A stretch of DNA of 64,000 nucleotides from Sphaerisporangium sp. (GTDB lineage: Bacteria > Actinomycetota > Actinomycetes > Streptosporangiales > Streptosporangiaceae). The stretch covers positions 1 through 64,000 of the forward strand of contig JAOPYI010000146.1 of the NCBI GenBank assembly GCA_025964675.1, read 5' to 3'. The first letter of the stretch is position 1. Each line of letters begins with the position of its first letter. Position numbers and translations under genes: made by a program. Shown here piece by piece: positions 1-64,000 of this stretch. The notes beneath the pieces are model-generated. The model saw only the letters and a list, made by a program, of their open reading frames with translations. It searched no databases and was not told where the DNA came from.

Positions 1-81
1 GGGAAGTTCCACCGCCAGTCGATCAGGGCCCGGTCCACCGCCGGTCCACCGGAAATGAACCGGCCTCCCCCGGGCAGGCCA

Positions 82-115
82 AACGGGTGACGGCGCGTCC
101 GCGCCGTCACCCGTT
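82..115 (-). terminator. Hairpin terminator after lysA-like gene
   Basis: This is a perfect inverted repeat with 15-bp arms (AACGGGTGACGGCGC and its complement) around a 4-base loop (GTCC). It starts 15 bases beyond the stop codon of the minus-strand decarboxylase gene. There is no long U-tract, which is normal for actinomycete terminators. It is the strongest stem in the first 2 kb. Confidence 0.75.
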
Positions 116-129
116 CATGCCTTGGTCCC

Positions 130-1443
130 CTACAGACCCACGTCCCTGCGCATCAGATCCTCCGGTCCCTCCCTGCGGACCACCAGACGCGCTCCTCCCT
201 TGCCGACCGCCACCACGGGCGGACGGCCCGTCAGGTTGTAGGTGGAGGCCATGGAATGGTGGTACGCCCCAGTGGCCGCCATGACGATGACGTCGCCGGG
301 GTGGATGTCGGCCGGGAGCGACGCGTCCTCGACCAGCACGTCCCCCGCCTCGCAGTGGTGACCGACCACGTGGAAGCCTCGCGTGCCGGCGCGGGACTCG
401 CGCCCGATCATCCGGACCTGGTACGGCGCGCCGTACAGCGAGTGCCGGGGACTGTCGCTCATGCCGCCGTCGACGGCGACGTAGGTACGGGTGAGGCCCT
501 TCTTCACGGAGATCACGCGGTAGAGGGTGACACCCGCCGGCCCGCTGATCGCCCGTCCCGGCTCCACTATGAGCCTCGGCGCGGGCAGCCCCAGCCCGGC
601 GGCGCTCTCCAGAAGTGCTCCGCCGACCCGCTGGGCGAACCTTTCCAAGCTCAGGCCGTGCTCGCCGTCCAGGTACGCGATGCCGTGGCCGCCGCCGAGG
701 TCCAGCTCCGGGAGGGCCACGCCGGAGGTATCCCGGATCCGGGCCATCTGCTGCACCATCACGCGCACCGCGGTCTCGTACGGCTCCGGCGAGGAGATCT
801 GCGAGCCGAGATGGCAGTGCAGGCCGGTCAGTTCCAGGCGCGGCTGCCCGAGCACGCGGGCGACGGCCTCCCCCGCCGCCCCGGTGGCGATGGAGAGCCC
901 GAACTGCTGGTCCTCCCCACCCGTGCGGATCGCCGCGTACGCTCCGGCGCCCACATCGGGGATGACCCTGATCAGCACCTTCTGGCGGTACCCGAGCGGG
1001 ACCAGCGCCGCCAGCCGGCTGATCTCCGCGATGTTGTCCACCACGATCCGCCCGACACCCTCGTTGACCGCGATGGCGAGCTCTCGCGGGGTCTTGGCGT
1101 TGCCGTGGAAGATGATCCGCTCGACGGGGAACCCCGCGGACAGGGCGACCGTCAGCTCTCCGGCGCTGCACACGTCGAGGCTGAGCCCTTCGGCGCGTAT
1201 CCAGCTCGCCATGGCCCGGCACCAGAACGCCTTGGCCGCGTAGGCGATCTCGGCCTGCGGCAGCGCGGCCCTGTAGGCGCGGCAGCGGTCGCGCACGGCG
1301 GTCTCGTCGATGACGTACGCCGGGGTGCCGAACCGGTTGGCGATCTCCATGAGGGACGCTCCGGCTACCGTGGCCTCGCCGTGCGGTCCGAAAACGGTCG
1401 TCGAGGGCCACGGCTGGGCCGCGGTCTCTGTCAGGACGGTCAT
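130..1443 (-). CDS. lysA: Diaminopimelate decarboxylase-type PLP enzyme
   Basis: A 437-residue fold-type III PLP decarboxylase, expected to convert meso-diaminopimelate to L-lysine in the cytoplasm. Visible landmarks are the PLP lysine in AYAAKAF (Lys71), HCHLGSQ (209-215), the phosphate-binding GGG (250-252), EPGRAI (294-299), the active-site cysteine in HHCEAGD (Cys364) and GAYHHSMAS with the cofactor tyrosine (Tyr394). The frame is open upstream for 55 more codons, but that stretch is not family-like and overlaps the neighbouring gene, so ATG at 1443 is taken as the start. Its Shine-Dalgarno sequence is weak. It follows the SAV_915-type gene on the same strand and ends at a strong hairpin. 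It could be a second, specialised lysA paralogue, since no other lysine genes are nearby. Confidence 0.88.
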   Translation of the reverse strand: MTVLTETAAQPWPSTTVFGPHGEATVAGASLMEIANRFGTPAYVIDETAVRDRCRAYRAALPQAEIAYAAKAFWCRAMASWIRAEGLSLDVCSAGELTVALSAGFPVERIIFHGNAKTPRELAIAVNEGVGRIVVDNIAEISRLAALVPLGYRQKVLIRVIPDVGAGAYAAIRTGGEDQQFGLSIATGAAGEAVARVLGQPRLELTGLHCHLGSQISSPEPYETAVRVMVQQMARIRDTSGVALPELDLGGGHGIAYLDGEHGLSLERFAQRVGGALLESAAGLGLPAPRLIVEPGRAISGPAGVTLYRVISVKKGLTRTYVAVDGGMSDSPRHSLYGAPYQVRMIGRESRAGTRGFHVVGHHCEAGDVLVEDASLPADIHPGDVIVMAATGAYHHSMASTYNLTGRPPVVAVGKGGARLVVRREGPEDLMRRDVGL

Positions 1444-1579
1444 GCGAGTCTCGATTCGTTGTCCGCTCGCCGCCGTGGCTCGGGCGGGGTCTCCGTCGAG
1501 GGGCGGGCCTGAGGTGGGTTTTCGCGGGGTGCCGGATCCGGGCCGGCGACAGGTGCCAGGTCCTGCGCCAGGACGCACA

Positions 1580-1876
1580 TCACGCCACCCGCAGAAGGCG
1601 CACGTCATGGCGCGGCTCGCGCCGCCGTGGGGGCATGGTGCCCGCCGGGTCGATGACGAGGGCGATGACGTCCAGGTCGGCGAGCATGTGGCGCAGCGCG
1701 GGCTCGCTGAGACGTATCCAGCGCTGCTCGGTGCCGAGCACTCCCGCCAGCGACGATGGGGAGGTGAAGGCGACGGCTGTCCTCTTGCCGGCCGCCGTGC
1801 GGAACAGGCGGAGCGACATCATCGCGTCCCCCTCTCGCACCGGAACCACTAAAAGGGGGTCGGCCCCAGTCCTCAT
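1580..1876 (-). CDS. Small SAV_915-family protein
   Basis: A 98-residue protein with the pattern of the actinobacterial SAV_915 family (SseB N-terminal-like): DPLLVVPV near the N-terminus, then a region reading AVAFTSPSSLAGVLG followed by WIRLSEPALRHML, ending in a basic tail. The molecular function of the family is not established. The start is supported by GGAGG six bases before the ATG. It sits just upstream of and co-directional with the decarboxylase (136-bp gap), so the two may be co-transcribed. No catalytic motif or membrane segment is visible. Confidence 0.6.
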   Translation of the reverse strand: MRTGADPLLVVPVREGDAMMSLRLFRTAAGKRTAVAFTSPSSLAGVLGTEQRWIRLSEPALRHMLADLDVIALVIDPAGTMPPRRREPRHDVRLLRVA

Positions 1877-2028
1877 GATCTTCCTCCTACTGAGCCTGCC
1901 GAGACCGGTAAAAAGGCCTCAAAAGGAACGCTAGAAGAAGTAAGGGACAGGTGGTCCGGTCTTGACGCGCTCCTGACGGACACCCCGGAAGAACTGACGC
2001 GCCCTTGACACGCCGTCCCTGGGTAGGT

Positions 2029-2057
2029 CGCCCTCGGCCCGGCGCGGGCCGAGGGCG
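2029..2057 (-). terminator. Hairpin terminator after secreted lipase
   Basis: A perfect inverted repeat with 12-bp arms (CGCCCTCGGCCC / GGGCCGAGGGCG) and a 5-base loop lies 6 bases beyond the stop codon of the minus-strand lipase. It separates that gene from the SAV_915/lysA pair further along the same strand. Confidence 0.75.
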
Positions 2058-2062
2058 GGCCG

Positions 2063-3313
2063 TCACCCCAGCCAGGCCGCCATCTGGGCCTCCGCGCCGG
2101 TGTCCCAGCCGAGGCGCAGGTGGTTGAGCTGCAGCGTGACGGTTGCCACGCGGTTCCCGATGCCGTCCGCGGCCGCGCAGCTCGCGATGAAGACAGCGCC
2201 GTCGGACGGGCCGGTGTGCTCGTTGTGCAGGAACGGCATGTCCGGCATGCTTCCGCAGAGCTGGTAGACGGCCACGCTCGACGGGACCCCGGCGTTGATC
2301 ATCGGCTGCACGAGCGAGCCGTGGTCGATGCTGTACTGGATGCCGCGCCCCTTGGTGTAGACGCCCTGGCCACCGTAGTAGGTGGTGTACCAGTCCTGCT
2401 CCGCCGTGGGGAGCGGGTAGACGCTGTCCCAGCGCGCGAGCATCTGGCTGCTTCCGGGGAACGCGGTTCCCTCGTAGCTGAGCTGGGTGCCGTCCTGCCA
2501 CACGCCGTAGCAGACCATGGAGGTGTGCGGCGCGGGGGCGTTCAGGGTGCCGCCGCAGGCGGGGTAGATCGCGAAGTCGTGGGTCCAGCCGTGCCGGTAG
2601 CCCCAGTCGAAGCCCTTGTTCGGCCCGCCGACCAGCACCAGCTTGCGGACGTCGCCGCCGTAGGCGCTGCCCCACGACTGGCGCAGCGAGGAGACGTACA
2701 TCCTGGCGTTGAACGCCCCCTTCGACCAGCCCACCAGGTCGACCTGTGAGGCGCCGGTCTTGGTCCTGATCAGCTGGATCGCGTCACGGATCTGCTCGGA
2801 CCAGCGGTAGCCGTCCCCGGTCTTGTGCGGGAACCCGATCGCGAACACCTTGTAGCCGCGCGCGTCCAGATACTGCATCAGGCCGCTGGCCGGGCACGAC
2901 TGGCGGCCGCAGCCGTAGTCGCCGAGGACGTTGGGGTTCGCCCACGCCTGGTCGGCGGTCTGGTTGGCGCCGTGCACGAGCAGGACCGGCACCGGCTTGG
3001 AGCCGCTCTGCCAGCCGGGCGCGTGGTAGAGCAGGAAGCGCGAGGAGTGGGGCTGGGCGATGTCGCCGAAGAAGCGCCGGGTCTGGCCCGTCTGGTCGCC
3101 CACCCCTCCCGGCGGGTAGTCCTCGGTCGCGAAGCCGGTCGAGGCGTCGCGGTAGCGCTCCACCCGCGCCCAGCCGTTCTCGATGCCGGTCGTGTACGCC
3201 GATTCCATGCTCACCGTCGCCGTGGCGGAGGCCGGAAGCGCGGGCACGACTACTCCCGAGACCGACATGACCACCATTGCCAGAGCCGACGCAAGCCGCC
3301 GCAGTCTCCGCAT
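2063..3313 (-). CDS. Secreted alpha/beta-hydrolase lipase
   Basis: A 416-residue secreted esterase/lipase. The N-terminus is a classical Sec signal peptide: arginine-rich start (MRRLRRL), hydrophobic core and a cleavage site around PASA-TA near residue 30. The hydrolase domain shows the oxyanion-hole HG (LLVHGANQT, about 111-119) and a nucleophile elbow GWSKG with Ser197, a GxSxG variant typical of bacterial class-II-like lipases. Several cysteines in the mature part (CGRQSCP, YPACGG) suggest disulfides in an exported protein. An AAGGAG ribosome site lies six bases before the ATG. It is divergent from the next hydrolase gene, and the 88-bp gap must hold both promoters. The substrate (triglyceride or polyester) is not resolved. 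Confidence 0.82.
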   Translation of the reverse strand: MRRLRRLASALAMVVMSVSGVVVPALPASATATVSMESAYTTGIENGWARVERYRDASTGFATEDYPPGGVGDQTGQTRRFFGDIAQPHSSRFLLYHAPGWQSGSKPVPVLLVHGANQTADQAWANPNVLGDYGCGRQSCPASGLMQYLDARGYKVFAIGFPHKTGDGYRWSEQIRDAIQLIRTKTGASQVDLVGWSKGAFNARMYVSSLRQSWGSAYGGDVRKLVLVGGPNKGFDWGYRHGWTHDFAIYPACGGTLNAPAPHTSMVCYGVWQDGTQLSYEGTAFPGSSQMLARWDSVYPLPTAEQDWYTTYYGGQGVYTKGRGIQYSIDHGSLVQPMINAGVPSSVAVYQLCGSMPDMPFLHNEHTGPSDGAVFIASCAAADGIGNRVATVTLQLNHLRLGWDTGAEAQMAAWLG

Positions 3314-3401
3314 GTACCGCTCCTTGTCGAGACCCCCCTTTTATGAGAGGTGATTCACCTGTTAACTTGGCGGCAACAATCCGCTTCGTCAAGGGGTGGC
3401 G

Positions 3402-4415
3402 ATGAACGTAGCCCGGTCCCGCACCATCCGCACCGAACGCCTGTCGACCCATGTCCGCGAGACGGGCGACGGCGTCCCCGTCGTCTTCGTGCACGGGAAC
3501 CTGTCCGACGGGTCCGCTTGGGAGGAGCAGCTCGCCCTGCTCCCCACCGGCTTCCACGGCATCGCCGTCGACCTGCGCGGCTTCGGGGGCAGCGACCCGG
3601 CCCCCGTGGACGCCACACGGGGGGTCGGCGACTACACCGACGACCTCATCTCGCTCTTCGACGCGCTTCAACTCGGCGCCGTCCACCTGGTCGGCCACTC
3701 CATGGGAGGCGGCGTCATCCTGGACCTCGCCACCCGCCACCCCGGCCGCGTTCTCACGCTCACCCCGGTGGCGCCGGTCTCGCCGTACGGCTTCGGCGGC
3801 ACCCGGCTCGACGGCACGCCGTGCGCCCCCGACTTCGCGGGCTCCGGCGGCGGCACCGCCAACCCCGATCTGGTGAAGCTCATGGCCGAAGGCGACGAGT
3901 CGGACGCTAGCCCGCTCTCGCCTCGCAACGTGGTCCGCACCCTCTACTTCCCCGCGCCGGACGTCGTACGCGACGAGGAGGCGCTGCTCAGGGGGATCCT
4001 GTCGACCCACCTCGGCGACGGCAACTATCCCGGGGACGCCGAGTCGTCGGAGAACTGGCCGGGTGTCGCGCCCGGGTCGCGCGGGGTGCTCAACGCGATC
4101 TCCCCGAAGTACTTCGACTGGAGCGGCCTCCCCGCGTCCGGCTGCCGCGCCCCCGTGCTCTGGATCCGCGGCGACCTGGACGCGATCGTCTCCGACACCT
4201 CGATGGTCGACCTCGGTTTCCTGGGGGCGAGCGGGTACGTCCCCGGCTGGCCCGGCGCGGAGGCGTTCCCGGCGCAACCGATGATCCAGCAGACGAGAGA
4301 AGTCCTCAGCCGGTACGGCCCCTATACCGAGCACGTCATGGATGGCACGGGGCACTTCCCCTACAGCCAGCGCCCAGACGAGTTCGCCACACTGCTGCAC
4401 ACCCACCTGTCGTAG
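3402..4415 (+). CDS. Alpha/beta hydrolase
   Basis: A 337-residue cytoplasmic alpha/beta-hydrolase without a signal peptide. Landmarks are the oxyanion HG (VVFVHGN, 27-33), VDLRGFGGS (57-65), the nucleophile elbow GHSMGG with Ser100, a likely acid in RGDLDAIV, and the catalytic His in GTGHFP near residue 318. The start is taken at ATG 3402 because AAGGGG lies five bases upstream; a GTG six bases earlier is in frame but would overlap the ribosome site. Homologues include epoxide hydrolases, haloperoxidase-like esterases and C-C hydrolases, and the sequence does not decide among them. It precedes the TetR/ligase/KAS genes by 34 bp on the same strand and may belong with them. Confidence 0.8.
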   Translation: MNVARSRTIRTERLSTHVRETGDGVPVVFVHGNLSDGSAWEEQLALLPTGFHGIAVDLRGFGGSDPAPVDATRGVGDYTDDLISLFDALQLGAVHLVGHSMGGGVILDLATRHPGRVLTLTPVAPVSPYGFGGTRLDGTPCAPDFAGSGGGTANPDLVKLMAEGDESDASPLSPRNVVRTLYFPAPDVVRDEEALLRGILSTHLGDGNYPGDAESSENWPGVAPGSRGVLNAISPKYFDWSGLPASGCRAPVLWIRGDLDAIVSDTSMVDLGFLGASGYVPGWPGAEAFPAQPMIQQTREVLSRYGPYTEHVMDGTGHFPYSQRPDEFATLLHTHLS

Positions 4416-4449
4416 GTGGCCGCGGCCTGACGCTGATCGGGGGACACGG

Positions 4450-5148
4450 ATGCAGGCATGGCAGGTCGAGGACGAGCCGCCGCCCACGAGCACGCGCGGG
4501 CGGCCGCTCTCCCCGAAGGGAGAACGCACCCGGCGACGGCTGCTGGACGCGGCGGAGGAGGTGTTCGCCGAGCTGGGCTACCACGAGGCGTCCATCGTCA
4601 AGATCACCGAGGCGGCCGGGTGCTCGCAGGGCACGTTCTACATCTACTTCGAGAGCAAGCAGCAGATCTTCGATGAGCTGGTCGCCGACCTCAACCGGCG
4701 GGTCCGCAGGGCCATGTCGGACGGCGCGCGGCAGGGACGGACCCGGGCCGAGTCGGAGAGGCTGGGGTTCAAGGGGTTCTTCCGGTTCACCGCCGAGCAT
4801 CCCGCGCTGTACCGGATCGTGCGGCAGGCCGAGTTCGCCTCGCCCGGCATGCTGCAGCGCCACTACCGCACGATCGCCGACGGGTACGTCGGAGGGCTGC
4901 GCGCCGCGATGGCCGAAGGGGAGATCGCGCACGCCGACCCCGAGGTGCTCGCGTGGGCGCTGATGGGCGTCGGCGAGCTGATCGGCATGCGCTGGATCCT
5001 GTGGCAGGACGGCCCGGGCGCGGTCCCCGACCACGTCTTCGAGGAGATGTACGCCTTCATCCTGCGCGGCCTCGGGGCGAAAGGCTCGGAGACTCGCGGT
5101 TCCGAGGCGCCCCTCACCGGGGCTGGCGAGCGGGGTACGGAGCGGTGA
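4450..5148 (+). CDS. TetR-family transcriptional regulator
   Basis: A 232-residue TetR-type regulator. After a short basic/proline-rich leader, the helix-turn-helix runs from about residue 27 to 70, with the family hallmarks RRLLDAAEEVFAELGY and GCSQGTFYIYF. The C-terminal half is the variable ligand domain. The reading frame is open further upstream, but ATG 4450 is preceded by GGGGGA seven bases away and begins directly before the domain. It is translationally coupled to the acyl ligase gene (its TGA overlaps the ligase GTG), so it probably controls the ligase/KAS operon in response to an acyl compound. The operator was not identified. Confidence 0.85.
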   Translation: MQAWQVEDEPPPTSTRGRPLSPKGERTRRRLLDAAEEVFAELGYHEASIVKITEAAGCSQGTFYIYFESKQQIFDELVADLNRRVRRAMSDGARQGRTRAESERLGFKGFFRFTAEHPALYRIVRQAEFASPGMLQRHYRTIADGYVGGLRAAMAEGEIAHADPEVLAWALMGVGELIGMRWILWQDGPGAVPDHVFEEMYAFILRGLGAKGSETRGSEAPLTGAGERGTER

Positions 5149-6671
5149 CCCCATCCCTGGGCCCGTGGCTGCGGGACCGGGCGCGTGCCACGCCCAGTCG
5201 CACGGCCATCGTCTTCGACGGCGACGACACCTCGTACACGGAGCTGGACAACCGGTCGGAGCGGCTGGCGGCGGGGCTCGTCTCGGCCGGGCTGCGGCCG
5301 GGCGACCGGGTGGCCACGCTGACGGGCAATCGCCCCGAACACGTGGAGCTGTTCTTCGCCTGCGCCAAGGCGGGCCTCATCCTGACGCCGTTGAACGTGC
5401 GGCTGACGGCGTACGAGGTCGCCTACCAGCTCTCCGACGCCGAGCCGTCGATCCTGCTCGCCGCGCCGGAGCTGCTGCCCCTGGCCGAGGAGGCCCGTAC
5501 GGCGTCGGGCCACCCCTGCCTGATCGGCGAGCTCACGCGGCCCGGCCTCGACACACTCGCCGCGACGGTACCCCCGTCCAGCGACGCGACCGGCGACGTG
5601 TTGGGCGACCCAGGAGGTGACGCGGGGCTGCTGCTCGTCTACACCTCCGGGACGACCGGGCGGCCGAAGGGCGCCCTGCTGACCCACGCCAACTGCTTCT
5701 GGACCAACCTGTCCCTCGACCGGGGCTGCGAGCTGCGCGAGGACGACGTGGTGCTCCAGGTGCTTCCCCAGTTCCACGTCGGCGGGTGGAACGTGCAGCC
5801 CCTGCTCGCCTGGTGGAAGGGCGCGACGGTCGTGCTGGAGCCGTCCTTCGACGCCGGACGGGCACTACGCCTCATCACCGAGCGGCGCGTGACGACGATG
5901 ATGGGAGTCCCCGCGACCTACCTCTTCATGGCGCAGCACCCGGACTTCGCCACCGCCGACCTGTCGGGGCTGCGCCGGGTCGTGGTCGGCGGCGCGCCCA
6001 TGCCCGAGCCGCTGCTGCACGCCTGGCTGGGCAGGGGCGTGCCCATAGTCCAGGGGTACGGGCTGACCGAGGCCGCGCCGAACGTCCTGTGCCTGCCCGA
6101 GGAGGAGATGACCCGCCGGGCCGGCTGGGCCGGCATCCCCTACCCTCACGTCGACGTGGCTCTGCGTGACGTGGAGACCGGTGACCCTTTGGAGGGCCCC
6201 GGCATCGGCGAGCTGGTCGTCCGGGGTCCGAACGTGTTCGCGGGCTACTGGCGTGACCCGGCGGCGACCGCCTCGGCCGTGACGGGAGGCTGGCTGCGCA
6301 CCGGCGACATCGCCGAGCGCGACGCGGACGGCTTCTACCGGATCCGCGACCGGGCGAAGGACATGTACGTCTCCGGTGGCGAGAACGTCTATCCGGCGGA
6401 GGCCGAGTCTGTGCTCCAGGCACATCCGGGCGTCGCCGAGGTGGCGGTGGTCGGCGTGCCAGACCAGCGCTGGGGCGAGGTCGGCTGTGCCTTCGTGGTG
6501 TCGTCGCCCGGCGCCTCGCCGACGCCCGCCGAGCTCGACTCGCACTGCCGTGGCAGGCTCGCCGGGTTCAAGGTCCCCCGCTACTTCAGGCCGGTCGAAC
6601 GGCTGCCCCGCTCGGCCGTCGACAAGGTGCTGAAGAACGAGCTGCGCGGCGTATGGGAGGCGGACGGATGA
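5145..6671 (+). CDS. AMP-dependent acyl-CoA synthetase/ligase
   Basis: A 508-residue ANL-superfamily adenylating enzyme that should activate a carboxylic acid to acyl-AMP and then a thioester. The P-loop-like A3 motif YTSGTTGRPKG is at 166-176. The A5 region reads VQGYGLTEAAP, the A7/A8 region TGDIAERDADGF and DRAKDMYVSGGENVYPAE, and the A10 lysine is in VDKVLKNEL near the C-terminus. The GTG start overlaps the stop of the TetR gene by four bases; an upstream in-frame extension lies inside that gene and is not domain-like. Its own stop overlaps the next gene's ATG (ATGA). The nearest classes are FadD3- and cyclohexane-carboxylate-ligase-like; the substrate is unknown. Confidence 0.85.
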   Translation: MTPSLGPWLRDRARATPSRTAIVFDGDDTSYTELDNRSERLAAGLVSAGLRPGDRVATLTGNRPEHVELFFACAKAGLILTPLNVRLTAYEVAYQLSDAEPSILLAAPELLPLAEEARTASGHPCLIGELTRPGLDTLAATVPPSSDATGDVLGDPGGDAGLLLVYTSGTTGRPKGALLTHANCFWTNLSLDRGCELREDDVVLQVLPQFHVGGWNVQPLLAWWKGATVVLEPSFDAGRALRLITERRVTTMMGVPATYLFMAQHPDFATADLSGLRRVVVGGAPMPEPLLHAWLGRGVPIVQGYGLTEAAPNVLCLPEEEMTRRAGWAGIPYPHVDVALRDVETGDPLEGPGIGELVVRGPNVFAGYWRDPAATASAVTGGWLRTGDIAERDADGFYRIRDRAKDMYVSGGENVYPAEAESVLQAHPGVAEVAVVGVPDQRWGEVGCAFVVSSPGASPTPAELDSHCRGRLAGFKVPRYFRPVERLPRSAVDKVLKNELRGVWEADG

Positions 6672-7687
6672 CCCGCGTGCGACTCGCCGCCACGGCTTCG
6701 TACCTGCCGGAGCGGTGGATGGGCGCGGCGGAGATCTCCGGCCTGTCAGGGATCCCCGAGCAGGTTCTGGTCGAGAAGTTCGGCCTGCGCGGCAAGCACA
6801 TCGCCGCCCCGGACGAGCACGTCAGCGACATGGCCGCCACGGCGGCCCGGCGGCTGCTCGCCGAGCACGGCATGGAGCCCGACGAGGTCGACGCCCTGGT
6901 GTACTTCGGTTCCACATGGAAGGACTTCGAGGTGTGGCACGCCGCGCCGCGTGTCGCCCACCTGCTGGGCTGCCACCGGGCGACCGTGCTGGAGCTCGCC
7001 TACGTCTCATGCGGGTCGCCGGTTGCCGTACGGGTGTGCCGCGACCTGCTACGGGCCGAGGACGAGCTCGGCACGGTGCTGGCGGTCGCCGCGTCCCGCG
7101 AGTCCTCCCTCATCGACTACGGCAACCCGCGCACGCGGTTCGCGTACGACTTCGGCGACGGCGCGGTGGCGGCGCTGTTCGTCAAGGAGACCGGCGCGGA
7201 AGGACCCGTGCCTCGCGAGGTGCTCGGCTGCCACATGATCACCGACGGGTCGTTCTCGCGTGACGTGATGGTCCCGGCGGGCGGCAGCGCCGAGCCGGCC
7301 AGCCACGAGACCGTACGCTCCGGGCGGCACTTCCTGGACGTCCCCGACCCCGCGGCGATGAAGGACCGGCTCGATCCGGTCACTCTGCCGAACTTTCTCG
7401 CGGCGGCCGACGAGGCCCTGCGGCGCTCGGGCGCCTGCCGCGACGAGGTCTCCTTCCTGTGCGGCATCCACGTCAAGCGCTCGCTCCACGACAGGCTGGT
7501 GAAGGAGCTAGGTCTGGACCAGGACCGGGCGGCGTATCTGGACGACACCGGCCACATGAGCGGAGTCGACCCTCTGCTGGGCCTCGACCGGGCGGCCCGG
7601 GCCGGACGGCTCTCCCCTGGTGACCTGGTGCTGCTCCTCGCGGCCGGGACCGGCTACACCTGGGCGGCCAGCGTCGTCCGCTGGTGA
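6668..7687 (+). CDS. KASIII-like 3-oxoacyl synthase (thiolase fold)
   Basis: A 339-residue FabH-like condensing enzyme. The nucleophile is Cys115 in VSCGSP, the first catalytic His is His268 in CGIHVKRS, and the C-terminal glycine loop reads AAGTGYTWAASVVRW, as in KASIII. The position that is Asn in FabH (GNTS) is here His296 in DTGHMSGVD, so the triad would be Cys-His-His. Such replacements occur in KASIII relatives that do acyl transfer or head-to-head chemistry rather than fatty-acid initiation. It overlaps the ligase gene by four bases, which suggests the ligase product is its substrate. No acyl carrier protein gene is visible beside it. Confidence 0.78.
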   Translation: MTRVRLAATASYLPERWMGAAEISGLSGIPEQVLVEKFGLRGKHIAAPDEHVSDMAATAARRLLAEHGMEPDEVDALVYFGSTWKDFEVWHAAPRVAHLLGCHRATVLELAYVSCGSPVAVRVCRDLLRAEDELGTVLAVAASRESSLIDYGNPRTRFAYDFGDGAVAALFVKETGAEGPVPREVLGCHMITDGSFSRDVMVPAGGSAEPASHETVRSGRHFLDVPDPAAMKDRLDPVTLPNFLAAADEALRRSGACRDEVSFLCGIHVKRSLHDRLVKELGLDQDRAAYLDDTGHMSGVDPLLGLDRAARAGRLSPGDLVLLLAAGTGYTWAASVVRW

Positions 7688-7700
7688 GAGCGGGCGGCGA

Positions 7701-7722
7701 TGACGCGCGGCCACCCGCGTCA
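7701..7722 (+). terminator. Candidate hairpin after KASIII-like gene
   Basis: Inverted 7-bp arms TGACGCG / CGCGTCA with an 8-base loop lie 14 bases past the stop of the plus-strand KAS gene, in the gap facing the minus-strand cyclase gene. The stem is modest and there is no U-tract. Confidence 0.4.
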
Positions 7723-7819
7723 ACGTACTGAGGGTGATGGCACCGACACCCCGGGGACGCAACCGCGCGCCGTTCGAGGTGGCGGGTCTCAGGGACGATG
7801 ACGGCGGTCTTCGCCCGAT

Positions 7820-7841
7820 GGCCGGCCCCCACCGACCGGCC
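7820..7841 (-). terminator. Candidate hairpin ending the cyclase operon
   Basis: A 6-bp GC-only stem (GGCCGG / CCGGCC) with a 10-base loop lies about 29 bases beyond the stop of the minus-strand cyclase gene. It would end the minus-strand catabolic operon before the convergent KAS gene. The stem is short. Confidence 0.35.
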
Positions 7842-7869
7842 GTCTGATGACTACATGGCCGCACCCGCT

Positions 7870-8754
7870 TCACTTCAGCGCGAGAGCATTGGCCGGCGAG
7901 CCGACGCCTCCCGTGAGGTTGAGCGGAGCCGATACCAGCAGGTGTTCGTACCGTCCGTCGTGCAGGGAGTGCTCTGCGAGCTCATCGAGCCACCAGAGCT
8001 CTCCAATCGGCATTCCGAGGCGGCACAGCAGCTTGAAGTGGAGGAGATCTGCCTCCAGCGGCAGAGGCTCCAGCCCGATGTTGTCCGCGGCGATCGCGCT
8101 GACGCCCCAATCCCACAGGTACTCCGCCATCGCCTCTCCGCCCGCGAGCCCCGGCGATTCCGGATCCGTCCGGACGGCTTGCCGCTCTGCCTCGGACGCG
8201 GCGTTGTAGCTGGTGACCCAGCCTGTACGGATCAGCACGATGTCGCCCCGACGCTTCTCGACGCCCGCGCTCGCCCGCGTCGCCTCCAGATCTTCCACTG
8301 TTATCTTGGTGCTCTTCCGCCAATGCAGCGGCCGGTCCTGACCGCGGAGGTAACGGTCAACGTCGAGCAGGACGCCCCGGCCCACGATGCCACGTGCGGC
8401 CCACGACTCGATCCCGAGCCTGTCGGGCGGCAGATGGTTGTAGGAGCCGGTCTCCGGATCGGTGATGTGCAGGAACCCGTCCCACTGTGACGACGCCTGG
8501 GGATAGAACCCGTCCAGGAAATCGTCGCGGTTCCCCATATCGGTGCGGTAGACGGTGTGCCGAACGGCCTGCCGGTTGAACAGCGGCGGATCGGGCCAAT
8601 TGAGCGGTGCGTTGAGGCTGAAGACCTCGCCGGTCCTGACGAGACCCGCCGCATGCCGGACGGCGTCCGCGGTCTGCAGGTTCAGGGTGCCGAGGACATC
8701 GTCCTGTCCGAACACGCCCTTCGCATCACCGCCGGGCAGGTCTGTGTATTTCAT
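7870..8754 (-). CDS. Cyclase-family metal-dependent hydrolase (divergent motif)
   Basis: A 294-residue member of the cyclase/kynurenine-formamidase-like family (PF04199 type). Instead of the canonical HxGTHxDxPxH motif it has SQWDGFLHI, a pattern of a separate subfamily in which the Asp and the later His are kept. GDIVLIRTGW later in the chain is the usual second conserved block. Starts at ATG 8754 or 8757 are both possible: GGAGG stands seven or four bases upstream, and the better spacing favours 8754. It is the last gene of the minus-strand catabolic operon with SDRs, a crotonase and a Baeyer-Villiger monooxygenase, so a lactone or cyclic-diketone ring-opening role is a reasonable inference, not a demonstration. 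Confidence 0.75.
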   Translation of the reverse strand: MKYTDLPGGDAKGVFGQDDVLGTLNLQTADAVRHAAGLVRTGEVFSLNAPLNWPDPPLFNRQAVRHTVYRTDMGNRDDFLDGFYPQASSQWDGFLHITDPETGSYNHLPPDRLGIESWAARGIVGRGVLLDVDRYLRGQDRPLHWRKSTKITVEDLEATRASAGVEKRRGDIVLIRTGWVTSYNAASEAERQAVRTDPESPGLAGGEAMAEYLWDWGVSAIAADNIGLEPLPLEADLLHFKLLCRLGMPIGELWWLDELAEHSLHDGRYEHLLVSAPLNLTGGVGSPANALALK

Positions 8755-8819
8755 CATGGAACCTCCGCTCATTGTCCTGACGCGAGCCGGCGTCTATCGC
8801 GCGGCGAGACGACAGAGAC

Positions 8820-9617
8820 CTAGACCTCGTCGCTGAAGTGGTCGGGCACGAAATGGGTCGACGTGAGTCCGCCGTCGACCGCGAGAACGTGCCCGCTCAC
8901 GTAGCCGGCCTCGTCCGACGCAAGATAGGCCACGGCGGCGGCGACATCCTCAGGCTCGCCGAACCGCTCAACGGGCTTGATTTCGAGATTGCCGCGTACG
9001 TACCACTTTGGACGGGTCGCCAGCAATTTCTCGGCCAGCGGCGTACGGATCGCGCCGGGGGCCACGGCGTTGGCCGTGATCCCGTAAGGACCATAGTCCG
9101 CGGCCAAGGACCTGGTCAGGGCCATGAGACCGGCCTTGCTGACCGCGTAGTCCGAGCTGCCACGAAAGCCGGTGAGGCCGGTCATCGACGCCATATTGAC
9201 GATCCGGCCGTAGCCGGCCGCCATCATCGTCGGCAGGACGACCTTGGTCACCCGGAAAACCCCGTTGAGGTTGACCTCGAGCACCTGGCGCCAGCGCAGT
9301 TCATCCATCTCATGCACCGGACGGGAACCGGCGATACCGGCGTTGTTGACCAGGATGTCGATCGACCCGAACGATCGCAGCGCCCGCTCGTGCATCGCCT
9401 CGGGCGCGGACTCTTCGGTCACGTCCAGCGCGAGCGTGGCGCACTTACCGAGCCCCGCCAGCTCAGTCGCCGTCTGGTGCAACTGCTCACCGTTCCTGTC
9501 GACCAGAAGAACGCTCACCCCCTCTTTAAGCAGACGTTCTGCTATGGCCCTTCCCAGGCCCTGCGCGGCGCCGGTGACGATTGCCCCTCGTCCCGGCCTG
9601 AATCGTGAGTTGATCAT
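8820..9617 (-). CDS. SDR-family NAD(P)-dependent oxidoreductase
   Basis: A 265-residue classical short-chain dehydrogenase. It shows the cofactor motif TGAAQGLG (about 16-23), the structural NNAG, and the catalytic Ser plus YAVSK pair in the middle, ending with a conserved GGLTS tail. It should oxidise or reduce a hydroxyl/keto group on the pathway substrate. It lies between the cyclase (65-bp gap) and another SDR (70-bp gap) on the same strand, inside the catabolic operon. The ATG is preceded by GAGG about nine bases upstream. The substrate cannot be read from the sequence. Confidence 0.85.
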   Translation of the reverse strand: MINSRFRPGRGAIVTGAAQGLGRAIAERLLKEGVSVLLVDRNGEQLHQTATELAGLGKCATLALDVTEESAPEAMHERALRSFGSIDILVNNAGIAGSRPVHEMDELRWRQVLEVNLNGVFRVTKVVLPTMMAAGYGRIVNMASMTGLTGFRGSSDYAVSKAGLMALTRSLAADYGPYGITANAVAPGAIRTPLAEKLLATRPKWYVRGNLEIKPVERFGEPEDVAAAVAYLASDEAGYVSGHVLAVDGGLTSTHFVPDHFSDEV

Positions 9618-9687
9618 CCTGGAGTGCCTCTCGGTCGGATGTACGGGTGGCCCAACCGCCGATGCGGGACGGCGACCTGAACCGGTA

Positions 9688-10503
9688 CTACAGTTCCTCC
9701 ACGGGATAGGGGAATCTCACCCTTAGGCCGCCGTCCACGACCAGGGTCTGCCCGGTGATGAAACCCGCCAGGTCCGACGACAGGAACAATGCCGCCGCGG
9801 CGATGTCGCGCGGCTCCGCGAGGCGGCCGAGCGGCGTGGGCGCCGACCACTCCGCCCTTCGCTCCTCGCCGATGGCGCCGCCGATGCGGGGAGTCCACAC
9901 CACGCCGGGGGCGACGGCGTTGAAGCGCACCTGTCGCTCGCCGAACTCGACGGCGGCGGATTTGACCAGAGAGATCAGTCCGGCCTTCGCCACGCCGTAA
10001 GCCGCATGCCGCTGCGCGGCGTCGAGGCCGCTGACGGACGCGATGTAGACGATGCTGCCGCCGCCGGCGGCGGCCAGCGCCGCACCGCCCATCTGCGCGA
10101 GCAGAAAAGCATGCTTCAGGTTGACGTGCTGGGCCCAGTCCCAGTCGTCATCGTTCATGTCCGAAAGGTAGGCGAAGCGGGCAAGCCCGATGATGTCGAC
10201 GATGCCCGAAAGACTTCCGAACGACTGCTGCGCGGTATCGAGCGCCTGCTGTACCCCCTGCCGCTCACACATGTCGGCGACGAGGGGCACTCCTCCCACC
10301 TCCTTCGCGACCGCCTCGGCCAGCTCGGGCACCACGTCCACGCAGAGCACCCTCGCTCCCAACGCGGCCAGCGCGTGCGACGTCTGGCGCCCGATCCCCT
10401 GTCCCGCGCCGGCCACGATGAACCCGCGACCCGCGAGGGAGCCGAGCTGAGCGTAGTCGGGCACCGGACTGTGGTCTTCTGTCCTCACCATGTTGCTGTG
10501 CAC
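9688..10503 (-). CDS. SDR-family NAD(P)-dependent oxidoreductase
   Basis: A 271-residue short-chain dehydrogenase with a GAGQGIG nucleotide-binding loop, a slightly altered segment where NNAG is normally found (reading IVDIIGLAR), and the catalytic YGVAK. The altered NNAG places it in a divergent SDR branch. GTG 10503 is the first start (GAAG nearby) and ATG 10491 is an alternative four residues in. It is co-directional with its neighbours in the catabolic operon. It probably acts on an alcohol released after ring oxidation or hydrolysis; this is inferred from context only. Confidence 0.82.
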   Translation of the reverse strand: MHSNMVRTEDHSPVPDYAQLGSLAGRGFIVAGAGQGIGRQTSHALAALGARVLCVDVVPELAEAVAKEVGGVPLVADMCERQGVQQALDTAQQSFGSLSGIVDIIGLARFAYLSDMNDDDWDWAQHVNLKHAFLLAQMGGAALAAAGGGSIVYIASVSGLDAAQRHAAYGVAKAGLISLVKSAAVEFGERQVRFNAVAPGVVWTPRIGGAIGEERRAEWSAPTPLGRLAEPRDIAAAALFLSSDLAGFITGQTLVVDGGLRVRFPYPVEEL

Positions 10504-10558
10504 CTTGTCTTCAAGTCGGGTGGTGAACGAAAAGGCGTACCGAGGCGGCCGGCAGCGG

Positions 10559-11344
10559 TCAGCTCCAGGTCCAGGTGGGCTCGCGTTTTTCCAGGTAGGC
10601 GTTCATGGCCTCCTGGGAATCCTGGAATCCGCGCAATCGGTTCGTGTAGTCCCACTCGGTTCTGTACTGCGTTTCGACCTCATCGGTCTCGATGCGCACA
10701 ATCGATTCCTTGGCGAGTCGAATGGCGAGCGGGCTCTTGCCGGCGATCTCGGCGGCGATGGCCTTGGCCCGGGGAAGCGCCTCGCCCGGCTCTACCAGTT
10801 CCTCCACCGCGCCGAGCCGATACAGTTCCTGCGCCGGTTGCAGCCGTCCCGTGAACATCATCATTCGGGTCTTGTACGGACCGAGCATCCGCAGTGCCTT
10901 GCTCGCACCACCCAGAAGACCGACATTGATCTCCGTCAGCCCGAACGTCGCCGTACGGGAGGCGATGATGAGGTCGCAGACCCCCACAAGGCCGAATCCG
11001 GCCCCGATGGCCGGCCTTTCGACGGCCGCGATCACCGGCACGGCGCAGTGCCGGATGGCGCGTTGCGCGGCACGCCACTCCCAGCCGGGGTTCAGGGTGG
11101 TCCGAAGGGAGCCGTCGTCGGTCGCCGCGGTGCCGGACGAGGTCTCCTTGAGGTCGATGCCACCACAGAAGGCGCGATCACCCTCCGCTGCGAGCACCAC
11201 GGCGCCGACCTGCCTGTCCTCGGACAAGGTTTCGAAAGCCTCGCGGAGCTCCAACTGCATCTGACGGCTCACCGCGTTGACCGGCGGCCTGTTGAGGCTG
11301 ACCGTCGCTATCCCGTCGGAACGATCAATGATCAACGTCTTCAT
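10559..11344 (-). CDS. Enoyl-CoA hydratase/isomerase (crotonase)
   Basis: A 261-residue crotonase-fold protein. The oxyanion-hole segments are AFCGGIDLKE and GAGFGLVGVCD, and the acidic residue in FGLTEINVGL matches the second catalytic Glu position. It should hydrate an enoyl-CoA or do a related ring or isomerisation step in beta-oxidation of the island's substrate. It is separated from the upstream monooxygenase by 125 bp holding a hairpin, and followed by the SDR genes. The ribosome site is weak (AAAGGG about fifteen bases upstream). Confidence 0.82.
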   Translation of the reverse strand: MKTLIIDRSDGIATVSLNRPPVNAVSRQMQLELREAFETLSEDRQVGAVVLAAEGDRAFCGGIDLKETSSGTAATDDGSLRTTLNPGWEWRAAQRAIRHCAVPVIAAVERPAIGAGFGLVGVCDLIIASRTATFGLTEINVGLLGGASKALRMLGPYKTRMMMFTGRLQPAQELYRLGAVEELVEPGEALPRAKAIAAEIAGKSPLAIRLAKESIVRIETDEVETQYRTEWDYTNRLRGFQDSQEAMNAYLEKREPTWTWS

Positions 11345-11438
11345 CTCAGGGGTCGCCCTTTCATCAAGCGGCTCCTTTCGGGGCCGGAATGGATCTGTGG
11401 GCTGGATTGCGGCACCCGCCCCATGACCGCAATGCGGT

Positions 11439-11456
11439 CCCGCCGTGACCGGCGGG
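11439..11456 (-). terminator. Hairpin downstream of the Baeyer-Villiger monooxygenase gene
   Basis: A perfect stem with arms CCCGCCG / CGGCGGG and a 4-base loop (TGAC) begins 14 bases after the monooxygenase stop. A second, looser inverted repeat (ATTGCGG / CCGCAAT, 14-base loop) lies immediately beyond at 11406-11433. It may end or attenuate transcription before the crotonase gene. Confidence 0.45.
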
Positions 11457-11469
11457 CCGCGTCGCGTGG

Positions 11470-13377
11470 CTATCGCAGGATGAAGTCCCCGAGGTCAGGA
11501 GACTCGACCATCAGGAAGTACTGGTCGTTGTCCCACGGCAGGTTCACGTTCTGGCGGCCGAACTTGTTGACGTAGTAGTTCCTGCCGGCCGGCCCCTCCT
11601 TCTCCCAGATGCGGTCCTTCGTGACCTCATCCAGGCGGGCGTTGTAGTCCGTGAAGACTTCCTGCTTCACCTCGATCGTCTGCTTGCCCCCCTGGAGCAT
11701 CGCGACGACGGCCTGCGCCGAGTAGCGGGCCCAGATCTCGACCCAGGACAGGAAGGCGCCCGCTCGCGGCTGTGCGTTCGGCCCGTAGAACATGAACAGG
11801 TTCGGGAAGCCCGGCACCGTCAGGCCCAGGTAGGCGCGAGGTCCGTCCTTCTCCCAGAGGTCCTCCATGTGTACGCCGCCGCGCCCCACGTAGTCGGTGG
11901 GCCACAGGTACTTGGTGACCTCGAATCCGGAGGCGAACACGATGGCGTCGACCTCGTGCTCGCACCCGTCGACCGTCTGGATGCCCTGGCCGGTGATCCG
12001 GTCGATACCGGCGGTCACCAGTTCCACATTGTCGCGGAGCAGCGCTTCGTACCACCCGTTGTCGACGACGAGCCGGCGGGCCAGCGGCGCGTAGTCGGGC
12101 ACGCACTTGGCGAACAGCTCAGGGTCGTGTCCCACCTTGCTGCGGATGTATTCGGTGAGGCTGCGTCGCAGGCCATCGTTGCGCTCGCTGATTCCGCCGT
12201 GGCTCTTCTGCCACTCCCGGTCGTACACCTGCGCGCCCTGCAGTCCCGAGCTCGTGACCTGCGCGGAGTAGCAGAACCAGTTCCAGTAGAAGGGCACGTT
12301 CTCGAACAGCCATCGCACCTCGGGCGTGATGAGCTCGCGGTATCCTTCCATTGGCGAGATCCACTGAGGAGTTCGCTGGAAAGCGAACACCCGTTCGGCG
12401 GTCTCCGCCAGCTTGGGCACGAGCTGCACGCCCGTCGAGCCGTTCCCGATCACTGCGATCCGCTGGCCGGTGGCGTCGTAGGAGTCGTCCCAAGCCGTCG
12501 TGTGGAACAGGCGCCCTCCGAAGTCGCCGATTCCTGTGATGTCGGGGAACTTGGGCGTGCTGAACATGCCCGCCGCGCTGATCACGACGTTGGCCTCAAG
12601 CGCTTGTGATCCGCCGTCCGCTCCCGTGGCCTCCACCTTCCACGTGCGATCGTCCTCATCGAACAGCGCCTTGGTGACCTCTACGTTGAACTGGATCTTG
12701 TCGTAGACGCCGTACTTCTTGGCGATGTACTCCAGGTAACGCTTCACCTCCACCTGGGAGGCGAAGTACTCCGGCCACGGATAGTTCTTCTCGAACTTGA
12801 ACTGGTAGAGGTAGCTGCTGGTGTCGACACGAGCGTCCGGGTACCGGTTGAGGTTCCAGGTACCGCCTAGGTCGCCCTGTCGCTCGACGATCGCGTAAGG
12901 GATGCCGAGGCGCTCGAACTGGATGCCCGCGCAGATGCCGCTCGCTCCGGCTCCAACGATCAGGACCTTGAAGTCCGATGCCGCATCCGGCCTTTCGCCC
13001 GTCCATCTCGCTTCGCGCGGGAAGTCATCGAGCGCCAGTTCCTCCCGGCCGAAGCGGTAGGCCCGCTCGGTGAGCTCATCACCCGTGAGCAGGCCCATCA
13101 TCGTACGTAGCTCGTCGTCGCTCGGCCGGGGCGACGACGCCACGGGCTGACGGTTGAGAAGAAACCTCAGCGCCTTGTCCCGTACCTCCTGATGGTGCTC
13201 TTCGGCCAGGATGTAGCCGACGAAGGCCCCCCCTCGCATCGGGACCTGGTCGACCTTCATCTTCGCCAACGCGGGATCGCCGGTGGCCTGCAGCAGAGCC
13301 ATCCGAAGGACGTTCAGATTGGCGCGGTCAAGGGATGCACGGATAGTCGCCTCGTCCAGCCTGTCGGTCAATTGCAC
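11470..13377 (-). CDS. Baeyer-Villiger monooxygenase with HAPMO-like N-terminal extension
   Basis: A 635-residue flavin monooxygenase. About 130 residues of extra N-terminal domain precede the FAD-binding GAGASG (about 142-147). The Baeyer-Villiger fingerprint FGGRLFHTTAWD follows at about 286-297, and the NADP-binding GNGSTG at about 311-316. The length and extension match 4-hydroxyacetophenone and polycyclic-ketone monooxygenases. It should insert oxygen next to a ketone to give an ester or lactone, using FAD, NADPH and O2. The start is GTG 13377, because GGAGG lies five bases upstream; the longer reading from 13476 lacks such a site. It is the first gene of its operon, 138 bp downstream of one of the three shared pseudo-palindromes. 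The substrate is unknown. Confidence 0.88.
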   Translation of the reverse strand: MQLTDRLDEATIRASLDRANLNVLRMALLQATGDPALAKMKVDQVPMRGGAFVGYILAEEHHQEVRDKALRFLLNRQPVASSPRPSDDELRTMMGLLTGDELTERAYRFGREELALDDFPREARWTGERPDAASDFKVLIVGAGASGICAGIQFERLGIPYAIVERQGDLGGTWNLNRYPDARVDTSSYLYQFKFEKNYPWPEYFASQVEVKRYLEYIAKKYGVYDKIQFNVEVTKALFDEDDRTWKVEATGADGGSQALEANVVISAAGMFSTPKFPDITGIGDFGGRLFHTTAWDDSYDATGQRIAVIGNGSTGVQLVPKLAETAERVFAFQRTPQWISPMEGYRELITPEVRWLFENVPFYWNWFCYSAQVTSSGLQGAQVYDREWQKSHGGISERNDGLRRSLTEYIRSKVGHDPELFAKCVPDYAPLARRLVVDNGWYEALLRDNVELVTAGIDRITGQGIQTVDGCEHEVDAIVFASGFEVTKYLWPTDYVGRGGVHMEDLWEKDGPRAYLGLTVPGFPNLFMFYGPNAQPRAGAFLSWVEIWARYSAQAVVAMLQGGKQTIEVKQEVFTDYNARLDEVTKDRIWEKEGPAGRNYYVNKFGRQNVNLPWDNDQYFLMVESPDLGDFILR

Positions 13378-13514
13378 CTGTTCCTCCGTAAATCGGAATC
13401 GAGCAGTCGTGGGTAGAGCACGGCCGGTTCCCGAGCAGCACATCCGCCTGTCGGGCTCCGCGATCTGCGCCGTCACCCCATCGATGACTCACCACGCATC
13501 GGCGACTATCCTGT

Positions 13515-13532
13515 TAATCATTGCTATGATTA
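13515..13532 (-). promoter_or_regulatory. Putative operator copy 2 (upstream of BVMO operon)
   Basis: A perfect inverted repeat, TAATCAT-TGCT-ATGATTA on the plus strand, with 7-bp arms and a 4-base spacer. On the minus strand it continues into ACA, giving TTAACA, a -35-like hexamer. The same arrangement (ATAGYNATNMTTRACA) occurs at 19352-19369 and 26675-26692 ahead of two other minus-strand operons. No convincing -10 element is visible. Confidence 0.6.
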
Positions 13533-13615
13533 CGTGGCGATATGGTCGCTGTCTACCCATCTCAGGTGGTATGTCAGGATCCGGGCCCGTCGGACGTGGA
13601 CGTCGCGGACTACGA

Positions 13616-13637
13616 CGGCGGCGTGTCACGGCCGCCG
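13616..13637 (-). terminator. Hairpin at the end of the liv/SDR operon
   Basis: Arms CGGCGGC / GCCGCCG (7 bp) with an 8-base loop start 10 bases past the stop of the minus-strand SDR gene. It separates the transporter operon from the promoter region of the monooxygenase operon. Confidence 0.5.
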
Positions 13638-13646
13638 GGAAAGCGG

Positions 13647-14417
13647 TCAACCCATGTAGCTGCCGCCATTGGCATCGATCGTCGCGCCGGTCACGAAGCC
13701 TGCTTCGTCCGACGCCAGGAAACCCACGACGCTCGCCACGTCCTTCGGGGTCCCGAGCCGTCCGATCGGGATGTCCGCGAGCATCGTCTGGTTGACATGG
13801 TCGGCGACGCTCAGAGCCATCGGGGTCAGAATTCGCCCCGGCGTCACGGCGTTCACGGTGACGCCGTACGGGCCGTATTCGTAGGCCAGCGTGCGGGTCA
13901 GGCCGAGAAGCCCGGCCTTGGAGGCGCCGTAGTGGACACCCGCGACCCTCGCGCCCGTCCTGGCCGCCTGCGAGGCGATGTTGACGATCCGGCCCCATCC
14001 CATGTCACGCATGTCCGGGAACACGAGCTTCGAGCCGACAAAGGCACCGGTGAGGTTGACGGCCAGAACCTGATGCCACTCCTCCAGCGGCATCTCGCTC
14101 GCAGGGATCTTCTTGCCGTCCCGTTTGGGGGAGATTCCTGCGTTGTTGACGAGGACGCCGATCGGCCCGAAAGCCGACCGGGCCAGCTCCAGCACCCGCC
14201 TCCAGTCGGCCTCCTGGGACACATCGGCCTTGACGCATCGGACGCTGCTCCCGGCCGGCCGTTCCTCTGCTTCGCATGCCTTCAGCGCCTGATCGTCGAC
14301 GTCCACCACGATGACGTTCAGGCCACGGGAGCCGAGCTCACGCACGATCGCCGCTCCGATGCCGCGGGCACCACCCGTCACCACCGCACAGCGCGGTGCC
14401 GTGTTCGTCCCGACCAT
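13647..14417 (-). CDS. SDR-family NAD(P)-dependent oxidoreductase
   Basis: A 256-residue classical SDR with TGGARGIG near the N-terminus, NNAG in VLVNNAGIS, YGASK as the catalytic Tyr/Lys pair, and a C-terminal NGGSYMG. The frame is open upstream, but ATG 14417 is chosen because GGAGGA lies seven bases before it and the extra codons are not SDR-like. It follows livF by 46 bp and ends at a hairpin, so it is probably the last gene of the transporter operon. It is likely an alcohol dehydrogenase of the same catabolic pathway. Confidence 0.85.
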   Translation of the reverse strand: MVGTNTAPRCAVVTGGARGIGAAIVRELGSRGLNVIVVDVDDQALKACEAEERPAGSSVRCVKADVSQEADWRRVLELARSAFGPIGVLVNNAGISPKRDGKKIPASEMPLEEWHQVLAVNLTGAFVGSKLVFPDMRDMGWGRIVNIASQAARTGARVAGVHYGASKAGLLGLTRTLAYEYGPYGVTVNAVTPGRILTPMALSVADHVNQTMLADIPIGRLGTPKDVASVVGFLASDEAGFVTGATIDANGGSYMG

Positions 14418-14463
14418 GATCTTTCCTCCTCGATCTTCTGACCGGTAAAAGACGGTCAAGGAA

Positions 14464-15180
14464 TTAAAGACGGTCTCCGAGCATGAGTTCCGCGACAGCG
14501 GCGGCATCGGTGAAGCCGTCAGCCTTGCCCTGCCCCACGACCTGCCCCTGACGGAGCACGACGACCGTGTCGGCCACTCTCAGTGGCTGCTCGATGAGCT
14601 GTTCCACGAGAACGATCCCCATGCCCTCGCTCGCGCGCTGCTGGAAGAAGCGCAGGATCTCGGGGATCAAGGACTGCGCCAGCCCCAGCGACGGCTCGTC
14701 GCAGAGCAGGAAACTGGGCTGGGCCGCCCATGCCTGGACCAGAGCCAGCATCTGCTGCTGGCCGCCGGAGAGGCTGCGCGCGAGCAGGCGCCGCTTCTCG
14801 CCCAGAATCGGGAACATCTCGAACGCCCGCTCCAGGATGTCCGCGTCGGGCAGCCGATCGGCGCGCCGACGAGCGATCTGCCCGAGCCTCACGTTGTCCT
14901 GCACCGACAGTCCCGGAAAGACGCGATGCCCTTCCAGCACATGCCGCAGGCCACGCTGGGCCAGCTGCTCCACACTCCGGCCGGTGACAACGTTCCCCTG
15001 GAGCTCGAGCTGCCCCTGCTGTAGCGGGATCAGCCCGGACAGAGCTCTCATCAGAGTGCTCTTGCCCGCTCCGTTCGGCCCGAGTACGAGAACGATCTCT
15101 CCCGGGGCCACGCTCAGGCTGACGTCACGCAACACCGTCATCCGCCCATAGCCGGCGTGGAGGTTCTTAGCCAGGAACAT
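14464..15180 (-). CDS. livF: Branched-chain-type ABC transporter ATP-binding protein (LivF-like)
   Basis: A 238-residue ABC ATPase: Walker A GPNGAGKST near residue 34, signature LSGGQQQM, Walker B LLCDEPSLGL, and the LivF-type ending. It pairs with the LivG-like domain of the fused neighbour to power import through LivH/LivM. Its ATG overlaps the end of the fused livM-livG gene by 14 bp. In this context the transported compound is more likely the island's own organic acid or aromatic/alicyclic substrate than leucine; the family often carries such cargo. Confidence 0.88.
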   Translation of the reverse strand: MFLAKNLHAGYGRMTVLRDVSLSVAPGEIVLVLGPNGAGKSTLMRALSGLIPLQQGQLELQGNVVTGRSVEQLAQRGLRHVLEGHRVFPGLSVQDNVRLGQIARRRADRLPDADILERAFEMFPILGEKRRLLARSLSGGQQQMLALVQAWAAQPSFLLCDEPSLGLAQSLIPEILRFFQQRASEGMGIVLVEQLIEQPLRVADTVVVLRQGQVVGQGKADGFTDAAAVAELMLGDRL

Positions 15181-16981
15181 CGGTGACTCCCGCGAACAGT
15201 TGCCTGATCTCCGGCATATGACGGATATCGGCCGGTCGGCCGGTGACGAGGACCTTGCCGGCGTCGACGACGGAGATGAAGTCGGCCGCGTTCCACACCA
15301 GTTCCAAGTCGTGCTCGACCATCACGACGGAGGCTCCGGTCGCCGCCACCACGGCTCGAAGCAGCGAGCTCAGCTCCTGCCGTTCGGCGGGCGACAGGCC
15401 CGCAGCCGGCTCATCGAGCGCCAGCAGCGTGGGGGCGCGATGCAAGGCCCGCGCGATCTCCAGGGAGCGGCGCTGGCCGTGCGGCAAAGTATGAGCCGCG
15501 ATGCCGTCCCACTGCGCGCGCACGCCCTGAAGGGCTTTCTCGATCCAGTCCGTCGACGACCGTTTGCGCGAGGGGCCGCAGTCCACGTTCTCCCAGACCG
15601 TCATGTCGCCGAAGACCCGAGGGGTCTGGAAGGTCCTCGCCAGGCCGCGGGCGGCCCGGCCGCCGGCGTTGACCGGGGTGATGTCCTCGCCGTCGAACCA
15701 GACCGTGCCCTGATCGACGGTGACCAGGCCCGACAGCGCGTTGAGCAATGTCGTCTTACCGGAGCCGTTGGGCCCGACAATGGCGTGGATCTCGCCCCGC
15801 CCGATCTCGATCGAGATGCCGTCGAGCGCCTGCACCCGCCCGAAGCGAGCGGTGAGGTTCTCGGCTTTCAGCAGGGCCGCACCGGTCTCGCGGGCTCCGG
15901 CCTGAGCCCGAGCCCCGGCCGGGGGGGCGTTCATCAGCAGCGCCGCCAGGGCGATGCCCCCGCCGGGTTCGGCCTTCTTCCGCAGCGACGAGGCAACGCG
16001 CCGTAGCCCGCCGACGACGCCGTCGGGCATCAGGAAGATCACGATATATGCGATCATGCCGTAGATCAGGAGCCGGTAGTCGAGCAGGCTTACCAACCCC
16101 ACCTCCGGAACGATGTACAGCACAACGACACCCGCGATCGGCCCCGCGATCGTTCCGGCCCCGCCGATGACGACCACGAAATAGAGCAGGATCGACAGAG
16201 CCAGGGTGAAAGATCCCGGAGCCACGTACTGGATGAGCAGGACGTAGAGAACGCCGGCCAGCGAGGCGCAGACAGAGGCCAGCGCGAAAGCCAGCAGTCG
16301 CAGTCGCCCCGGCCTCAGGCCCAGCGTGGCGGCTGCCTCCGGGCTCGCGCCGGCGACCCGGAGCTGGCGGCCGAATCGCGATGACCGCACGACACCGGTC
16401 AACACGAGCGAGCCGATCGAACAGGCGAGGATCACGATGGTCAGCCAATCGAGCCGCCAGAACGCGATGTCATTGATCCCCGAAGGGAGAACGTTCACCC
16501 CCGTCGTCGCCCGTGTCTGGTCCTCGAAGAGGAAGAACACCTCGGGCAGGGCCAGCGCTCCTGCCATGGTGACGAGCGCGAGGTAGTACCCCTGAACCCT
16601 GAGAGAGGGCAGGGACATGAGCAGCCCCGCCATCATGCCCGCCGCGAACCCGAGCAGCGCGCCGTTGAAGGGCGAGAAGCCCCAGACACCGATGGCCAGC
16701 GCCATCGTGTAGGCCGAGACACCGAGGACGGCGCCCTGCCCGAAGGACATCTGCTCGGCCTGCGAACGAAGGATGTTGAGTCCGGAGGCGGCGATCAGAT
16801 AGACGTTGGCGAGCAGCATGGCCTGCAGCCAGTAGGTGCTGCCGGAGACGAGCGGAACGGCGACCGCCAGGGTCACGATCGCGATGCTGAGCCACAACTC
16901 GCGCTTGAGTTCCGGCCGCACGAGACGGCGTGTCCGTGGGACTCGCGTCGGCACCCTTTCGGTGGTCGCTCTACTGGCCAT
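15167..16981 (-). CDS. livM-livG: Fused LivM permease / LivG ATP-binding protein
   Basis: A 604-residue fusion. The first about 350 residues are a polytopic LivM-like permease, with many hydrophobic segments after a basic cytoplasmic N-terminus. The rest is an ABC ATPase with Walker A GPNGSGKTT, a LivG-type signature LPHGQRRSLEIARAL (the usual LSGGQ changed, as in LivG proteins) and Walker B LLALDEPAAGLSP. The two halves are joined by an alanine/glycine-rich linker. Its ATG starts one base after the stop of livH. The fusion fixes a 1:1 ratio of permease and ATPase. Such fusions are known in actinobacteria and proteobacteria. Confidence 0.88.
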   Translation of the reverse strand: MASRATTERVPTRVPRTRRLVRPELKRELWLSIAIVTLAVAVPLVSGSTYWLQAMLLANVYLIAASGLNILRSQAEQMSFGQGAVLGVSAYTMALAIGVWGFSPFNGALLGFAAGMMAGLLMSLPSLRVQGYYLALVTMAGALALPEVFFLFEDQTRATTGVNVLPSGINDIAFWRLDWLTIVILACSIGSLVLTGVVRSSRFGRQLRVAGASPEAAATLGLRPGRLRLLAFALASVCASLAGVLYVLLIQYVAPGSFTLALSILLYFVVVIGGAGTIAGPIAGVVVLYIVPEVGLVSLLDYRLLIYGMIAYIVIFLMPDGVVGGLRRVASSLRKKAEPGGGIALAALLMNAPPAGARAQAGARETGAALLKAENLTARFGRVQALDGISIEIGRGEIHAIVGPNGSGKTTLLNALSGLVTVDQGTVWFDGEDITPVNAGGRAARGLARTFQTPRVFGDMTVWENVDCGPSRKRSSTDWIEKALQGVRAQWDGIAAHTLPHGQRRSLEIARALHRAPTLLALDEPAAGLSPAERQELSSLLRAVVAATGASVVMVEHDLELVWNAADFISVVDAGKVLVTGRPADIRHMPEIRQLFAGVTDVPG

Positions 16982-16982
16982 C

Positions 16983-17867
16983 TCAGACCCGCCTTGCGTG
17001 GAGCCGGCCGAAGATGCCCTCGGGCCGGAGCATGAGGACGACGACGATCACAGCGAGCGCCAGGGGGATCTCGACACTGCCGCCGACCTGGAAGGAGACG
17101 AACATCAGCAGTACGCCGAACACCGGGCCGGCGACCAGGGCGCCGGTATTGTTGCCGAGGCCGCCCACGACCGCGACGATGAATCCGAAGATCACGTAAT
17201 GCAGGGCGCTGCTCTCCGCGATCCCGATCACGTGACCGCCGAGATAGCCGGTCAAGCCCAGGATGGCGCCGGCGATCGCGAAACTGAGAATCTGCAGGGG
17301 CAGCGTGGAGATTCCGGCGGTCTTGGCGGCGTCCAGGTCCTGGGACAGGGCGTTCAACGCCAGCCCGACCAGATAACGACGCTGGAACCAGCGCAGGGCC
17401 ACGTGTACCACCACCGCCAGCACACTGATGGCGAGGTACACGTACGGCATCTGGGTGCCGGCGAGCGGGAAGAATCCGAACGGGTTCTTCAGCGCCAGGG
17501 TGCGGGGCCCGATCACGAAGACCATCACCGCACCGATCACGATCGAGGCGGCGATCGTGGTGATGATCCAGGAGTGCTGGTCCGAGCCGGAGCGCATCGG
17601 CAGCAGGGTCAGCCACCCCTGCAGTGCCGATACCAGCGTCACGACCAGTGTGACGGCCAGCAGTACGGCGATCCACGGGAGGCTCCCCGCGCCACTCGAG
17701 TCGGGGTACCAGAGATAGGTCAGCACCCCGGCGACCACGAGGAGTTGCCCCTGGGCGAAGTTCAGGACACCGGTCGCGTTGTAGATGACGTTCAGGCTCA
17801 TGGCGACGAGCGCATAAACGGCACCGGATCCGATACCCCGGATGAGGATGATCACGGCTTCATCCAT
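16983..17867 (-). CDS. livH: Branched-chain-type ABC transporter permease (LivH-like)
   Basis: A 294-residue integral membrane permease. It begins MDEAVIILIRGIGSGAVYALVAMSLNV, the usual LivH opening, with NATGVLNFAQGQL in the first loop and GLGNNTGALVAGPVFG near the end, and about eight hydrophobic segments. It forms the membrane channel with the LivM half of the fused protein. GGAAGG lies six bases before the ATG. It sits between the binding-protein gene (30-bp gap) and the fusion gene (one-base gap) in one operon. Confidence 0.88.
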   Translation of the reverse strand: MDEAVIILIRGIGSGAVYALVAMSLNVIYNATGVLNFAQGQLLVVAGVLTYLWYPDSSGAGSLPWIAVLLAVTLVVTLVSALQGWLTLLPMRSGSDQHSWIITTIAASIVIGAVMVFVIGPRTLALKNPFGFFPLAGTQMPYVYLAISVLAVVVHVALRWFQRRYLVGLALNALSQDLDAAKTAGISTLPLQILSFAIAGAILGLTGYLGGHVIGIAESSALHYVIFGFIVAVVGGLGNNTGALVAGPVFGVLLMFVSFQVGGSVEIPLALAVIVVVLMLRPEGIFGRLHARRV

Positions 17868-17897
17868 GACGAACCTTCCGACTCAGCCCCTGGCCGA

Positions 17898-19124
17898 TCA
17901 TTTGTCGCAGTCCAGCCGGCGGAAGATGCCTGGCGCGATCTCCTCCCCCGCGTCGACCAGGGCGAGCGAACTCGTGTCCATGAGGAAGTGGTTCGTCTTG
18001 CTCATGGCGTAGCCCTGGTGCACGACAGGAAGCGACTTCAAGGCCTCTGCGCCCTTGGTCTCGATCCAGTCGGCGACCTTCGGCCCGTCCGTGCTCTTCG
18101 TCGCCTCAACGCCCGCCTTCAGGATGAACAGGGCGTCGCGGTACACCGCCATGTAGTCATACGAGGCGTCCTTCAGGCGCGTGGCGTCGAAGCGCGCCCG
18201 CGCACGCTTGATGAAATCCGTCGCCTGCGGGCGGATCTGGGCCTTGTCGCAGGCACTGAACGCCGACCACGTCACGGACTTCAGCTTGGCGAAGGTGTCG
18301 GGACCAGCGACTCCCTTGGCCTGCGTCGCGAAAGTGGTGGCGTAGCTGCCGACCACGGGCACGTTCCAATTGAGCTGGCGCAGGCCGAGAACCAGCCGGC
18401 CGGTGTCGTCTCCGGTGTTGTTGAAGCTGAGCAGAACGTCGGGGTTGCTCTTCTTCAGGGTGAGCAGTTGCGGGGTCAGGTCCGTCACCGGGAACTTGAA
18501 CTCCTGAGTCGCCGTCGGCGTCATACCGTGGGACTGCAGCGTCTTGATGAACGCAGCGCCGCCGATCTTGCCCTGCGTGCCACTGTAGTTAAGCGTGGCG
18601 ACCGACTTGGCGCCGTACTTGCCGAGCGCCACCTCGACCATCTTCTGCGCCTGGTGCTCGGCGTTCATGAGCATCGCGAAGCTGTAGGGCGCCACTTGGG
18701 GCGTGATCGCACTGCCGGACCCGTTGATGGAAGGGATCTTGGCCCTGGTGGTCGCCGGAAGCGTGGCGAGCGATTCGTCGCTCGTCATGGGCCCGACGAT
18801 CAGTTCGACCTTCTCCTGGTTGATCAGGCGGTTGATGGACGTCACCGCTTTCGTGGGGTCGAGCGCGGTGTCTTCAAAGATCAGTTCGACCTTGCGGCCG
18901 TTGATGCCGCCGGCGTCGTTGATCTCAGCAGCCGACATCTCCACGCCCATGCGCGCCCAGGAGGCTACGGCCGCGGCGGGTCCGGTCAGCGCCAGCGGCA
19001 CACCAACCTTGATCGGTCCAGTGGTCGTCGCGCCGCCGGTGTCGCCACCGCATCCGGTTGTAGCGCCGATCAGGGCCATCGACGCGATCCCGAGCAGGGC
19101 GCGAAAACCTGAGTTCCTAGTCAT
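17898..19124 (-). CDS. livK: ABC transporter substrate-binding lipoprotein (LivK-like)
   Basis: A 408-residue periplasmic-binding-fold lipoprotein. The N-terminus has a signal peptide ending in a lipobox-like GATTGC, so Cys25 would be lipidated. The body has the family phrases VGVPLALTGPAA, EINDAGGINGR and ELIFEDT near the N-terminus and LIVGPMTSDES in the middle. It captures the substrate outside the cell and hands it to LivH/LivM. It is the first gene of the transporter operon, 228 bp downstream of the perfect 18-bp palindrome. The ligand is not predictable from sequence. Confidence 0.86.
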   Translation of the reverse strand: MTRNSGFRALLGIASMALIGATTGCGGDTGGATTTGPIKVGVPLALTGPAAAVASWARMGVEMSAAEINDAGGINGRKVELIFEDTALDPTKAVTSINRLINQEKVELIVGPMTSDESLATLPATTRAKIPSINGSGSAITPQVAPYSFAMLMNAEHQAQKMVEVALGKYGAKSVATLNYSGTQGKIGGAAFIKTLQSHGMTPTATQEFKFPVTDLTPQLLTLKKSNPDVLLSFNNTGDDTGRLVLGLRQLNWNVPVVGSYATTFATQAKGVAGPDTFAKLKSVTWSAFSACDKAQIRPQATDFIKRARARFDATRLKDASYDYMAVYRDALFILKAGVEATKSTDGPKVADWIETKGAEALKSLPVVHQGYAMSKTNHFLMDTSSLALVDAGEEIAPGIFRRLDCDK

Positions 19125-19351
19125 GGGAATCCGACTTTCTCTATGTTCCGATGTCCGTCGGGGGCGAACGACCTGTGTGTCGACGCGCGCTCCTACGGAG
19201 TGCCTTTTGCTCCGCGCGACCTATGAGTTCGTAGCGGTTTCAGAAGCGCGAGCAGGAGGCTCCGGTTGAGCCGTTGCCGCGTAGCGGGGTAACGAGATGC
19301 GCGGCCCGTTCTCCAAGCTCCTGCGACTGTGACGCACACACGGTTCCTTGT

Positions 19352-19369
19352 CAAGGATTACTATCCTTG
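19352..19369 (-). promoter_or_regulatory. Putative operator copy 1 (upstream of liv operon)
   Basis: A perfect inverted repeat CAAGGAT-TACT-ATCCTTG with 7-bp arms and a 4-base spacer. Read on the minus strand its last bases continue as TTGACA, an exact -35 hexamer, with CACAGT 17 bases further as a weak -10. It shares the pattern ATAGYNATNMTTRACA with the sites at 13515-13532 and 26675-26692. It would place an operator directly on the promoter of livK. The FCD-type GntR encoded just upstream is the obvious candidate regulator. Confidence 0.68.
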
Positions 19370-19910
19370 CACTTAATTGAATGGTGAGCTCTTCCTGCGC
19401 GGGTGAGATCACGCGACATGAACCGGCCCTACCACCCGTCGGCGCCAGGCGATTCGATCAAGCTTTGAGGTCGGCCGGCCGACGTTTCGTTGCGTCGACG
19501 CACCGGACGAGCAGGACTCAGGTCGCGCCGCGCACCCCGATGACCGCCACCGCGGCGGGCGCGGCCGACGCCGCGCGTTCGACGACCATGACGGACATAC
19601 CTTGATCAGTGCGAACCGATGGCGCAGGCGCGGGACACCGAATCACCGCGGACGCGTCAAACAGGATCGGACGCGTCGGAAAAGGGAATGGCGGCCAAGA
19701 CCGGTGGACCGGGTGGACGCTTCACGGCCACGGCGCCGCGGACCGGTCGGCGAGGCGTCAGCTGAGGAGCCGGCGCCGACGCGGGCCATCCGGTCCGTTG
19801 ACCACCCGCCCTGGAACAACCCTCGATCACCGTCGCGACATCGGCGAACGCCTTTCGAGGTGGGGGGACGCGTGATGTCGTCGTCCAGCTCGGGCGGCGG
19901 CCGTCCGGTG
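19370..19910. other. Non-coding stretch between GntR gene and liv promoter
   Basis: About 540 bases with no gene that can be supported. Open frames exist on both strands but they are low in recognisable composition and lack domains and good ribosome sites. One minus-strand frame around 19490-19605 begins MSVMVVERAASAAPAAVAV and is broken by a stop after 26 codons with a similar-looking continuation, which might be decayed coding sequence. Nothing specific was recognised. Confidence 0.4.
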
Positions 19911-19942
19911 CCGAGGCCGGGCCTGCCTTGCCCGGACCTCGG
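19911..19942 (-). terminator. Hairpin terminator after GntR gene
   Basis: A strong stem: CCGAGGCCGGGC pairs with GCCCGG-CCTCGG across a 7-base loop, with one bulged A. It begins about 34 bases past the stop of the minus-strand GntR gene. It isolates the regulator from the transporter operon, supporting separate promoters. Confidence 0.65.
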
Positions 19943-19975
19943 TGTCATGCGTGGTGGTTCCGTTGGCCGGAGCCG

Positions 19976-20698
19976 TCATCGCACCGTCCGCCACCTCGGC
20001 TGCGGCACGATGGGCTCGTCGATCAGGCCCACTTCCTCCAAGTAGCGGGCGTAGGCATCCAGGTGGCGCTTCATCGCGCGCTCAGCACCCGCGGCGTCAC
20101 CGGAAGTGATGACCGCCGCGATCTTCCGGTGCGCCTTCATCGTCTCCTCCCGATGATGCTCGTGAATCTTGTCGCTGCGGAAATGCGCTGCCATGGGACT
20201 GTGCAGAGCCTGCAGAACCAACCTCAGCACGCCGTTTCCGGTGGACTCACCGATCAGGACGTGCAGGTCTACCACCGGACCGAACTCGGGCTGGTCCGCC
20301 TCCGCGGCCCGCAGAATCGCCTCTCGCTGCTCATCGGTGGCGTGCACCGCGGCGAGCGCCGCCGCACCAGGCTCCACCATCTGCCGAAACGCGAGGAACT
20401 CCCGGAGCGTCACCTCCTGCACACTGAACAGCAAGGAGATCGCCTCGCTGACTTGGGTGATGTCCGGGTGCCGGACATAGATACCACCGCCCGGGCCTCG
20501 CTTGATCTCGATCAGCCCATCACGCTCTAGCAGACGCAGGGCCTCCCGCACCGTGACCCGGCCCAGACCGTACTGCTCCATGAGTTCCGGTTCTGAGGGA
20601 AGTCGGTGGCCCACGGGCAACCGCTCGGCCAGAATGCGTTGGCTCACAGCGCTTACCACTAGGTCAGAAGCCTTCGGGAGGCGCCTGCTCACTGCCAC
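19976..20698 (-). CDS. GntR-family regulator, FCD (FadR/VanR-like) type
   Basis: A 240-residue regulator with an N-terminal winged helix (about 10-75; PSEPELMEQYGLGRVTVREALRLL is the recognition region) and a C-terminal all-helical FCD effector domain. Metal/ligand-binding residues are visible as Asp and His in DLHVLIGESTGN and His in AHRKIAAV. FCD regulators usually sense carboxylic acids. The GTG start has GGTGGAG five bases upstream. It lies alone between the transporter operon and the acyl-CoA synthetase operon and is the only regulator in the 8-28 kb island. It is therefore the prime candidate for binding the three shared pseudo-palindromes. Confidence 0.87.
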   Translation of the reverse strand: MAVSRRLPKASDLVVSAVSQRILAERLPVGHRLPSEPELMEQYGLGRVTVREALRLLERDGLIEIKRGPGGGIYVRHPDITQVSEAISLLFSVQEVTLREFLAFRQMVEPGAAALAAVHATDEQREAILRAAEADQPEFGPVVDLHVLIGESTGNGVLRLVLQALHSPMAAHFRSDKIHEHHREETMKAHRKIAAVITSGDAAGAERAMKRHLDAYARYLEEVGLIDEPIVPQPRWRTVR

Positions 20699-21155
20699 AA
20701 CTACTCCACCTGTCGGATTCGGCGCACGAGGTGCCCCATGTTTCGCACGTGATGTGAGGGGTAGAGCCCTTCGAGAAACTCAGCCAACAAAACTACCTCC
20801 GTTGGCATCGACGGTCTCACACGCTAGGCCCCTCGGCCTTCAGTGGCGAAAAACACGCTGATGTCCGCGAAATCTGCGAGTCACCGAGCCCCCCGACCCG
20901 TATTTGGTGGCTCTCCCCAGCGGGGCGCCGTCCGACGCGTTGGCGACATCGGTACGCAGCGGCGTACGCAGAGCACGATATGCAGACGGCACGCCGACTC
21001 GCCGTGCGCCGCCGCGCCGACGCCACGACCAGGTGTGCCGCCCGAGCAGTTCGCTGGTGAGAGTGCTCTGATCTACCGCACGTCGCCCGTCACCACCACG
21101 GTGTGGCTCATCGGATCGTCCCGAAGCCCGCTCAGCATCCGTGATCACTGCCAGA
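20699..21155. other. Intergenic region upstream of GntR gene
   Basis: About 457 bases between the GntR start and the end of the acyl-CoA synthetase gene, both on the minus strand. It should hold the GntR promoter and the terminator of the upstream operon. None of the three-copy pseudo-palindromes occurs here, so autoregulation by that motif is not supported. A 129-codon minus-strand frame overlaps the region but lacks a domain or ribosome site and is not called. Confidence 0.45.
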
Positions 21156-23321
21156 TTATACTTCAGTAGAGTGTCGCCCATCCACGCCGCACACTGCCAG
21201 AGCGTCCACCGCCACCGGTCGCCCGTCACGGTCCACCAGCAGGGGATTGATCTCCAGTGAGTCGAGGCCTGCCCCGTGCTCGGTCACCAGGTGGGCGAAC
21301 CGCAGTACGGTCTCCACCAACGCCTTCCGGTCGACCGGGGTGCGGCCTCGGGCGCCCTCGAGCAGGGCGCGGTACCGAAGCCCGTCCACCATGGAGTCGA
21401 CGTCGGCCGCGGTCAGCGGCGGGACGCGCACCTGGACATCGGAGGCCAGCTCGGTCAGGACTCCCCCGATACCCAGTGCCACTACCGGACCGAAGACCGG
21501 GTCGCGCCGCATCCCGAGGATCAGCTCGGTGCTGGACGGGACGAGCGCCTGGACGACCAGTCTGCGGTCCCCCACCCCCATCGTCTCGGCGATGCCGAGG
21601 ATCTCCTCGGCTGCTTTGCGTACGGACTCCTGGTCGGGCAGGCCGACCTTGACCAGACCGTGGTCGGATTTGTGCGGGACATCCACGGACAACAACTTGA
21701 GGACCACCGGATAGCCGATGCGGTCCGCGGCGTCGGCCGCCCCGGCCGGATCCTGGGCCTCCTCCTCGGGCACGGTCGCGATCCCGTGATCGTGCAGCAG
21801 CTTCTTGGCGGCCACCTCGTCGAGGATCCTGAGGGCCGACGCCCCATCGGCGTCTGCGCCACCGTGTGCCGAGGTGTCTCCCGCCTCGTCGAGACTCCTC
21901 AGCTCAGGCCCAGCGCCACCGCACCGGGCGCTCCACCGCACGAGTGCGGCCACCGCCCGTACTGCCCGGACCGGCTCGGGGAACGTGGGAATCCCGTGCG
22001 CGGCAAGCGACTCGACCGGCCGCCCGGAGCCACCGACCCAGACCACGATGATCGGCTTCGTGCTGGTGGCCGCCGCCTCCACGAGGATCCTGCAGAGCGC
22101 GTCTTCCTCCCGCTCCATGTTGCCGAGCATCACCATCACGACATCCGTGCCCGGGTGCCGCACGCAGACGTCGATCGCGTCACGCAGCACCTGCTGATCC
22201 GAGGCGATGACGCCGGTCGTATCGATCGGGTTGCGGACAGAGGCGAAGGCGGGCAGCACCGCGGCCATGCGACCGGCCCACTCGTCGTCCCAGCGCGGGA
22301 CCTCCAGGCCGAAGTCATCCGCGGCGTCGGTCATGAGCACACCCGCACCACCGGACAGCGTGACGATGCTGACCCGGGGCCCGGAGGGCCGTTCGCCGGA
22401 CGCGAGGATGCGCCCGAGGTCGAGCAGGTGGTCGACGTCGGTGGCACGGAAGACCCCGTACTGCTCGAACAACCCGTCGTACACGGTGTCCTCGCCGGCG
22501 AGTGAACCCGTATGCGACTGGGCCGCGGTTGCTCCACGCGGTGACCGCCCGACCTTCATGAGGCAGACGGGGACCTGACGGTCACGGGCATGCTGCAGCG
22601 CGGCACGGAAACTGGACGCCTCCCTGATGCCCTCCACGTAACCGAGGATCACCCGGGTGCTCTCGTCCTCCACCAGGCCTTCGATCACCTCCGGCAGCGA
22701 GATGTCCGCCTCGTTGCCCGTGCTGACAAACCGCCCGAGCCCGAGCCCGGTGGACTGCGCCATGTTGAGGATGAAGGCCCCCATGGCTCCGCTCTGAGTC
22801 ACGAAAGCGACCCCGTCGTCCTTCAGCTCGAAGCGGTCCTGGTCCAGCCCGGTCATGAAAGCCGCGGTCAGGGCCGCGGACGCGCCGACGGCACCCACGC
22901 AGTTGGGCCCGAGCACCCGGACGCCGGCCTCGCGCGCCACGGCGACGAGCTCTTCCTGTGCCAGTGCTCCGGCCGGGCCGACTTCGGCGAAGCCGGAAGC
23001 GAAAACGATGGCCACACGGGTGCCTATCTCACCGCACTGGCGTAACACGTCGGGCACCCCGCTCGCCGGGAGGACGACCACGGCGAGCTCGGGCGCCTCG
23101 GGCAGGTCGGCGAGGCTCGCGTACGCCTGGACGCCCTGGACCCGTTCGCGCCGCGGGTTGACGGGGTAGATGGCGCCACGGTAGCCGTAGCGCAGGAGGT
23201 ACCGCAGGGTCCGTCCGGAGGCTTTGTTGCCGTCGTTGGACGCCCCCACCACCGCGACGCTGCGTGCGTGCAGGAGACGGGATACGACCTCTGCCGGAGT
23301 CAAGACAGTGAGCGGACGCAT
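21156..23321 (-). CDS. ADP-forming acyl-CoA synthetase (CoA-binding + ATP-grasp)
   Basis: A 721-residue single-chain acyl-CoA synthetase of the NDP-forming (succinyl-CoA-ligase-like) family. The order is an N-terminal CoA-binding Rossmann domain (SVAVVGASNDGNKASGR, 21-37), CoA-ligase domains carrying the phosphorylated histidine in SHTGSLAGED (His270), and a C-terminal ATP-grasp domain (GYPVVLKLLSVDVPHKSD). It should make an acyl-CoA from a free acid with ATP giving ADP. The ATG shares a base with the stop of the upstream SDR (TGATG). As the last gene of the dehydrogenase operon it is probably the activation step for the pathway. No GNAT domain is attached. Confidence 0.86.
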   Translation of the reverse strand: MRPLTVLTPAEVVSRLLHARSVAVVGASNDGNKASGRTLRYLLRYGYRGAIYPVNPRRERVQGVQAYASLADLPEAPELAVVVLPASGVPDVLRQCGEIGTRVAIVFASGFAEVGPAGALAQEELVAVAREAGVRVLGPNCVGAVGASAALTAAFMTGLDQDRFELKDDGVAFVTQSGAMGAFILNMAQSTGLGLGRFVSTGNEADISLPEVIEGLVEDESTRVILGYVEGIREASSFRAALQHARDRQVPVCLMKVGRSPRGATAAQSHTGSLAGEDTVYDGLFEQYGVFRATDVDHLLDLGRILASGERPSGPRVSIVTLSGGAGVLMTDAADDFGLEVPRWDDEWAGRMAAVLPAFASVRNPIDTTGVIASDQQVLRDAIDVCVRHPGTDVVMVMLGNMEREEDALCRILVEAAATSTKPIIVVWVGGSGRPVESLAAHGIPTFPEPVRAVRAVAALVRWSARCGGAGPELRSLDEAGDTSAHGGADADGASALRILDEVAAKKLLHDHGIATVPEEEAQDPAGAADAADRIGYPVVLKLLSVDVPHKSDHGLVKVGLPDQESVRKAAEEILGIAETMGVGDRRLVVQALVPSSTELILGMRRDPVFGPVVALGIGGVLTELASDVQVRVPPLTAADVDSMVDGLRYRALLEGARGRTPVDRKALVETVLRFAHLVTEHGAGLDSLEINPLLVDRDGRPVAVDALAVCGVDGRHSTEV

Positions 23322-24202
23322 CAGTAGGTGGTCCTTCCGCCGCTGACATCGAAGATCGAACCCGTCGTGAAGGAGCACCGAGGCGACGCCGCCCACGCGA
23401 TCATCTCCGCCACCTCGGAGGTCCGTCCCCGGCGGCCCATCGGGATCTTCGAGATCAGCCGTTCGATGTGGTCAGGGCTCGTCTGCCGGATCATCGTGGT
23501 GTCGATGACTCCGGGGGTCACGGCGTTGACAGTGACCCCTGTCGTCGCCAGTTCCTTGCCGAGCGATTTGGTAAGGCTGATCACGCCGGCCTTGGCCGCC
23601 GAGTACGCCCCCGAGCCTGGGTTACCTTCCTTCCCCGCCACGCTGGCGACGTTGACGATCCGGCCGTAACCCGCGTTCTTCATGGAGGGCACGACCGCCC
23701 GGACGCAGAAGAAGGTGCCCAGCAGGTGCACCCGGAGCATCGTCTCGAAGTGCCGGGTCGGCGTTTCCCAGACCGGGCGCGCCGGGCCCGTGGTGCCGGC
23801 GTTGTTGACCAGCACGTGGATGCCGCCGAGTTCTTCGAGCACCGACGAGATCACCTGCTGCACGTCGTCCTCGTCCTGCACGTCCAGCGGGCGAGCCGTC
23901 ACATCACCACCGTCGGCCCGCAGTCGCCCGGCGGCCGCCTCGGCCTCGTCGGCATCCAGGTCGGTCAACACCACCCGGGCGCCGCGCGACGCCAGGACCG
24001 CCACGGTCGCCAGGCCGATGCCCCGCGCCGCACCTGTGACCAGGGCGACCTGCCCATCCAGTTCCCTGGACGGGTTCCTGTTCGCGAACTCGGCAATCGA
24101 CGTGGCATCCGAAGCGCCCTCCGTGCTCGGCAGAACGGTCTCCCCGCCGGCTCCGGCCGGGTTCGTACCCGCCGCCGCCGCGTCTGTCGCCATCAAGATC
24201 AT
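23321..24202 (-). CDS. SDR-family NAD(P)-dependent oxidoreductase
   Basis: A 293-residue SDR with an unusual 45-50-residue leader rich in Ala/Gly/Ser before TGAARGIG. NNAG and the catalytic YSAAK follow in the usual order, and the chain ends with SGGRTTY. Three starts are possible: TTG 24223 (overlapping the upstream stop as a coupled start), ATG 24202 (AAGG close by) and ATG 24193; 24202 is a compromise. It sits between the smaller acyl-CoA dehydrogenase and the acyl-CoA synthetase with overlapping ends, so it is translated as part of that operon. The leader is too polar to be a signal peptide and its role is unknown. Confidence 0.8.
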   Translation of the reverse strand: MILMATDAAAAGTNPAGAGGETVLPSTEGASDATSIAEFANRNPSRELDGQVALVTGAARGIGLATVAVLASRGARVVLTDLDADEAEAAAGRLRADGGDVTARPLDVQDEDDVQQVISSVLEELGGIHVLVNNAGTTGPARPVWETPTRHFETMLRVHLLGTFFCVRAVVPSMKNAGYGRIVNVASVAGKEGNPGSGAYSAAKAGVISLTKSLGKELATTGVTVNAVTPGVIDTTMIRQTSPDHIERLISKIPMGRRGRTSEVAEMIAWAASPRCSFTTGSIFDVSGGRTTY

Positions 24203-24219
24203 CGCCCTTCTTGTTCTGC

Positions 24220-25251
24220 TCAACCGGCGAGAGCCGGCGCGTTTCGGTCAAGAATCCGGGCTCCCACGGCCACACGGTGATCGGTGGCCGACCCGTACGC
24301 GTGTTGCAGCGCCTGGCCTCGTTTCAGCCACAGGTGGAGGTCGTGCTCCCACGTAAAACCGATCCCGCCGTGCAGTTGGAGCGCGGCGGCGTTCGCCGTC
24401 GCACCGGCATCGCTCGCGGCGCTCTTCGCCACCCGCGCCGCCCACGTCGCCGCTGCCGGCTCATGGCCGAATGCGTAAGCCGCGTACCATGTCAGCGACC
24501 GCGCGGCCTCGACGATGACGGCCGAGTCGGCCAGCCGGTGCTTGAGTGCCTGGAACGAGCCGATGACCTGGCCGAACTGCTCGCGCTCCAGCACGTACCC
24601 GATGGTCATGTCGACGAGCCGGCGCGAGACGCCGACCAGGACCGCCGCCGACGCCGTCCGCGCCGCCGTGGTGACGCGGTCCACGACGGCCGCGTCGTCC
24701 GCGAGCAGCGTCGAGTCGTCGAGCTGGAAATCGCCAAGCGCGAGGCGGCGTGTCGGGTCCTGAGTGGCGACCGGCCGCCACGCGGCACGATCCGCGGGTA
24801 CGAGGTGCGTCTGCGTTCCACGCGTCACCAGCACGGCATCGGCCTGGGCGCCGTGCACCACGAGCGCAGGCTCGTCGAGGCTGAGGCTGACGACGGCCTC
24901 TCCCGCGGCGATCGCGGGTAGCCAGCGGTCACGTACGGTCTGGTCACCACAGTGCGTGAGAGTCGAGGCCGCGACGAACGCCGTCTCCAGCACCGGGTCG
25001 GGGACGCCGTGGTAGCCGATCTCCTCCATGGCCAGCGCCAGCTCAACATGCGAGCCACCGACGCCGCCATATTGGTCCGGTACCACCATGCCCTGCACGC
25101 CCATCTCGGCGAGCCGGCGCCACAGGTCACGAGTACCGGCGCCATCGGCGTCCCACACGGCACGCAACATCGCGGGCGTCATCTGACGGCTCAGCATACC
25201 GCGCACGCTGTCACGGAACTCGGCTTGGTCGTCGGACAGGTCAAACAGCAC
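24220..25251 (-). CDS. Acyl-CoA dehydrogenase, smaller subunit-like
   Basis: A 343-residue acyl-CoA-dehydrogenase-fold protein, shorter than the usual 380-400. It begins LFDLSDDQAEFRDSVRGML and ends with the conserved LHGGIGFTWEHDLHLWLKR region. GTG 25251 is chosen because GGGGAG lies five bases upstream and it matches the domain start; it overlaps the end of the larger dehydrogenase gene by 11 bp. Tight pairing of a long and a short dehydrogenase is typical of the alpha2beta2 enzymes used for bulky steroid or terpenoid acyl-CoAs in actinobacteria (FadE28/FadE29 type). Complex formation here is inferred from arrangement only. Confidence 0.82.
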   Translation of the reverse strand: MLFDLSDDQAEFRDSVRGMLSRQMTPAMLRAVWDADGAGTRDLWRRLAEMGVQGMVVPDQYGGVGGSHVELALAMEEIGYHGVPDPVLETAFVAASTLTHCGDQTVRDRWLPAIAAGEAVVSLSLDEPALVVHGAQADAVLVTRGTQTHLVPADRAAWRPVATQDPTRRLALGDFQLDDSTLLADDAAVVDRVTTAARTASAAVLVGVSRRLVDMTIGYVLEREQFGQVIGSFQALKHRLADSAVIVEAARSLTWYAAYAFGHEPAAATWAARVAKSAASDAGATANAAALQLHGGIGFTWEHDLHLWLKRGQALQHAYGSATDHRVAVGARILDRNAPALAG

Positions 25252-26413
25252 GACGGCTCCCCTTGGGCAGGCCGAGCACCCGCTCAGCGATGATGTTGCG
25301 CTGGATCTCATTGCTACCGGCGTAGATGAGTGCGGCGCGAGCCAGCCAGTAGCGTTGCCGCCACGCCGGTGGGCCGGCGCCGTCGTCGTGACCGTCCAAC
25401 AGCTCCGCCCGTGGCCCCAGCACCTGCAGCCCCAGCTCGTAGAGCCGAACCTGCAGCTCCGACCACCACAGCTTGCCCATGCTGCCCTGCGGCCCCGGGG
25501 ATTTCTTCTGCGCCAGTTCGGACAAGGTCCGCAGCGTCATGTACCGGTACGCCTCGATGTGCTCGTAGAGCCAGCCGATCTCCTCCTGCACCCGCGTGTC
25601 GCGCCGGCTTTCCTCAGGGATCATCGAGACCAGCTCGGCGAGCATCCTGTGGAAGTGGGCGGCCGTGTTGAGGCTACTGCCACGCTCGTGCACGAGCGTC
25701 GCCATGGCCACCGACCAACCGCCGCCGATCTCGCCGATGACGTTGTTCTTCGGCACCAACACGTCCGTGAGGAAGACCTCGGCGAAGTCGCGGGCGTCGT
25801 TCAATTGCCGGATCAGCCGGACGTCGACCCCCGGATCGGTCATCTCGATCATCAGGAAGGTGAGCCCGGCGTGTCGGCTCGACTGCGGGTCCGTGCGCAC
25901 CAGCGCGAACATCCAGTCCGCCCAGCGGGAGTGCGATGTCCAGATCTTCTGGCCGTTGACGAGGATGCCGTCGTCGTGGACCTCACCGCGGGTCCGGATG
26001 CCGGCGAGGTCGCTGCCGGCGCCGGGCTCGCTGAAGCCCTGGCACCAGATCTCCTCGGACGTCAGGATCTTCGACAGCCAGCGGTCCTGCTGGTCCGGCG
26101 TGCCGAGGTCGATGAGCGTCGGTCCCGCCAGGCCGAGGCCGAGACGGTTGAGCCGCGCCGGGCCACCTGCCCGCAGATACTCGTCGTAGAAGACGGCCGT
26201 TGCCAACGGATCCATCCCACGGCCGCCATGAGCGGCAGGCCAGTGCACCGCCGCGAACCCGGCGTCGTACAACCGTCTTTCCCATGCCCGATGTGCCTCG
26301 ACACCCTCGCGAGTGTCCAATGGCGGCAGCGGTCCCCTCGGCACGTTCTCCGCGAGCCAGCCGCGGACCTCGTCACGGAACGCCTGCTGGGTCGGGTTCA
26401 GCCGCAGGTCCAT
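25241..26413 (-). CDS. Acyl-CoA dehydrogenase, larger subunit-like
   Basis: A 390-residue FAD-dependent acyl-CoA dehydrogenase. It has WCQGFSEPGAGSDLAGI (FAD/substrate block), KIWTSHSRWADWMF, and the C-terminal signature IYAGSNEIQRNIIAERVLG. It should introduce an alpha,beta double bond into an acyl-CoA. The frame runs further upstream, but ATG 26413 follows GGAGAGG with good spacing. It is the first gene of a four-gene overlapping operon (this gene, the small dehydrogenase, an SDR, the acyl-CoA synthetase). The third pseudo-palindrome lies 262 bp upstream in the divergent gap. Confidence 0.86.
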   Translation of the reverse strand: MDLRLNPTQQAFRDEVRGWLAENVPRGPLPPLDTREGVEAHRAWERRLYDAGFAAVHWPAAHGGRGMDPLATAVFYDEYLRAGGPARLNRLGLGLAGPTLIDLGTPDQQDRWLSKILTSEEIWCQGFSEPGAGSDLAGIRTRGEVHDDGILVNGQKIWTSHSRWADWMFALVRTDPQSSRHAGLTFLMIEMTDPGVDVRLIRQLNDARDFAEVFLTDVLVPKNNVIGEIGGGWSVAMATLVHERGSSLNTAAHFHRMLAELVSMIPEESRRDTRVQEEIGWLYEHIEAYRYMTLRTLSELAQKKSPGPQGSMGKLWWSELQVRLYELGLQVLGPRAELLDGHDDGAGPPAWRQRYWLARAALIYAGSNEIQRNIIAERVLGLPKGSRRAV

Positions 26414-26674
26414 GCTTTCCTCTCCTTGCGTTGTGGCCGCTCGGGCGGGCCGGTATCGATCGGCCGGAGTCGGGGAGAAACCGTTCACCGGGGGCGCCCT
26501 GTGGCACCGGGTGGGTGCGCCGCGTCGGCGAGACGCCACCCGGCCGGGGGTCCTGCCGGCTTGACCCCGGTGGCCACGATCGGGACGAAACGCTCGCCCA
26601 CTACTCCAGCTCACACTCCTTTGGGGGTTCCCACGGCTCGCGCCCAGTTAGAGAAACATATACCGTGAAGATGT

Positions 26675-26692
26675 CAAGAATGGCTATCTTTA
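26675..26692 (-). promoter_or_regulatory. Putative operator copy 3 (divergent ACAD / ABM gap)
   Basis: CAAGAAT-GGCT-ATCTTTA on the plus strand, an imperfect version of the sites at 13515 and 19352. On the minus strand it reads on into TTGACA, so the aligned core ATAGYNATNMTTRACA is kept. It lies in the gap between the minus-strand dehydrogenase operon and the plus-strand monooxygenase gene, whose start is only 20 bases away, so one bound protein could affect both. Confidence 0.5.
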
Positions 26693-26712
26693 CCATCCAT
26701 GGAGTTCACCAG

Positions 26713-27030
26713 ATGTCCATAGTCGTCGTCGCCACCCTGGAAGCCGTCCCCGGCCACCGTGACGAGCTCCTCGGGCTCGTCACCGAGTTGGTCCCGAAGG
26801 TGCACGCCGAGCAGGGCTGTCACCTGTACGCGCCGCACACCAGCGGCGAGGATCAGGTCGTCGTCGTCGAGCACTGGGCGGACGAGGAGGCCCTCGCGGC
26901 CCACCGGACGCAACCGCACATGCCCGCCTTCCGCACCGCCATCGCGGGTCTGCTGGCAGGTCCGTCGCGGATCCAGGTTCTTCGCCCGGTGCCGGCGGGC
27001 GACCTACGGCGGGGAAGGCTCGAGCCCTGA
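26713..27030 (+). CDS. ABM-domain (antibiotic biosynthesis monooxygenase-like) protein
   Basis: A 105-residue single ABM-domain protein: VVVATLEAVPGHRDELLGLV, then HAEQGCHLYAPH, then VVEHWADEEALAAHRTQPHM, the usual dimeric alpha+beta-barrel pattern with the conserved HW...H block. Relatives are cofactor-less quinone-forming monooxygenases or small stress/catabolic enzymes. GGAG lies eight bases before ATG 26713. Its TGA shares a base with the ATG of the next gene (TGATG), so it is co-translated with the quinone oxidoreductase. That pairing hints at oxidation of an aromatic or enolic intermediate, but this is inference. Confidence 0.8.
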   Translation: MSIVVVATLEAVPGHRDELLGLVTELVPKVHAEQGCHLYAPHTSGEDQVVVVEHWADEEALAAHRTQPHMPAFRTAIAGLLAGPSRIQVLRPVPAGDLRRGRLEP

Positions 27031-28010
27031 TGAAGGCCATCGTCGCAGATGGAAGGGGAGGGCCCGAGGTCCTGTCGCTCCATGAGGTGCCGGACCCTGT
27101 GTTCGGGCCCGACGAGGTGGTGATCGAGGTGAAGGCCACGGCCGTGAACCGCGCCGACACAAGTCAGCGCAAGGGCTTCTACGACCCTCCGCCGGGAGCT
27201 TCGCCATACCTGGGCCTGGAGTGCTCGGGCACCATTGCCGCGGTCGGCGACAAGGTCAGCGGCTGGTCCGTCGGCGACCGGGTGTGCGCCCTTCTAGGCG
27301 GCGGCGGGTACGCCGAGAAGGTCGCCGTCCCGGCCGGCCAGCTCCTGACGGTTCCGGAGAACGTGGATCTCGTCGAAGCCGCGGCCCTTCCCGAGGTCGC
27401 GTGCACCGTGTGGAGCAACCTGTTCGGACCCTGTGGGCTCCGTCCAGGCGAATCCGTCCTTATCCATGGCGGCGGCTCAGGCATCGGCACCATGGCGATC
27501 CAGATCGCCAGGGCTCGGGGGGGTCGGGTCGCGTGCACCGCCTCGACGGCTGACAAGCTCGAACGGTGTCGTGAGCTCGGCGCGGAGATCCTCGTCAACC
27601 ACCGAGAGGAGGACTTCGTCGCCGCAGTTCGCGAAGCCACTGGTGGGCGGGGCGTGGACGTCGTCCTGGACATCGTCGGCGCCGCGTACCTCAACCGGAA
27701 CGTCGAGGTCCTCGCGGAGTACGGGCGGCTGCACGTGATCGGCCTCCAGAGCGGGACCGACGCGCGGCTGGACCTCGGCATGCTCCTCAGGAAGCGTGCG
27801 ATCGTCACAGGGACGACGTTGCGCAGCCGATCACTGGAAGAGAAGGCCCGCATCGTGGCCGAGGTTCAGGAACGGGTGTGGCCCCTGATCGCCTCGGGTG
27901 CGGTACACCCCGTGGTCGATCGCATCCTGCCTCTCGAGAACGCCGCCGAAGCCCACCGGCTCGTCGAGCAGTCGGCGAACGTCGGCAAGATCGTCTTGGC
28001 GGTCGGCTGA
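27030..28010 (+). CDS. NAD(P)H quinone oxidoreductase (PIG3-like MDR)
   Basis: A 326-residue zinc-free medium-chain reductase. NRADTSQRKGFYDPPPGAS is the PIG3-type substrate block, GLECSG starts the second block, and the NADP-binding Rossmann fold contains HGGGSGIGTMAIQIA. No structural-zinc cysteine cluster is present. It should reduce quinones or activated enones with NADPH. It is translationally coupled to the ABM protein upstream. It ends in a convergent gap of 132 bp facing hutI. Confidence 0.86.
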   Translation: MKAIVADGRGGPEVLSLHEVPDPVFGPDEVVIEVKATAVNRADTSQRKGFYDPPPGASPYLGLECSGTIAAVGDKVSGWSVGDRVCALLGGGGYAEKVAVPAGQLLTVPENVDLVEAAALPEVACTVWSNLFGPCGLRPGESVLIHGGGSGIGTMAIQIARARGGRVACTASTADKLERCRELGAEILVNHREEDFVAAVREATGGRGVDVVLDIVGAAYLNRNVEVLAEYGRLHVIGLQSGTDARLDLGMLLRKRAIVTGTTLRSRSLEEKARIVAEVQERVWPLIASGAVHPVVDRILPLENAAEAHRLVEQSANVGKIVLAVG

Positions 28011-28116
28011 TCGACGAGGCCGCCGGTCGTTCTCACGACGCTTCGCAAGAGCCTCACGGCGTCTTCGACACGTGCGACTGCGGAGCCGAGAAAGGCGCGG
28101 AGAACCACGCGCCACA

Positions 28117-28133
28117 TGGCCGTACAGCGGCCA
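28117..28133 (-). terminator. Small hairpin after hutI
   Basis: Six-base arms TGGCCG / CGGCCA around a 5-base loop, 10 bases beyond the hutI stop, in the convergent gap with the quinone oxidoreductase. A short stem; the only candidate terminator in this gap. Confidence 0.3.
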
Positions 28134-28142
28134 ATATCCGAT

Positions 28143-29315
28143 CTATCCGGGCACCCCGTCCTTCCACACGCGGGCGACCAGGGGGACGCCGGGGCGGTAC
28201 GCCAGGTGGACGTGCGACGGGGCGTCCAGGAGGACGAAGTCGGCGCGGGCTCCCGGGGCCAGGTGGCCCACGTCGGTACGCCGCAGGGCCTGGGCGCCGC
28301 CCATCGTGGCCGCCCGCAAGGCCTCCACGGGCGTCATGTTCATGTCGCGCACGGCCAGAGCGATACAGAACGGGATGTTCGTCGTGTAGCTCGACCCCGG
28401 GTTGCAATCGGCGGCCAGGGCCACCGTCGCCCCGGCGTCGAGCAGGCGGCGCGCGTCGGGGTAGGGCGAGCGCGTGGAGAACTCCGCGCCGGGCAGCAGC
28501 GTGGCCACCGTGCCACCGGACGCCAGCGCCTCAACGTCGGCGTCGCTGAGATGCGTGACGTGGTCGGCCGACGCCGCCCCCAGCTCGACCGCGATCCGCA
28601 CGCCGGGGCCTGGCCCGAGCTGGCCGGCGTGCACCCTCGGCACGAGGCCCCGCTCCTTGCCCGCCGTGAGGATCGCCCTGGTCTGGTCGCCGTCGAAGGC
28701 GCCCCGTTCACAGAAGACGTCGATCCACCTGGCGTGGGGGACGCAGGCGTCGAGCATCGCGCCCCGGACCAGATCGACATAGGCGTCCGGGTCGCCGGCG
28801 TACTCAGGCGGGACCACGTGGGCGCCGAGGTAGGTCACCTCGGCGGTCTGCTCGGCGGCGAGGCGCAGGCTCCGCGCCTCGTCCTCGACGGTGAGGCCGT
28901 ACCCGGACTTGCACTCGATCGTGGTCGTGCCCGACCGGAGCGCCTCACCCACCAGGCGTCGAACCCCGGCCCGCAACTCGTCGTCCGTCGCCGTCCGCGT
29001 GGCCGCGACGGTGGTGCGGATGCCACCGGCGGTGTAGGCGCGGCCGGACATCCGGGCCTCGAACTCGCTCGTACGGTCCCCGGCGAACACCAGGTGCGCG
29101 TGGCTGTCGACGAAGCCGGGGATCACCGCCCGTCCCCCGGCGTCGAACCTCTCACGCGCGGCCCCCTCGGGCACCAGGGCTCGCGGTCCCGCCCATGCCA
29201 CGAGACCGTCCTCGATGACCAGCGCGGCGTCCTCCAGCAGACCGAGCGCCCCCTGGCCGACATCAGGGGCGTTCGTGACCAAGGAGCCGATGTTGTCGAT
29301 GAGCAGGGAACTCAT
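28143..29315 (-). CDS. hutI: Imidazolonepropionase
   Basis: A 390-residue amidohydrolase-superfamily enzyme, third step of histidine degradation (imidazolone-5-propionate to N-formimino-L-glutamate). It has the metal motif [17 protein letters not shown], which is characteristic of HutI, then [15 protein letters not shown], and the catalytic acid region AADCNPGSS. The length fits the family (about 400). The ATG at 29315 overlaps the stop of a 31-codon frame inserted between it and hutF, so it is probably translated by coupling. It is the last gene of the minus-strand hut operon. Confidence 0.92.
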
Positions 29316-29419
29316 ATCAACTCCAAGGGCGAGCCGATGCCACCCGTCGGCAGGAAACCCACGTCGACTCCGGGAGCCGGCCGATACCGCCCGTCCAGGG
29401 AACTCATGTCAGCTCCAAG
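29304..29419 (-). repeat. Direct repeat at the hutF/hutI junction
   Basis: Two 24-bp copies with only two mismatches, at 29304-29327 and 29396-29419, spaced 92 bp apart. One copy covers the hutI start codon with its upstream bases. The other covers the hutF stop codon with an identical ATG AGT TCC CTG after it. This is the signature of a local duplication of an original overlapping hutF/hutI junction. Confidence 0.75.
29312..29407 (-). CDS. 31-codon frame wedged between hutF and hutI
   Basis: A small frame whose ATG overlaps the hutF stop (ATGA) and whose TGA overlaps the hutI ATG (ATGA). It begins MSSL, the same four residues as HutI, and ends LELI, nearly the same as the HutF ending LELT. 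It therefore most likely arose by duplication of the gene junction and keeps ribosomes coupled from hutF to hutI. The middle (about 20 residues, rich in Gly and Pro) matches nothing recognised. Whether the peptide itself does anything is unknown. Confidence 0.45.
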
Positions 29420-30741
29420 ATCGCCGCCGTGAGCGCGGCGGGGACGTCTTCGATCAACTGGTGCCGGCCGCCGGTGACGACGTGGCGGCCGCCGACGAAC
29501 ACCTCGCGGACGTCGGCGGCCGTGGCGGCGAACACCACGGACTCCACCAGGGCGCCCAAGGGCGAGCCGGCCATCCGTACCGAGTCGAGGGTGACGGTGA
29601 CCAGGTCGGCCGGCGCGCCCGCCTCGATGCGCCCCGCCTCCGGCCAGCCGAGTGAGGCGTGGCCGTCCGAAGTGGCGGCCCGCAGCAGGTCGGCCGCGAG
29701 CCAGTGTCCACGGTGGCGGCTGGCCAGGCGCTCGTCCAGCTCGACACCGCGCGCCTCCTCGAAGAGGTCGACCACGGCGTTGCTGTCGCTGCCGAGCGAC
29801 AGCGGCGATCCGGCGTCCGCCAGTGACCGCGCCGGGCCGATGCCGTCCGCGAGGTCGCGCTCGGTGGTGGGACACATGCAGACGGCCGTACGGGACCCGC
29901 CGAGCAGCGCGACGTCCTCCGGCCTGAGGTGAGTGGCGTGCACGGCCGAGGAGAGCGATCCGAGAGCGCCGTGTTCGGCCAGCAGCTCCGCCGGGGTCCG
30001 GCCATAGGCGGAAAGGCACGCCTCGTTCTCGGCGACCTGCTCGGACAGGTGGAAGTGCAGGGGTGCGCCGCGCTCGCGGGCCCAGCCGCTCACCGTGCCG
30101 ATCTCCTCCGACGGCACGGCGCGCACCGAGTGGACGGCCGCGCCGATCCGGGCGTGCCCGCCGCCCTTCAGCGCCGAGGCCCTGTCCGCCCAGGCCGCCG
30201 CGTCGCGGTCGCCGAACCGCAGCTGCGGCCCCTCCAGCGGCATGCCGAAGCCGCCCCTCAGGTAGCAGGTGTCGAGCAAGGTGATACGGATCCCCGCCTC
30301 CGCGGCGGCGGCCAGCAGCGCCTCCCCCATGGCGTTGGGCGAGGAGTAGGGGCGTCCCCCGGTGTCGTGGTGGACGTAGTGGAACTCGCCGACGCATGCC
30401 ACCCCCGCGAGCGCCATCTCCGCGTAGGCCGCCCGGGCCAGGGCGTGGTAGGTGTCCGGCGTGAGGCGTGCCGCGACGCCGTACATCTGCTCGCGCCACG
30501 TCCAGAACGTGCCGCGCTCGCGCTGCGTGCGCCCGCGCAGCGCCCGGTGGAAGGCGTGCGAATGCGCGTTCGCGAGCCCCGGCACGGTGATCCCCCGCAG
30601 GTGGACGGCACCGGGCGGCGGCGCTGGAACCCCTTGGCGTACGGCCGTGATCCACTCCCCGCGGACCTCGATGACGACACCTCTCGCCATGCCGTCGCCG
30701 CCCAGCCACGCGTGGTCGGCGTAGATGAGGGTCACCGGCAT
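29404..30741 (-). CDS. hutF: Formimidoylglutamate deiminase
   Basis: A 445-residue amidohydrolase that should convert N-formimino-L-glutamate to N-formyl-L-glutamate plus ammonia. Motifs are [16 protein letters not shown] (metal His pair) followed by [10 protein letters not shown], which is characteristic of HutF, then LHFHLSEQ and SLGSDSNA for the remaining metal ligands. Length matches the family (about 450). Its ATG overlaps the end of the allantoate-amidohydrolase-like gene by 10 bp, with GAGGA six bases upstream. In this operon the next step needs a deformylase, which the overlapping amidohydrolase may supply. Confidence 0.9.
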
Positions 30742-32075
30742 GCGAGGTCCTCAAGCACGGCCGCCAGGGCGGCCACCCCGGCGACGCAGTCGGCCGTCTC
30801 GGCGTGCTCGGCAGGGCTGTGGCTGACTCCGGTGGGGTTGCGTACGAAAAGCATGGCGCTCGGGACGTACGCCGAAAGGATGCCCGCGTCATGACCCGCC
30901 CCGGTGGGCAGGGACGGGACCCCGCCGAGCGTGCCCGCGATCCGGTCCCGCAGCTCGTCGCCGAACCGCACCACGGGGGTGGAGGACTCCGCGACCACCT
31001 CGACGCGCACGCCGTGCTCGGCGGCCGCGGCCTCGGCGGCGCTGGTGATCTCGCCCACCATCTTGCGTACCGTCGCCGAGTCGGGCGCGCGGCCGTCCAG
31101 CCAGGCGTCGACCCGCGAGGGGATCGCGTTGGTGCCGTTGGGGTCGACGCGCACCCTGCCGAACGTCGCCAGCGCGCCCATCTGGTGCGCCACCTCTCTG
31201 GCGGCGAGCACGGCCGAGGCGAACGGCAGCATGGGGTCGTGCCGGTCGGCCAGCCGGGTGGTCCCCGCGTGGTTGGCCTCGCCGTGGAAGGTGCAGCGCC
31301 AGCGGCCGTGCGGCCAGATCGCGCTCGCCACGCCGACCGCCGAGTCCAGGTCGGCGAGCGCGTGGCCCTGCTCGACGTGGAGCTCCACGAAGGCCCCGAT
31401 ACGGGCCAGGGCCTCCTCGTCACGGCCGAGCGCGGCAGGGTCGGCGCCTGCGGCCCGCATCGCCTCGGCCAGGCTCACCCCGTCGCCGTCGCGCAGGGCG
31501 CGGGCGTCGTCCGGGCTGAGGACGCCAGTCAGCAGGCGGCTGCCGACACAGGCCACGCCGAAGCGGGCGCCCTCCTCGTCGGCGAAGTTGACCACCGCGA
31601 TCGGGCGCACGGGGACGGCGCCGCGCTCGCGCAACTCGTCGACGGCCAGGAACGCCGAGACCACGCCGAGCGGGCCGTCGAAGGCACCGCCGCCGGGCAC
31701 GCTGTCGAGGTGACTGCCTGTGACGACCGCCCCAGGCCCGGGGGTCCCCCACCAGGCCCACTGGTTGCCGTTGCGGTCGCACTCGTACGCCAGGCCGCGC
31801 AGCGCCGCCTGCTCCTGGAACCAGCCGCGCAGGGCCAGGTCGAGCGGCGTCCACGCGAACCGGCGGTACCCGCGCGCGCCCTCGTCGCCGATCCCGGCGA
31901 GCGCCTCCCATGTCCGCTCGAACCGGACGCGAAGCGACCCCTGTGAACCGCCGGACACCCCCAGCGGCCCTTGAGGACCACCCGGCACACCCGACGACCC
32001 CTGAGAATCGCCGGACACTCCCGTGGCGTCGCCCGGCTGTGACTTGCCCGGCGTGGGCCCGGCCCACTCGGTCAC
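30732..32075 (-). CDS. Allantoate amidohydrolase-like M20 peptidase-family enzyme
   Basis: A 447-residue M20-family amidase of the allantoate amidohydrolase / N-carbamoyl-amino-acid hydrolase type. Metal-binding motifs are [27 protein letters not shown] and [12 protein letters not shown], and a late His is in HDAGILSAY. The GTG start overlaps the hutU stop by four bases. An N-terminal stretch of three 10-residue Gly/Ser/Gln-rich repeats precedes the domain, which is unusual for the family. In actinomycete hut operons this gene sits where an N-formylglutamate deformylase is expected. Deformylation of N-formylglutamate is the likely role, but that is inference from context. Confidence 0.82.
31932..32021 (-). 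repeat. Three 30-bp tandem repeats inside the amidohydrolase gene
   Basis: Three consecutive 30-bp units, in frame, encode [20 protein letters not shown] and [10 protein letters not shown]. They form the N-terminal low-complexity segment of the allantoate-amidohydrolase-like protein. Each unit also begins with an in-frame GTG three bases in. The units differ by several substitutions, so the expansion is not very recent. Confidence 0.85.
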
Positions 32076-33742
32076 TGTGCTCCCCCCGCCGCCATCGGGA
32101 TCGCCACGCCCCGCTCGGCGGCGATCTCGACGGCCCTGTCGTACCCGGCGTCGACGTGCCTGATGACGCCCGTGCCCGGGTCGTTGGTCAGGACGCGCTC
32201 CAGCTTCTGGGCCGCGAGGTCCGTGCCGTCGGCGACGGCGACCTGGCCGGCGTGGATCGAACGGCCGATGCCGACGCCGCCGCCGTGGTGGATCGACACC
32301 CAGGACGCGCCGGAGGCGACGTTGACCATGGCGTTGAGCAGCGGCCAGTCGGCGATGGCGTCGGAGCCGTCGAGCATCGCCTCGGTCTCGCGGTACGGCG
32401 AGGCGACCGACCCGCAGTCGAGGTGGTCGCGGCCGATGGCGAGCGGGGCGCGCAGCTCGCCGGAGGCCACCATCTCGTTGAACTTCAGACCGGCCTTGTC
32501 GCGCTCGCCGTACCCGAGCCAGCAGATGCGGGCGGGCAGCCCCTGGAAGGCGACCCGCTCCCCGGCCAGCTTGATCCAGCGGGCCAGCGACTCGTTCTGC
32601 GGGAACAGCTCCAGGATCGCCCTGTCGGTGGCGGCGATGTCGCGGGGGTCGCCCGACAGCGCGGCCCAGCGGAACGGGCCCCTCCCCTCGCAGAAAAGCG
32701 GGCGGATGTAGGCGGGGACGAAGCCGGGGAAGTCGAAGGCCCGCGCGTAGCCCGCGAGCCGCGCCTCGCCGCGGATGGAGTTGCCGTAGTCGAACACCTC
32801 GGCCCCGGCGTCCATGAAGCCGACCATCGCCTCGACGTGCTTGGCCATCGCGTCGCGGGCGCGCAGGGTGAAGGCGGCGGGATCCTTGACCGCCTCGTGT
32901 GGCATGTCGTCGAAATCCATGCCGAGCGGCAGGTACGCCAGCGGGTCGTGCGCCGAGGTCTGGTCGGTGACGATGTCGATGGGGGCGTCCATGGCCAGCA
33001 GCCTCGGCAGCACGTCGGCGGCGTTGCCGAGCAGCCCGATGGAGAGCGGGCGGCGGGCGTCCCGCGCCTCGGTCGCGAGCCGCAACGCGTCGTCGAGATC
33101 GCGGGCCTCGACGTCGAGGTAGCGGTGCTCGATCCGGCGGGCGATGCGCGAGGGGTCGCACTCGACGCAGATCACGACACCGTCGTTCATGGTGACGGCC
33201 AGCGGCTGGGCTCCGCCCATGCCGCCGAGCCCGGCGGTGAGCGTGATAGTCCCCGCGAGGGTGCCGCCGAACCGCTTGGCGGCCACGGCGGCGAAGGTCT
33301 CGTACGTGCCCTGCAGGATGCCCTGGGTGCCGATGTAGATCCACGAGCCGGCCGTCATCTGCCCGTACATCGTCAGCCCAGCGGCCTCCAGGCGCCGGAA
33401 CTCCTCCCAGTTCGCCCAGTCGGGCACCAGGTTGGAATTGGCGATCAGCACCCGGGGCGCCCACTCGTGGGTGCGCATCACGCCGACGGGACGGCCCGAC
33501 TGCACCAGCAGGGTCTCGTCCTGCTTCAGCTCGCGCAGCGTGCGGGCGATGGCGTCGAACGACGGCCAGTCGCGTGCCGCCTTCCCCGTCCCCCCGTACA
33601 CGACCAGCTTGTCCGGATGCTCGGCCACCTCGGGGTCGAGGTTGTTGTGCAGCATGCGGAAGGCGGCCTCCTGCTGCCACCCCTGACAGGACAGCTCCGT
33701 GCCCCGGGGAGACCGGATGATCCGCCGGACCTCGTCACTCAT
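32072..33742 (-). CDS. hutU: Urocanate hydratase
   Basis: A 556-residue urocanase, second step of histidine degradation (urocanate to imidazolonepropionate), NAD-dependent with NAD as electrophile. Recognisable segments are [62 protein letters not shown] and the final [17 protein letters not shown]. Length is exactly that of the family. The ATG at 33742 has AGAAGGA five bases upstream; the open frame further upstream is not urocanase. It is first in the minus-strand hut operon and divergent from the ammonia-lyase gene, sharing a 299-bp promoter region. Confidence 0.94.
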
Positions 33743-33893
33743 CGGTGTCCTTCTCCTTGCTCGGCCGCCGGGGGCCCGTTCTGGACCTCGCGGCATGGTG
33801 ACCGGCGCCGTGTAGGGCATGTCCGGCGCCGCCGGGGACCCGGAGGCGAACCGGACAGCGCCCTGCCCGCAAGGTATCCGAAGAGAGCGGGTA

Positions 33894-33907
33894 GGCGGCG
33901 CGCCGCC
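33894..33907. promoter_or_regulatory. 14-bp palindrome in the divergent hut promoter region
   Basis: A perfect palindrome GGCGGCGCGCCGCC sits near the middle of the gap between hutU and the ammonia-lyase gene. It might be an operator for a hut regulator, but in a GC-rich genome such palindromes also arise by chance. No clear promoter hexamers were found around it. Confidence 0.25.
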
Positions 33908-34041
33908 GGTGGCTTGTGGATGACCCGCCGTTGGCCGCAGTCCCCGGAACGCAAATGAAAGCGAAAATTGCCGCCAGGGAGACCTATGGCACAAACTCGG
34001 GCGAAACGCCGGGTAAGGTGCGCGGTAAGGGGCTCTCTTTC

Positions 34042-35565
34042 ATGACGTCGCGGACGATCACCCTGGACGGGAGCCGAACCCGTCCAGCTGATATCACGGA
34101 CATCGCACGTGCCGGTGCCCTGATCCCCCCTGCCTCGGCCGACTTCTCCCCCGTGGTCCCGGCCGCCGCTGAGCGTGCCGGTTCTCCCGTCGTCTCCCTC
34201 ACCCCCGAGGGCCTGGACCGGGCCGCCGCCTCGTACAAGGCCGCCAAGGAGATCGCGACCCGGCGGCCGGTCTACGGGCGCAATACCGGCGTCGGGGCGA
34301 ACCGCGGCGAGGGGGTCGCGGCGGCCGACAGCGACACCCACGGCCTTCGCCTGCTGCGCAGCCACGCGGGCGGCGTAGGCCCGCTCGCTCCCCCGAGCCA
34401 GGTGCGCGCGATGCTGGCTGTCCGGGCCAACCAGCTCCTGGCCGGCGGCGCGGGACTTCAGCCCGCCTTCGCCGAAGTGCTCGTCCAGGCCCTCAACTCC
34501 GGTCACCTGCCGGAGATCCACGAGATCGGGGCCATCGGCACCGGGGACCTCACCGCGCTGGCGGAGGCAGGCCTCACCCTCATCGGAGAGCGCCCGTGGA
34601 CCTCGGGCCACGGAACGGCGCCCGCGCCGATCACGCTGGAGACGGGAGACGCGCTCGCCTTCTGCAGCAGCAGCGCCCTGACGATCGGTCAGGCGGCGCT
34701 CGCCTGGTCGGACATCACGGGCCTGCTGCGGGCTACCCAGGTGATCACCGCCCTGTCACTGCTCGCGGTGGACGGCGGCACCGAGCCGTACGACGAGCAG
34801 GTGCACGCCGGGCGCCCCCACCCGGGCAACGTCACGGTGGCCGCCGAGATGCGGCGGTTACTCGGCGGTCCACGACAGGCGGCGCCCCGCGTCCAGGATC
34901 CGTTCGGCTACCGCTGCTTTCCGCAGGTGCACGGCCCGGCCGTCGAGGCCGCCGAGGCACTCGAACGCGTCCTGGGCGTCGAGATCAACTCGGCCTCGGA
35001 GAACCCGCTCATCTCCGCCGCGGAGGGCACGGCCCACCACCACGGGGGCTTCCACCAGGCGACCCTCGGGCTCGCCCTCGACCACCTGCGGGTCGCGCTG
35101 CTCCACACCGCGCACCTGTCGACCGCCCGGCTGGCGACCCTGGTGGAGCCCGCGTTCACCGGCCTTCGCCCCTTCCTTGCCGAGGGCGCCTCCGCCAGCT
35201 CGGGCGTGATGATCCTGGAATACTCCGCGAACTCGGCGCTGGCCCAGCTCCGCAACGCCGCCTATCCCGCCGCGCTCGGCCACGCCGTTCTCTCCCGGGG
35301 CGTGGAGGAGCACGCGAGCTTCGCCTCACAGTCAGCACGCCAGACCCTCCAGGCAGCCACGGCCTACCGACTGATCCTCGCCTGCGAACTTGTGGCAGTG
35401 ATGCGCGCCCTACGCCAACAAAACCTCACCCCCGCCTCCTCCACGCCCATTGGATCCGCCTTCACGGCAATTGCGCCGCGGCTCGACCCGAGGGGCGAGG
35501 ACCGATCCTTGACCCCGGACGTCGAGACCGCCACCACGCTTCTCGACGTGCTCGCCCAAATCTGA
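34042..35565 (+). CDS. Histidine/aromatic ammonia-lyase homologue without MIO tripeptide
   Basis: A 507-residue protein of the HAL/PAL fold. It keeps the substrate-loop tyrosine in YGRNTGVGANRGE (78-90), LLRSHAGGVG, NSASENPL and the C-terminal lyase helices. Where active lyases have GSVGASGDLAPL, whose Ala-Ser-Gly cyclises to the MIO cofactor, it reads GAIGTGDLTAL (163-173): one residue shorter, with Thr167 at the Ser region. Normal MIO formation is therefore not expected. Start ATG 34042, with AAGGGG nine bases upstream. It carries one TTA leucine codon (34858). Its divergence from hutU suggests a histidine role; a diverged lyase or lyase-like enzyme is the alternative. The name hutH is withheld for this reason. 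Confidence 0.8.
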   Translation: MTSRTITLDGSRTRPADITDIARAGALIPPASADFSPVVPAAAERAGSPVVSLTPEGLDRAAASYKAAKEIATRRPVYGRNTGVGANRGEGVAAADSDTHGLRLLRSHAGGVGPLAPPSQVRAMLAVRANQLLAGGAGLQPAFAEVLVQALNSGHLPEIHEIGAIGTGDLTALAEAGLTLIGERPWTSGHGTAPAPITLETGDALAFCSSSALTIGQAALAWSDITGLLRATQVITALSLLAVDGGTEPYDEQVHAGRPHPGNVTVAAEMRRLLGGPRQAAPRVQDPFGYRCFPQVHGPAVEAAEALERVLGVEINSASENPLISAAEGTAHHHGGFHQATLGLALDHLRVALLHTAHLSTARLATLVEPAFTGLRPFLAEGASASSGVMILEYSANSALAQLRNAAYPAALGHAVLSRGVEEHASFASQSARQTLQAATAYRLILACELVAVMRALRQQNLTPASSTPIGSAFTAIAPRLDPRGEDRSLTPDVETATTLLDVLAQI

Positions 35566-35584
35566 AAAGCACAGAGTCCCGGCT

Positions 35585-36121
35585 TCAGAAAAGGCAGCCG
35601 ACGTGCGCGAGGGCCTGCTTCAGCAGAACGCCCTGTCCGCCGGCCATCTCCTGCTGCACCACCGGCGACGAGGCCTCCTCGGGCGTGAACCATACAAGGT
35701 CGAGGGCATCCTGCCGGGGACGGCAGTCACCCGCGACCGGGACGACATAGGCGAGGGACACCGCATGCTGCCGTGGATCGTGGTACGGCGTGACGCCAGG
35801 CGTCGGGAAGTACTCGGCGATGGTGAACGGCTGCGGAGAGGCCGGGACGCGGGGCAGCGCCGTCGGGCCGAGGTCCTTCTCCAGGTGGCGCATGAGCGCG
35901 TCACGGACACGCTCCCGGTGAAGCACGCGGCCTGAGACAAGGGCGCGGGTGACCGTACCGTCCGATCCGATGCGCAGCAGCAGGCCGACATGCGTCACCA
36001 CTCCCGTGTCGTCGGCTCGCACCGGCACGGCGTCGACGTAGAGGATCGGCATCCGTGCGCGGGCTGACTCCAGTTCGCCGGGAGTGAGCCAGCCGGGCGT
36101 GGTTTCGGTCATTTCGGTCAC
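35585..36121 (-). CDS. Nudix-like DUF4916 protein with degenerate Nudix box
   Basis: A 178-residue protein of the DUF4916/Nudix-fold type. The Nudix box can be aligned: Gly64, Glu70 and Arg78 are in place, but the catalytic REUxEE block is RHLEKD (78-83), so the metal-binding glutamates are mostly lost. LDLVWFTPEEA near the C-terminus is the usual Nudix tail. The protein may be a binding protein rather than a pyrophosphohydrolase. It converges on the ammonia-lyase gene with a 19-bp gap. No regulatory feature is visible. Confidence 0.7.
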   Translation of the reverse strand: MTEMTETTPGWLTPGELESARARMPILYVDAVPVRADDTGVVTHVGLLLRIGSDGTVTRALVSGRVLHRERVRDALMRHLEKDLGPTALPRVPASPQPFTIAEYFPTPGVTPYHDPRQHAVSLAYVVPVAGDCRPRQDALDLVWFTPEEASSPVVQQEMAGGQGVLLKQALAHVGCLF

Positions 36122-36251
36122 TCATCGATCGTACTTCGCGGGCCGGCTCCGGGACGCTGTCGTCCGTGGTCAAGGAGGGCCGCGGGCGATGGGGGGCGTG
36201 ATCAGGCGCCGGGCGGCGTCGCGGAAGACAGCTACCGCGGCGGGGCCGTTG

Positions 36252-38417
36252 TCAGCTCTCCAAACTAAGCGCGAGCCGGGGGGCCAGGCCGGTGTTCCTG
36301 CGGTAGCCGAGCCGGTGTACCGCCAGTTCAAGCGCCTCGCGCTGGCCGACGAGGACCACCCACGATTTGGCTCTGGTGACCAGCGTGTACAGCAGCCTGC
36401 GGCGCAGCATCACGCCTTGGGCCTCGGTCACGATCGGCGCCACCACGAATGGATACTCGCTGCCCTGGGAGCGGTGCACGCTGATCGCGTAGGCGTGGGT
36501 CAGCTCGTCCAGCTCGCCGAAGGCATATTCCACGCTCTCCCCGTCGTCGGTGCGGATCTCGATCAGCCGGTCCTGCGGGCGCACCACCGTGACCGTGGCG
36601 GTCTCCCCGTTGAACACGCCCTTGTCGTAGTTGTTGCGGATCGGCATGACGCGGTCGCCCACTCTGAAGACCGACGGGCCCGACCAGTGCTCGGCCGTGC
36701 CCTCGCGCGGGGGGTTCAGTCGCTCCTGCAGTCTGCGGCCGAGCTCCAGGGTTCCCGTGGCGCCCTTGCGCATCGGGCACAGGACCTGCACCTGATCACT
36801 GCCGATGTTCTGCTTGCGAGGGATCGCCTCTGTCGCCAGGTGGACCACCCGCTCTGCCACCTGCTCTGGATCGTCGATCTCCTCGAACCAGAAGCCGCCC
36901 CGGCCGGGGAGCACGGGAAGCTCACCACCTCGGATGCGGTGGGCGGCCTGGACGATCCCGCTGTCCTGCGCCTGCCGGAAGACGCGGGTCAGCCGGATGC
37001 GCGGGATCTCCTCCACACGTAGCAGGTCGGCCAGCACGCTTCCGGGCCCGATGCTGGGCAGCTGGTCGCTGTCGCCGACCAGGAGCAGGTGGCTGCCTGT
37101 CGGTATCGCGGCAGTCAGCCTGGTGGCCAGATGCAGGTCCAGCATCGACGCCTCGTCCACCACGACCATATCCACCTCCGCGGGGGACTGCTGGAACAGC
37201 GTGCCCTCCTCCCGCTCTGGCTGCTGGGCGAGCATCCGGTGCACGGTCGTCGCGGGCAGGCCGGTGAGCTCGGACAGGCGCTTGGCCGCCTTGCCCGTCG
37301 GTGCGGTAAGGGTCACCGTGCCGCCCATCGCCCGCACGGTCGCCGCGATCACCTTCAGTGTGTGGCTCTTGCCGCAGCCGGGACCGCCGGTGAGGACGGA
37401 CACGGTGCTGGTCAGTGCCAGGTTCACGGCCACCCGCTGGTCCTCGTCCAGCGCCTCGTCCTCCGCGAACGCGCGCAGCGGCAGCGTCGAGCGGGCCCGG
37501 CAGAGCCTGGCCAGGTGCGCCGCCAGCGCGATCTCGCGGCTGTGCTGCTCCTTGGCGTACACCACCGCTTGGCCCGGGTCGGCCGGCGACGCCTCGACGA
37601 CCACCCGGCGATCGGCGACCAGCGCGTCGACCGCCCGGCGGATCAGCTCCTCCTCCTGCTCGACCAGGCTCACCGCCTGGGCGACGAGGGCGGGCAGCGG
37701 CAGGAAGCAGTGCCCGTCACGGGCGGCCGCCGCCTCCAGCCTGTCCAGGACCGCTGCCTTCATGCGCTGCGGACTGTGCTCCGGCACCCCCGATCGCAGG
37801 GCGATCCGGTCGGCGGTGTGGAAGGCGATGCCTTTGACCTGGCCGATCAGCCGGTACGGGTCGGAGATGAGGACGTCGCCCGAGTCGTTCCCGTAGACCT
37901 GGTAGATCTTGGCCGCGAGCAGTGGGCTGATCCCGAAGCCCTGCAGGACGACCATCAGCGCGGCGACCGCCTTCTGCTCCGCCCAGGCCTGGACGATCTG
38001 TGCCTGCCGCCCGGCGCCGATGTTGACGACTTCCCTGAGGCGCTCCGGCTCGGTGTCGATGACCGTGAGCGTCTGCTCTCCGAAGTGGCTGACGATGGCG
38101 TGGGCGAGCCGCTGCCCGATCCCCCGGATCAGGCCCGAGCCGAGATACAACGTGATGGCCCGCACGGTTGAAGGGACCACCCGCTCGCACTGCCTGACCA
38201 CCAGGCGGCTGCCGTGGCGCGGGTGTACTTCCCAGTCCCCGGCCAGCCGCAGCGTCTCGCCTGGCTGCACCCCCGCCAGCGCGCGGCCCGAGGCGACGAA
38301 CCCCGCCAGGCCCTCGGCGCTCATGCGGGCGACCGTGTACTCGTCGTCGCGGACGTACACCAGCTGCTCGACGGAGGCCTCCAGGCCCGTCAGGCACGGC
38401 TTCGCGAGCACGGTCAC
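36252..38417 (-). CDS. recD2: ATP-dependent RecD-like DNA helicase (RecD2)
   Basis: A 721-residue superfamily 1B 5'-3' helicase. The N-terminal third has helix-hairpin-helix-like segments (GSGLIRGIGQRLAHAIV), followed by Walker A GGPGCGKS (344-351), Walker B DEAS (421-424), LLVGDSDQLPSIGPG, and the C-terminal motif VHRSQGSEYPFVV. No RecB or RecC gene is nearby, which fits the stand-alone RecD2 class involved in DNA repair. It is a little shorter at the N-terminus than some RecD2 proteins. Divergent from the DUF72 gene with a 205-bp gap. Confidence 0.88.
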   Translation of the reverse strand: MTVLAKPCLTGLEASVEQLVYVRDDEYTVARMSAEGLAGFVASGRALAGVQPGETLRLAGDWEVHPRHGSRLVVRQCERVVPSTVRAITLYLGSGLIRGIGQRLAHAIVSHFGEQTLTVIDTEPERLREVVNIGAGRQAQIVQAWAEQKAVAALMVVLQGFGISPLLAAKIYQVYGNDSGDVLISDPYRLIGQVKGIAFHTADRIALRSGVPEHSPQRMKAAVLDRLEAAAARDGHCFLPLPALVAQAVSLVEQEEELIRRAVDALVADRRVVVEASPADPGQAVVYAKEQHSREIALAAHLARLCRARSTLPLRAFAEDEALDEDQRVAVNLALTSTVSVLTGGPGCGKSHTLKVIAATVRAMGGTVTLTAPTGKAAKRLSELTGLPATTVHRMLAQQPEREEGTLFQQSPAEVDMVVVDEASMLDLHLATRLTAAIPTGSHLLLVGDSDQLPSIGPGSVLADLLRVEEIPRIRLTRVFRQAQDSGIVQAAHRIRGGELPVLPGRGGFWFEEIDDPEQVAERVVHLATEAIPRKQNIGSDQVQVLCPMRKGATGTLELGRRLQERLNPPREGTAEHWSGPSVFRVGDRVMPIRNNYDKGVFNGETATVTVVRPQDRLIEIRTDDGESVEYAFGELDELTHAYAISVHRSQGSEYPFVVAPIVTEAQGVMLRRRLLYTLVTRAKSWVVLVGQREALELAVHRLGYRRNTGLAPRLALSLES

Positions 38418-38622
38418 CGTAGCCTCCCGGGGATCATGTGCGGCACCTCATCGAGGACACTAGCGGGCCGCTGCGACAGTTGGAGACAGCGATCGCCGAA
38501 CGCCGCGAGCGCCACCTGGATTGCTGAGCGCCCGATGGGGAGGCCCAGTGTGGTGCCCCCGAGGTCCGGGCATGCATCCTGGCCATACGGGCAGGTCCTG
38601 TCAGAAGGAGGGCCGATGCCGC

Positions 38623-39402
38623 ATGTTGTTCGTGGGGACGTCCGGGTGGCAGTACGTTCACTGGCGGGGGGTGCTGTATCCCCCCGGGCTGCCGCAGCGG
38701 GTGTGGCTGGAGCGGTACGCCGAGTGCTTCGACACGGTGGAGAACAACAACGCCTTCTACCGGCTGCCGCCGCGCGAGACGTTCGAGAGCTGGCGTGAGC
38801 GCACCCCGGACGGATTCGTGATGGCGGTCAAGGCCAGCCGGTTCCTGACCCACATCAAGCGGCTCAAGGACCCCGAGGAGCCGGTCCAGCGGCTCATAGA
38901 CGCCGCCGAGGGCCTCGGTCCCAAGCTGGGGCCCGTCCTGCTCCAGCTCCCGCCGACCCTGCGGGCGGACACCGAACGGCTCGACGCGTGCCTGCGCTGC
39001 TTCCCCGGCCACGTGCGCGTGGCCGTAGAGCCCCGGCACCCCTCCTGGTGGAGCGACACCATCCGGGAGGTTCTCACCTCACACCGTGCCACCCTGTGCT
39101 GGGCCGATGTCCTCGGCCGGCCGCGCAGCCCCCTGTGGCGCACCGCCGGATGGGGCTACATGCGGTTCCACCAGGGCCGCGCCAGCCCGTGGCCGTCGTA
39201 CGGCGACGCGTCACTGCGGTCCTGGCTGCACCGCATCGGCCAGGCTTGGGACAGCGGGTCCGACATGTACGTCTACTTCAACAACGACCCGGGCGGCGCC
39301 GCCGTGCGCAATGCCATACGTTTCGCAGAGCTGGCCCGCGCCGAGGGGTGGCCGGTGAGCCGCACCCCGGCCGGCGTCCCCAAAGCCGGAGCCGCCACCT
39401 AA
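38623..39402 (+). CDS. DUF72 family protein
   Basis: A 259-residue DUF72 TIM-barrel-like protein. It has the family opening VGTSGWQYVHWRGVLYP, YAECFDTVENNNAFYRLP, FVMAVKASRFLTHIKRL, GPVLLQLPPTL, and the late VYFNNDPGGAAVRNA. The biochemical function of the family is not settled. The ATG at 38623 is preceded by AAGGAGGG ten bases away, slightly long, and no better start is in frame. It stands alone between recD2 and a methyltransferase relic. Confidence 0.82.
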   Translation: MLFVGTSGWQYVHWRGVLYPPGLPQRVWLERYAECFDTVENNNAFYRLPPRETFESWRERTPDGFVMAVKASRFLTHIKRLKDPEEPVQRLIDAAEGLGPKLGPVLLQLPPTLRADTERLDACLRCFPGHVRVAVEPRHPSWWSDTIREVLTSHRATLCWADVLGRPRSPLWRTAGWGYMRFHQGRASPWPSYGDASLRSWLHRIGQAWDSGSDMYVYFNNDPGGAAVRNAIRFAELARAEGWPVSRTPAGVPKAGAAT

Positions 39403-39412
39403 GGTTCCGGTA

Positions 39413-39554
39413 TGGCCGGGCGGCCTGATCCGCTCGGCGACATCGTCCTCCGGGATGAATGCAGCACGGCGAGCAAGACCAGGCCCACCGGCCGGTCGAA
39501 GTCGATGTGCCCGGTGACCTTCGGGTCGTCGAGGATGGCCTCGGGCCCGCGCAG
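39413..39554 (-). pseudogene. Fragment of SAM-dependent methyltransferase (PF04672-like)
   Basis: Minus-strand sequence here translates as GPEAILDDPKV followed by DFDRPVGLVLLAVLH, then after a one-base frame change near 39458 as FIPEDDVAERI. Joined, this matches the central part of the actinobacterial S-adenosyl methyltransferase family with the phrase AVLHFIPD. Both ends are missing and the frame is broken. It is a gene remnant lying against the stop codon of the neighbouring SDR. Confidence 0.65.
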
Positions 39555-40256
39555 TCATGCGTACTGCGGGTAGAGCGCCACAACTCCACCGGCCAGGCCG
39601 ACCTGGACGTGGCGGCTCCCGGCATCGGCCAAGATCTCGACGTCACCGGCCTCGACGGCATCCAGCGCAAGCCTGGCGACGCTCGCCGGATCGCTCTTCG
39701 GAGAGTCGACAACGTGGCTTGCCATGTCGGTGTCCATGAAGCCGACGTGCAGGGCGCTCACCTGCGTGCCCTGAGCTGCGAGCTCGTTGCGGAGCGCGTT
39801 GGTCAGCGACCATGCCGCAGCCTTCGCGGCCGAGTACGCGCTGTAACCGGGGTACGTGATCCATGACAGGACCGACAAGACGTTGAGCACGGCGCCGCCG
39901 CCGTGTTGGGCCAGCTGCGGAACGAATGCGCGGGTCACGGCGAGTGGTCCGAAATAGTGCGTGTCCATCTCCAGGCGGATGTCGTCCATGGAGCCGTCCG
40001 TGACCGACGCGCCGGTGTAGGAGCCGGCGTTGTTGATCAGCAGCGAGACTCCGGAGGCGGCCTTCGCGGCAGCGGCGACGGAGTCGGCGTCGGTGACGTC
40101 GAGCGCGATCGGGATCACGCCGGGAAGGTCGATCGAGTCGGGATTGCGGGCACCTCCGTACACGACGGCGCCCCGCTCGAGCAGTTGCTCGGCGAAGTGC
40201 CGGCCGAGGCCCCGGTTGGCACCGGTCACGAATGCGGTGCTTCCTGCAAGTTCCAT
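39555..40256 (-). CDS. SDR-family oxidoreductase
   Basis: A 233-residue short-chain dehydrogenase of the small classical type: TGANRGLG at the N-terminus, LLINNAGSYTG, and the catalytic YSAAK. It is divergent from an HxlR-type regulator with an 87-bp gap, the common arrangement in which the regulator represses the dehydrogenase and is relieved by a reactive compound. The natural substrate is unknown. Confidence 0.84.
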   Translation of the reverse strand: MELAGSTAFVTGANRGLGRHFAEQLLERGAVVYGGARNPDSIDLPGVIPIALDVTDADSVAAAAKAASGVSLLINNAGSYTGASVTDGSMDDIRLEMDTHYFGPLAVTRAFVPQLAQHGGGAVLNVLSVLSWITYPGYSAYSAAKAAAWSLTNALRNELAAQGTQVSALHVGFMDTDMASHVVDSPKSDPASVARLALDAVEAGDVEILADAGSRHVQVGLAGGVVALYPQYA

Positions 40257-40284
40257 GACACTCTCCTGAGTCCATCTCGCTGAG

Positions 40285-40297
40285 TTGGTTATTCCAA
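40285..40297. promoter_or_regulatory. Small inverted repeat in SDR/HxlR gap
   Basis: TTGG-TTATT-CCAA lies in the shared promoter region of the SDR gene and the HxlR regulator. Its location suits an operator, but the arms are only four bases. Confidence 0.25.
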
Positions 40298-40343
40298 TCT
40301 AGACCGCTGGGTGGGAGAACACAACTCAGGGTAAACTGGCCCC

Positions 40344-40802
40344 ATGGCGACTCCGAAGATGACGGACTCCAGCTGTTCCATAGCACGCAGTCTCGGCGTG
40401 CTCGGCGAGCGCTGGGCCTTTCTGATCCTGCGCGAGGCCCTCACTGGATCCACCCGATTCGCCCAGTTCCGCGACGCCCTGGGCATTGCGCCCGACATCC
40501 TCACCGCTCGGCTGGCAACACTGGTCGGGCACGGCGTCATGACCCGCGAGCCCTACCAGGAACCGAGCAGCCGAACCCGCTACGAGTACCACCTCACGCC
40601 GGCCGGCCGGGAACTGCACATCGCGCTCGGCTCCCTGCAGCAGTGGGGGGATACGTACCTTCCGTGGCCGGACGGACCCACCGTCCAGCGGCGGACACGA
40701 GACGGCGGCCGTCCGGTCCACGTGGGATTCATCGACGACCGCGGCCAGGAAGTCAGCCCCGACGATGTCGTGACGGTCAAGACCGCCGCATATCCCGCCT
40801 AG
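40344..40802 (+). CDS. HxlR-family transcriptional regulator
   Basis: A 152-residue winged-helix regulator. The sensor cysteine position is Cys9 in DSSCSIARSLGVLGERWAFLILREAL, the family signature. The wing reads REPYQEPSSRTRYEYHLTPAGREL. A C-terminal extension of about 40 residues is longer than the minimal HxlR protein. It is divergent from the SDR gene and likely controls it. It is followed by a DUF1697 gene after 22 bp. Confidence 0.87.
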   Translation: MATPKMTDSSCSIARSLGVLGERWAFLILREALTGSTRFAQFRDALGIAPDILTARLATLVGHGVMTREPYQEPSSRTRYEYHLTPAGRELHIALGSLQQWGDTYLPWPDGPTVQRRTRDGGRPVHVGFIDDRGQEVSPDDVVTVKTAAYPA

Positions 40803-40824
40803 GATCGCGTTCTAAGGTGTGCTA

Positions 40825-41376
40825 ATGACGACGAAGGCGTATGCGGCGCTCCTCCGCGGCATCAACGTGAGCGGTCACAACAAGGTCCCGATGGCCGAAT
40901 TGCGGGCGCTGCTCACCGAGCTCGGCCACAGCGACGCACGCACGTATCTGCAGAGCGGCAACGCTATCTTCACCAGTGCTCTGGGCGATGAGAAGGCGCT
41001 CGCAGCGCAGCTGCGGCAGGCCATCGAGGAGCGCTTCGGCTTCGGCGTCGATGTCCTGGTGCGTGATCACGCGTACCTGAAGGCCGTGGCCGACGCCTGC
41101 CCGTTCCCGGCAGCCTCGCTTGAAGGCAAGCAACTGCACGTCACGTACTTCTCCGAGCCGGTCACCGCGTCGCGTTTCGCGTCCCTCGACGCGGCGAGCC
41201 ATCTCCCCGAGGAGTTCCGGTTCGGCGACCGTGCGCTTTACCTCTATCTTCCGAACGGCCTTGGCCGGTCCAAGCTCGCGGAAGCCCTGGTGAAATCCGC
41301 GCCGACCGATGGTGTCATCGCCACCAGCCGCAACTGGAACACCGTCGCCAAGCTCGTGGAGCTGACCCAGACCTGA
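40825..41376 (+). CDS. DUF1697 family protein
   Basis: A 183-residue protein starting TTKAYAALLRGINVSGHNKVPM, the unmistakable opening of DUF1697, followed by TYLQSGNAIF and SRNWNTVAKL near the end. The family has no assigned function. ATG 40825 is preferred over GTG 40819, since AAGG lies seven bases upstream of it. It may be co-transcribed with the HxlR gene. Confidence 0.84.
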   Translation: MTTKAYAALLRGINVSGHNKVPMAELRALLTELGHSDARTYLQSGNAIFTSALGDEKALAAQLRQAIEERFGFGVDVLVRDHAYLKAVADACPFPAASLEGKQLHVTYFSEPVTASRFASLDAASHLPEEFRFGDRALYLYLPNGLGRSKLAEALVKSAPTDGVIATSRNWNTVAKLVELTQT

Positions 41377-41417
41377 CCGGCGCGACCCGCCTGACGGGAT
41401 GGCCATAGGCTCGCGGC

Positions 41418-41867
41418 ATGAGCGGCTTCGAGATAGGCACCGACGGTCCCCGGGTGATCGTCGTCGGGATCGACGGCTCGGACACCTCGCTCCGCGCCGC
41501 CGCCTATGCTTGGGGGCTCGCTCGCCGCCAGGGCTCTGAGTTGATCTTCGTATTCGTCGCCGGCACCAGCCCGATCACCTCACTCCTCCCCGACGCCACC
41601 GTGTCCGCCATCAAGGCGCAGGAGGAGGTGGGAACCGAGCTGCGCGAGCGGATCGCCAAGGTCGCGGAGTCGACCCATCCCCGGGTCCCGCACACCTTCC
41701 GGACCGATCGCGGTTACGCCGCGTCCGTCCTGATCCGGGTAGCCGACGAGGTCAGGGCCGACGCGGTGGTCGTGGGCGCCTCGGCCCAGGTCGGTCACCG
41801 TCTTATCGGCTCAGTGGCGATCCGCCTGGTCCGTGCCGGCCGCTGGCCCGTCACCGTCGTGCCGTAG
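41418..41867 (+). CDS. Universal stress protein (UspA family)
   Basis: A single-domain 149-residue Usp. It begins RVIVVGIDGSDTSLRAAAYA and ends with the nucleotide-loop region VVGASAQVGHRLIGSVAIRLVR then WPVTVVP. The usual G-2x-G-9x-G(S/T) ATP loop is partly altered (VGASAQVGHRLIGS), so ATP binding is uncertain. No operon partner is evident; it is convergent with the GntR gene. Confidence 0.83.
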   Translation: MSGFEIGTDGPRVIVVGIDGSDTSLRAAAYAWGLARRQGSELIFVFVAGTSPITSLLPDATVSAIKAQEEVGTELRERIAKVAESTHPRVPHTFRTDRGYAASVLIRVADEVRADAVVVGASAQVGHRLIGSVAIRLVRAGRWPVTVVP

Positions 41868-41912
41868 CCGGGGCACCCGTCGAACGGAAGTTCTCGATCG
41901 CTTCCTTTACGA

Positions 41913-42635
41913 TCATTCCGCCCGGACGAGCGCGGCGATGCGCACGTCGCGAGTGCGCTCCAGGTGCGTCGTGAGCAGGGAACGGGCGGCATCCACATCT
42001 CCCGAGGAGATGGCGTCCAGAATTACGGGATGCTCGCCGTCGGTGGCGTTCAGGTTCGGCGAGTCGGCGAGTGATGCCGTCTCGTAGGGTGCCAGTTGCC
42101 AGGCCAGCCGCTCCAGGAGTTCAGCGATCGTGGTGTTCCGGGATGCCTGGGCGAGCACGATGTGCCAGCGGGCGTGCAACGCCCGGGCCTCGGCCGGATC
42201 GGAGGCCGAGGATGCGCGCTCCTGCACGTGACGCAGCCGTTCCAGGTCCAGTGGAGACCGGACCCGTGCGGCCTGTGCCGCGGCCTCGGCCTCCAGGGCG
42301 ATCCTGGCCTGGTAGATCTCGGCGACCTCCTCGATGGACCGCACACGTACCTCGACGCCACGCGGGCCGCGATGGAGCAGCCCGTCGGACTCCAACCGCA
42401 GGATCGCCTCGCGCACGGGGGCGCGGCCGACGCCGTACCTCGTGCTGATAACGGTCTCCAGCACCGGTGACCCTGGAGGAAGGGCACCGCTGAAGATCTC
42501 TTCCTGCAATCGGAGGTACTGCGCCTGCACGGCGTCGGACGAGCCGACTGCCTGCTTGCGTGTGACGGACGACCCGGTCCCGGGTTCCACGATGAGCTCC
42601 TGGACTGTGTAGCGGGCCCGTGATGGCCCGTCCAT
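41913..42635 (-). CDS. GntR-family regulator (FCD type)
   Basis: A 240-residue regulator: about 30 extra N-terminal residues, a winged helix with GRAPVREAILRLESDGLL, then a helical FCD domain with a His-containing ALHARWHIVLAQASRN and GEHPVILDAI. It is divergent from the DapA/cyclase/LLM operon. A near-perfect 18-bp palindrome sits 15 bases upstream of its start, so it probably represses both itself and the operon and is released by a pathway acid. Confidence 0.86.
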   Translation of the reverse strand: MDGPSRARYTVQELIVEPGTGSSVTRKQAVGSSDAVQAQYLRLQEEIFSGALPPGSPVLETVISTRYGVGRAPVREAILRLESDGLLHRGPRGVEVRVRSIEEVAEIYQARIALEAEAAAQAARVRSPLDLERLRHVQERASSASDPAEARALHARWHIVLAQASRNTTIAELLERLAWQLAPYETASLADSPNLNATDGEHPVILDAISSGDVDAARSLLTTHLERTRDVRIAALVRAE

Positions 42636-42649
42636 GAGTGTATCGGTTA

Positions 42650-42667
42650 ACGCGCGTCGACACGCGT
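42650..42667. promoter_or_regulatory. Putative operator between GntR and DapA-type operon
   Basis: ACGCGCGTCGACACGCGT is a 16-of-18 palindrome centred on GTCGAC and is flanked by a partial direct repeat (GCGTCGACA twice). It lies just upstream of the GntR start and 148 bp before the first catabolic gene. This is a suitable place for autoregulation and control of the divergent operon. Confidence 0.45.
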
Positions 42668-42814
42668 CGACAGGGTGTGTTATGTTGCGGAACTACGTGG
42701 TTACACCTCGATGTCCGGCAAGGGGCTTTTGTCGGCCCTAAAACCTATTAAACCAGCATGAAAACTCGGCTATTGGCCGGGAGTGCCCTCAGTGGAGAGG
42801 CATCAAGGAGATCC

Positions 42815-43756
42815 GTGAACGAGCGCATTGCGGCAGGTAAGGGGCTGATCGCGGCAGCGTTGACGCCGTTCGGCAAGGGCACCGTCCGGGTGGACTACGG
42901 TCGATTCAATGATCAATTGCGGGCGATCGCCGCGTATCAGCCGCTTGCCGTGACCGTCGGGGCGGTGGAGAGCCAGGAGTTCCAGGTACTCAGTAAGAGG
43001 AGCCGGCTGAGGCTTGCCGAGGTCGCCGTGGAAACGCTGCCGGATGTGCCGGTCATCGCCGGGGTGTCGAGCGCGGACCTGGCGGAGTCCGTCGCCCTTG
43101 CGAAGGAGGTCGCCAGGCGGGGCGCCACGGCTGTCCTCGCGGTCGCGGCCCCCAAGCCCTGGGGTTCCGCGCCGACTCCCGATGAGGCCGTTGAGTGGTT
43201 CGCGACGCTGGCAGGGGAAAGCCCGCTGCCGGTCGTGCTGTACAACAACCCCCGTCTCGGCGTCGATCTGAGCGTCGAGACGATCGCGCGTATCTGCGAA
43301 CTGCCGAACGTGATCGCGCTCAAGGAAACCTCACGTGATGAGTCGAAGCTGCTCGGCCTGATGAAGCGGGTGAGTGGCAGCGGCGCCGTATTCACCAACA
43401 TGGAGCTGCTGTTCTCGACGCTCCTGCTTGGGGGCAACGGCGCGATGCTGCCCACCCCCGGTCTCCCCGTCGGTACCGCCCTGACCGAACTCGTCCTCAA
43501 GGGAGACCACGAGCGCGCCGCCCGGCTGGCACTGTTCTTCGCCGAGTTCCCCAGCCGGTGGATGGAACTTGGCTTCCTGCCCGTCGCCAAGGCCGCCGCC
43601 GAGCTCATGGGCTGCGATGTCGGCGATCCGGTCCGGCCGTACTCCGGACTCGACGACGACTCCCGCAGGCGACTGCGGGACTACCTGGCCGAATGGGACC
43701 TGCTCGACGCGTTCACCAGGCCGGGCGGCTTCCGCTACGAGGAATCGGTGAAGTGA
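42815..43756 (+). CDS. DapA/NanA-family lyase (dihydrodipicolinate-synthase-like)
   Basis: A 313-residue class I aldolase-type protein. The Schiff-base lysine is Lys170 in VIALKETSRDE and the proton-relay tyrosine Tyr143 in VVLYNNP. The usual GTTGE loop is replaced by GAVESQEF, so it is not a standard lysine-biosynthesis DapA. GTG 42815 is chosen because AAGGAG lies four bases upstream; ATG 42758 would add 19 unrelated residues. Its stop shares a base with the next ATG (TGATG). It likely cleaves or hydrates a pyruvate-type or 2-oxo acid intermediate in a degradative pathway. Confidence 0.82.
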   Translation: MNERIAAGKGLIAAALTPFGKGTVRVDYGRFNDQLRAIAAYQPLAVTVGAVESQEFQVLSKRSRLRLAEVAVETLPDVPVIAGVSSADLAESVALAKEVARRGATAVLAVAAPKPWGSAPTPDEAVEWFATLAGESPLPVVLYNNPRLGVDLSVETIARICELPNVIALKETSRDESKLLGLMKRVSGSGAVFTNMELLFSTLLLGGNGAMLPTPGLPVGTALTELVLKGDHERAARLALFFAEFPSRWMELGFLPVAKAAAELMGCDVGDPVRPYSGLDDDSRRRLRDYLAEWDLLDAFTRPGGFRYEESVK

Positions 43757-44406
43757 TGACACTTTTTGATCTTTCCCACCCCATCTGGCCGGGCATGCCG
43801 AAGATCCCCGTGCTGCCGGATGTCGAGGTCGATGTCGTGACGTCCATCGACAACGGCGCACCCATGAACATCAGCGCGGTACGGCTCGCGCTACACGTGG
43901 GCACGCACGTCGACGCGCCGGTGCACATCGTTCCCGGCGGGGAGTCGATCGACCAGATCCCGCTGTCCCGTTTCGCCGGCAGGGCCGTCGTCGCCGGCGT
44001 GCACAGGAAACCGGGGGAGGAAATCACGGTGGAGGACGTCTTGGGCGGCGGCCCCGCCCCCGAACGCGGCGACTTCCTGATCATCCACACCGGGTGGGGA
44101 GAGAAGTTCGGCTTCGCCGAGTACGACGACTTCCCCAGCCTCAGTCCTGACCTCGCGACGTGGGCCGTGGAATCCGGGATTCCGCTGGTCGGGACCGACA
44201 CCCTCACGCCTGACCTGCCGGTGAGCCGCCGTCACACGGGTTTTGACTTCGCGGTGCACCGGACGCTGCTGGGCTCTGGCGTGCTCATCGCCGAGAATCT
44301 CCGGGGCCTCGCCCCCCTGACAGGGCGGCGAGTCACACTCCGCGCGTTCCCGCTCGCGATCAAAGGCGCCGACGCGGGCCCCGCCCGGATAGTGGCGGAG
44401 CTCTGA
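43756..44406 (+). CDS. Cyclase-family metal-dependent hydrolase (kynurenine-formamidase-like)
   Basis: A 216-residue PF04199-type protein with the full metal motif HVGTHVDAPVH (47-57), the opening FDLSHPIWPGMP and the block DFLIIHTGW. Such enzymes hydrolyse formamides, lactones or cyclic amides. It is translationally coupled to the lyase gene. Within this operon it could hydrolyse an amide or ester formed by one of the flavin monooxygenases; this is an inference. Confidence 0.86.
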   Translation: MTLFDLSHPIWPGMPKIPVLPDVEVDVVTSIDNGAPMNISAVRLALHVGTHVDAPVHIVPGGESIDQIPLSRFAGRAVVAGVHRKPGEEITVEDVLGGGPAPERGDFLIIHTGWGEKFGFAEYDDFPSLSPDLATWAVESGIPLVGTDTLTPDLPVSRRHTGFDFAVHRTLLGSGVLIAENLRGLAPLTGRRVTLRAFPLAIKGADAGPARIVAEL

Positions 44407-44501
44407 CACGTGGCCGCCCCGATGTTGGCGATACGCCCACCCTTAATGTCCGCGCTTTTCCCAAACGCTGATGTCCACCCTCTTCCGGAACGCGAGTCAC
44501 C

Positions 44502-45671
44502 GTGATGTCATCCGATCTGCCAACCTTGCACACCGGCCCCGGGCCGCTGGATTTCCCTGACAGCCCTCTCGGGCGAGCCGTACGGCAGCCGATGATGCTC
44601 GGCCTGTTCCTGCCCCTCCAGACTGGAGCGTTCTCCCAGTCGACTCTTCCACGGGGCACCCGCTGGGACTTCCCCTACAACCGGCACCTGACCGAGGTCG
44701 CCGAGTCATACGGATTCGAGTTCGTTTTCGGCCTGCAGCAATGGGTGCCCAAGGGCGGGTTCGGCGGCGAGACGCGTTACCGAGAGAACTTCCTCGACCC
44801 GTTCATGTCAACGGTGGCACTGAGCGCATCGACCTCGTCCATTCTGACGATCTCCACGGTCCACGTCCTGTACGGCAACTGGCATCCGTTGCATCTCGCC
44901 CGCTTCGCGGCCACCGCCGACCACATCTCCGGCGGCCGGTACGGCCTCAACATCGTCACCGGGTACGCCGCCAATGAGCCGCTGATGTTCGGCATGGAGC
45001 GTATCCAGCATGACAACCGATACGACATGGCGGACGAGTTCGTCTCCGTGATGGAAGACCTGTGGGCCGGCGAGGACAACCTCACCTACGACGGGCGCTA
45101 CTACCGGCTGACCGACGCCTACGTCTCACCCCGCCCCCGATACGGCAGACCGATCCTGGTGTCCGCGAGCGGCTCCCCGGCGGGCTTCGCCTACGCGGGC
45201 AGGCACTCCGACATCGTCTTCACGTCCAGCCCGGCGGGCGCCGAATTCGACCGCGCCATTGAGGCACTTCCGGCCCACGTCGCGAAGATCAAGCAGGCTG
45301 CCCGCGACGCCGGCCGTGAGGTCAAGGTCATCATCAACCCGACGGTGATCTGCCGGGAGACGGACGCCGAGGCCAAGGCCTACTACGACTCGATCGTCTC
45401 GCACGCCGACATGGGCTCCATCGAAGCGTACGCGCGGCGGCACCAGGGGGGCGACGCCAAGGGCTGGCAGCAGCACGTGCCGGCCGACCGCATCGTCGGC
45501 GGGCACATCCAGATCGTCGGCGATCCTGACACCGTCACCGCGCAGATCGCCCGGCTTCGGGACGCCGGCATGGACGGAATCCAGATCGGTTTCTACGACT
45601 ACCTGCCGGAACTGCACTTCTTCGGTGAGCACGTGCTGCCCCGGCTGAAGGCCGCGGGACTGCGCCTGTAG
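44502..45671 (+). CDS. LLM-class flavin monooxygenase, RutA-like
   Basis: A 389-residue bacterial-luciferase-like monooxygenase. Family segments are MLGLFLPLQTGAFS, ESYGFEFVFGLQQW, HPLHLARFAATADHISGGR, GLNIVTGYAANEP and DEFVSVMEDLW. The overall pattern resembles pyrimidine RutA and dimethylsulfone-type enzymes, which use reduced FMN from a separate reductase. No reductase gene lies in the operon. Start GTG 44502 or ATG 44505; neither has a strong ribosome site. It is 95 bp after the cyclase and 10 bp before the second monooxygenase. Confidence 0.83.
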   Translation: MMSSDLPTLHTGPGPLDFPDSPLGRAVRQPMMLGLFLPLQTGAFSQSTLPRGTRWDFPYNRHLTEVAESYGFEFVFGLQQWVPKGGFGGETRYRENFLDPFMSTVALSASTSSILTISTVHVLYGNWHPLHLARFAATADHISGGRYGLNIVTGYAANEPLMFGMERIQHDNRYDMADEFVSVMEDLWAGEDNLTYDGRYYRLTDAYVSPRPRYGRPILVSASGSPAGFAYAGRHSDIVFTSSPAGAEFDRAIEALPAHVAKIKQAARDAGREVKVIINPTVICRETDAEAKAYYDSIVSHADMGSIEAYARRHQGGDAKGWQQHVPADRIVGGHIQIVGDPDTVTAQIARLRDAGMDGIQIGFYDYLPELHFFGEHVLPRLKAAGLRL

Positions 45672-45681
45672 GGGGGGCACG

Positions 45682-46992
45682 ATGAAACGAACGCTCATCC
45701 TCAACGTGACCGTGATGGGCCTGGGAATGCATCCCGGCGCCTGGCGGTACCGCTCGGGTAAGCCCTACGACTTCCTCAAGCTGGACTACTTCCTGGAGAT
45801 CGCCCGGATCGCCGAGGCGGGCACGCTGCACGCCATCTTCCTGGCCGACACGCTGACCGTGGGCGAGGAGAACTTCGAGCGTCCGAGCCTCGGCGCGATG
45901 GACCCGACCATCGTGCTGGCCGGCATCGCGGCGGCCACCCGGTCGATCGGCCTGGTCGCGACCTCCTCCACGACCTACAACGAACCCTTCAACATCGCCC
46001 GCCGCTTCGCTGCGCTCGACCACCTGACCGGCGGCCGGGCCGGGTGGAACGTCGTCACGACCTTCGTTCCCGACGTCTCCGCGAATTTCGGCTCCGCCGT
46101 ACACCTGGATCACAGCCGGAGGTACGGCAGGGCCGAGGAGTTCGTCGAGGTGGTGCGGGCACTGTGGCGCACCTGGGACGAGGCGGCCGTGGTCGGCGAC
46201 AAGAAGGCAGGGGTTTTCGCCGACGCCTCACGGGTGCGCGCCATCAACCACCAAGGGGAGCATTTCTCGGTACGGGGCCCGCTGACCTTGCCGCGTTCGC
46301 CCCAGGGATGGCCCGTCGTGTTCCAGGCCGGTTCGTCGGAGCGCGGGCGGGAACTCGCGGCACGGCAGGCCGAGGTGGTGTTCACCGCGCAGAACACGCT
46401 GGACGCGGCCCAGGCGTTCTATACCGACGTACGGCGGCGCGCCCTGGCCCACGGCCGCGAACCGGATGGCGTGAAGATCCTGCCCGGCCTCCTTCCGATC
46501 CTCGGCGGCACCGAGGCGGAGGCCAGGGAGCGCAAGGCGGAGCTCGACGAGCTGAGCGGGCACGAGCCCGAGTTGCGCAAGCTGGCCGCCCGGGTGGGCG
46601 TCGCCGTGGAGGACCTGGAACTCGATGCGCCGCTGCCGCTGAACCTCATCCGCGCCAACGCCGGCTTCAACGCCTCGCACGGTTTCCGGGACGCGGCCGT
46701 ACAGCTCGCCGAGTCGGAGAACCTCACCGTCCGGGAGTTGCTGTACCGCAACGGTGGCGGACACCGGCAGGTCGTAGGCACGCCGGAGCAGGTCGCCGAT
46801 CTCATCGAGACGTGGTTCAGCGAGGGCGCGGCCGACGGTTTCAACCTGATGATCGACGTCTTCCCCGACGGACTGTCCGATTTCGTCGACCATGTCGTCC
46901 CGCTGCTGCGGCGCAAGGGGATCTTCCGTGACGACTACACGGGGGACACCCTGCGGTCGAATCTGGGCCTCCCCCTCCCGGACGGTCACTGA
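45682..46992 (+). CDS. LLM-class flavin monooxygenase, NtaA/SnaA/DszA-like
   Basis: A 436-residue monooxygenase of the NtaA/SnaA/SoxA(DszA) subfamily, recognisable by MGLGMHPGAWRY, LEIARIAEAGTLHAIFLAD, EPFNIARRFAALDHLTGGR, GWNVVTT and PVVFQAGSSERGRE. Relatives open nitrilotriacetate or dibenzothiophene sulfone using FMNH2. GGGGGGC stands just upstream of the ATG. Pairing with a RutA-like enzyme suggests two successive oxidations of a heterocyclic or amide-type substrate. Confidence 0.84.
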   Translation: MKRTLILNVTVMGLGMHPGAWRYRSGKPYDFLKLDYFLEIARIAEAGTLHAIFLADTLTVGEENFERPSLGAMDPTIVLAGIAAATRSIGLVATSSTTYNEPFNIARRFAALDHLTGGRAGWNVVTTFVPDVSANFGSAVHLDHSRRYGRAEEFVEVVRALWRTWDEAAVVGDKKAGVFADASRVRAINHQGEHFSVRGPLTLPRSPQGWPVVFQAGSSERGRELAARQAEVVFTAQNTLDAAQAFYTDVRRRALAHGREPDGVKILPGLLPILGGTEAEARERKAELDELSGHEPELRKLAARVGVAVEDLELDAPLPLNLIRANAGFNASHGFRDAAVQLAESENLTVRELLYRNGGGHRQVVGTPEQVADLIETWFSEGAADGFNLMIDVFPDGLSDFVDHVVPLLRRKGIFRDDYTGDTLRSNLGLPLPDGH

Positions 46993-47078
46993 CGCCCTCT
47001 CACGAGCCCCGCCGGCAAGCAGTCGCCACCCTGCCGCTCTCCACCTCCGATCGAACTTCCGAACCTTTAAGGTATGAA

Positions 47079-47870
47079 ATGTCACCATCCGACTTGATCA
47101 AACTGGCTATACGAGGCGATATCGCCTCGATCACGATCAACAACCCGTCGAATTCCAACCGTTTCACCTTCTTGATGATGACCAGGCTCGTCGAGGTCCT
47201 GCGCGAGGTACGCCAGCAGGATCTCCGGGCGGTCGTCCTGCGATCGGCTGGAGCCGACTTCACCGCCGGCCGCGACCAGTCAGAGCAGGTGCCAGGGGTC
47301 GGGCGCGTGGAGAACCTCTCCCAGATCCTCCGCGTGAACGAGACGCTGCTGAGCATCCCCGCTGTCACGATCTCGCTGATCCGCGGCAGATGCCTGGGGT
47401 TCGGCACCGGCCTTTCCCTGCACTCTGACATCAGCATCGCCTCCGACACGGCAGTGCTGGGCTTCAACGAGATCGTGCACGGATTCCCGCCCCTGGTGGT
47501 CCTGGCGTACCTCACCCGGCACGTGCCACCGAAGATCGCACGCGAACTGGTGCTGACCGGCCGGTCCGTCAGCGCCCACGAGGCCCGGGAACTCGGCCTG
47601 GTCAACCGCGTCGTCGCCGACACCGAACTCGAAGACGCCGGCGACGAGATCCTGTCGGACCTCGCCGAACGCGACAAGTCAGCCCTGCGGCTCATCAAGG
47701 AGTTCAGCGACTCCGTCGACCAGGCCCCGCCCGCCGAACGGGCGGAGTACGGCGAGCACGCCGTACGACGGCTGGTCGACTGGATCGAGAACCGCCCAGG
47801 CCACGGATCCGAGAGCGGGCGCGAGACCCCGGCCGAGGCGCCGATCGAGTCGAAAATCGACGCACTGTGA
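47079..47870 (+). CDS. Enoyl-CoA hydratase/isomerase-family protein
   Basis: A 263-residue crotonase. The oxyanion segment is ADFTAGRDQSEQ and the second is RGRCLGFGTGLSLHSD; a Glu is in GFNEIVHGFPPL. AAGGT lies six bases before the ATG. The stop overlaps the MFS start. It may hydrate or cleave a CoA intermediate of the pathway, though no CoA ligase is in this operon. Confidence 0.82.
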   Translation: MSPSDLIKLAIRGDIASITINNPSNSNRFTFLMMTRLVEVLREVRQQDLRAVVLRSAGADFTAGRDQSEQVPGVGRVENLSQILRVNETLLSIPAVTISLIRGRCLGFGTGLSLHSDISIASDTAVLGFNEIVHGFPPLVVLAYLTRHVPPKIARELVLTGRSVSAHEARELGLVNRVVADTELEDAGDEILSDLAERDKSALRLIKEFSDSVDQAPPAERAEYGEHAVRRLVDWIENRPGHGSESGRETPAEAPIESKIDAL

Positions 47871-49198
47871 TGGCGCTCAGCGGGGTATCGGCCGTCCCAG
47901 CACGGCGCCATGCCGGGAAGAGAGACCAGCGCGTGGCTTTCGGCGCCGCGTTCCTGGGATGGATGCTGGACGGATTCGAGACCTACGCGCTCGTGCTGAT
48001 CGGCAGCCAGGTCGTCGCCGGACTGGTGGGGCGGGACGCGTCCCCGCTGTACTTCAGCGGCCTGCTGGCCGTCCAACTCGTCGCTTGGGCGATCGGCGGC
48101 CTGTTCGCGGGAGTGCTCACCGACTACTTCGGCCGCAAGCGTGTCCTCACCTACTCGATTCTCGTGTACGCCGCCTTCACCGGCCTGACCGCCCTGTCGC
48201 CGAACTACTGGATCTTCATTGTCCTGCGGTTCGTCACTGGCCTCGGTATGGGCGCGGAGTGGGGGCCCGGTAGCGCACTGGTGTCGGAGATCTGGCCGGA
48301 CCGCAGCAGAGGCAAGGGCGTCGCCCTCCTGCAGTCGGGGTTCGGCGTTGGATTCCTGCTCGCCACGGGAGTGTTCTGGCTGCTCAAGGACACCGGGCCC
48401 AACGCATGGCGGTACGTCCTGCTGGTCGGCGCCATTCCTGCCCTGCTGGTAATTCTCGTTCGCCGCCACGTGAAGGAGTCATCTTTGTGGCTCGACACCA
48501 ACGACGCCCGGCGTCAGGCGCACGCCCGCGCCGGACGCGGGGAGGCTCTTGCCGACCGTGATCGGCTGCTCACCCGCTTCACGCTGTGGGGGATCCTGGC
48601 TGACCCCACGCTGCGTCGTCGGCTGGTACGCCTGCTCGTGATGTCTTCGGCCAGCCTGATCGGGTGGTGGGCTGTCTCCACGTGGCTCCCCCGCTTCGTC
48701 GGCGCCGCGGTTACCCAGCATTCCGCCGGCCCTTCGGCGGCGACCTGGATCATCCTCGGATACAACTTCGCGGGTGTCGTCGGCTGGCTGGCGTTCGGTG
48801 TGGTGGCCGACGCGGTCGGCCGCCGCTGGACCATCTGGGCGTACTTTGTCGGAGCGCTCGCCACAGTCTGGCTGCTGTTCGCCGTACCGTACGGATCGAT
48901 CCCAATTCTGGGGGCGTTCGTCCTCGTCAACGGATTTTTCACGCTCGGGCAGATGGGTTGGATGGCGACGTACCCGATCGAGCTGTTTCCCACCTACGCC
49001 CGGGGCACGGCGATCAGCGTGATCTTCAACCTGACGCGCTTCCTGGCCGCCGCGTTCGCGCTGCTGTCGGGATACCTGGTCAGCGTGTTCGGCAGCATCG
49101 GGATCGCCGGATTGATCATCGGATCGGTGTACGTACTCGGAATCGCGGTCACCCTCATAGCGGGACCCGAGACCAAGGGCACGCCACTCCCGGCCTGA
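47867..49198 (+). CDS. MFS transporter (metabolite/H+ symporter type)
   Basis: A 443-residue, 12-segment major-facilitator protein. GWMLDGFETYALVLIG in helix 1 and DYFGRKRVL between helices 2 and 3 are typical of the sugar/aromatic-acid symporter branch, as is the central loop rich in charged residues. It is probably the uptake system for the operon's substrate. GTG 47867 overlaps the upstream stop; ATG 47870 is the alternative. It ends the six-gene operon. Confidence 0.86.
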   Translation: MMALSGVSAVPARRHAGKRDQRVAFGAAFLGWMLDGFETYALVLIGSQVVAGLVGRDASPLYFSGLLAVQLVAWAIGGLFAGVLTDYFGRKRVLTYSILVYAAFTGLTALSPNYWIFIVLRFVTGLGMGAEWGPGSALVSEIWPDRSRGKGVALLQSGFGVGFLLATGVFWLLKDTGPNAWRYVLLVGAIPALLVILVRRHVKESSLWLDTNDARRQAHARAGRGEALADRDRLLTRFTLWGILADPTLRRRLVRLLVMSSASLIGWWAVSTWLPRFVGAAVTQHSAGPSAATWIILGYNFAGVVGWLAFGVVADAVGRRWTIWAYFVGALATVWLLFAVPYGSIPILGAFVLVNGFFTLGQMGWMATYPIELFPTYARGTAISVIFNLTRFLAAAFALLSGYLVSVFGSIGIAGLIIGSVYVLGIAVTLIAGPETKGTPLPA

Positions 49199-49215
49199 TA
49201 AGCCACAGGCAGGGA

Positions 49216-49287
49216 GTAGCGTCCGCCGACGCCTTCGAGCATCGGCGAGGTGGCGAGCACCATCTCGGCCACTTCGGGTTCGCAACA
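49216..49287 (-). pseudogene. Possible C-terminal relic of an SDR gene
   Basis: In one minus-strand frame the gap reads EVAEMVLATSPMLEGVGGRY, which resembles the C-terminal phrase of retinol-dehydrogenase-like SDRs. Nothing of the rest of such a gene is present. The match is short and could be a coincidence. Confidence 0.3.
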
Positions 49288-49386
49288 GGGTGCTTTCGCT
49301 GTGGAAATCCTGTGGCAACAATCACGCTGTCCACTGATGGGCAACGTTGATTCACCTTAGGAAACCCCAGATGGCGGGAGCCCCCC

Positions 49387-50787
49387 ATGGCGATTGACAC
49401 CGCGACCGCACCGGCCACGGCGACCGGCCTGGATCCGGTCCCCCGCGAAGCCGGCACCTCGCCCGCGGGCGAGGTGCCGGATCTGGCCGAGCTGGCCCGG
49501 GCGGACGGCGTCGAGTTCATCCTGGCCGTCTTCGTCGATCTGGCCGGTAAGCCGTGCGCCAAACTCGTGCCCGTCGAGGCCGTGGAGGAACTCCGGGACG
49601 AGGGCGTGGGGTTCGCGGGCTACGCCGCCGGCCTGCTCGGCCAGCAGCCGAGCGACCCGGACGTCATGGCCCTGCCGGACGTCTCCTCCTACACCCCGCT
49701 GCCCTTCGTACGCCCCGGCCTGGCCCTCGTGCACTGCGACCCGCATGTCAACGGAGAGCCATGGCCGTACGCGCCGCGCGTCATCCTCCGCGGCGTCCTG
49801 GAGAGGTCCCGCAAGCTGGGCCTGTCGCTCGCCGTCGGCGCGGAGATCGAGTACTTCCTGGTCAACCGAGACGAGCACGGCACCCTCTCCATCGCCGACC
49901 CGCGCGACACCGCCGCCCAGCCCTGTTACGACGCCCGCGGCCTCACCCGGATGTACGAACACCTCACCGCCGTGTCCAAGGCCATGAACTCCCTCGGCTG
50001 GGGCAACTACGCCAATGACCATGAGGACGGCAACGGCCAGTTCGAGCAGAACTTCAAGTACGCCGACGCTCTCACCACCGCAGACCGAGTGATCACGCTG
50101 CGGTATCTCATCTCCGTACTCGCCGAGCGGCGCGGCATGACCGCCACCTTCATGCCGAAGCCCTTCACCGATCGAACCGGCTCCGGCATGCACCTGCACC
50201 TGTCCCTCTGGCGTGGCCCGGAGCCCGCTTTTCCCGACGCCTCCGACCCGCGAGGGCTCGGCCTGTCTCCGCTCGCGTACGGCTTCGTCGCCGGCATCCT
50301 CGAACATGCCAGTGCCCTGCAAGCGGTGATCGCGCCGACCGTCAACTCGTACAAGCGCACCGGTGCGGTGTCCACCCGCTCGGGCGCCACCTGGTCCCCG
50401 CGCAGGGCGGGCTACGGCGGCAACGACCGGACCCATTTCGTCCGCGTCCCTGACGGCAACCGCATCGAGTTGCGTGGTGGCGACGGTTCGGCCAACCCCT
50501 ACCTCGCTGCGGCGGCCGCGCTGGCCGCTGGGCTCGACGGCGTCGAACGCGCCCTCGACCCGGGCGAGCCGGGCGACGCGGCGGCCACCGCCGTTCGCCC
50601 CGAACTGCCCCCGACCTTGCTGCACGCCGTCGAGGCCCTGGCCGCCGACCCGGTGGTCTGCGGTGCCCTGGACGTGGCCGGCCCCGGTGTGAGCCGGTAC
50701 TTCGGCGACGTCAAACGCGAGGAGTTCTTCGACTGGCACGGCACGGTCGGCCCGTGGGAGCTGGACCGCTATCTCACGGCCTTCTGA
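49387..50787 (+). CDS. glnT: Type III glutamine synthetase-like / gamma-glutamylmethylamide synthetase
   Basis: A 466-residue glutamine-synthetase-fold ligase. Visible are GAEIEYFLV (Glu metal ligands), NDHEDGNGQFEQNF, GSGMHLHLSLW, and RVPDGNRIELRGGDGSANPYL for the C-terminal ATP/Glu site. This pattern fits the GlnT/GmaS branch, where the amine may be ammonia or methylamine. It is followed by the three N-methylglutamate-synthase-type modules, which argues for gamma-glutamylmethylamide formation. The N-terminus has about 30 Ala/Pro-rich residues before the domain. It is first in the operon. Confidence 0.8.
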   Translation: MAIDTATAPATATGLDPVPREAGTSPAGEVPDLAELARADGVEFILAVFVDLAGKPCAKLVPVEAVEELRDEGVGFAGYAAGLLGQQPSDPDVMALPDVSSYTPLPFVRPGLALVHCDPHVNGEPWPYAPRVILRGVLERSRKLGLSLAVGAEIEYFLVNRDEHGTLSIADPRDTAAQPCYDARGLTRMYEHLTAVSKAMNSLGWGNYANDHEDGNGQFEQNFKYADALTTADRVITLRYLISVLAERRGMTATFMPKPFTDRTGSGMHLHLSLWRGPEPAFPDASDPRGLGLSPLAYGFVAGILEHASALQAVIAPTVNSYKRTGAVSTRSGATWSPRRAGYGGNDRTHFVRVPDGNRIELRGGDGSANPYLAAAAALAAGLDGVERALDPGEPGDAAATAVRPELPPTLLHAVEALAADPVVCGALDVAGPGVSRYFGDVKREEFFDWHGTVGPWELDRYLTAF

Positions 50788-50801
50788 CGAGGAGACAGGA
50801 T

Positions 50802-51689
50802 ATGTGCGGAATCGTCGGGCTTCACCTGCGTGAGCCCGCCCTCTACCCCCGGCTCGGTGAGCTGCTCACCGCCATGCTCGGCCAGGTCGTCGAACGCGGC
50901 CCGGACTCCGCGGGCGTCGCGGTGTACGGCGACCCGAAGCTGACCCCGCCCGGCCGGGCGACCGTCTCGCTGCTGGAGGCCGACTCCGACGTGGTCGAAG
51001 CCGCGCTTCGGGACCGGATCCCGGAGGTGGTGACGATCACCGCCGACGCCACCACCGTCGTACACGCGCCGGTGACCGCCGACGTGCTGCTCGCCGCCGT
51101 CGCCGCCGCGCTCCCGCAGGCCACCGTCATCGGTTCGGGCACCGACGTCGCCGTCATGAAGGGCACCGGTCACCCCGATCACCTCGCCGCCTCCTTCGGC
51201 CTCGCGCGGGCCCAGGGGTGGCAAGGCGTCGGCCACACCCGGATGGCCACCGAGTCGGCCGTCACGCCGGCAGGCGCCCACCCCTTCTCGGTAGGCCCGG
51301 ACCAGTGCCTCGTACACAACGGCTCCTTCGCCAACCACGCCACCATCCGCCGCGAACTGCGTGCCCAGGGTGTCGCCTTCGACAGCGAGAACGACTCCGA
51401 GGTCGGCGCCCGCTTCGTCGCCCATCACCTCGCCCACGGCGCCGACCTGGAAAAGGCGCTGCGCCTGCTGTGCGAGCGCTTCGACGGCTTCTACACGTTG
51501 CTCGTCGCCACGGGCGATTCCTTCGCGGTCGTCCGCGACGCCATCGCCTGCAAGCCCGCGCTGGTCGCGGAGACCTCCGCCTGGGTCGCGATGGCCTCGG
51601 AGTACCGGGCGCTGTCCGTGCTGCCCGGGGTCGAGTCCGCCCGCATCTTCGAACCCGAGCCGGAAGAGGTCTACGTATGGAAGCGCTGA
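50802..51689 (+). CDS. mgsA: Class II glutamine amidotransferase (MgsA/GlxB-like)
   Basis: A 295-residue Ntn-type amidotransferase starting MCGIVGLHL, with nucleophile Cys2 after Met removal. ERGPDSAGVA and HTRMATESAVTPAGAHPF follow in the family order, and LVHNGSFAN is the oxyanion-hole Asn/Gly block. It corresponds to the glutaminase domain of GltB as a free protein. GGAG lies nine bases before the ATG. It overlaps the next gene by 13 bp, so the two subunits are probably made together. Confidence 0.84.
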   Translation: MCGIVGLHLREPALYPRLGELLTAMLGQVVERGPDSAGVAVYGDPKLTPPGRATVSLLEADSDVVEAALRDRIPEVVTITADATTVVHAPVTADVLLAAVAAALPQATVIGSGTDVAVMKGTGHPDHLAASFGLARAQGWQGVGHTRMATESAVTPAGAHPFSVGPDQCLVHNGSFANHATIRRELRAQGVAFDSENDSEVGARFVAHHLAHGADLEKALRLLCERFDGFYTLLVATGDSFAVVRDAIACKPALVAETSAWVAMASEYRALSVLPGVESARIFEPEPEEVYVWKR

Positions 51690-52402
51690 CCGGAACCCCG
51701 CCGGAGGCCACCGTTCCCGCGACGGTCGTGGACCTCGGTTCCTCCTCTGTCCGTGATCTCAACCAGGCCCTGCACGCACCCGACGCCGCCCTCCGTGCCA
51801 CGCACTGGCGGGTGCTCAATCCGCGCGGCGCCCACAGCGTCGCCTGCGGGCTCACCGAGGATCTGTCCGTCGACATCGAGGGCCACGTCGGCTACTACTG
51901 CGCCGGAATGAACCAGCGCGCCACCGTCGCCGTGCACGGCAACGCCGGAGTCGGCGTCGCCGAGAACATGATGTCCGGCACGGTCCGCGTCCGCGGCAAT
52001 GCCTCCCAGTCCGCCGGGGCCACCGCTCACGGGGGCCTGATCGTCGTCGAGGGGGACGCCGCCGCTCGCTGCGGCATCTCCATGAAGGGCGTCGACATCG
52101 TGGTGGGCGGCAGCGTCGGCCACATGAGCGCCTTCATGGGCCAGGCCGGCCGCCTCGTCGTCTGCGGCGACGCGGGCGACGGGCTCGGCGACTCGCTCTA
52201 CGAGGCCCGTCTCTACGTCAAGGGCACCGTCAAGTCCCTTGGCGCCGACTGCGTCGAGAAGCCCGTACGCGAAGAGCACCTCGCGGAGCTGGCGGAGCTG
52301 CTCAAGGCCGCCGAGATCGACGAGGACCCGGCCGCCTTCCGCCGGTACGGCTCCGCACGCGGGCTCTATCACTTCCAGGTGGACAACGCGGGCGCGTACT
52401 GA
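51677..52402 (+). CDS. mgsB: GXGXG-domain subunit (MgsB/GlxC-like)
   Basis: A 241-residue protein made of the right-handed beta-helix GXGXG repeats found at the GltB C-terminus: VHGNAGVGVAENMMSGTVRV, then VRGNASQSAGATAHGG, then VVEGDAAARCGISMKG, then VVCGDAGDGLGDSLYEA. It is a structural partner of the amidotransferase and FMN subunits. It begins inside the end of mgsA, with AAGAGG upstream of its ATG. Confidence 0.85.
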   Translation: MEALTGTPPEATVPATVVDLGSSSVRDLNQALHAPDAALRATHWRVLNPRGAHSVACGLTEDLSVDIEGHVGYYCAGMNQRATVAVHGNAGVGVAENMMSGTVRVRGNASQSAGATAHGGLIVVEGDAAARCGISMKGVDIVVGGSVGHMSAFMGQAGRLVVCGDAGDGLGDSLYEARLYVKGTVKSLGADCVEKPVREEHLAELAELLKAAEIDEDPAAFRRYGSARGLYHFQVDNAGAY

Positions 52403-52434
52403 CGCCACCCCCGCCCAAGAATACGGAGGACACC

Positions 52435-53760
52435 ATGTACGACGACCTGTCGGCGCTCGGCCTGCGGGAGTCCGCCACCTTCGACCGCGCCACCATCCAC
52501 GGCATCCAGCGGGCCGCCACCACGGGCGTTTACGACATCCGGGGCTGGGGCGCCAAGCGACGCCTGCCGCACTTCGACGACCTGCTATTTCTCGGCGCGA
52601 GCATGTCCCGCTACCCGCTGGAGGGCTACCGCGAGCGCTGCGGCACCGACGTCATCCTCGGCACCAGAAACGCCAGGTACCCTCTCCACCTCGACATCCC
52701 CGTCACCATCGCCGGCATGAGCTTCGGATCCCTGTCCGCCAACGCCAAGGAAGCCCTCGGACGTGGCGCCACTACGGCCGGGACCTCCACCACCACCGGC
52801 GACGGCGGGATGACGCCGGAGGAGCGCGGCCAGTCCAAGACCCTCGTCTACCAGTACCTGCCTTCCAGGTACGGGATGAACCCCGACGACCTGCGCAAGG
52901 CCGACGCCATCGAGGTGGTCCTCGGCCAGGGTGCCAAGCCTGGCGGCGGGGGCATGCTGCTCGGCCAGAAGATCACTGACCGGGTCGCCGGCATGCGTAC
53001 CCTTCCCGTTGGCGTCGACCAGCGCAGCGCCTGCCGCCACCCGGACTGGACGGGCCCGGACGACCTCACGATCAAGATCCTTGAACTGCGCGAGATCACC
53101 GACTGGGAGAAGCCCGTCTACGTCAAGATCGGCGCGACCCGCACCTACTACGACGTGAAGCTCGCGGTCCATGCCGGAGCCGACGTCGTCGTGGTGGACG
53201 GCATGCAGGGGGGCACCGCCGCCACTCAGGAGGTGTTCATCGAGCACGTCGGGATCCCGACCCTCGCCGCGATACCGCAGGCCGTGCAGGCGCTCCAGGA
53301 ACTGGGCGTCCACCGCCAGGTGCAGCTGATCGTCTCCGGAGGCATCCGTACCGGCGCCGACGTCGCCAAGGCCATCGCTCTCGGCGCCGACGCGGTCGCC
53401 ATCGGCACCGCCGCCCTGATCGCGCTCGGCGACAACCACCCCCGCCACGACGCCGAGTACCGCGCGCTGGGCTCGGCGGCAGGCTATTTCGACGACTTCC
53501 AGGACGGCCGCGACCCTGCCGGCATCTCCACCCAGGACGAGGTGCTCGCCGCCCGCCTCGACCCGGTGGAGGGCGGCCGCCGCCTCGCCAACTATCTTCG
53601 GGTGCTCACCATGGAGGCCCAGACCATCGCCCGCGCCTGCGGCAAGGCCCACCTCCACCACCTCGAACCCGAGGATCTGGTAGCCCTCACCCTCGAGTCC
53701 GCCGCCATGGCCCGCGTCCCGCTGGCCGGCACCGACTGGATCCCCGGAGCCCACCCGTGA
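52435..53760 (+). CDS. mgsC: FMN-binding glutamate-synthase-type subunit (MgsC/GlxD-like)
   Basis: A 441-residue FMN-dependent TIM-barrel subunit. TIAGMSFGSLSANAKEALGRG and TTTGDGGMTPEE are the glutamate-synthase FMN/oxoglutarate segments, VVVDGMQGGTAATQEVF follows, and LIVSGGIRTGADVAKAIALGADAVAIG is the phosphate-binding end. With the two preceding genes it reconstitutes a split GltB-like enzyme, as in N-methylglutamate synthase. GGAGG lies five bases before the ATG. Its stop overlaps the next GTG by four bases. Confidence 0.86.
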   Translation: MYDDLSALGLRESATFDRATIHGIQRAATTGVYDIRGWGAKRRLPHFDDLLFLGASMSRYPLEGYRERCGTDVILGTRNARYPLHLDIPVTIAGMSFGSLSANAKEALGRGATTAGTSTTTGDGGMTPEERGQSKTLVYQYLPSRYGMNPDDLRKADAIEVVLGQGAKPGGGGMLLGQKITDRVAGMRTLPVGVDQRSACRHPDWTGPDDLTIKILELREITDWEKPVYVKIGATRTYYDVKLAVHAGADVVVVDGMQGGTAATQEVFIEHVGIPTLAAIPQAVQALQELGVHRQVQLIVSGGIRTGADVAKAIALGADAVAIGTAALIALGDNHPRHDAEYRALGSAAGYFDDFQDGRDPAGISTQDEVLAARLDPVEGGRRLANYLRVLTMEAQTIARACGKAHLHHLEPEDLVALTLESAAMARVPLAGTDWIPGAHP

Positions 53761-54875
53761 CCCCTCACGTCGAGGTCGCCGTCGTCGGCGCGGGCCTCAT
53801 GGGTTCCGCCACCGCCTGGCAGCTCGCGCGGCGCGGCCGTACGGTGGCGCTGATCGAGGCGTACGGCATCGGCCACCGCCATGGAAGCTCGCACGGCAGC
53901 TCCCGCATCTACCGGCGCGCCTACGCCGACCCCTTGTACGTCGAGCTGACGGGGCGGGCGAAGGCGTGCTGGCGCGAGCTCGAGGACGACACCGGCACCG
54001 CTCTGCTGCGCACGACCGGCGGCCTCGACCTCGGCGCGCGGCGCGACCCGGAAGGGCTGGCGGGGATCCTGGGCGCGGCCGGTGTGCCCTACGAACTCCT
54101 GACCGCCGGCGCCGCCGCCGAACGCTGGCCGCACATGCGTTTCGCCGGTCCGGCTCTGTACCACCCTGAGGCGGGCGTGGTCGACGCCGACGCCACGGTG
54201 GCGGCGAGCGCGCGCCGCGCCGCCGATCTCGGTGCCGAGGTTCTCACCGGCACGCGGGTCGACGGCATCGAGGTACGCGGCGACGGGCGGGCGTCGCTGC
54301 GTACGAGCGACGGCGCGGAACTGCTCGCGGACACCGTCGTGGTCGCGGCCGGGGCGTGGCTGCCGGAGCTTGCCGAGACCATCGGCCTTCCCCTCGGCCT
54401 GCCACCGCTGAGCGTCACCCAGCAGCAGGTGTTCCACTTCCGGCAGCGCGACCCGGACCTGGCCTGGCCGATCCTGGTCTCCAAGGAGGAGTCGCAGATC
54501 TTCGGCCTGCCCTCCGGCCGCGATGGCGGGCCGGCGCCCGCGTTCAAGGTCGCCCAGCACGACGGCGGCACCCTCACGACCGCCGCCACCCGTAGCGGCG
54601 TCGTGGACCCGGCCGCGCGGGACAGGGTCGGGTCCTGGGTGGCGCGGTGGCTACCCGGCCTCGATCCGGTGCCCGTCGCCGAGGCGACCTGCCTCTACAC
54701 CACGACCCCTGACGAGGACTTCATCCTGGACCGGGCCGGCCCGATCGTGGTGGCCTCCCCGTGCTCGGGCCACGGCGCCAAATTCGCCCCGCTCATCGGC
54801 CGGATGGCCGCCGAGCTCGCCCTGGGCGAGGCCGAGCCGCACCCGCGCTTCGCCCTGCGGCGCAGGGTTTCGTGA
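53757..54875 (+). CDS. FAD-dependent oxidase, monomeric sarcosine oxidase (SolA/MSOX) type
   Basis: A 372-residue amine oxidase. GAGLMG (11-16) binds ADP of FAD, RHGSSHGSSRIYR (41-53) is the MSOX-type arginine/serine loop, CLYTTTPDEDF holds Cys312 at the position of the covalent FAD cysteine, and PCSGHGAKFAP is the conserved C-terminal FAD loop. It should oxidise an N-methyl amine of an amino acid to formaldehyde and H2O2. Because it is coupled by GTGA overlap to the N-methylglutamate-synthase-like genes, N-methylglutamate is the logical substrate; sarcosine is the alternative. Confidence 0.86.
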   Translation: MTPHVEVAVVGAGLMGSATAWQLARRGRTVALIEAYGIGHRHGSSHGSSRIYRRAYADPLYVELTGRAKACWRELEDDTGTALLRTTGGLDLGARRDPEGLAGILGAAGVPYELLTAGAAAERWPHMRFAGPALYHPEAGVVDADATVAASARRAADLGAEVLTGTRVDGIEVRGDGRASLRTSDGAELLADTVVVAAGAWLPELAETIGLPLGLPPLSVTQQQVFHFRQRDPDLAWPILVSKEESQIFGLPSGRDGGPAPAFKVAQHDGGTLTTAATRSGVVDPAARDRVGSWVARWLPGLDPVPVAEATCLYTTTPDEDFILDRAGPIVVASPCSGHGAKFAPLIGRMAAELALGEAEPHPRFALRRRVS

Positions 54876-54927
54876 TGCTGGGGCCGGCAGGCGTCTCTTG
54901 AGGGGAGACGCGATCGAATCCGGCAGA

Positions 54928-55590
54928 ATGAGCGGCATGGCCACCGATCACGAGTCAAACGACCGTGCCGCCGACCTGCCGGAGGAGATGAATCCCGGCC
55001 GGTCGCGCGAACCGGTGGATCTGGAGGCCGGCATCGCCCGCCAGGTGCGGCGATACCGGAACGCGGCCGGGCTGTCGGTAGGCGAGATGGCCGCCCGTGT
55101 CGGCATTTCCAAGGCCATGCTGTCCAAGATCGAGAACGCTCAGACCTCCTGCAGCCTCGCCACCCTCGGCCGCCTCGCCACCGGCCTCGACGTCCCGGTC
55201 ACCGCCCTGTTCCGCGGCGTCGACGCCGAGCGCGAGGCGGTCTACGTCCCGGCCGGACACGGTGCGCGGATCGTCCGCCGCGGCAGCCGCGTCGGCCACC
55301 TGTACGAACTGCTCGGCGCCTTGCGCGGCCCCCACAAGCGCATGGAGGCCGTGCTGGTCACCCTCACCGAGTCCAGCGAGGTCTTCCCCCTCTTCCAGCA
55401 CCCCGGCACCGAGCTGATCTACATGCTCGAAGGCACCATGGTCTACGGGCACGGCGAGGCCCAGTACACGTTGCGTCCCGGCGACGCTCTCCAACTCGAC
55501 GGCGAGGGCACCCACGGTCCGCAGGAACTGCTGGAACTGCCCATCCGCTTCCTGTCGGTCACCGCCTACGGAGACCACACCAGCGAGTGA
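54928..55590 (+). CDS. XRE-family regulator with cupin domain
   Basis: A 220-residue regulator. The helix-turn-helix spans about 35-90 (GLSVGEMAARVGISKAMLSKIE), followed by a linker and a cupin domain from about 145 (PGTELIYMLEGTMVYG, LRPGDALQLDGEGTHGP). XRE-cupin proteins commonly control amine and amino-acid catabolism operons such as this one. ATG 54928 or 54937; the ribosome site is poor for both. It is last in the operon, 52 bp after the oxidase. Confidence 0.85.
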   Translation: MSGMATDHESNDRAADLPEEMNPGRSREPVDLEAGIARQVRRYRNAAGLSVGEMAARVGISKAMLSKIENAQTSCSLATLGRLATGLDVPVTALFRGVDAEREAVYVPAGHGARIVRRGSRVGHLYELLGALRGPHKRMEAVLVTLTESSEVFPLFQHPGTELIYMLEGTMVYGHGEAQYTLRPGDALQLDGEGTHGPQELLELPIRFLSVTAYGDHTSE

Positions 55591-55734
55591 CGCGATGCCG
55601 GGTCTACGCGGCCGGCAGCCGGCGATACGGGGCCCGAGCGGCTCGTAGTTCGGCACGGGTCGGCGGTCTTGATCTCAACACCCTCCGGGAGTTCCGGGCA
55701 TTCGTTTGTCGAGGCCGGCTCAGGAAAGTGCGCT

Positions 55735-56643
55735 TCAACAGATCTCGCCGAGGATGCGGGTGAGGGCCTTCCTAGTGTCGGTGACCGGGACGGCGTCGAT
55801 GCACAGGCGTTCCATGACCGCCTGGTAGCGGTCCAGGTCGTCGCGCTTGTCGAGGTAGATGGCGCTGGTGAGCTGCTCCAGGTACACCACGTCGGGCAGG
55901 TCGCGCTCGGAGAACCGCAGGATGCTGAACGGCCCGCCCGCCGCCGCGTGCCCGCCGGCGCTGAACGGCATCACCTGCACGGTTACGTTGGGGTACGCGA
56001 TGGTGTCGATGAGGTGCCTGATCTGGGCCCGCATCACCTCGACGCCGCCGAGGGGGCGCCGAAGGGCCGCCTCGTCGACCACGGCCCACAGATGGGGGGC
56101 GTTGAGCCTGCCGAGCAGCTTCTGCCGGGCCATCCGCAGGTCGACCCGCCGCTGGATCTCGTCCTCGGTGCCGCCGGGGTGCCCGAGCAGGACGACCGCG
56201 CGGGCGTACGCCTCCGTCTGGAGCAGGCCGGGGATGAACTGGACCTCGTAGCTGCGGATGCGGGTGGCGGCCTCTTCAAGGCCGACGTACGCCTCGAACC
56301 AGTTCGGCAGGACGTCGTCGTAGTTGTGCCACCAGCCGGGGCGGTTGGCCTGCGCCACGAGGCCCAGCAGGGACTCGCGCTCGCTCTCCTCGGTCACGCC
56401 GTAGAGGGTCAGCAGGTCGGCGACGTCCCGCGACCGGAAGCTGACCCGCCCGAGCTCCATTCGACTGATCTTGGAATGCGAGGCGCGGATGGAGTGCCCG
56501 GCCGCTTCGAGGGTGATGCCGCGACTCTCCCGGAGCCGGCGGAGCTGGGACCCCAGAAGGATGCGCAGGACGGTCGAGCTGCCGCGTTCCCGGGCCATCA
56601 TGTTGAGCGGGGTCTCGTCCCCTTCAGCCCGGGCTGTGATCAT
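55735..56643 (-). CDS. Scr1/WhiJ-type helix-turn-helix regulator (DUF5753)
   Basis: A 302-residue protein: an XRE helix-turn-helix at about 30-90 (LGSQLRRLRESRGITLEAAGHSI, then ASHSKISRMELGR), followed by the DUF5753 effector region with WWHNYDDVLPNWFEAYVGLE and QFIPGLLQTEAYARAV. This architecture is found in hundreds of actinomycete copies linked to DUF397 and HATPase genes and to development and antibiotic control. AAGGA lies six bases before the ATG. It is directly downstream of the DUF397 gene. Confidence 0.88.
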   Translation of the reverse strand: MITARAEGDETPLNMMARERGSSTVLRILLGSQLRRLRESRGITLEAAGHSIRASHSKISRMELGRVSFRSRDVADLLTLYGVTEESERESLLGLVAQANRPGWWHNYDDVLPNWFEAYVGLEEAATRIRSYEVQFIPGLLQTEAYARAVVLLGHPGGTEDEIQRRVDLRMARQKLLGRLNAPHLWAVVDEAALRRPLGGVEVMRAQIRHLIDTIAYPNVTVQVMPFSAGGHAAAGGPFSILRFSERDLPDVVYLEQLTSAIYLDKRDDLDRYQAVMERLCIDAVPVTDTRKALTRILGEIC

Positions 56644-56670
56644 GGCACGTCCTTAGAACAGCGGTGTCTC

Positions 56671-56692
56671 ACTTCTCGCGTCACAGAGAAGT
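56671..56692. promoter_or_regulatory. Inverted repeat upstream of the HTH gene
   Basis: Perfect 7-bp arms ACTTCTC / GAGAAGT with an 8-base spacer, 28 bases before the start of the DUF5753 regulator gene. Position and geometry suit an autoregulatory operator. Confidence 0.4.
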
Positions 56693-56741
56693 TCACGATA
56701 CCCCCGGCGTTCTAATCCGGATATACCCCAACATCACCCTT

Positions 56742-56770
56742 AGGCTACGATTTTAAACCCTCCGTAGCCT
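56742..56770 (-). terminator. Hairpin after DUF397 gene
   Basis: Arms AGGCTACG / CGTAGCCT (8 bp) enclose a 13-base loop that, on the minus strand, contains GGAGGG. It starts 10 bases after the DUF397 stop. It could be a weak terminator or an attenuator between DUF397 and the HTH gene. Confidence 0.4.
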
Positions 56771-56779
56771 GGAAATCCG

Positions 56780-57016
56780 TTAAAATGCCAGGTCATCGAA
56801 GTCGCCGTTCTTCGCGCCCTGGATAAAGGCGGCAATTTCGCCTCGACTGTAAACCAGTGCCGGACCGCCCGGATGCCGGGAGTTGCGTACGGCGACACCG
56901 CCGTCCGGCAGCGGGGCCAACTCGACGCAGTTGCCGCTCGGGTTGCTGTAGGAGCTCTTCCTCCAGCGCGCTCCCGCAAGGCCGGACACGGCCATGCCGT
57001 TGGAGATCTCGTCCAT
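56780..57016 (-). CDS. DUF397 small protein
   Basis: A 78-residue DUF397 protein with the family core WRKSSYSNPSGNCVELA, then VAVRNSRHPGGPALVYSRGEIAAFI. DUF397 proteins are partners of Scr1/WhiJ-type regulators, which this one precedes on the same strand (136-bp gap). GAGG close to the ATG serves as ribosome site. Likely a modulator that binds the HTH protein. Confidence 0.88.
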   Translation of the reverse strand: MDEISNGMAVSGLAGARWRKSSYSNPSGNCVELAPLPDGGVAVRNSRHPGGPALVYSRGEIAAFIQGAKNGDFDDLAF

Positions 57017-57138
57017 CTCGCCTCTTCACACATCCCCGAAAAGCGACGAACACCCAGGTCCGTCTCTGTAGGCCCCTCACCACGGCGAGGCCCCCCAAGG
57101 GAACTTCCAACCTCAAGCGTCAGCATACCTCTGTGCGT

Positions 57139-57167
57139 TTGCACGTGCATCGGTACTTGCACCTGCA
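57139..57167. repeat. Two direct repeats TTGCACSTGCA in the divergent promoter region
   Basis: TTGCACGTGCA (57139-57149) and TTGCACCTGCA (57157-57167) are spaced 18 bp start to start, in the gap between the DUF397 gene and the HATPase gene. A repeat spacing near two helical turns suggests a binding site for a dimeric regulator such as the neighbouring HTH protein. Confidence 0.5.
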
Positions 57168-57184
57168 CACCAAAAGGGGGCAAT

Positions 57185-57268
57185 ATGGGCAAGCAGTTCA
57201 ACTCAATGCTGTATCGACCTAACCTCACAGGGCTCGCCAATGACTGGGTACGGGACACAACGGACTAA
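57185..57268 (+). CDS. 27-codon frame with strong ribosome site
   Basis: A short frame starting MGKQFNSMLYRPN, preceded by AAGGGGG at ideal spacing, the best ribosome site in this gap. It ends inside the start of the HATPase gene in another frame. It may be a leader that couples translation to the HATPase, whose own ribosome site is weak, or a small unrecognised protein. Confidence 0.4.
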   Translation: MGKQFNSMLYRPNLTGLANDWVRDTTD

Positions 57269-57824
57269 ACCCACTCGAGTGGGGGACGACAGGTGGGAAG
57301 GCTGGCTTGCGGCACTCGACCGCGTCGTGTCCCCCTCCGGTGCCTGGACGGTCGGCGGCGGTGAGGAGAACCCCGAGCGGTTACAGCTGGCGTTATGTGA
57401 GCTCCGTCACGACCCGTACGCCGCACGCACCGCACGCCGGTTCACGACGACCACCCTGGTGAGCTGGGGACTGGCCGAGCTTCTCGACGACGCCGAGTTG
57501 GTCATAGGGGAGCTGGTGATCAACGCCTTGCGGCACGGGATGAGCAGCCGCGCCGCCGTGTTCTCCGGCCACCCCGTCAGGATCATCCTCGCCCTGACCG
57601 GCGAGTCTCTCATATGCGTCGTCACCGACCCCAGCGACGAGTGCCCGACGCCGCGCGATCCCGACTTCGGCGCCGAGGGCGGACGCGGCCTGCAGGTGGT
57701 CGCGGGAGTCAGCCACCGATGGGGATGGGCCCCACTGGGCTCCCCAGGCAAGGCGGTCTGGGCCGGTTTCACACTGCCGGGCAGTACGCCAAGCCCGGTG
57801 CGGCATCTGGAGATATGCCATTAG
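57240..57824 (+). CDS. HATPase (RsbW/SpoIIAB-like anti-sigma kinase-type) protein
   Basis: A 194-residue protein with a GHKL ATPase domain from about 60. The N-box is in ELVIGELVINALRHG (Glu91, Asn95), the G1 region in CVVTDPSDECPT, and the G2 glycines in GGRGLQVVAG. It belongs to the third member of the HTH/DUF397/HATPase triad (abaA-like). It carries two TTA leucine codons (57381 and 57393), rare in such genomes and read by the bldA tRNA in Streptomyces. The start at 57240 is uncertain; GTG 57279 is possible. Confidence 0.82.
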   Translation: MTGYGTQRTKPTRVGDDRWEGWLAALDRVVSPSGAWTVGGGEENPERLQLALCELRHDPYAARTARRFTTTTLVSWGLAELLDDAELVIGELVINALRHGMSSRAAVFSGHPVRIILALTGESLICVVTDPSDECPTPRDPDFGAEGGRGLQVVAGVSHRWGWAPLGSPGKAVWAGFTLPGSTPSPVRHLEICH

Positions 57825-58151
57825 CAATAAGCCGTTTTAACCCCGTTACAAAGGTTGCCAGCCGACGCTTTCCGGAATACGGATATCGTGTCCCAAGCCG
57901 GCGTTAGCATGGGATTCAGCGGAACGGGCCGCCCGAACCTCTCGGATCCCACGACCCCAATGAAGCCCGCACGCACGACTGCTTCATAGGCGGCAAGGCG
58001 AATCCGGCAGCCGGGCGCAAGGACGCCTGTGCGCTCTCCCGTGCCTCCGGGCCGCGGCGGCTGAGACCCCGCGCCCGGCCTCGAGCATCCCCAGGTCACA
58101 GGCGTACCCTGGCCAGGAACGGCATCGGTCGTCGCACCTGATGGAGTCGAG
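57825..58151. other. Intergenic region before MFS exporter
   Basis: About 327 bases between two plus-strand genes with no supported gene. A loose inverted repeat CCAGG / CCTGG near 58092-58114 may be part of the exporter promoter region. No terminator-like stem was found for the HATPase gene. Confidence 0.4.
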
Positions 58152-59429
58152 ATGCCCGCCACCACCACCGTCAGCGCCCCCAGGGCGACAGGCCCCTCGC
58201 CCCTGCTGATCGCCGTGCTCGCCCTGCTGTCGGCGTTCCCGCCGTTCGCCACCGACATGTACGTGCCGGGCTTCGTTCCCATCGCGCGCGACCTGCGCGC
58301 CTCCGCCACGGGCGTGCAGCTCACGATCACCGCGTTCCTGCTGGGGATGGCGGCCGGCCAGTTGGCGCTCGGGCCGATGTCCGACCGCTTCGGCCGCCGC
58401 ACACCGCTGCTCGCCTGCCTGGCCGTCTCCACGGTGACGGGGGCCCTGTGCGCCCTCGCCCCCGCCTTGGGGGTGCTGGTCACCTTGCGGTTCGTCCAGG
58501 GGTTCGCGGGATCGGCCGGCGTCGTCATCAGCCGCGCCATCGTCACCGACACGGCCAGGGGCCGGGAGGCCGCCCGCGTGTTCACCATACTCATGGGCGT
58601 ACTCGGCGCCGCCCCCGTCGTGGCCCCGCTCGCCGGCGGCGTCCTCGTCGGCTCGGTCGGCTGGCGCGCCGTCTTCTGGGCGCTCGCGCTGCTGTCGCTG
58701 CTGATGTTCCTGGCCGCCTTGGTCGCCGTGCCCGAAACCCTGCCCGAGCATCGCCGTCGCGCAGGAAGCCTCGCGGAGACCGTACGGACCTCCCGCGCCC
58801 TGCTTCTCGACCGGCCCTACCTCGGCTACACCCTGGCCTTCACCTTCGCCTTCGGCGCCCTCATGGCGTACGTCGGCGGGTCGCCGTTCGTGCTGCGGAA
58901 CCTCTTCGGCCTGTCCACGGCGACCTTCTCGCTCGCGTTCGCGGTCAACGCGCTCGGGCTGCTCGTCGTCAGCACGGTCAACGCCAGGCTCGTGTACCGC
59001 TTCTCGCCGCACCGGCTCCTGCAGGTCGGGCTCGCCGTGCTCTTCGTGGCCGCCGCCGCGCTGTGCGTGCTGGCCGTGACCGGATCGCTGTCTGTCGTCG
59101 CCTGCGTCCTCCTGCTGTTCGCCGCCGTCGCCTCCCTCGGGCTGGTGCTCGGCAACGCGAGCGCCCTCGCCCTCGCGCGCGCCCCGCACGCCGCCGGGAC
59201 CGCCTCGGCGCTCTTGGGCACCCTGCAGTTCACCTTCGGCGCGATCGTGGCACCGCTGTCCGGGCTGCGCGGCGACCGCAGCGCCGTGCCCATGGCCCTG
59301 GTGATGGACGGCTGCGCGGTGCTCGCGGTGCTGATCCTCGCACTCACCCGCGACGCCCTGAAGGTGACCCCGCGCGAGCGGATGAATGCCGAACGTATCG
59401 GCATGAGGTCTTGCGATCAACCCAAGTGA
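58152..59429 (+). CDS. MFS drug exporter, Bcr/CflA type
   Basis: A 425-residue, 12-segment exporter. FPPFATDMYVPGFVPIARDL in the first helix and loop is characteristic of the Bcr/CflA branch, with MSDRFGRRTPLL (motif A) next and RAIVTDTARGREAARVF in helix 4-5. It should pump out a drug or metabolite with proton antiport. GGAG lies five bases before the ATG. No regulator is adjacent. Confidence 0.87.
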   Translation: MPATTTVSAPRATGPSPLLIAVLALLSAFPPFATDMYVPGFVPIARDLRASATGVQLTITAFLLGMAAGQLALGPMSDRFGRRTPLLACLAVSTVTGALCALAPALGVLVTLRFVQGFAGSAGVVISRAIVTDTARGREAARVFTILMGVLGAAPVVAPLAGGVLVGSVGWRAVFWALALLSLLMFLAALVAVPETLPEHRRRAGSLAETVRTSRALLLDRPYLGYTLAFTFAFGALMAYVGGSPFVLRNLFGLSTATFSLAFAVNALGLLVVSTVNARLVYRFSPHRLLQVGLAVLFVAAAALCVLAVTGSLSVVACVLLLFAAVASLGLVLGNASALALARAPHAAGTASALLGTLQFTFGAIVAPLSGLRGDRSAVPMALVMDGCAVLAVLILALTRDALKVTPRERMNAERIGMRSCDQPK

Positions 59430-59479
59430 CGCTCCACACTCGAATCGGGCGACGCCCTGTCACAAGGTGCGCCCGGGGG

Positions 59480-59932
59480 GTGGTCCTGGTGCATGACGGT
59501 TTCAGCACTCGTGAGACCTGGCCGTTCGAATGTCCTCGTTGCCTGATGATCTGGGAAGAGGATTACGTCGTCCGCCATCTGAGCGACAGTCACGGCAACG
59601 ACGTCGACGTCTGGTTTCACGCCGAGCTCCACGTGCAGCCACCGTGGTCGGGCGCCCGCTGCCCGGCATGCGGTGACTTCGGGGTGAAGACCTTCCCCCG
59701 GGGCTATCTCTCCCGGCATCCGGAGATACGGCCCCCGGTGCCCGTACGCCCGGCGGCGCCCGACCCGGCGCCCGTGGCGGGGGACGTCGAGGTGACGCCC
59801 GTCCCGGTGCCCCGGCAGCGGGCACTCATCTCCCAGCTGAGGACCCACGCGCTGCTCTACACCGTGATCGGGCTCTCGATCCTGCTCTTCGCGAGCTTCG
59901 AGGTCCTGAGGGTCACGCACCCTGTGCACTGA
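59480..59932 (+). CDS. Zinc-finger-like protein with C-terminal membrane segment
   Basis: A 150-residue orphan. CPRC (18-21) with His33 and His38 forms a C2H2-like set, CPAC (61-64) adds a second Cys pair, a Pro/Ala-rich linker follows (about 84-112), and residues 124-143 form one hydrophobic helix near the C-terminus. It looks like a cytoplasmic zinc-binding head on a membrane anchor. GTG 59480 or 59489 could start it. Not recognised beyond this; function unknown. Confidence 0.6.
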   Translation: MVLVHDGFSTRETWPFECPRCLMIWEEDYVVRHLSDSHGNDVDVWFHAELHVQPPWSGARCPACGDFGVKTFPRGYLSRHPEIRPPVPVRPAAPDPAPVAGDVEVTPVPVPRQRALISQLRTHALLYTVIGLSILLFASFEVLRVTHPVH

Positions 59933-60157
59933 GACCTCCGCCGCCGCGGCGGCCCCGGGCGAAAAAAGTTTACGGGTTTCGGCCGGGCACATGTCAGCGG
60001 TCGGCCACGGCGCGGCAGGGACGGCGGACTCGTGGGCCATGCCATGATCTCGAATGATTACGGACCGTTGGTACCGTCCACTTGTCCGCGACTGAATATG
60101 TCAGTGATCTCATGGAAGCCGGAACGGTCTCGGTCCGCGCGTCAACGCGAATCAGAC

Positions 60158-60185
60158 TTAACTTTTGCCGCATACCCCGTAAAAT
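60158..60185 (+). promoter_or_regulatory. Candidate promoter for the CbiX-like gene
   Basis: TTAACT and TAAAAT are separated by 16 bases, ending 8 bases before the proposed GTG start. The -10 is good, the -35 only partial. If correct, the transcript would be almost leaderless. Confidence 0.3.
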
Positions 60186-60193
60186 CCGCCGAT

Positions 60194-61039
60194 GTGAACG
60201 ATGGTCATCACGCTCCACAGGAGCTTCCGGTCCGCGAACGCTCGTTCCGGACCAGCTCCGGCCGGCACCGGCGGCCGGTGCCCGCGCAGCTGCCTCCGGA
60301 CGCGCCGGCGCTCGTACTGGCCGCGCCCGGCACCGGCGGCGACATCGCCGCGGCCATCAAGACCATTGTCTGCGTCGACCATCCGCAACTCGACGTGCGC
60401 CTCGTCCACCTCGGCGACAGCAAGACCAGCCTGGCCGAGACGCTGACGGAATGCGCCGCCGACCGTCCCAAGGACTCGCCGGCGGCCATCGTCGTCCCCC
60501 TCGTGACCGGGCCGCACCAGCAGGTCTACCGCGCCATCCGGGAGGCCGTGGCCGACAGCGACGTCATGACGACCATCGCCGACCCGCTCGGGCCGCACCC
60601 GCTGCTCGCCGAGGCTCTGCACGTCAAGCTGTCCGAAAGCGGCCTCGCGCGTGCCGACCGCATGCGCCTGTTCAACATCGCGGCTCCGGTGGACGGGATC
60701 ATCGTCGCCACCGTCGGCGGGCAGGAGGCCGTACGGGCCGCGGACGCCACGGTCGTCCTGCTGGCGGCCCGGCTCACGCTGCCGGTGGTGGCCGCCTCGC
60801 TTGACGCCTCGCCGGGCGTAGGGGACGCCGCCCAGCGGCTGCGCAACATCGGCGCCTCACGCCTGGCCCTGGCACCGTTCCTCATCGGCCCCGAGATCGA
60901 CATCCACAAGATCACGGCGGCGGCCGAGGCCGTCGGCGCGGGATGCGCGGAGCCTCTCGGCGCCCACAGCGCGGTCGCGCAGCTCGTCGCCCTGAGCTAC
61001 GGAAGCTCCCTCACCAGCGTCGACCCCGACAACTCATAA
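60194..61039 (+). CDS. CbiX/sirohydrochlorin-chelatase-like protein
   Basis: A 281-residue two-lobed protein of the CbiX-like chelatase type. The first lobe has ALVLAAPGTGGD and VVPLVTGPHQQVYRAI, the second PLGPHPLLAEALHVKL, IVATVGGQEAVRAA and RLALAPFLIGPEIDIHKI. His residues typical of cobalt/iron insertion (PHQQ, LGPHP) are present. GTG 60194 is the best start by homology-style reasoning; no clear ribosome site is seen. No other corrin or siroheme genes are adjacent, so the true substrate is open. Confidence 0.7.
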   Translation: MNDGHHAPQELPVRERSFRTSSGRHRRPVPAQLPPDAPALVLAAPGTGGDIAAAIKTIVCVDHPQLDVRLVHLGDSKTSLAETLTECAADRPKDSPAAIVVPLVTGPHQQVYRAIREAVADSDVMTTIADPLGPHPLLAEALHVKLSESGLARADRMRLFNIAAPVDGIIVATVGGQEAVRAADATVVLLAARLTLPVVAASLDASPGVGDAAQRLRNIGASRLALAPFLIGPEIDIHKITAAAEAVGAGCAEPLGAHSAVAQLVALSYGSSLTSVDPDNS

Positions 61040-61045
61040 GCCGGA

Positions 61046-62512
61046 TCACCCCGGGAACGGGCCGGGCCAGATGTGCACGGGGTCGCCGGTGAAGGCGAGC
61101 TCGCGGTACCGCGCCAGCATGCCCGCGCGGGCGCTCGGGTCGTCCCCCCGGGCGGCCAGCGCCTCGCGCTGCCAGACCGCTCCCGTACGGCGCAGCCGGA
61201 CGCGATCCCGGATGACCGAAAGGTGCCCGGACGCCTCGGCCTCGTCCACCCCCGCCGACTCAAGCCCCTCGCGTGCCACCGGCAGCAGGTCGAGGACCAG
61301 CCCGGCCGCCGAGGTGGGGTCCGTACGGCCCGGCCAGGCGAGCATGGCGTCCAGCCCGCTCCTCGCGGCGCGGTAGAAGTTGCGGTAGGCGTCGGCGAAC
61401 GGGAAGGCATCGATCCACCCGGGCCGCCTCGCCATCGCGACCACCAGGCCCAGCAGGAACGCGGCGTTGGCGGCCATGTCGGCGCAGGTGGGCCCGGCCG
61501 GAAGGGCGCGCAGCTCGACGCGGAGGTGCCCGCCGTCCGCCGGGTCGTACACGGGCCGGTTCCACTGCCAAACCGTGCCCTGGTGGAGCCGCAGCTCCGC
61601 CAGCCTCGGCAGGCCGCCCTCCCGCACGACCGCCAGCGGGTCCTCGTCGTCCATGACGGGCATGACGGGCTCGTACTCGCGGACGCTCTGCTCGAACAGC
61701 TCCTCGGCGCCGTTCTCCACCCAGCCGGATCCGAAGCACACACGGCCGTCCACGCGCCACGGGCGCTCCATGTCACGGTCGTCCGCCGAGGCCTCGAACA
61801 GCGCGATCCTGGTCTCCTCCCACAGGTCGCGGCCGAGGAACGACGGGGAGTTGCCGCTGACCGCGAGCACCGGGCCGATGGCGAGCTGGGCGGCGTTGTA
61901 GACGCGCGCGAAGCCGGCCGGAGGCGTGCGCAGGTGGATCTGCCATGAGGTGTTGGCGCTCTCCAGGATGACGTCCTCGACCTCCAGCTCCAGGCGCTCG
62001 ACCCCGTGGATCTGGACGCGGAACGGCTCGGCCCGCACCCGCCGCATCCCCCGGCTGAGCGCGCGGTAGCGGGTCTCGTCGCTGATGGCGTCGCGCGTGA
62101 AGTCGAACTCGGACAGCGTGGGCAGGATGCCGATGGGCACCACCCGGCCGCCCTCGGTGCGCGCCGCCTCGTCGACCGCCAGCATCATCTCGTGCGCCTC
62201 GGAGGCGAGGGCCGTGAAAGGCCGGCCGGCCAGCGGCAGCGGGGTCAGGTTGATCTCCAGGTTGAAGCTGCCGAGCTCCAGGACCACCCGGTCGTCGCCC
62301 GCGGCTTCGCGGACGGCCTTGTTGCGGCGAAGCGGGCGGCCGTCCTCGTCGATCAGGAAGAGCTCCAGCTCGGCGCCGACGGTCGCGGGCCCCGCGCCGA
62401 ACCCCGGCCGGCCGAGCAGCTGGCGCAGAGCGACGAGGGAGTCCTTCAGGCGCTCGCCGAAGCGCCCGTACTCCGCCTCGGAGAACCGCTCCTTGGCTAC
62501 TTGCTGTCCCAT
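61046..62512 (-). CDS. GCS2-type glutamate-cysteine ligase-like carboxylate-amine ligase
   Basis: A 488-residue ATP-dependent carboxylate-amine ligase of the GCS2 family. GAELELFLIDEDGRPL near residue 45 and VLELGSFNLEINLTPLPL carry the metal-binding Glu residues; ESANTSWQIHLRTPP and HLRVELRALPAGPT follow. The family joins glutamate to cysteine or other amines. ATG 62512 is preferred (GGGGGA seven bases upstream) over GTG 62527. It converges on the CbiX-like gene with a 6-bp gap. Confidence 0.83.
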   Translation of the reverse strand: MGQQVAKERFSEAEYGRFGERLKDSLVALRQLLGRPGFGAGPATVGAELELFLIDEDGRPLRRNKAVREAAGDDRVVLELGSFNLEINLTPLPLAGRPFTALASEAHEMMLAVDEAARTEGGRVVPIGILPTLSEFDFTRDAISDETRYRALSRGMRRVRAEPFRVQIHGVERLELEVEDVILESANTSWQIHLRTPPAGFARVYNAAQLAIGPVLAVSGNSPSFLGRDLWEETRIALFEASADDRDMERPWRVDGRVCFGSGWVENGAEELFEQSVREYEPVMPVMDDEDPLAVVREGGLPRLAELRLHQGTVWQWNRPVYDPADGGHLRVELRALPAGPTCADMAANAAFLLGLVVAMARRPGWIDAFPFADAYRNFYRAARSGLDAMLAWPGRTDPTSAAGLVLDLLPVAREGLESAGVDEAEASGHLSVIRDRVRLRRTGAVWQREALAARGDDPSARAGMLARYRELAFTGDPVHIWPGPFPG

Positions 62513-62579
62513 CGTGTCGTCCCCCACAGGTGCTGGTCTTCCGGCTTCCCCTCCCTGTCCCCCTGGCCCCGTTTCATAC

Positions 62580-64000
62580 CTACGGCCTGGCCTGGCGCAC
62601 CACCTCGTCCTTGGGCCCGTGCGGGTCGCGGAGCTCGGCGAGCCGCCGGTGGTAGCCGTCCACGCTGTCGAGCTTCACCTGCTCGTACCCCCTGACGAGG
62701 TCGGGAAGCCCGGCGAACTCCACCGCCCGCGCGTGCGTGGCGGCGGTGAGCCCGGCGACGCACTCGTCGATCACGGCGACGTACTCGTCGACCAGTTCTC
62801 TCTCGACTCTACGGACCCGGGCGCGGCCGAACGGATCCAAGGGGGTGCCCCGGAGGCGCCGCATGGCGTAGAGGAGAAGGAAGACCGGGCGGAACCACGG
62901 CCCCAGCGAGATCTTGCGGCGCATGCCGAGCGCCCGCAGCACCGGCGGGTGCAGGCGCCAGCGCACCTTCGCTCCGGCGCCGAAGCGCTCGTCGATGCCG
63001 GTGAGGACCGCCGGGTCCAGGCAGAGCCTGGCGACCTCGTACTCGTCCTTGTACGCCATCAGCTTGTACAGGTGGCGCGCGACGGCCTCGGCCAGCGCGG
63101 TCTCGCCCGTCACCCCCGCCTCGGCCTCCCGGACCCGTTCCACGATCCCGGCGTACCGCGCGGCGTAGCGAATGTCCTGGTAGGCGGCCAGCTCCGGCAC
63201 CCGTACGGCGACGAGATGCTCCAGCTCGCTCCCCGGCTCCGCCTTGATCATGTCGATGAGCGACCGGGTCCCGTCCTGCGGCTGCTGTCGCGTCCCAACG
63301 TGGCCAGGACCGGCGACGGCCCGAGCCTGTGAACCGGCGCCCGGCCCCTCCGGGGTGTGGGCGGCGTACCTGCCGAGCCGGAACGCCCGCATGTTCGCCG
63401 TCACCGCGACACCGTTGAGCTCGATCGCGCGCTCCAGCGACGCGGCGGACATGGGCAGCGCCCCCATCTGGTACGCGGCGCCGAGGAGGAGCAGGTTGGC
63501 GTACTGGTCGTCGCCGAGCAGCCGCCCGGCCAGCTCCTGCGCGTCGAGCACCACAGACCCGTCGCTCCGGGACTCCGACAGCACCCGCGTCACCACGCCC
63601 CCCGCCTCGGGGAACGCGAGACCAGGATCGGCGACCATGCGCCCGGTGGGGACCTCGGCCGTGGACAGCACCGTGATGGTCCGCTCGGGCGAGGCCACCG
63701 CGAGGTTCGCGGCGTCGGCCGCCACCAGCAGGTCGGCGCCGAGGTACAGGTCGCAGCCACGCTCAGCGATCTTGTTGGACACCTCGGCAGGCTCAGCGGT
63801 GATCTTGACGTCGGAGACGACCGCTCCGCCCTTCTGCGCGAGGCCCGTCTGGTCGAGGCCCCTGACATGCTTGCCGTCCAGCATCGCGGCGACCCCCACG
63901 ATCTGCGCCAGCGTGACCACGCCCGTGCCGCCGACCCCGGTGATCCGCATGGCGAACCGGTCGGCCGGGACCCTCAGCACGGGCTCGGGCAGCTCGTCCC
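62580..64000 (-). CDS. Indolepyruvate ferredoxin oxidoreductase, C-terminal part (partial)
   Basis: The visible 473 codons are the C-terminal part of a fused 2-oxoacid:ferredoxin oxidoreductase; the gene continues beyond the window. GITGVGGTGVVTLAQIVG-type glycine motif (seen as RITGVGGTGVVTLAQ) and GLAQKGGAVVSDVKI mark the gamma/PF01558 domain, followed by the DUF6537-like tail (YQDIRYAARYAGIVERV, KLMAYKDEYEVARL). It oxidises arylpyruvates from aromatic amino acids to acyl-CoA with ferredoxin. The thiamine-binding and iron-sulfur parts must lie upstream, outside the window. Confidence 0.85.
   Translation of the reverse strand, partial: DELPEPVLRVPADRFAMRITGVGGTGVVTLAQIVGVAAMLDGKHVRGLDQTGLAQKGGAVVSDVKITAEPAEVSNKIAERGCDLYLGADLLVAADAANLAVASPERTITVLSTAEVPTGRMVADPGLAFPEAGGVVTRVLSESRSDGSVVLDAQELAGRLLGDDQYANLLLLGAAYQMGALPMSAASLERAIELNGVAVTANMRAFRLGRYAAHTPEGPGAGSQARAVAGPGHVGTRQQPQDGTRSLIDMIKAEPGSELEHLVAVRVPELAAYQDIRYAARYAGIVERVREAEAGVTGETALAEAVARHLYKLMAYKDEYEVARLCLDPAVLTGIDERFGAGAKVRWRLHPPVLRALGMRRKISLGPWFRPVFLLLYAMRRLRGTPLDPFGRARVRRVERELVDEYVAVIDECVAGLTAATHARAVEFAGLPDLVRGYEQVKLDSVDGYHRRLAELRDPHGPKDEVVRQARP

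Follow-up and report, generated by a model that had tools for sequence, protein, structure and literature searches.

A predicted local regulon with an unusual operator in a catabolic island of Sphaerisporangium sp.

Three 18-bp sites in a 64,000-nucleotide stretch of Sphaerisporangium sp. DNA (the window) are not a product of chance. Judging from sequence, they are most likely the operators of one local transcription factor, with the FCD-type GntR protein encoded in the same catabolic island as the favored candidate. An initial annotation had proposed a local regulon with a shared operator, and island-restricted matches, together with sites at orthologous operons, support this. The island is well supported as a predicted local regulon, ordinary in kind and unusual in its operator.

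The island and its three sites

The features are listed below. Percentages are protein identities to S. perillae where stated and otherwise to G273, a genome of another genus in the same family.

7870..8772, minus strand: PF04199 "cyclase"-type hydrolase, last gene of operon 1 (63%)
8820..9617, minus strand: SDR oxidoreductase, operon 1 (best match about 38-40%)
9688..10503, minus strand: SDR oxidoreductase, operon 1 (no clear ortholog in G273)
10559..11344, minus strand: enoyl-CoA hydratase family (ECH), operon 1 (62%)
11470..13476, minus strand: Baeyer-Villiger-type monooxygenase (BVMO) with N-terminal extension, first gene of operon 1 (60%); true start probably near 13375
13515..13532, minus strand: putative operator S1, TAATCATAGCAATGATTA, 5' of the BVMO-ECH-SDR-SDR-cyclase operon
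13647..14507, minus strand: SDR, last gene of operon 2 (60%)
14464..15180, minus strand: LivF-type ATPase, operon 2 (up to 42%)
15167..16981, minus strand: fused LivM-LivG permease/ATPase, operon 2 (33-36%)
16983..17867, minus strand: LivH-type permease, operon 2 (29%)
17898..19124, minus strand: branched-chain-type substrate-binding protein, first gene of operon 2 (33% over part)
19352..19369, minus strand: putative operator S2, CAAGGATAGTAATCCTTG, 5' of the liv-type ABC transporter and SDR operon
19976..20698, minus strand: FCD-type GntR regulator, proposed binder (54%; Pfam GntR 1.3e-16, FCD 1.7e-16)
21156..23396, minus strand: ADP-forming acyl-CoA synthetase type ligase, last gene of operon 3 (52%)
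23321..24223, minus strand: SDR, operon 3 (best match 36%)
24220..25311, minus strand: acyl-CoA dehydrogenase, operon 3 (50%)
25241..26614, minus strand: acyl-CoA dehydrogenase, first gene of operon 3 (60% from residue 68 on); true start probably near 26413
26675..26692, minus strand: putative operator S3, TAAAGATAGCCATTCTTG, flanked by the minus-strand acyl-CoA dehydrogenase operon and the plus-strand ABM-ADH operon
26713..27030, plus strand: ABM-domain protein (PF03992), first gene of the divergent operon (90% in S. perillae; no counterpart in 38 kb of G273)
27030..28010, plus strand: zinc-binding alcohol dehydrogenase (ADH), divergent operon (no match in 38 kb of G273)

All three sites are present where the initial annotation had placed them, with their sequences read on the minus strand. 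S1 and S2 are perfect 7-4-7 inverted repeats, as it had described, and S3 is an imperfect one, with 4 of 7 pairs in that register. Its assignment of one site to the 5' side of each minus-strand operon also holds; what it had missed is that the plus-strand ABM-ADH operon begins 20 bp beyond S3. S3 therefore separates two divergently transcribed operons. In the window, the minus-strand operons probably start about 140 to 260 bp from the sites. This is far for a simple promoter block and counts against the model.

Rarity and conservation of the motif

No fourth copy had been seen by eye in 64 kb. The pattern of the initial annotation, ATAGYNATNMTTRACA, has exactly three matches in the whole genome of 7,774,158 bases (313 contigs), namely S1, S2, and S3, and a reversed control has no exact match in the same genome. 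When up to two mismatches were allowed, there were 30 matches versus 11 for the control, and just one of the extra matches was at one mismatch. Within the window, a matrix built from any two sites ranked the remaining site third, directly after both training sites; the margin for S1 was thin (15.4 versus 15.1 for the next place). Exact matches to a refined pattern occurred in 3 of 60 relatives (in the island in G000 and G006, and a single match in G042). The same pattern had three exact matches in G273, all within the island, and none in G110. A first, stricter refined pattern had missed the G273 sites altogether; of its 7 places, 4 were outside the islands. Relatives that lack the island have almost no copies of the refined motif, and equally good matches are neither numerous in the genome nor scattered through its relatives. 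The same motif stands before several operons of one locus and is rare elsewhere.

There were also matches at one mismatch. For one of these, ATAGTAATACTTGAGA on contig C127, no tie to the island was visible in the 701 bases read around it. Another, on contig C26 between an SDR and a TetR-like gene (by eye), was judged to be chance; it adjoins an apparent palindrome, again by eye, of that TetR-like regulator itself. Four further one-mismatch rows were outside islands or on the opposite strand, one of them being S1 read backwards.

The island is syntenic in S. perillae, with about 91 to 93% DNA identity. S2 is kept there at 18/18 bases, S3 at 17/18, and S1, the counterpart of which is TAATCATTGCCATGATTC, at 15/18. 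Identity of the flanks within 40 bp is 60/80 for S2, 73/80 for S3, and 67/80 for S1. Therefore, S2 is better kept than its flanks, S3 hardly better, and S1 no better.

In G273 the island is rearranged, and its eight shared proteins are 50 to 63% identical to those of the window (27 to 42% for the liv genes). We ran a matrix built from the three window sites alone over 38 kb of G273. The five best matches scored 25.7, 24.6, 17.0, 16.9, and 13.9, and all were upstream of transcription units: the liv, gntR, ECH-cyclase, BVMO/BVMO2, and acyl-CoA-dehydrogenase/ECH units. As a chance control, 200 third-order Markov resamples gave a mean best score of 9.9, a 95th percentile of 13.9, and a maximum of 18.7, and their fourth score never exceeded 8.5. 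Also, none of 2000 column-permuted matrices reached the summed score of 98.1 (highest, 80.6). On average, 1.6 of the five top matches of a permuted matrix were in upstream regions, and all five were there for 12 of the 2000. AT-rich upstream regions draw AT-rich matrices, and this counts against the model.

The reciprocal matrix, from four G273 sites, had S1, S3, one other place, and S2 as its top four matches in the window, and the three orthologous sites as its top three in S. perillae. With 13.8 in this test, S2 fell short of the 95th percentile for best scores obtained by chance (15.5 for the window and 14.5 for S. perillae), and was outranked by a place outside the island, at 33953. One G273 site is 161 bp upstream of the gntR reading frame; neither in the window nor in S. 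perillae did matrix scans detect a good site upstream of gntR. The motif is thus conserved upstream of orthologous operons in S. perillae as well as in the diverged and rearranged G273 locus. Because this distant relative has re-ordered its genes yet kept the sites, they are probable docking sites of the GntR protein.

The operator and its candidate regulator

Over eight sites, the operator is an 18-bp palindrome of two 9-bp halves, near YAATSATAG-CTATSATTR (the hyphen marks the center). The initial annotation had given an asymmetric consensus because it was drawn from too few sites; with eight, the halves are alike. None of the eight has a GT...AC core, and the operator is not of the form GT-N2-3-AC. 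At 3 of the 16 half-site flanks, a third half-site is present as a direct repeat at exactly -9; no other of the 104 offset/orientation classes is this frequent (mean, 0.11; runner-up, 2). This is suggestive only.

The protein has an N-terminal GntR winged helix-turn-helix (PF00392, 60.4 bits; cut-off, 27) and a C-terminal FCD domain (PF07729, 61.2 bits; cut-off, 24.3). By sequence, the solved structure nearest to it is NanR (E 2.7e-23), which is also its best NCBIfam match, below the cut-off (111.5 versus 260 bits). The window, S. perillae, and G273 proteins share the segment GLGRVTVREALR without change, and likewise the FCD residues D144, H146, H190, and H212. Such Asp/His residues bind metal in the FCD-type GntR family. 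The position of FadR Arg35 is Pro in the window, Thr in S. perillae, and Leu in G273. In FadR, this Arg contacts G. Arg is the most frequent residue at the position, not a universal one (PMC4494728).

In its helix-turn-helix and FCD domains, the island protein is like the FadR-subfamily (FCD) GntR regulators of local catabolic operons (LldR, PdhR, GlcC, NanR, and others). Palindromic operators, including single ones between divergent operons, are usual for that subfamily (PMC4494728), and the island has putative palindromic operators, one of them between divergent operons. However, it differs in its YAATSATAG halves without GT...AC and in the replacement of Arg35. The canonical operator of the subfamily is given as NyGTM-N0-1-KACNy (PMC4494728). 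The island site is similarly two-fold symmetric and AT-rich with a conserved center, but that center is near ATAG-CTAT. Another motif outside the GT...AC consensus is TTATMKATAA, the site of BioR, a GntR-family repressor of biotin metabolism (PMC4494728); it is shorter than the island operator, has other letters, and belongs to another pathway. Because that source names exceptions such as BioR, the missing GT...AC bears on the GntR protein as the binder, not on its family.

The initial annotation had called the GntR protein the only regulator inside the island, and it is the only DNA-binding protein among the island reading frames scanned with Pfam. Therefore, it is the best candidate binder. 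Its proposed role as binder of the sites is favored by co-occurrence, by its being the sole regulator found in the window's island, and by the site before gntR in G273, all of which is indirect. It is rather unlikely that the sites, though real operators of a local regulon, are the target of a different, unlinked regulator (TetR, IclR, or CRP type, for example), with GntR controlling something else. The motif does lack the usual GntR core, and the G273 island has an IclR gene at its edge. However, the best matches of this IclR in G000 and G006 are just 37% identical and on other contigs, and a weaker G006 match (37% over 127 residues), which is on the island's contig, is about 36 kb away. Among the frames scanned, GntR is also the only regulator common to the islands of the window and G273. 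The G273 site before gntR and the near absence of the refined motif from relatives without the island also argue for GntR.

A very improbable explanation is that the elements are promoter parts (a TTGACA -35 plus an upstream box) rather than operators. All three window sites do run into such a hexamer, as first described (TTAACA at S1 and TTGACA at S2 and S3), and TTRACA follows two of three sites in S. perillae. However, the S. perillae hexamers include TTCACA at S1 (TTAACA at S3), S1 being the only site there to break TTRACA, and TTRACA is absent from the G273 sites, though the symmetric 18-mer is kept. Furthermore, a scan of 14.1 kb for the sigma-70 consensus found no -10 to fit TTRACA and no promoter using TTGACA or TTAACA at any site. 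It gave a single match (0.9 expected by chance), and the second hexamer of this match, AATCAT, falls within S1. The idea that the operator covers the -35 element is therefore not supported. We give hardly any credence to the view that three AT-rich intergenic stretches resemble one another by chance and persist in S. perillae through genome closeness alone: the pattern was chosen after the sites were seen, and the S. perillae flanks are 200/240 identical, but the window and the distant, rearranged G273 island predict each other's sites, and no permuted matrix reached the observed sum.

Proposed regulation and distribution of the island

In the model with GntR as the binder, a GntR dimer would read the two inverted half-sites. 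The bound protein, probably a repressor, would shut off the BVMO operon, the liv uptake operon, and the divergent acyl-CoA-dehydrogenase/ABM-ADH pair. A pathway intermediate, perhaps a carboxylic acid or CoA ester, would bind the FCD domain and release GntR, and uptake, ring oxidation, and CoA-dependent breakdown would therefore switch on together. The substrate is perhaps an alicyclic or terpenoid-like alcohol or ketone. We regard as evenly balanced the wider proposal that an FCD-type GntR lineage without the specificity Arg (Pro/Thr/Leu) reads this new operator, at some sites with the third direct-repeat half-site 9 bp further out, and so ties uptake to Baeyer-Villiger oxidation and CoA-dependent breakdown in a catabolic island of patchy inheritance.

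A partial literature search found no publication on the island or operator. What began as a motif picked out by eye can now be put to the test as a regulon whose operators, target operons, and candidate regulator are defined, in an actinomycete group that has been little studied. If GntR does bind, this would be an FCD operator outside the GT...AC rule paired with a natural change at a residue thought to set that rule, which would help in deducing DNA specificity from the sequences of GntR proteins. A sensor for the compound degraded by the island could also be made from the regulator and its operator.

Among 341 family genomes, GntR was found in four at E<=1e-45 (G000, G006, G273, and G110) and BVMO in three at E<=1e-140 (G000, G006, and G273). 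They occur together in three, and all three have the sites. The G110 GntR relative (47%) has no matches to other island proteins and no sites in the 35 kb around it. Therefore, it is not an ortholog in context. Plasmid relatives (at best 44% for BVMO, 36% for GntR, and 42.5% for one acyl-CoA dehydrogenase) were left out of the site analysis. In a named genome collection, a GntR scan gave 95% identity for S. perillae; all other matches reached no more than 34% over longer stretches, with up to 56% over short helix-turn-helix pieces. In a class-wide sample of 394 genomes, five had a GntR-profile match at 1e-40, the own genome and four that were about 35 to 38% identical, and BVMO was found in the own genome alone.

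Three matched sites in the island

The initial annotation had described three matched 18-bp sites, each upstream of a minus-strand operon. This observation is right. On the minus strand, S1 and S2 each form a perfect 7-4-7 inverted repeat; that of S3 is imperfect. An asymmetric consensus of the three had three exact matches in the 7.77-Mb genome, all in the island, and a reversed control had none. With up to two mismatches, there were 30 genome matches versus 11 in the control. Matrices were also built from two sites each and run over the 64 kb. The omitted site always ranked third, behind the two training sites, although for S1 the margin over the next place was thin (15.4 versus 15.1).

Sites and genes of the island in the window (gene content from Pfam)
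13515-13532, minus strand: S1, upstream of operon 1 (BVMO, enoyl-CoA hydratase, two SDRs, and a PF04199 hydrolase)
19352-19369, minus strand: S2, upstream of operon 2 (branched-chain-type ABC transporter and an SDR)
19976-20698, minus strand: FCD-type GntR regulator gene
26675-26692, minus strand: S3, upstream of operon 3 (two acyl-CoA dehydrogenases, an SDR, and an ADP-forming type CoA ligase)
26713-28010, plus strand: ABM-domain gene, then zinc alcohol dehydrogenase (ADH) gene

The ABM-ADH operon, absent from the initial description, starts 20 bp beyond S3. Therefore, S3 lies between divergent operons.

Conservation of the sites in related islands

Sphaerisporangium perillae NEAU-ZS1 has a syntenic island of about 91-93% identity. 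It keeps 18/18 bases of S2, 17/18 of S3, and 15/18 of S1, compared with 60/80, 73/80, and 67/80 in the respective flanks within 40 bp. The conservation footprint is clear at S2, weak at S3, and absent at S1. The operator had been proposed to cover a -35 box, and this was not borne out by the comparison. For example, S1 in S. perillae is TAATCATTGCCATGATTC followed by ACA, which changes TTAACA to TTCACA. At S3, TTGACA is replaced by TTAACA. The promoter geometry is therefore unsupported, whereas the regulon idea is well supported.

Relatives of the GntR protein (E≤1e-45) occur in 4 of 341 family genomes: this one, S. perillae, G273 (another genus), and G110, whose GntR relative stands in 35 kb with no match to the other island proteins. 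The first three are also the only ones with the BVMO (E≤1e-140), and among 394 genomes sampled across the class, the BVMO was found only in the window's own genome. Within 38 kb of G273, the island has a different gene order. Eight proteins are 50-63% identical to those of the window and the liv proteins 27-42%. Three of the window SDRs have only 30-42% matches there, with no clear ortholog, and ABM and ADH have no match in the 38 kb. Homology with G273 starts at residue 40 of the BVMO and residue 68 of the first dehydrogenase, so their annotated starts are probably too far upstream.

Four places in G273 were first seen with a loosened pattern. A symmetrised matrix that used only the three window sites was then run over the 38 kb.

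Top matrix hits in the G273 island
29062: between the dehydrogenase operon and an ECH gene, score 25.7
16383: before ECH-cyclase, score 24.6
15341: before gntR, score 17.0
20225: between BVMO and a second BVMO-like gene, score 16.9
10065: before the liv operon, score 13.9

Among 200 third-order Markov resamples, the mean best score was 9.9 (95th percentile, 13.9; maximum, 18.7), and no fourth-best score was above 8.5. None of 2000 column-permuted matrices reached the G273 summed score of 98.1 (maximum, 80.6). On average, 1.6 of their 5 top hits fell in G273 upstream regions, and all five did so in 12 of 2000, a location count that is partly circular because those regions were delimited after the hits were seen; the summed score is not circular. 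In G110, no place in 35 kb scored above 6.9.

For the reverse matrix, built with four G273 sites, the four best places in the window were S1 (29.9), S3 (16.9), 33953 (15.0), and S2 (13.8). In S. perillae, its top three were exactly the three orthologous sites (22.2, 17.6, and 13.8). Taken on its own, S2 would fall short of the 95th percentile for best chance scores (15.5 in the window and 14.5 in S. perillae). As the initial annotation would predict, sites precede orthologous operons both in S. perillae and in the rearranged G273 island.

The place at 33953-33970 lies outside the island, near urocanase and aromatic amino acid lyase genes. It outscored S2 with the G273 matrix but is probably a chance match, because matrices that include window sites score 9.4 to 11.5 there.

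The proposed operator and its candidate regulator

The eight sites of the window and G273 give 16 halves with the half-site Y-A-A-N-S-A-T-A-G. Positions 3, 6, 7, and 9 are identical in 14-15 of the 16, the second in 12, and the eighth in 11. The whole operator approximates TAATSATAG|CTATSATTA, a near-symmetric 18-mer that the asymmetric consensus showed only in part. Exact matches to the eight-site pattern were all in islands (three in the window's genome, two in S. perillae, three in G273, and none in G110). These are no independent proof because the pattern was written from those sites, but how seldom it occurs elsewhere is informative. In a set of 60 relatives, G042 had the sole match besides the window's genome and S. 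perillae, so good matches are not scattered through these relatives. Allowing one mismatch added six rows (S1 on the opposite strand and five at other places) versus five control hits, and G273 sites 20225 and 15341 were missed even then. A narrower pattern used earlier, in which the central C was fixed, found seven places in 5 of 341 family genomes. Four of these places lay outside islands and none was a site of G273, and a hand count put the hits of the reversed control at about 42.

A third half-site, a direct repeat at -9, immediately precedes S3 and two sites of G273. PMC4494728 describes additional boxes near FadR-subfamily palindromes, 7-12 nt from the centre. Directly after S1, at 13506-13514 (minus strand), is a half-site-like 9-mer, ACAGGATAG, unchanged in S. 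perillae.

On sequence evidence, the sites are probably operators of one local transcription factor, most likely the island GntR. It is the sole regulator among the frames scanned in the window island, and the segment GLGRVTVREALR is common to the GntR proteins of the window, S. perillae, and G273. Arg35 of FadR contacts G in the FadR-DNA complex (PMC4494728), and operators of the subfamily usually have a GT...AC core; the island GntR lacks this Arg and its putative operator lacks the core. The residue is Pro in the window, Thr in S. perillae, and Leu in G273, and none of the eight sites has the core. Lack of the Arg35 equivalent fits such an operator without proving it, and several other GntR relatives also lack this Arg.

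Absence of the core is, equally, the strongest reason to think that the operators are real but bound by another, unlinked regulator, with GntR controlling something else. We consider this unlikely. An IclR-type gene does lie at the G273 island edge (L056 10548-11177), downstream of a second enoyl-CoA hydratase, but its best matches in the window's genome and S. perillae are only 37% identical and on other contigs. A weaker S. perillae match shares the contig of the island at a distance of some 36 kb. Because the scan covered fewer than all G273 frames and leader distances are long, our confidence in the GntR regulon is slightly reduced, and that in an unlinked regulator slightly raised. GntR is the likely, putative binder. 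As a predicted local regulon this is of an ordinary type, but its operator is unusual.

GntR would repress the island operons, and a small acid would release it from DNA. This proposal draws partly on the subfamily's known effectors (PMC4494728). Sites lying 20 bp ahead of ABM and 21-64 bp ahead of five G273 genes agree with repression. The likely minus-strand starts in the window, about 140-260 bp from the sites, and the 161 bp ahead of G273 gntR agree with it less well. By eye, a short reading frame at 20699-20800 lies immediately 5' of gntR, which may be a leader or have no significance.

Island function and inheritance

The family names suggest a route in which a cyclic alcohol or ketone is degraded via a lactone and CoA esters. 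The solved structures nearest to the BVMO by sequence are cyclohexanone and phenylacetone monooxygenases. Third-position GC is 0.82-0.88 for the listed island genes (7854-28075) and 0.80 for gntR, versus 0.84-0.96 among the neighbours listed. Of 11 genomes in the genus, 9 lack the GntR gene. Both findings suggest patchy inheritance or acquisition from elsewhere.
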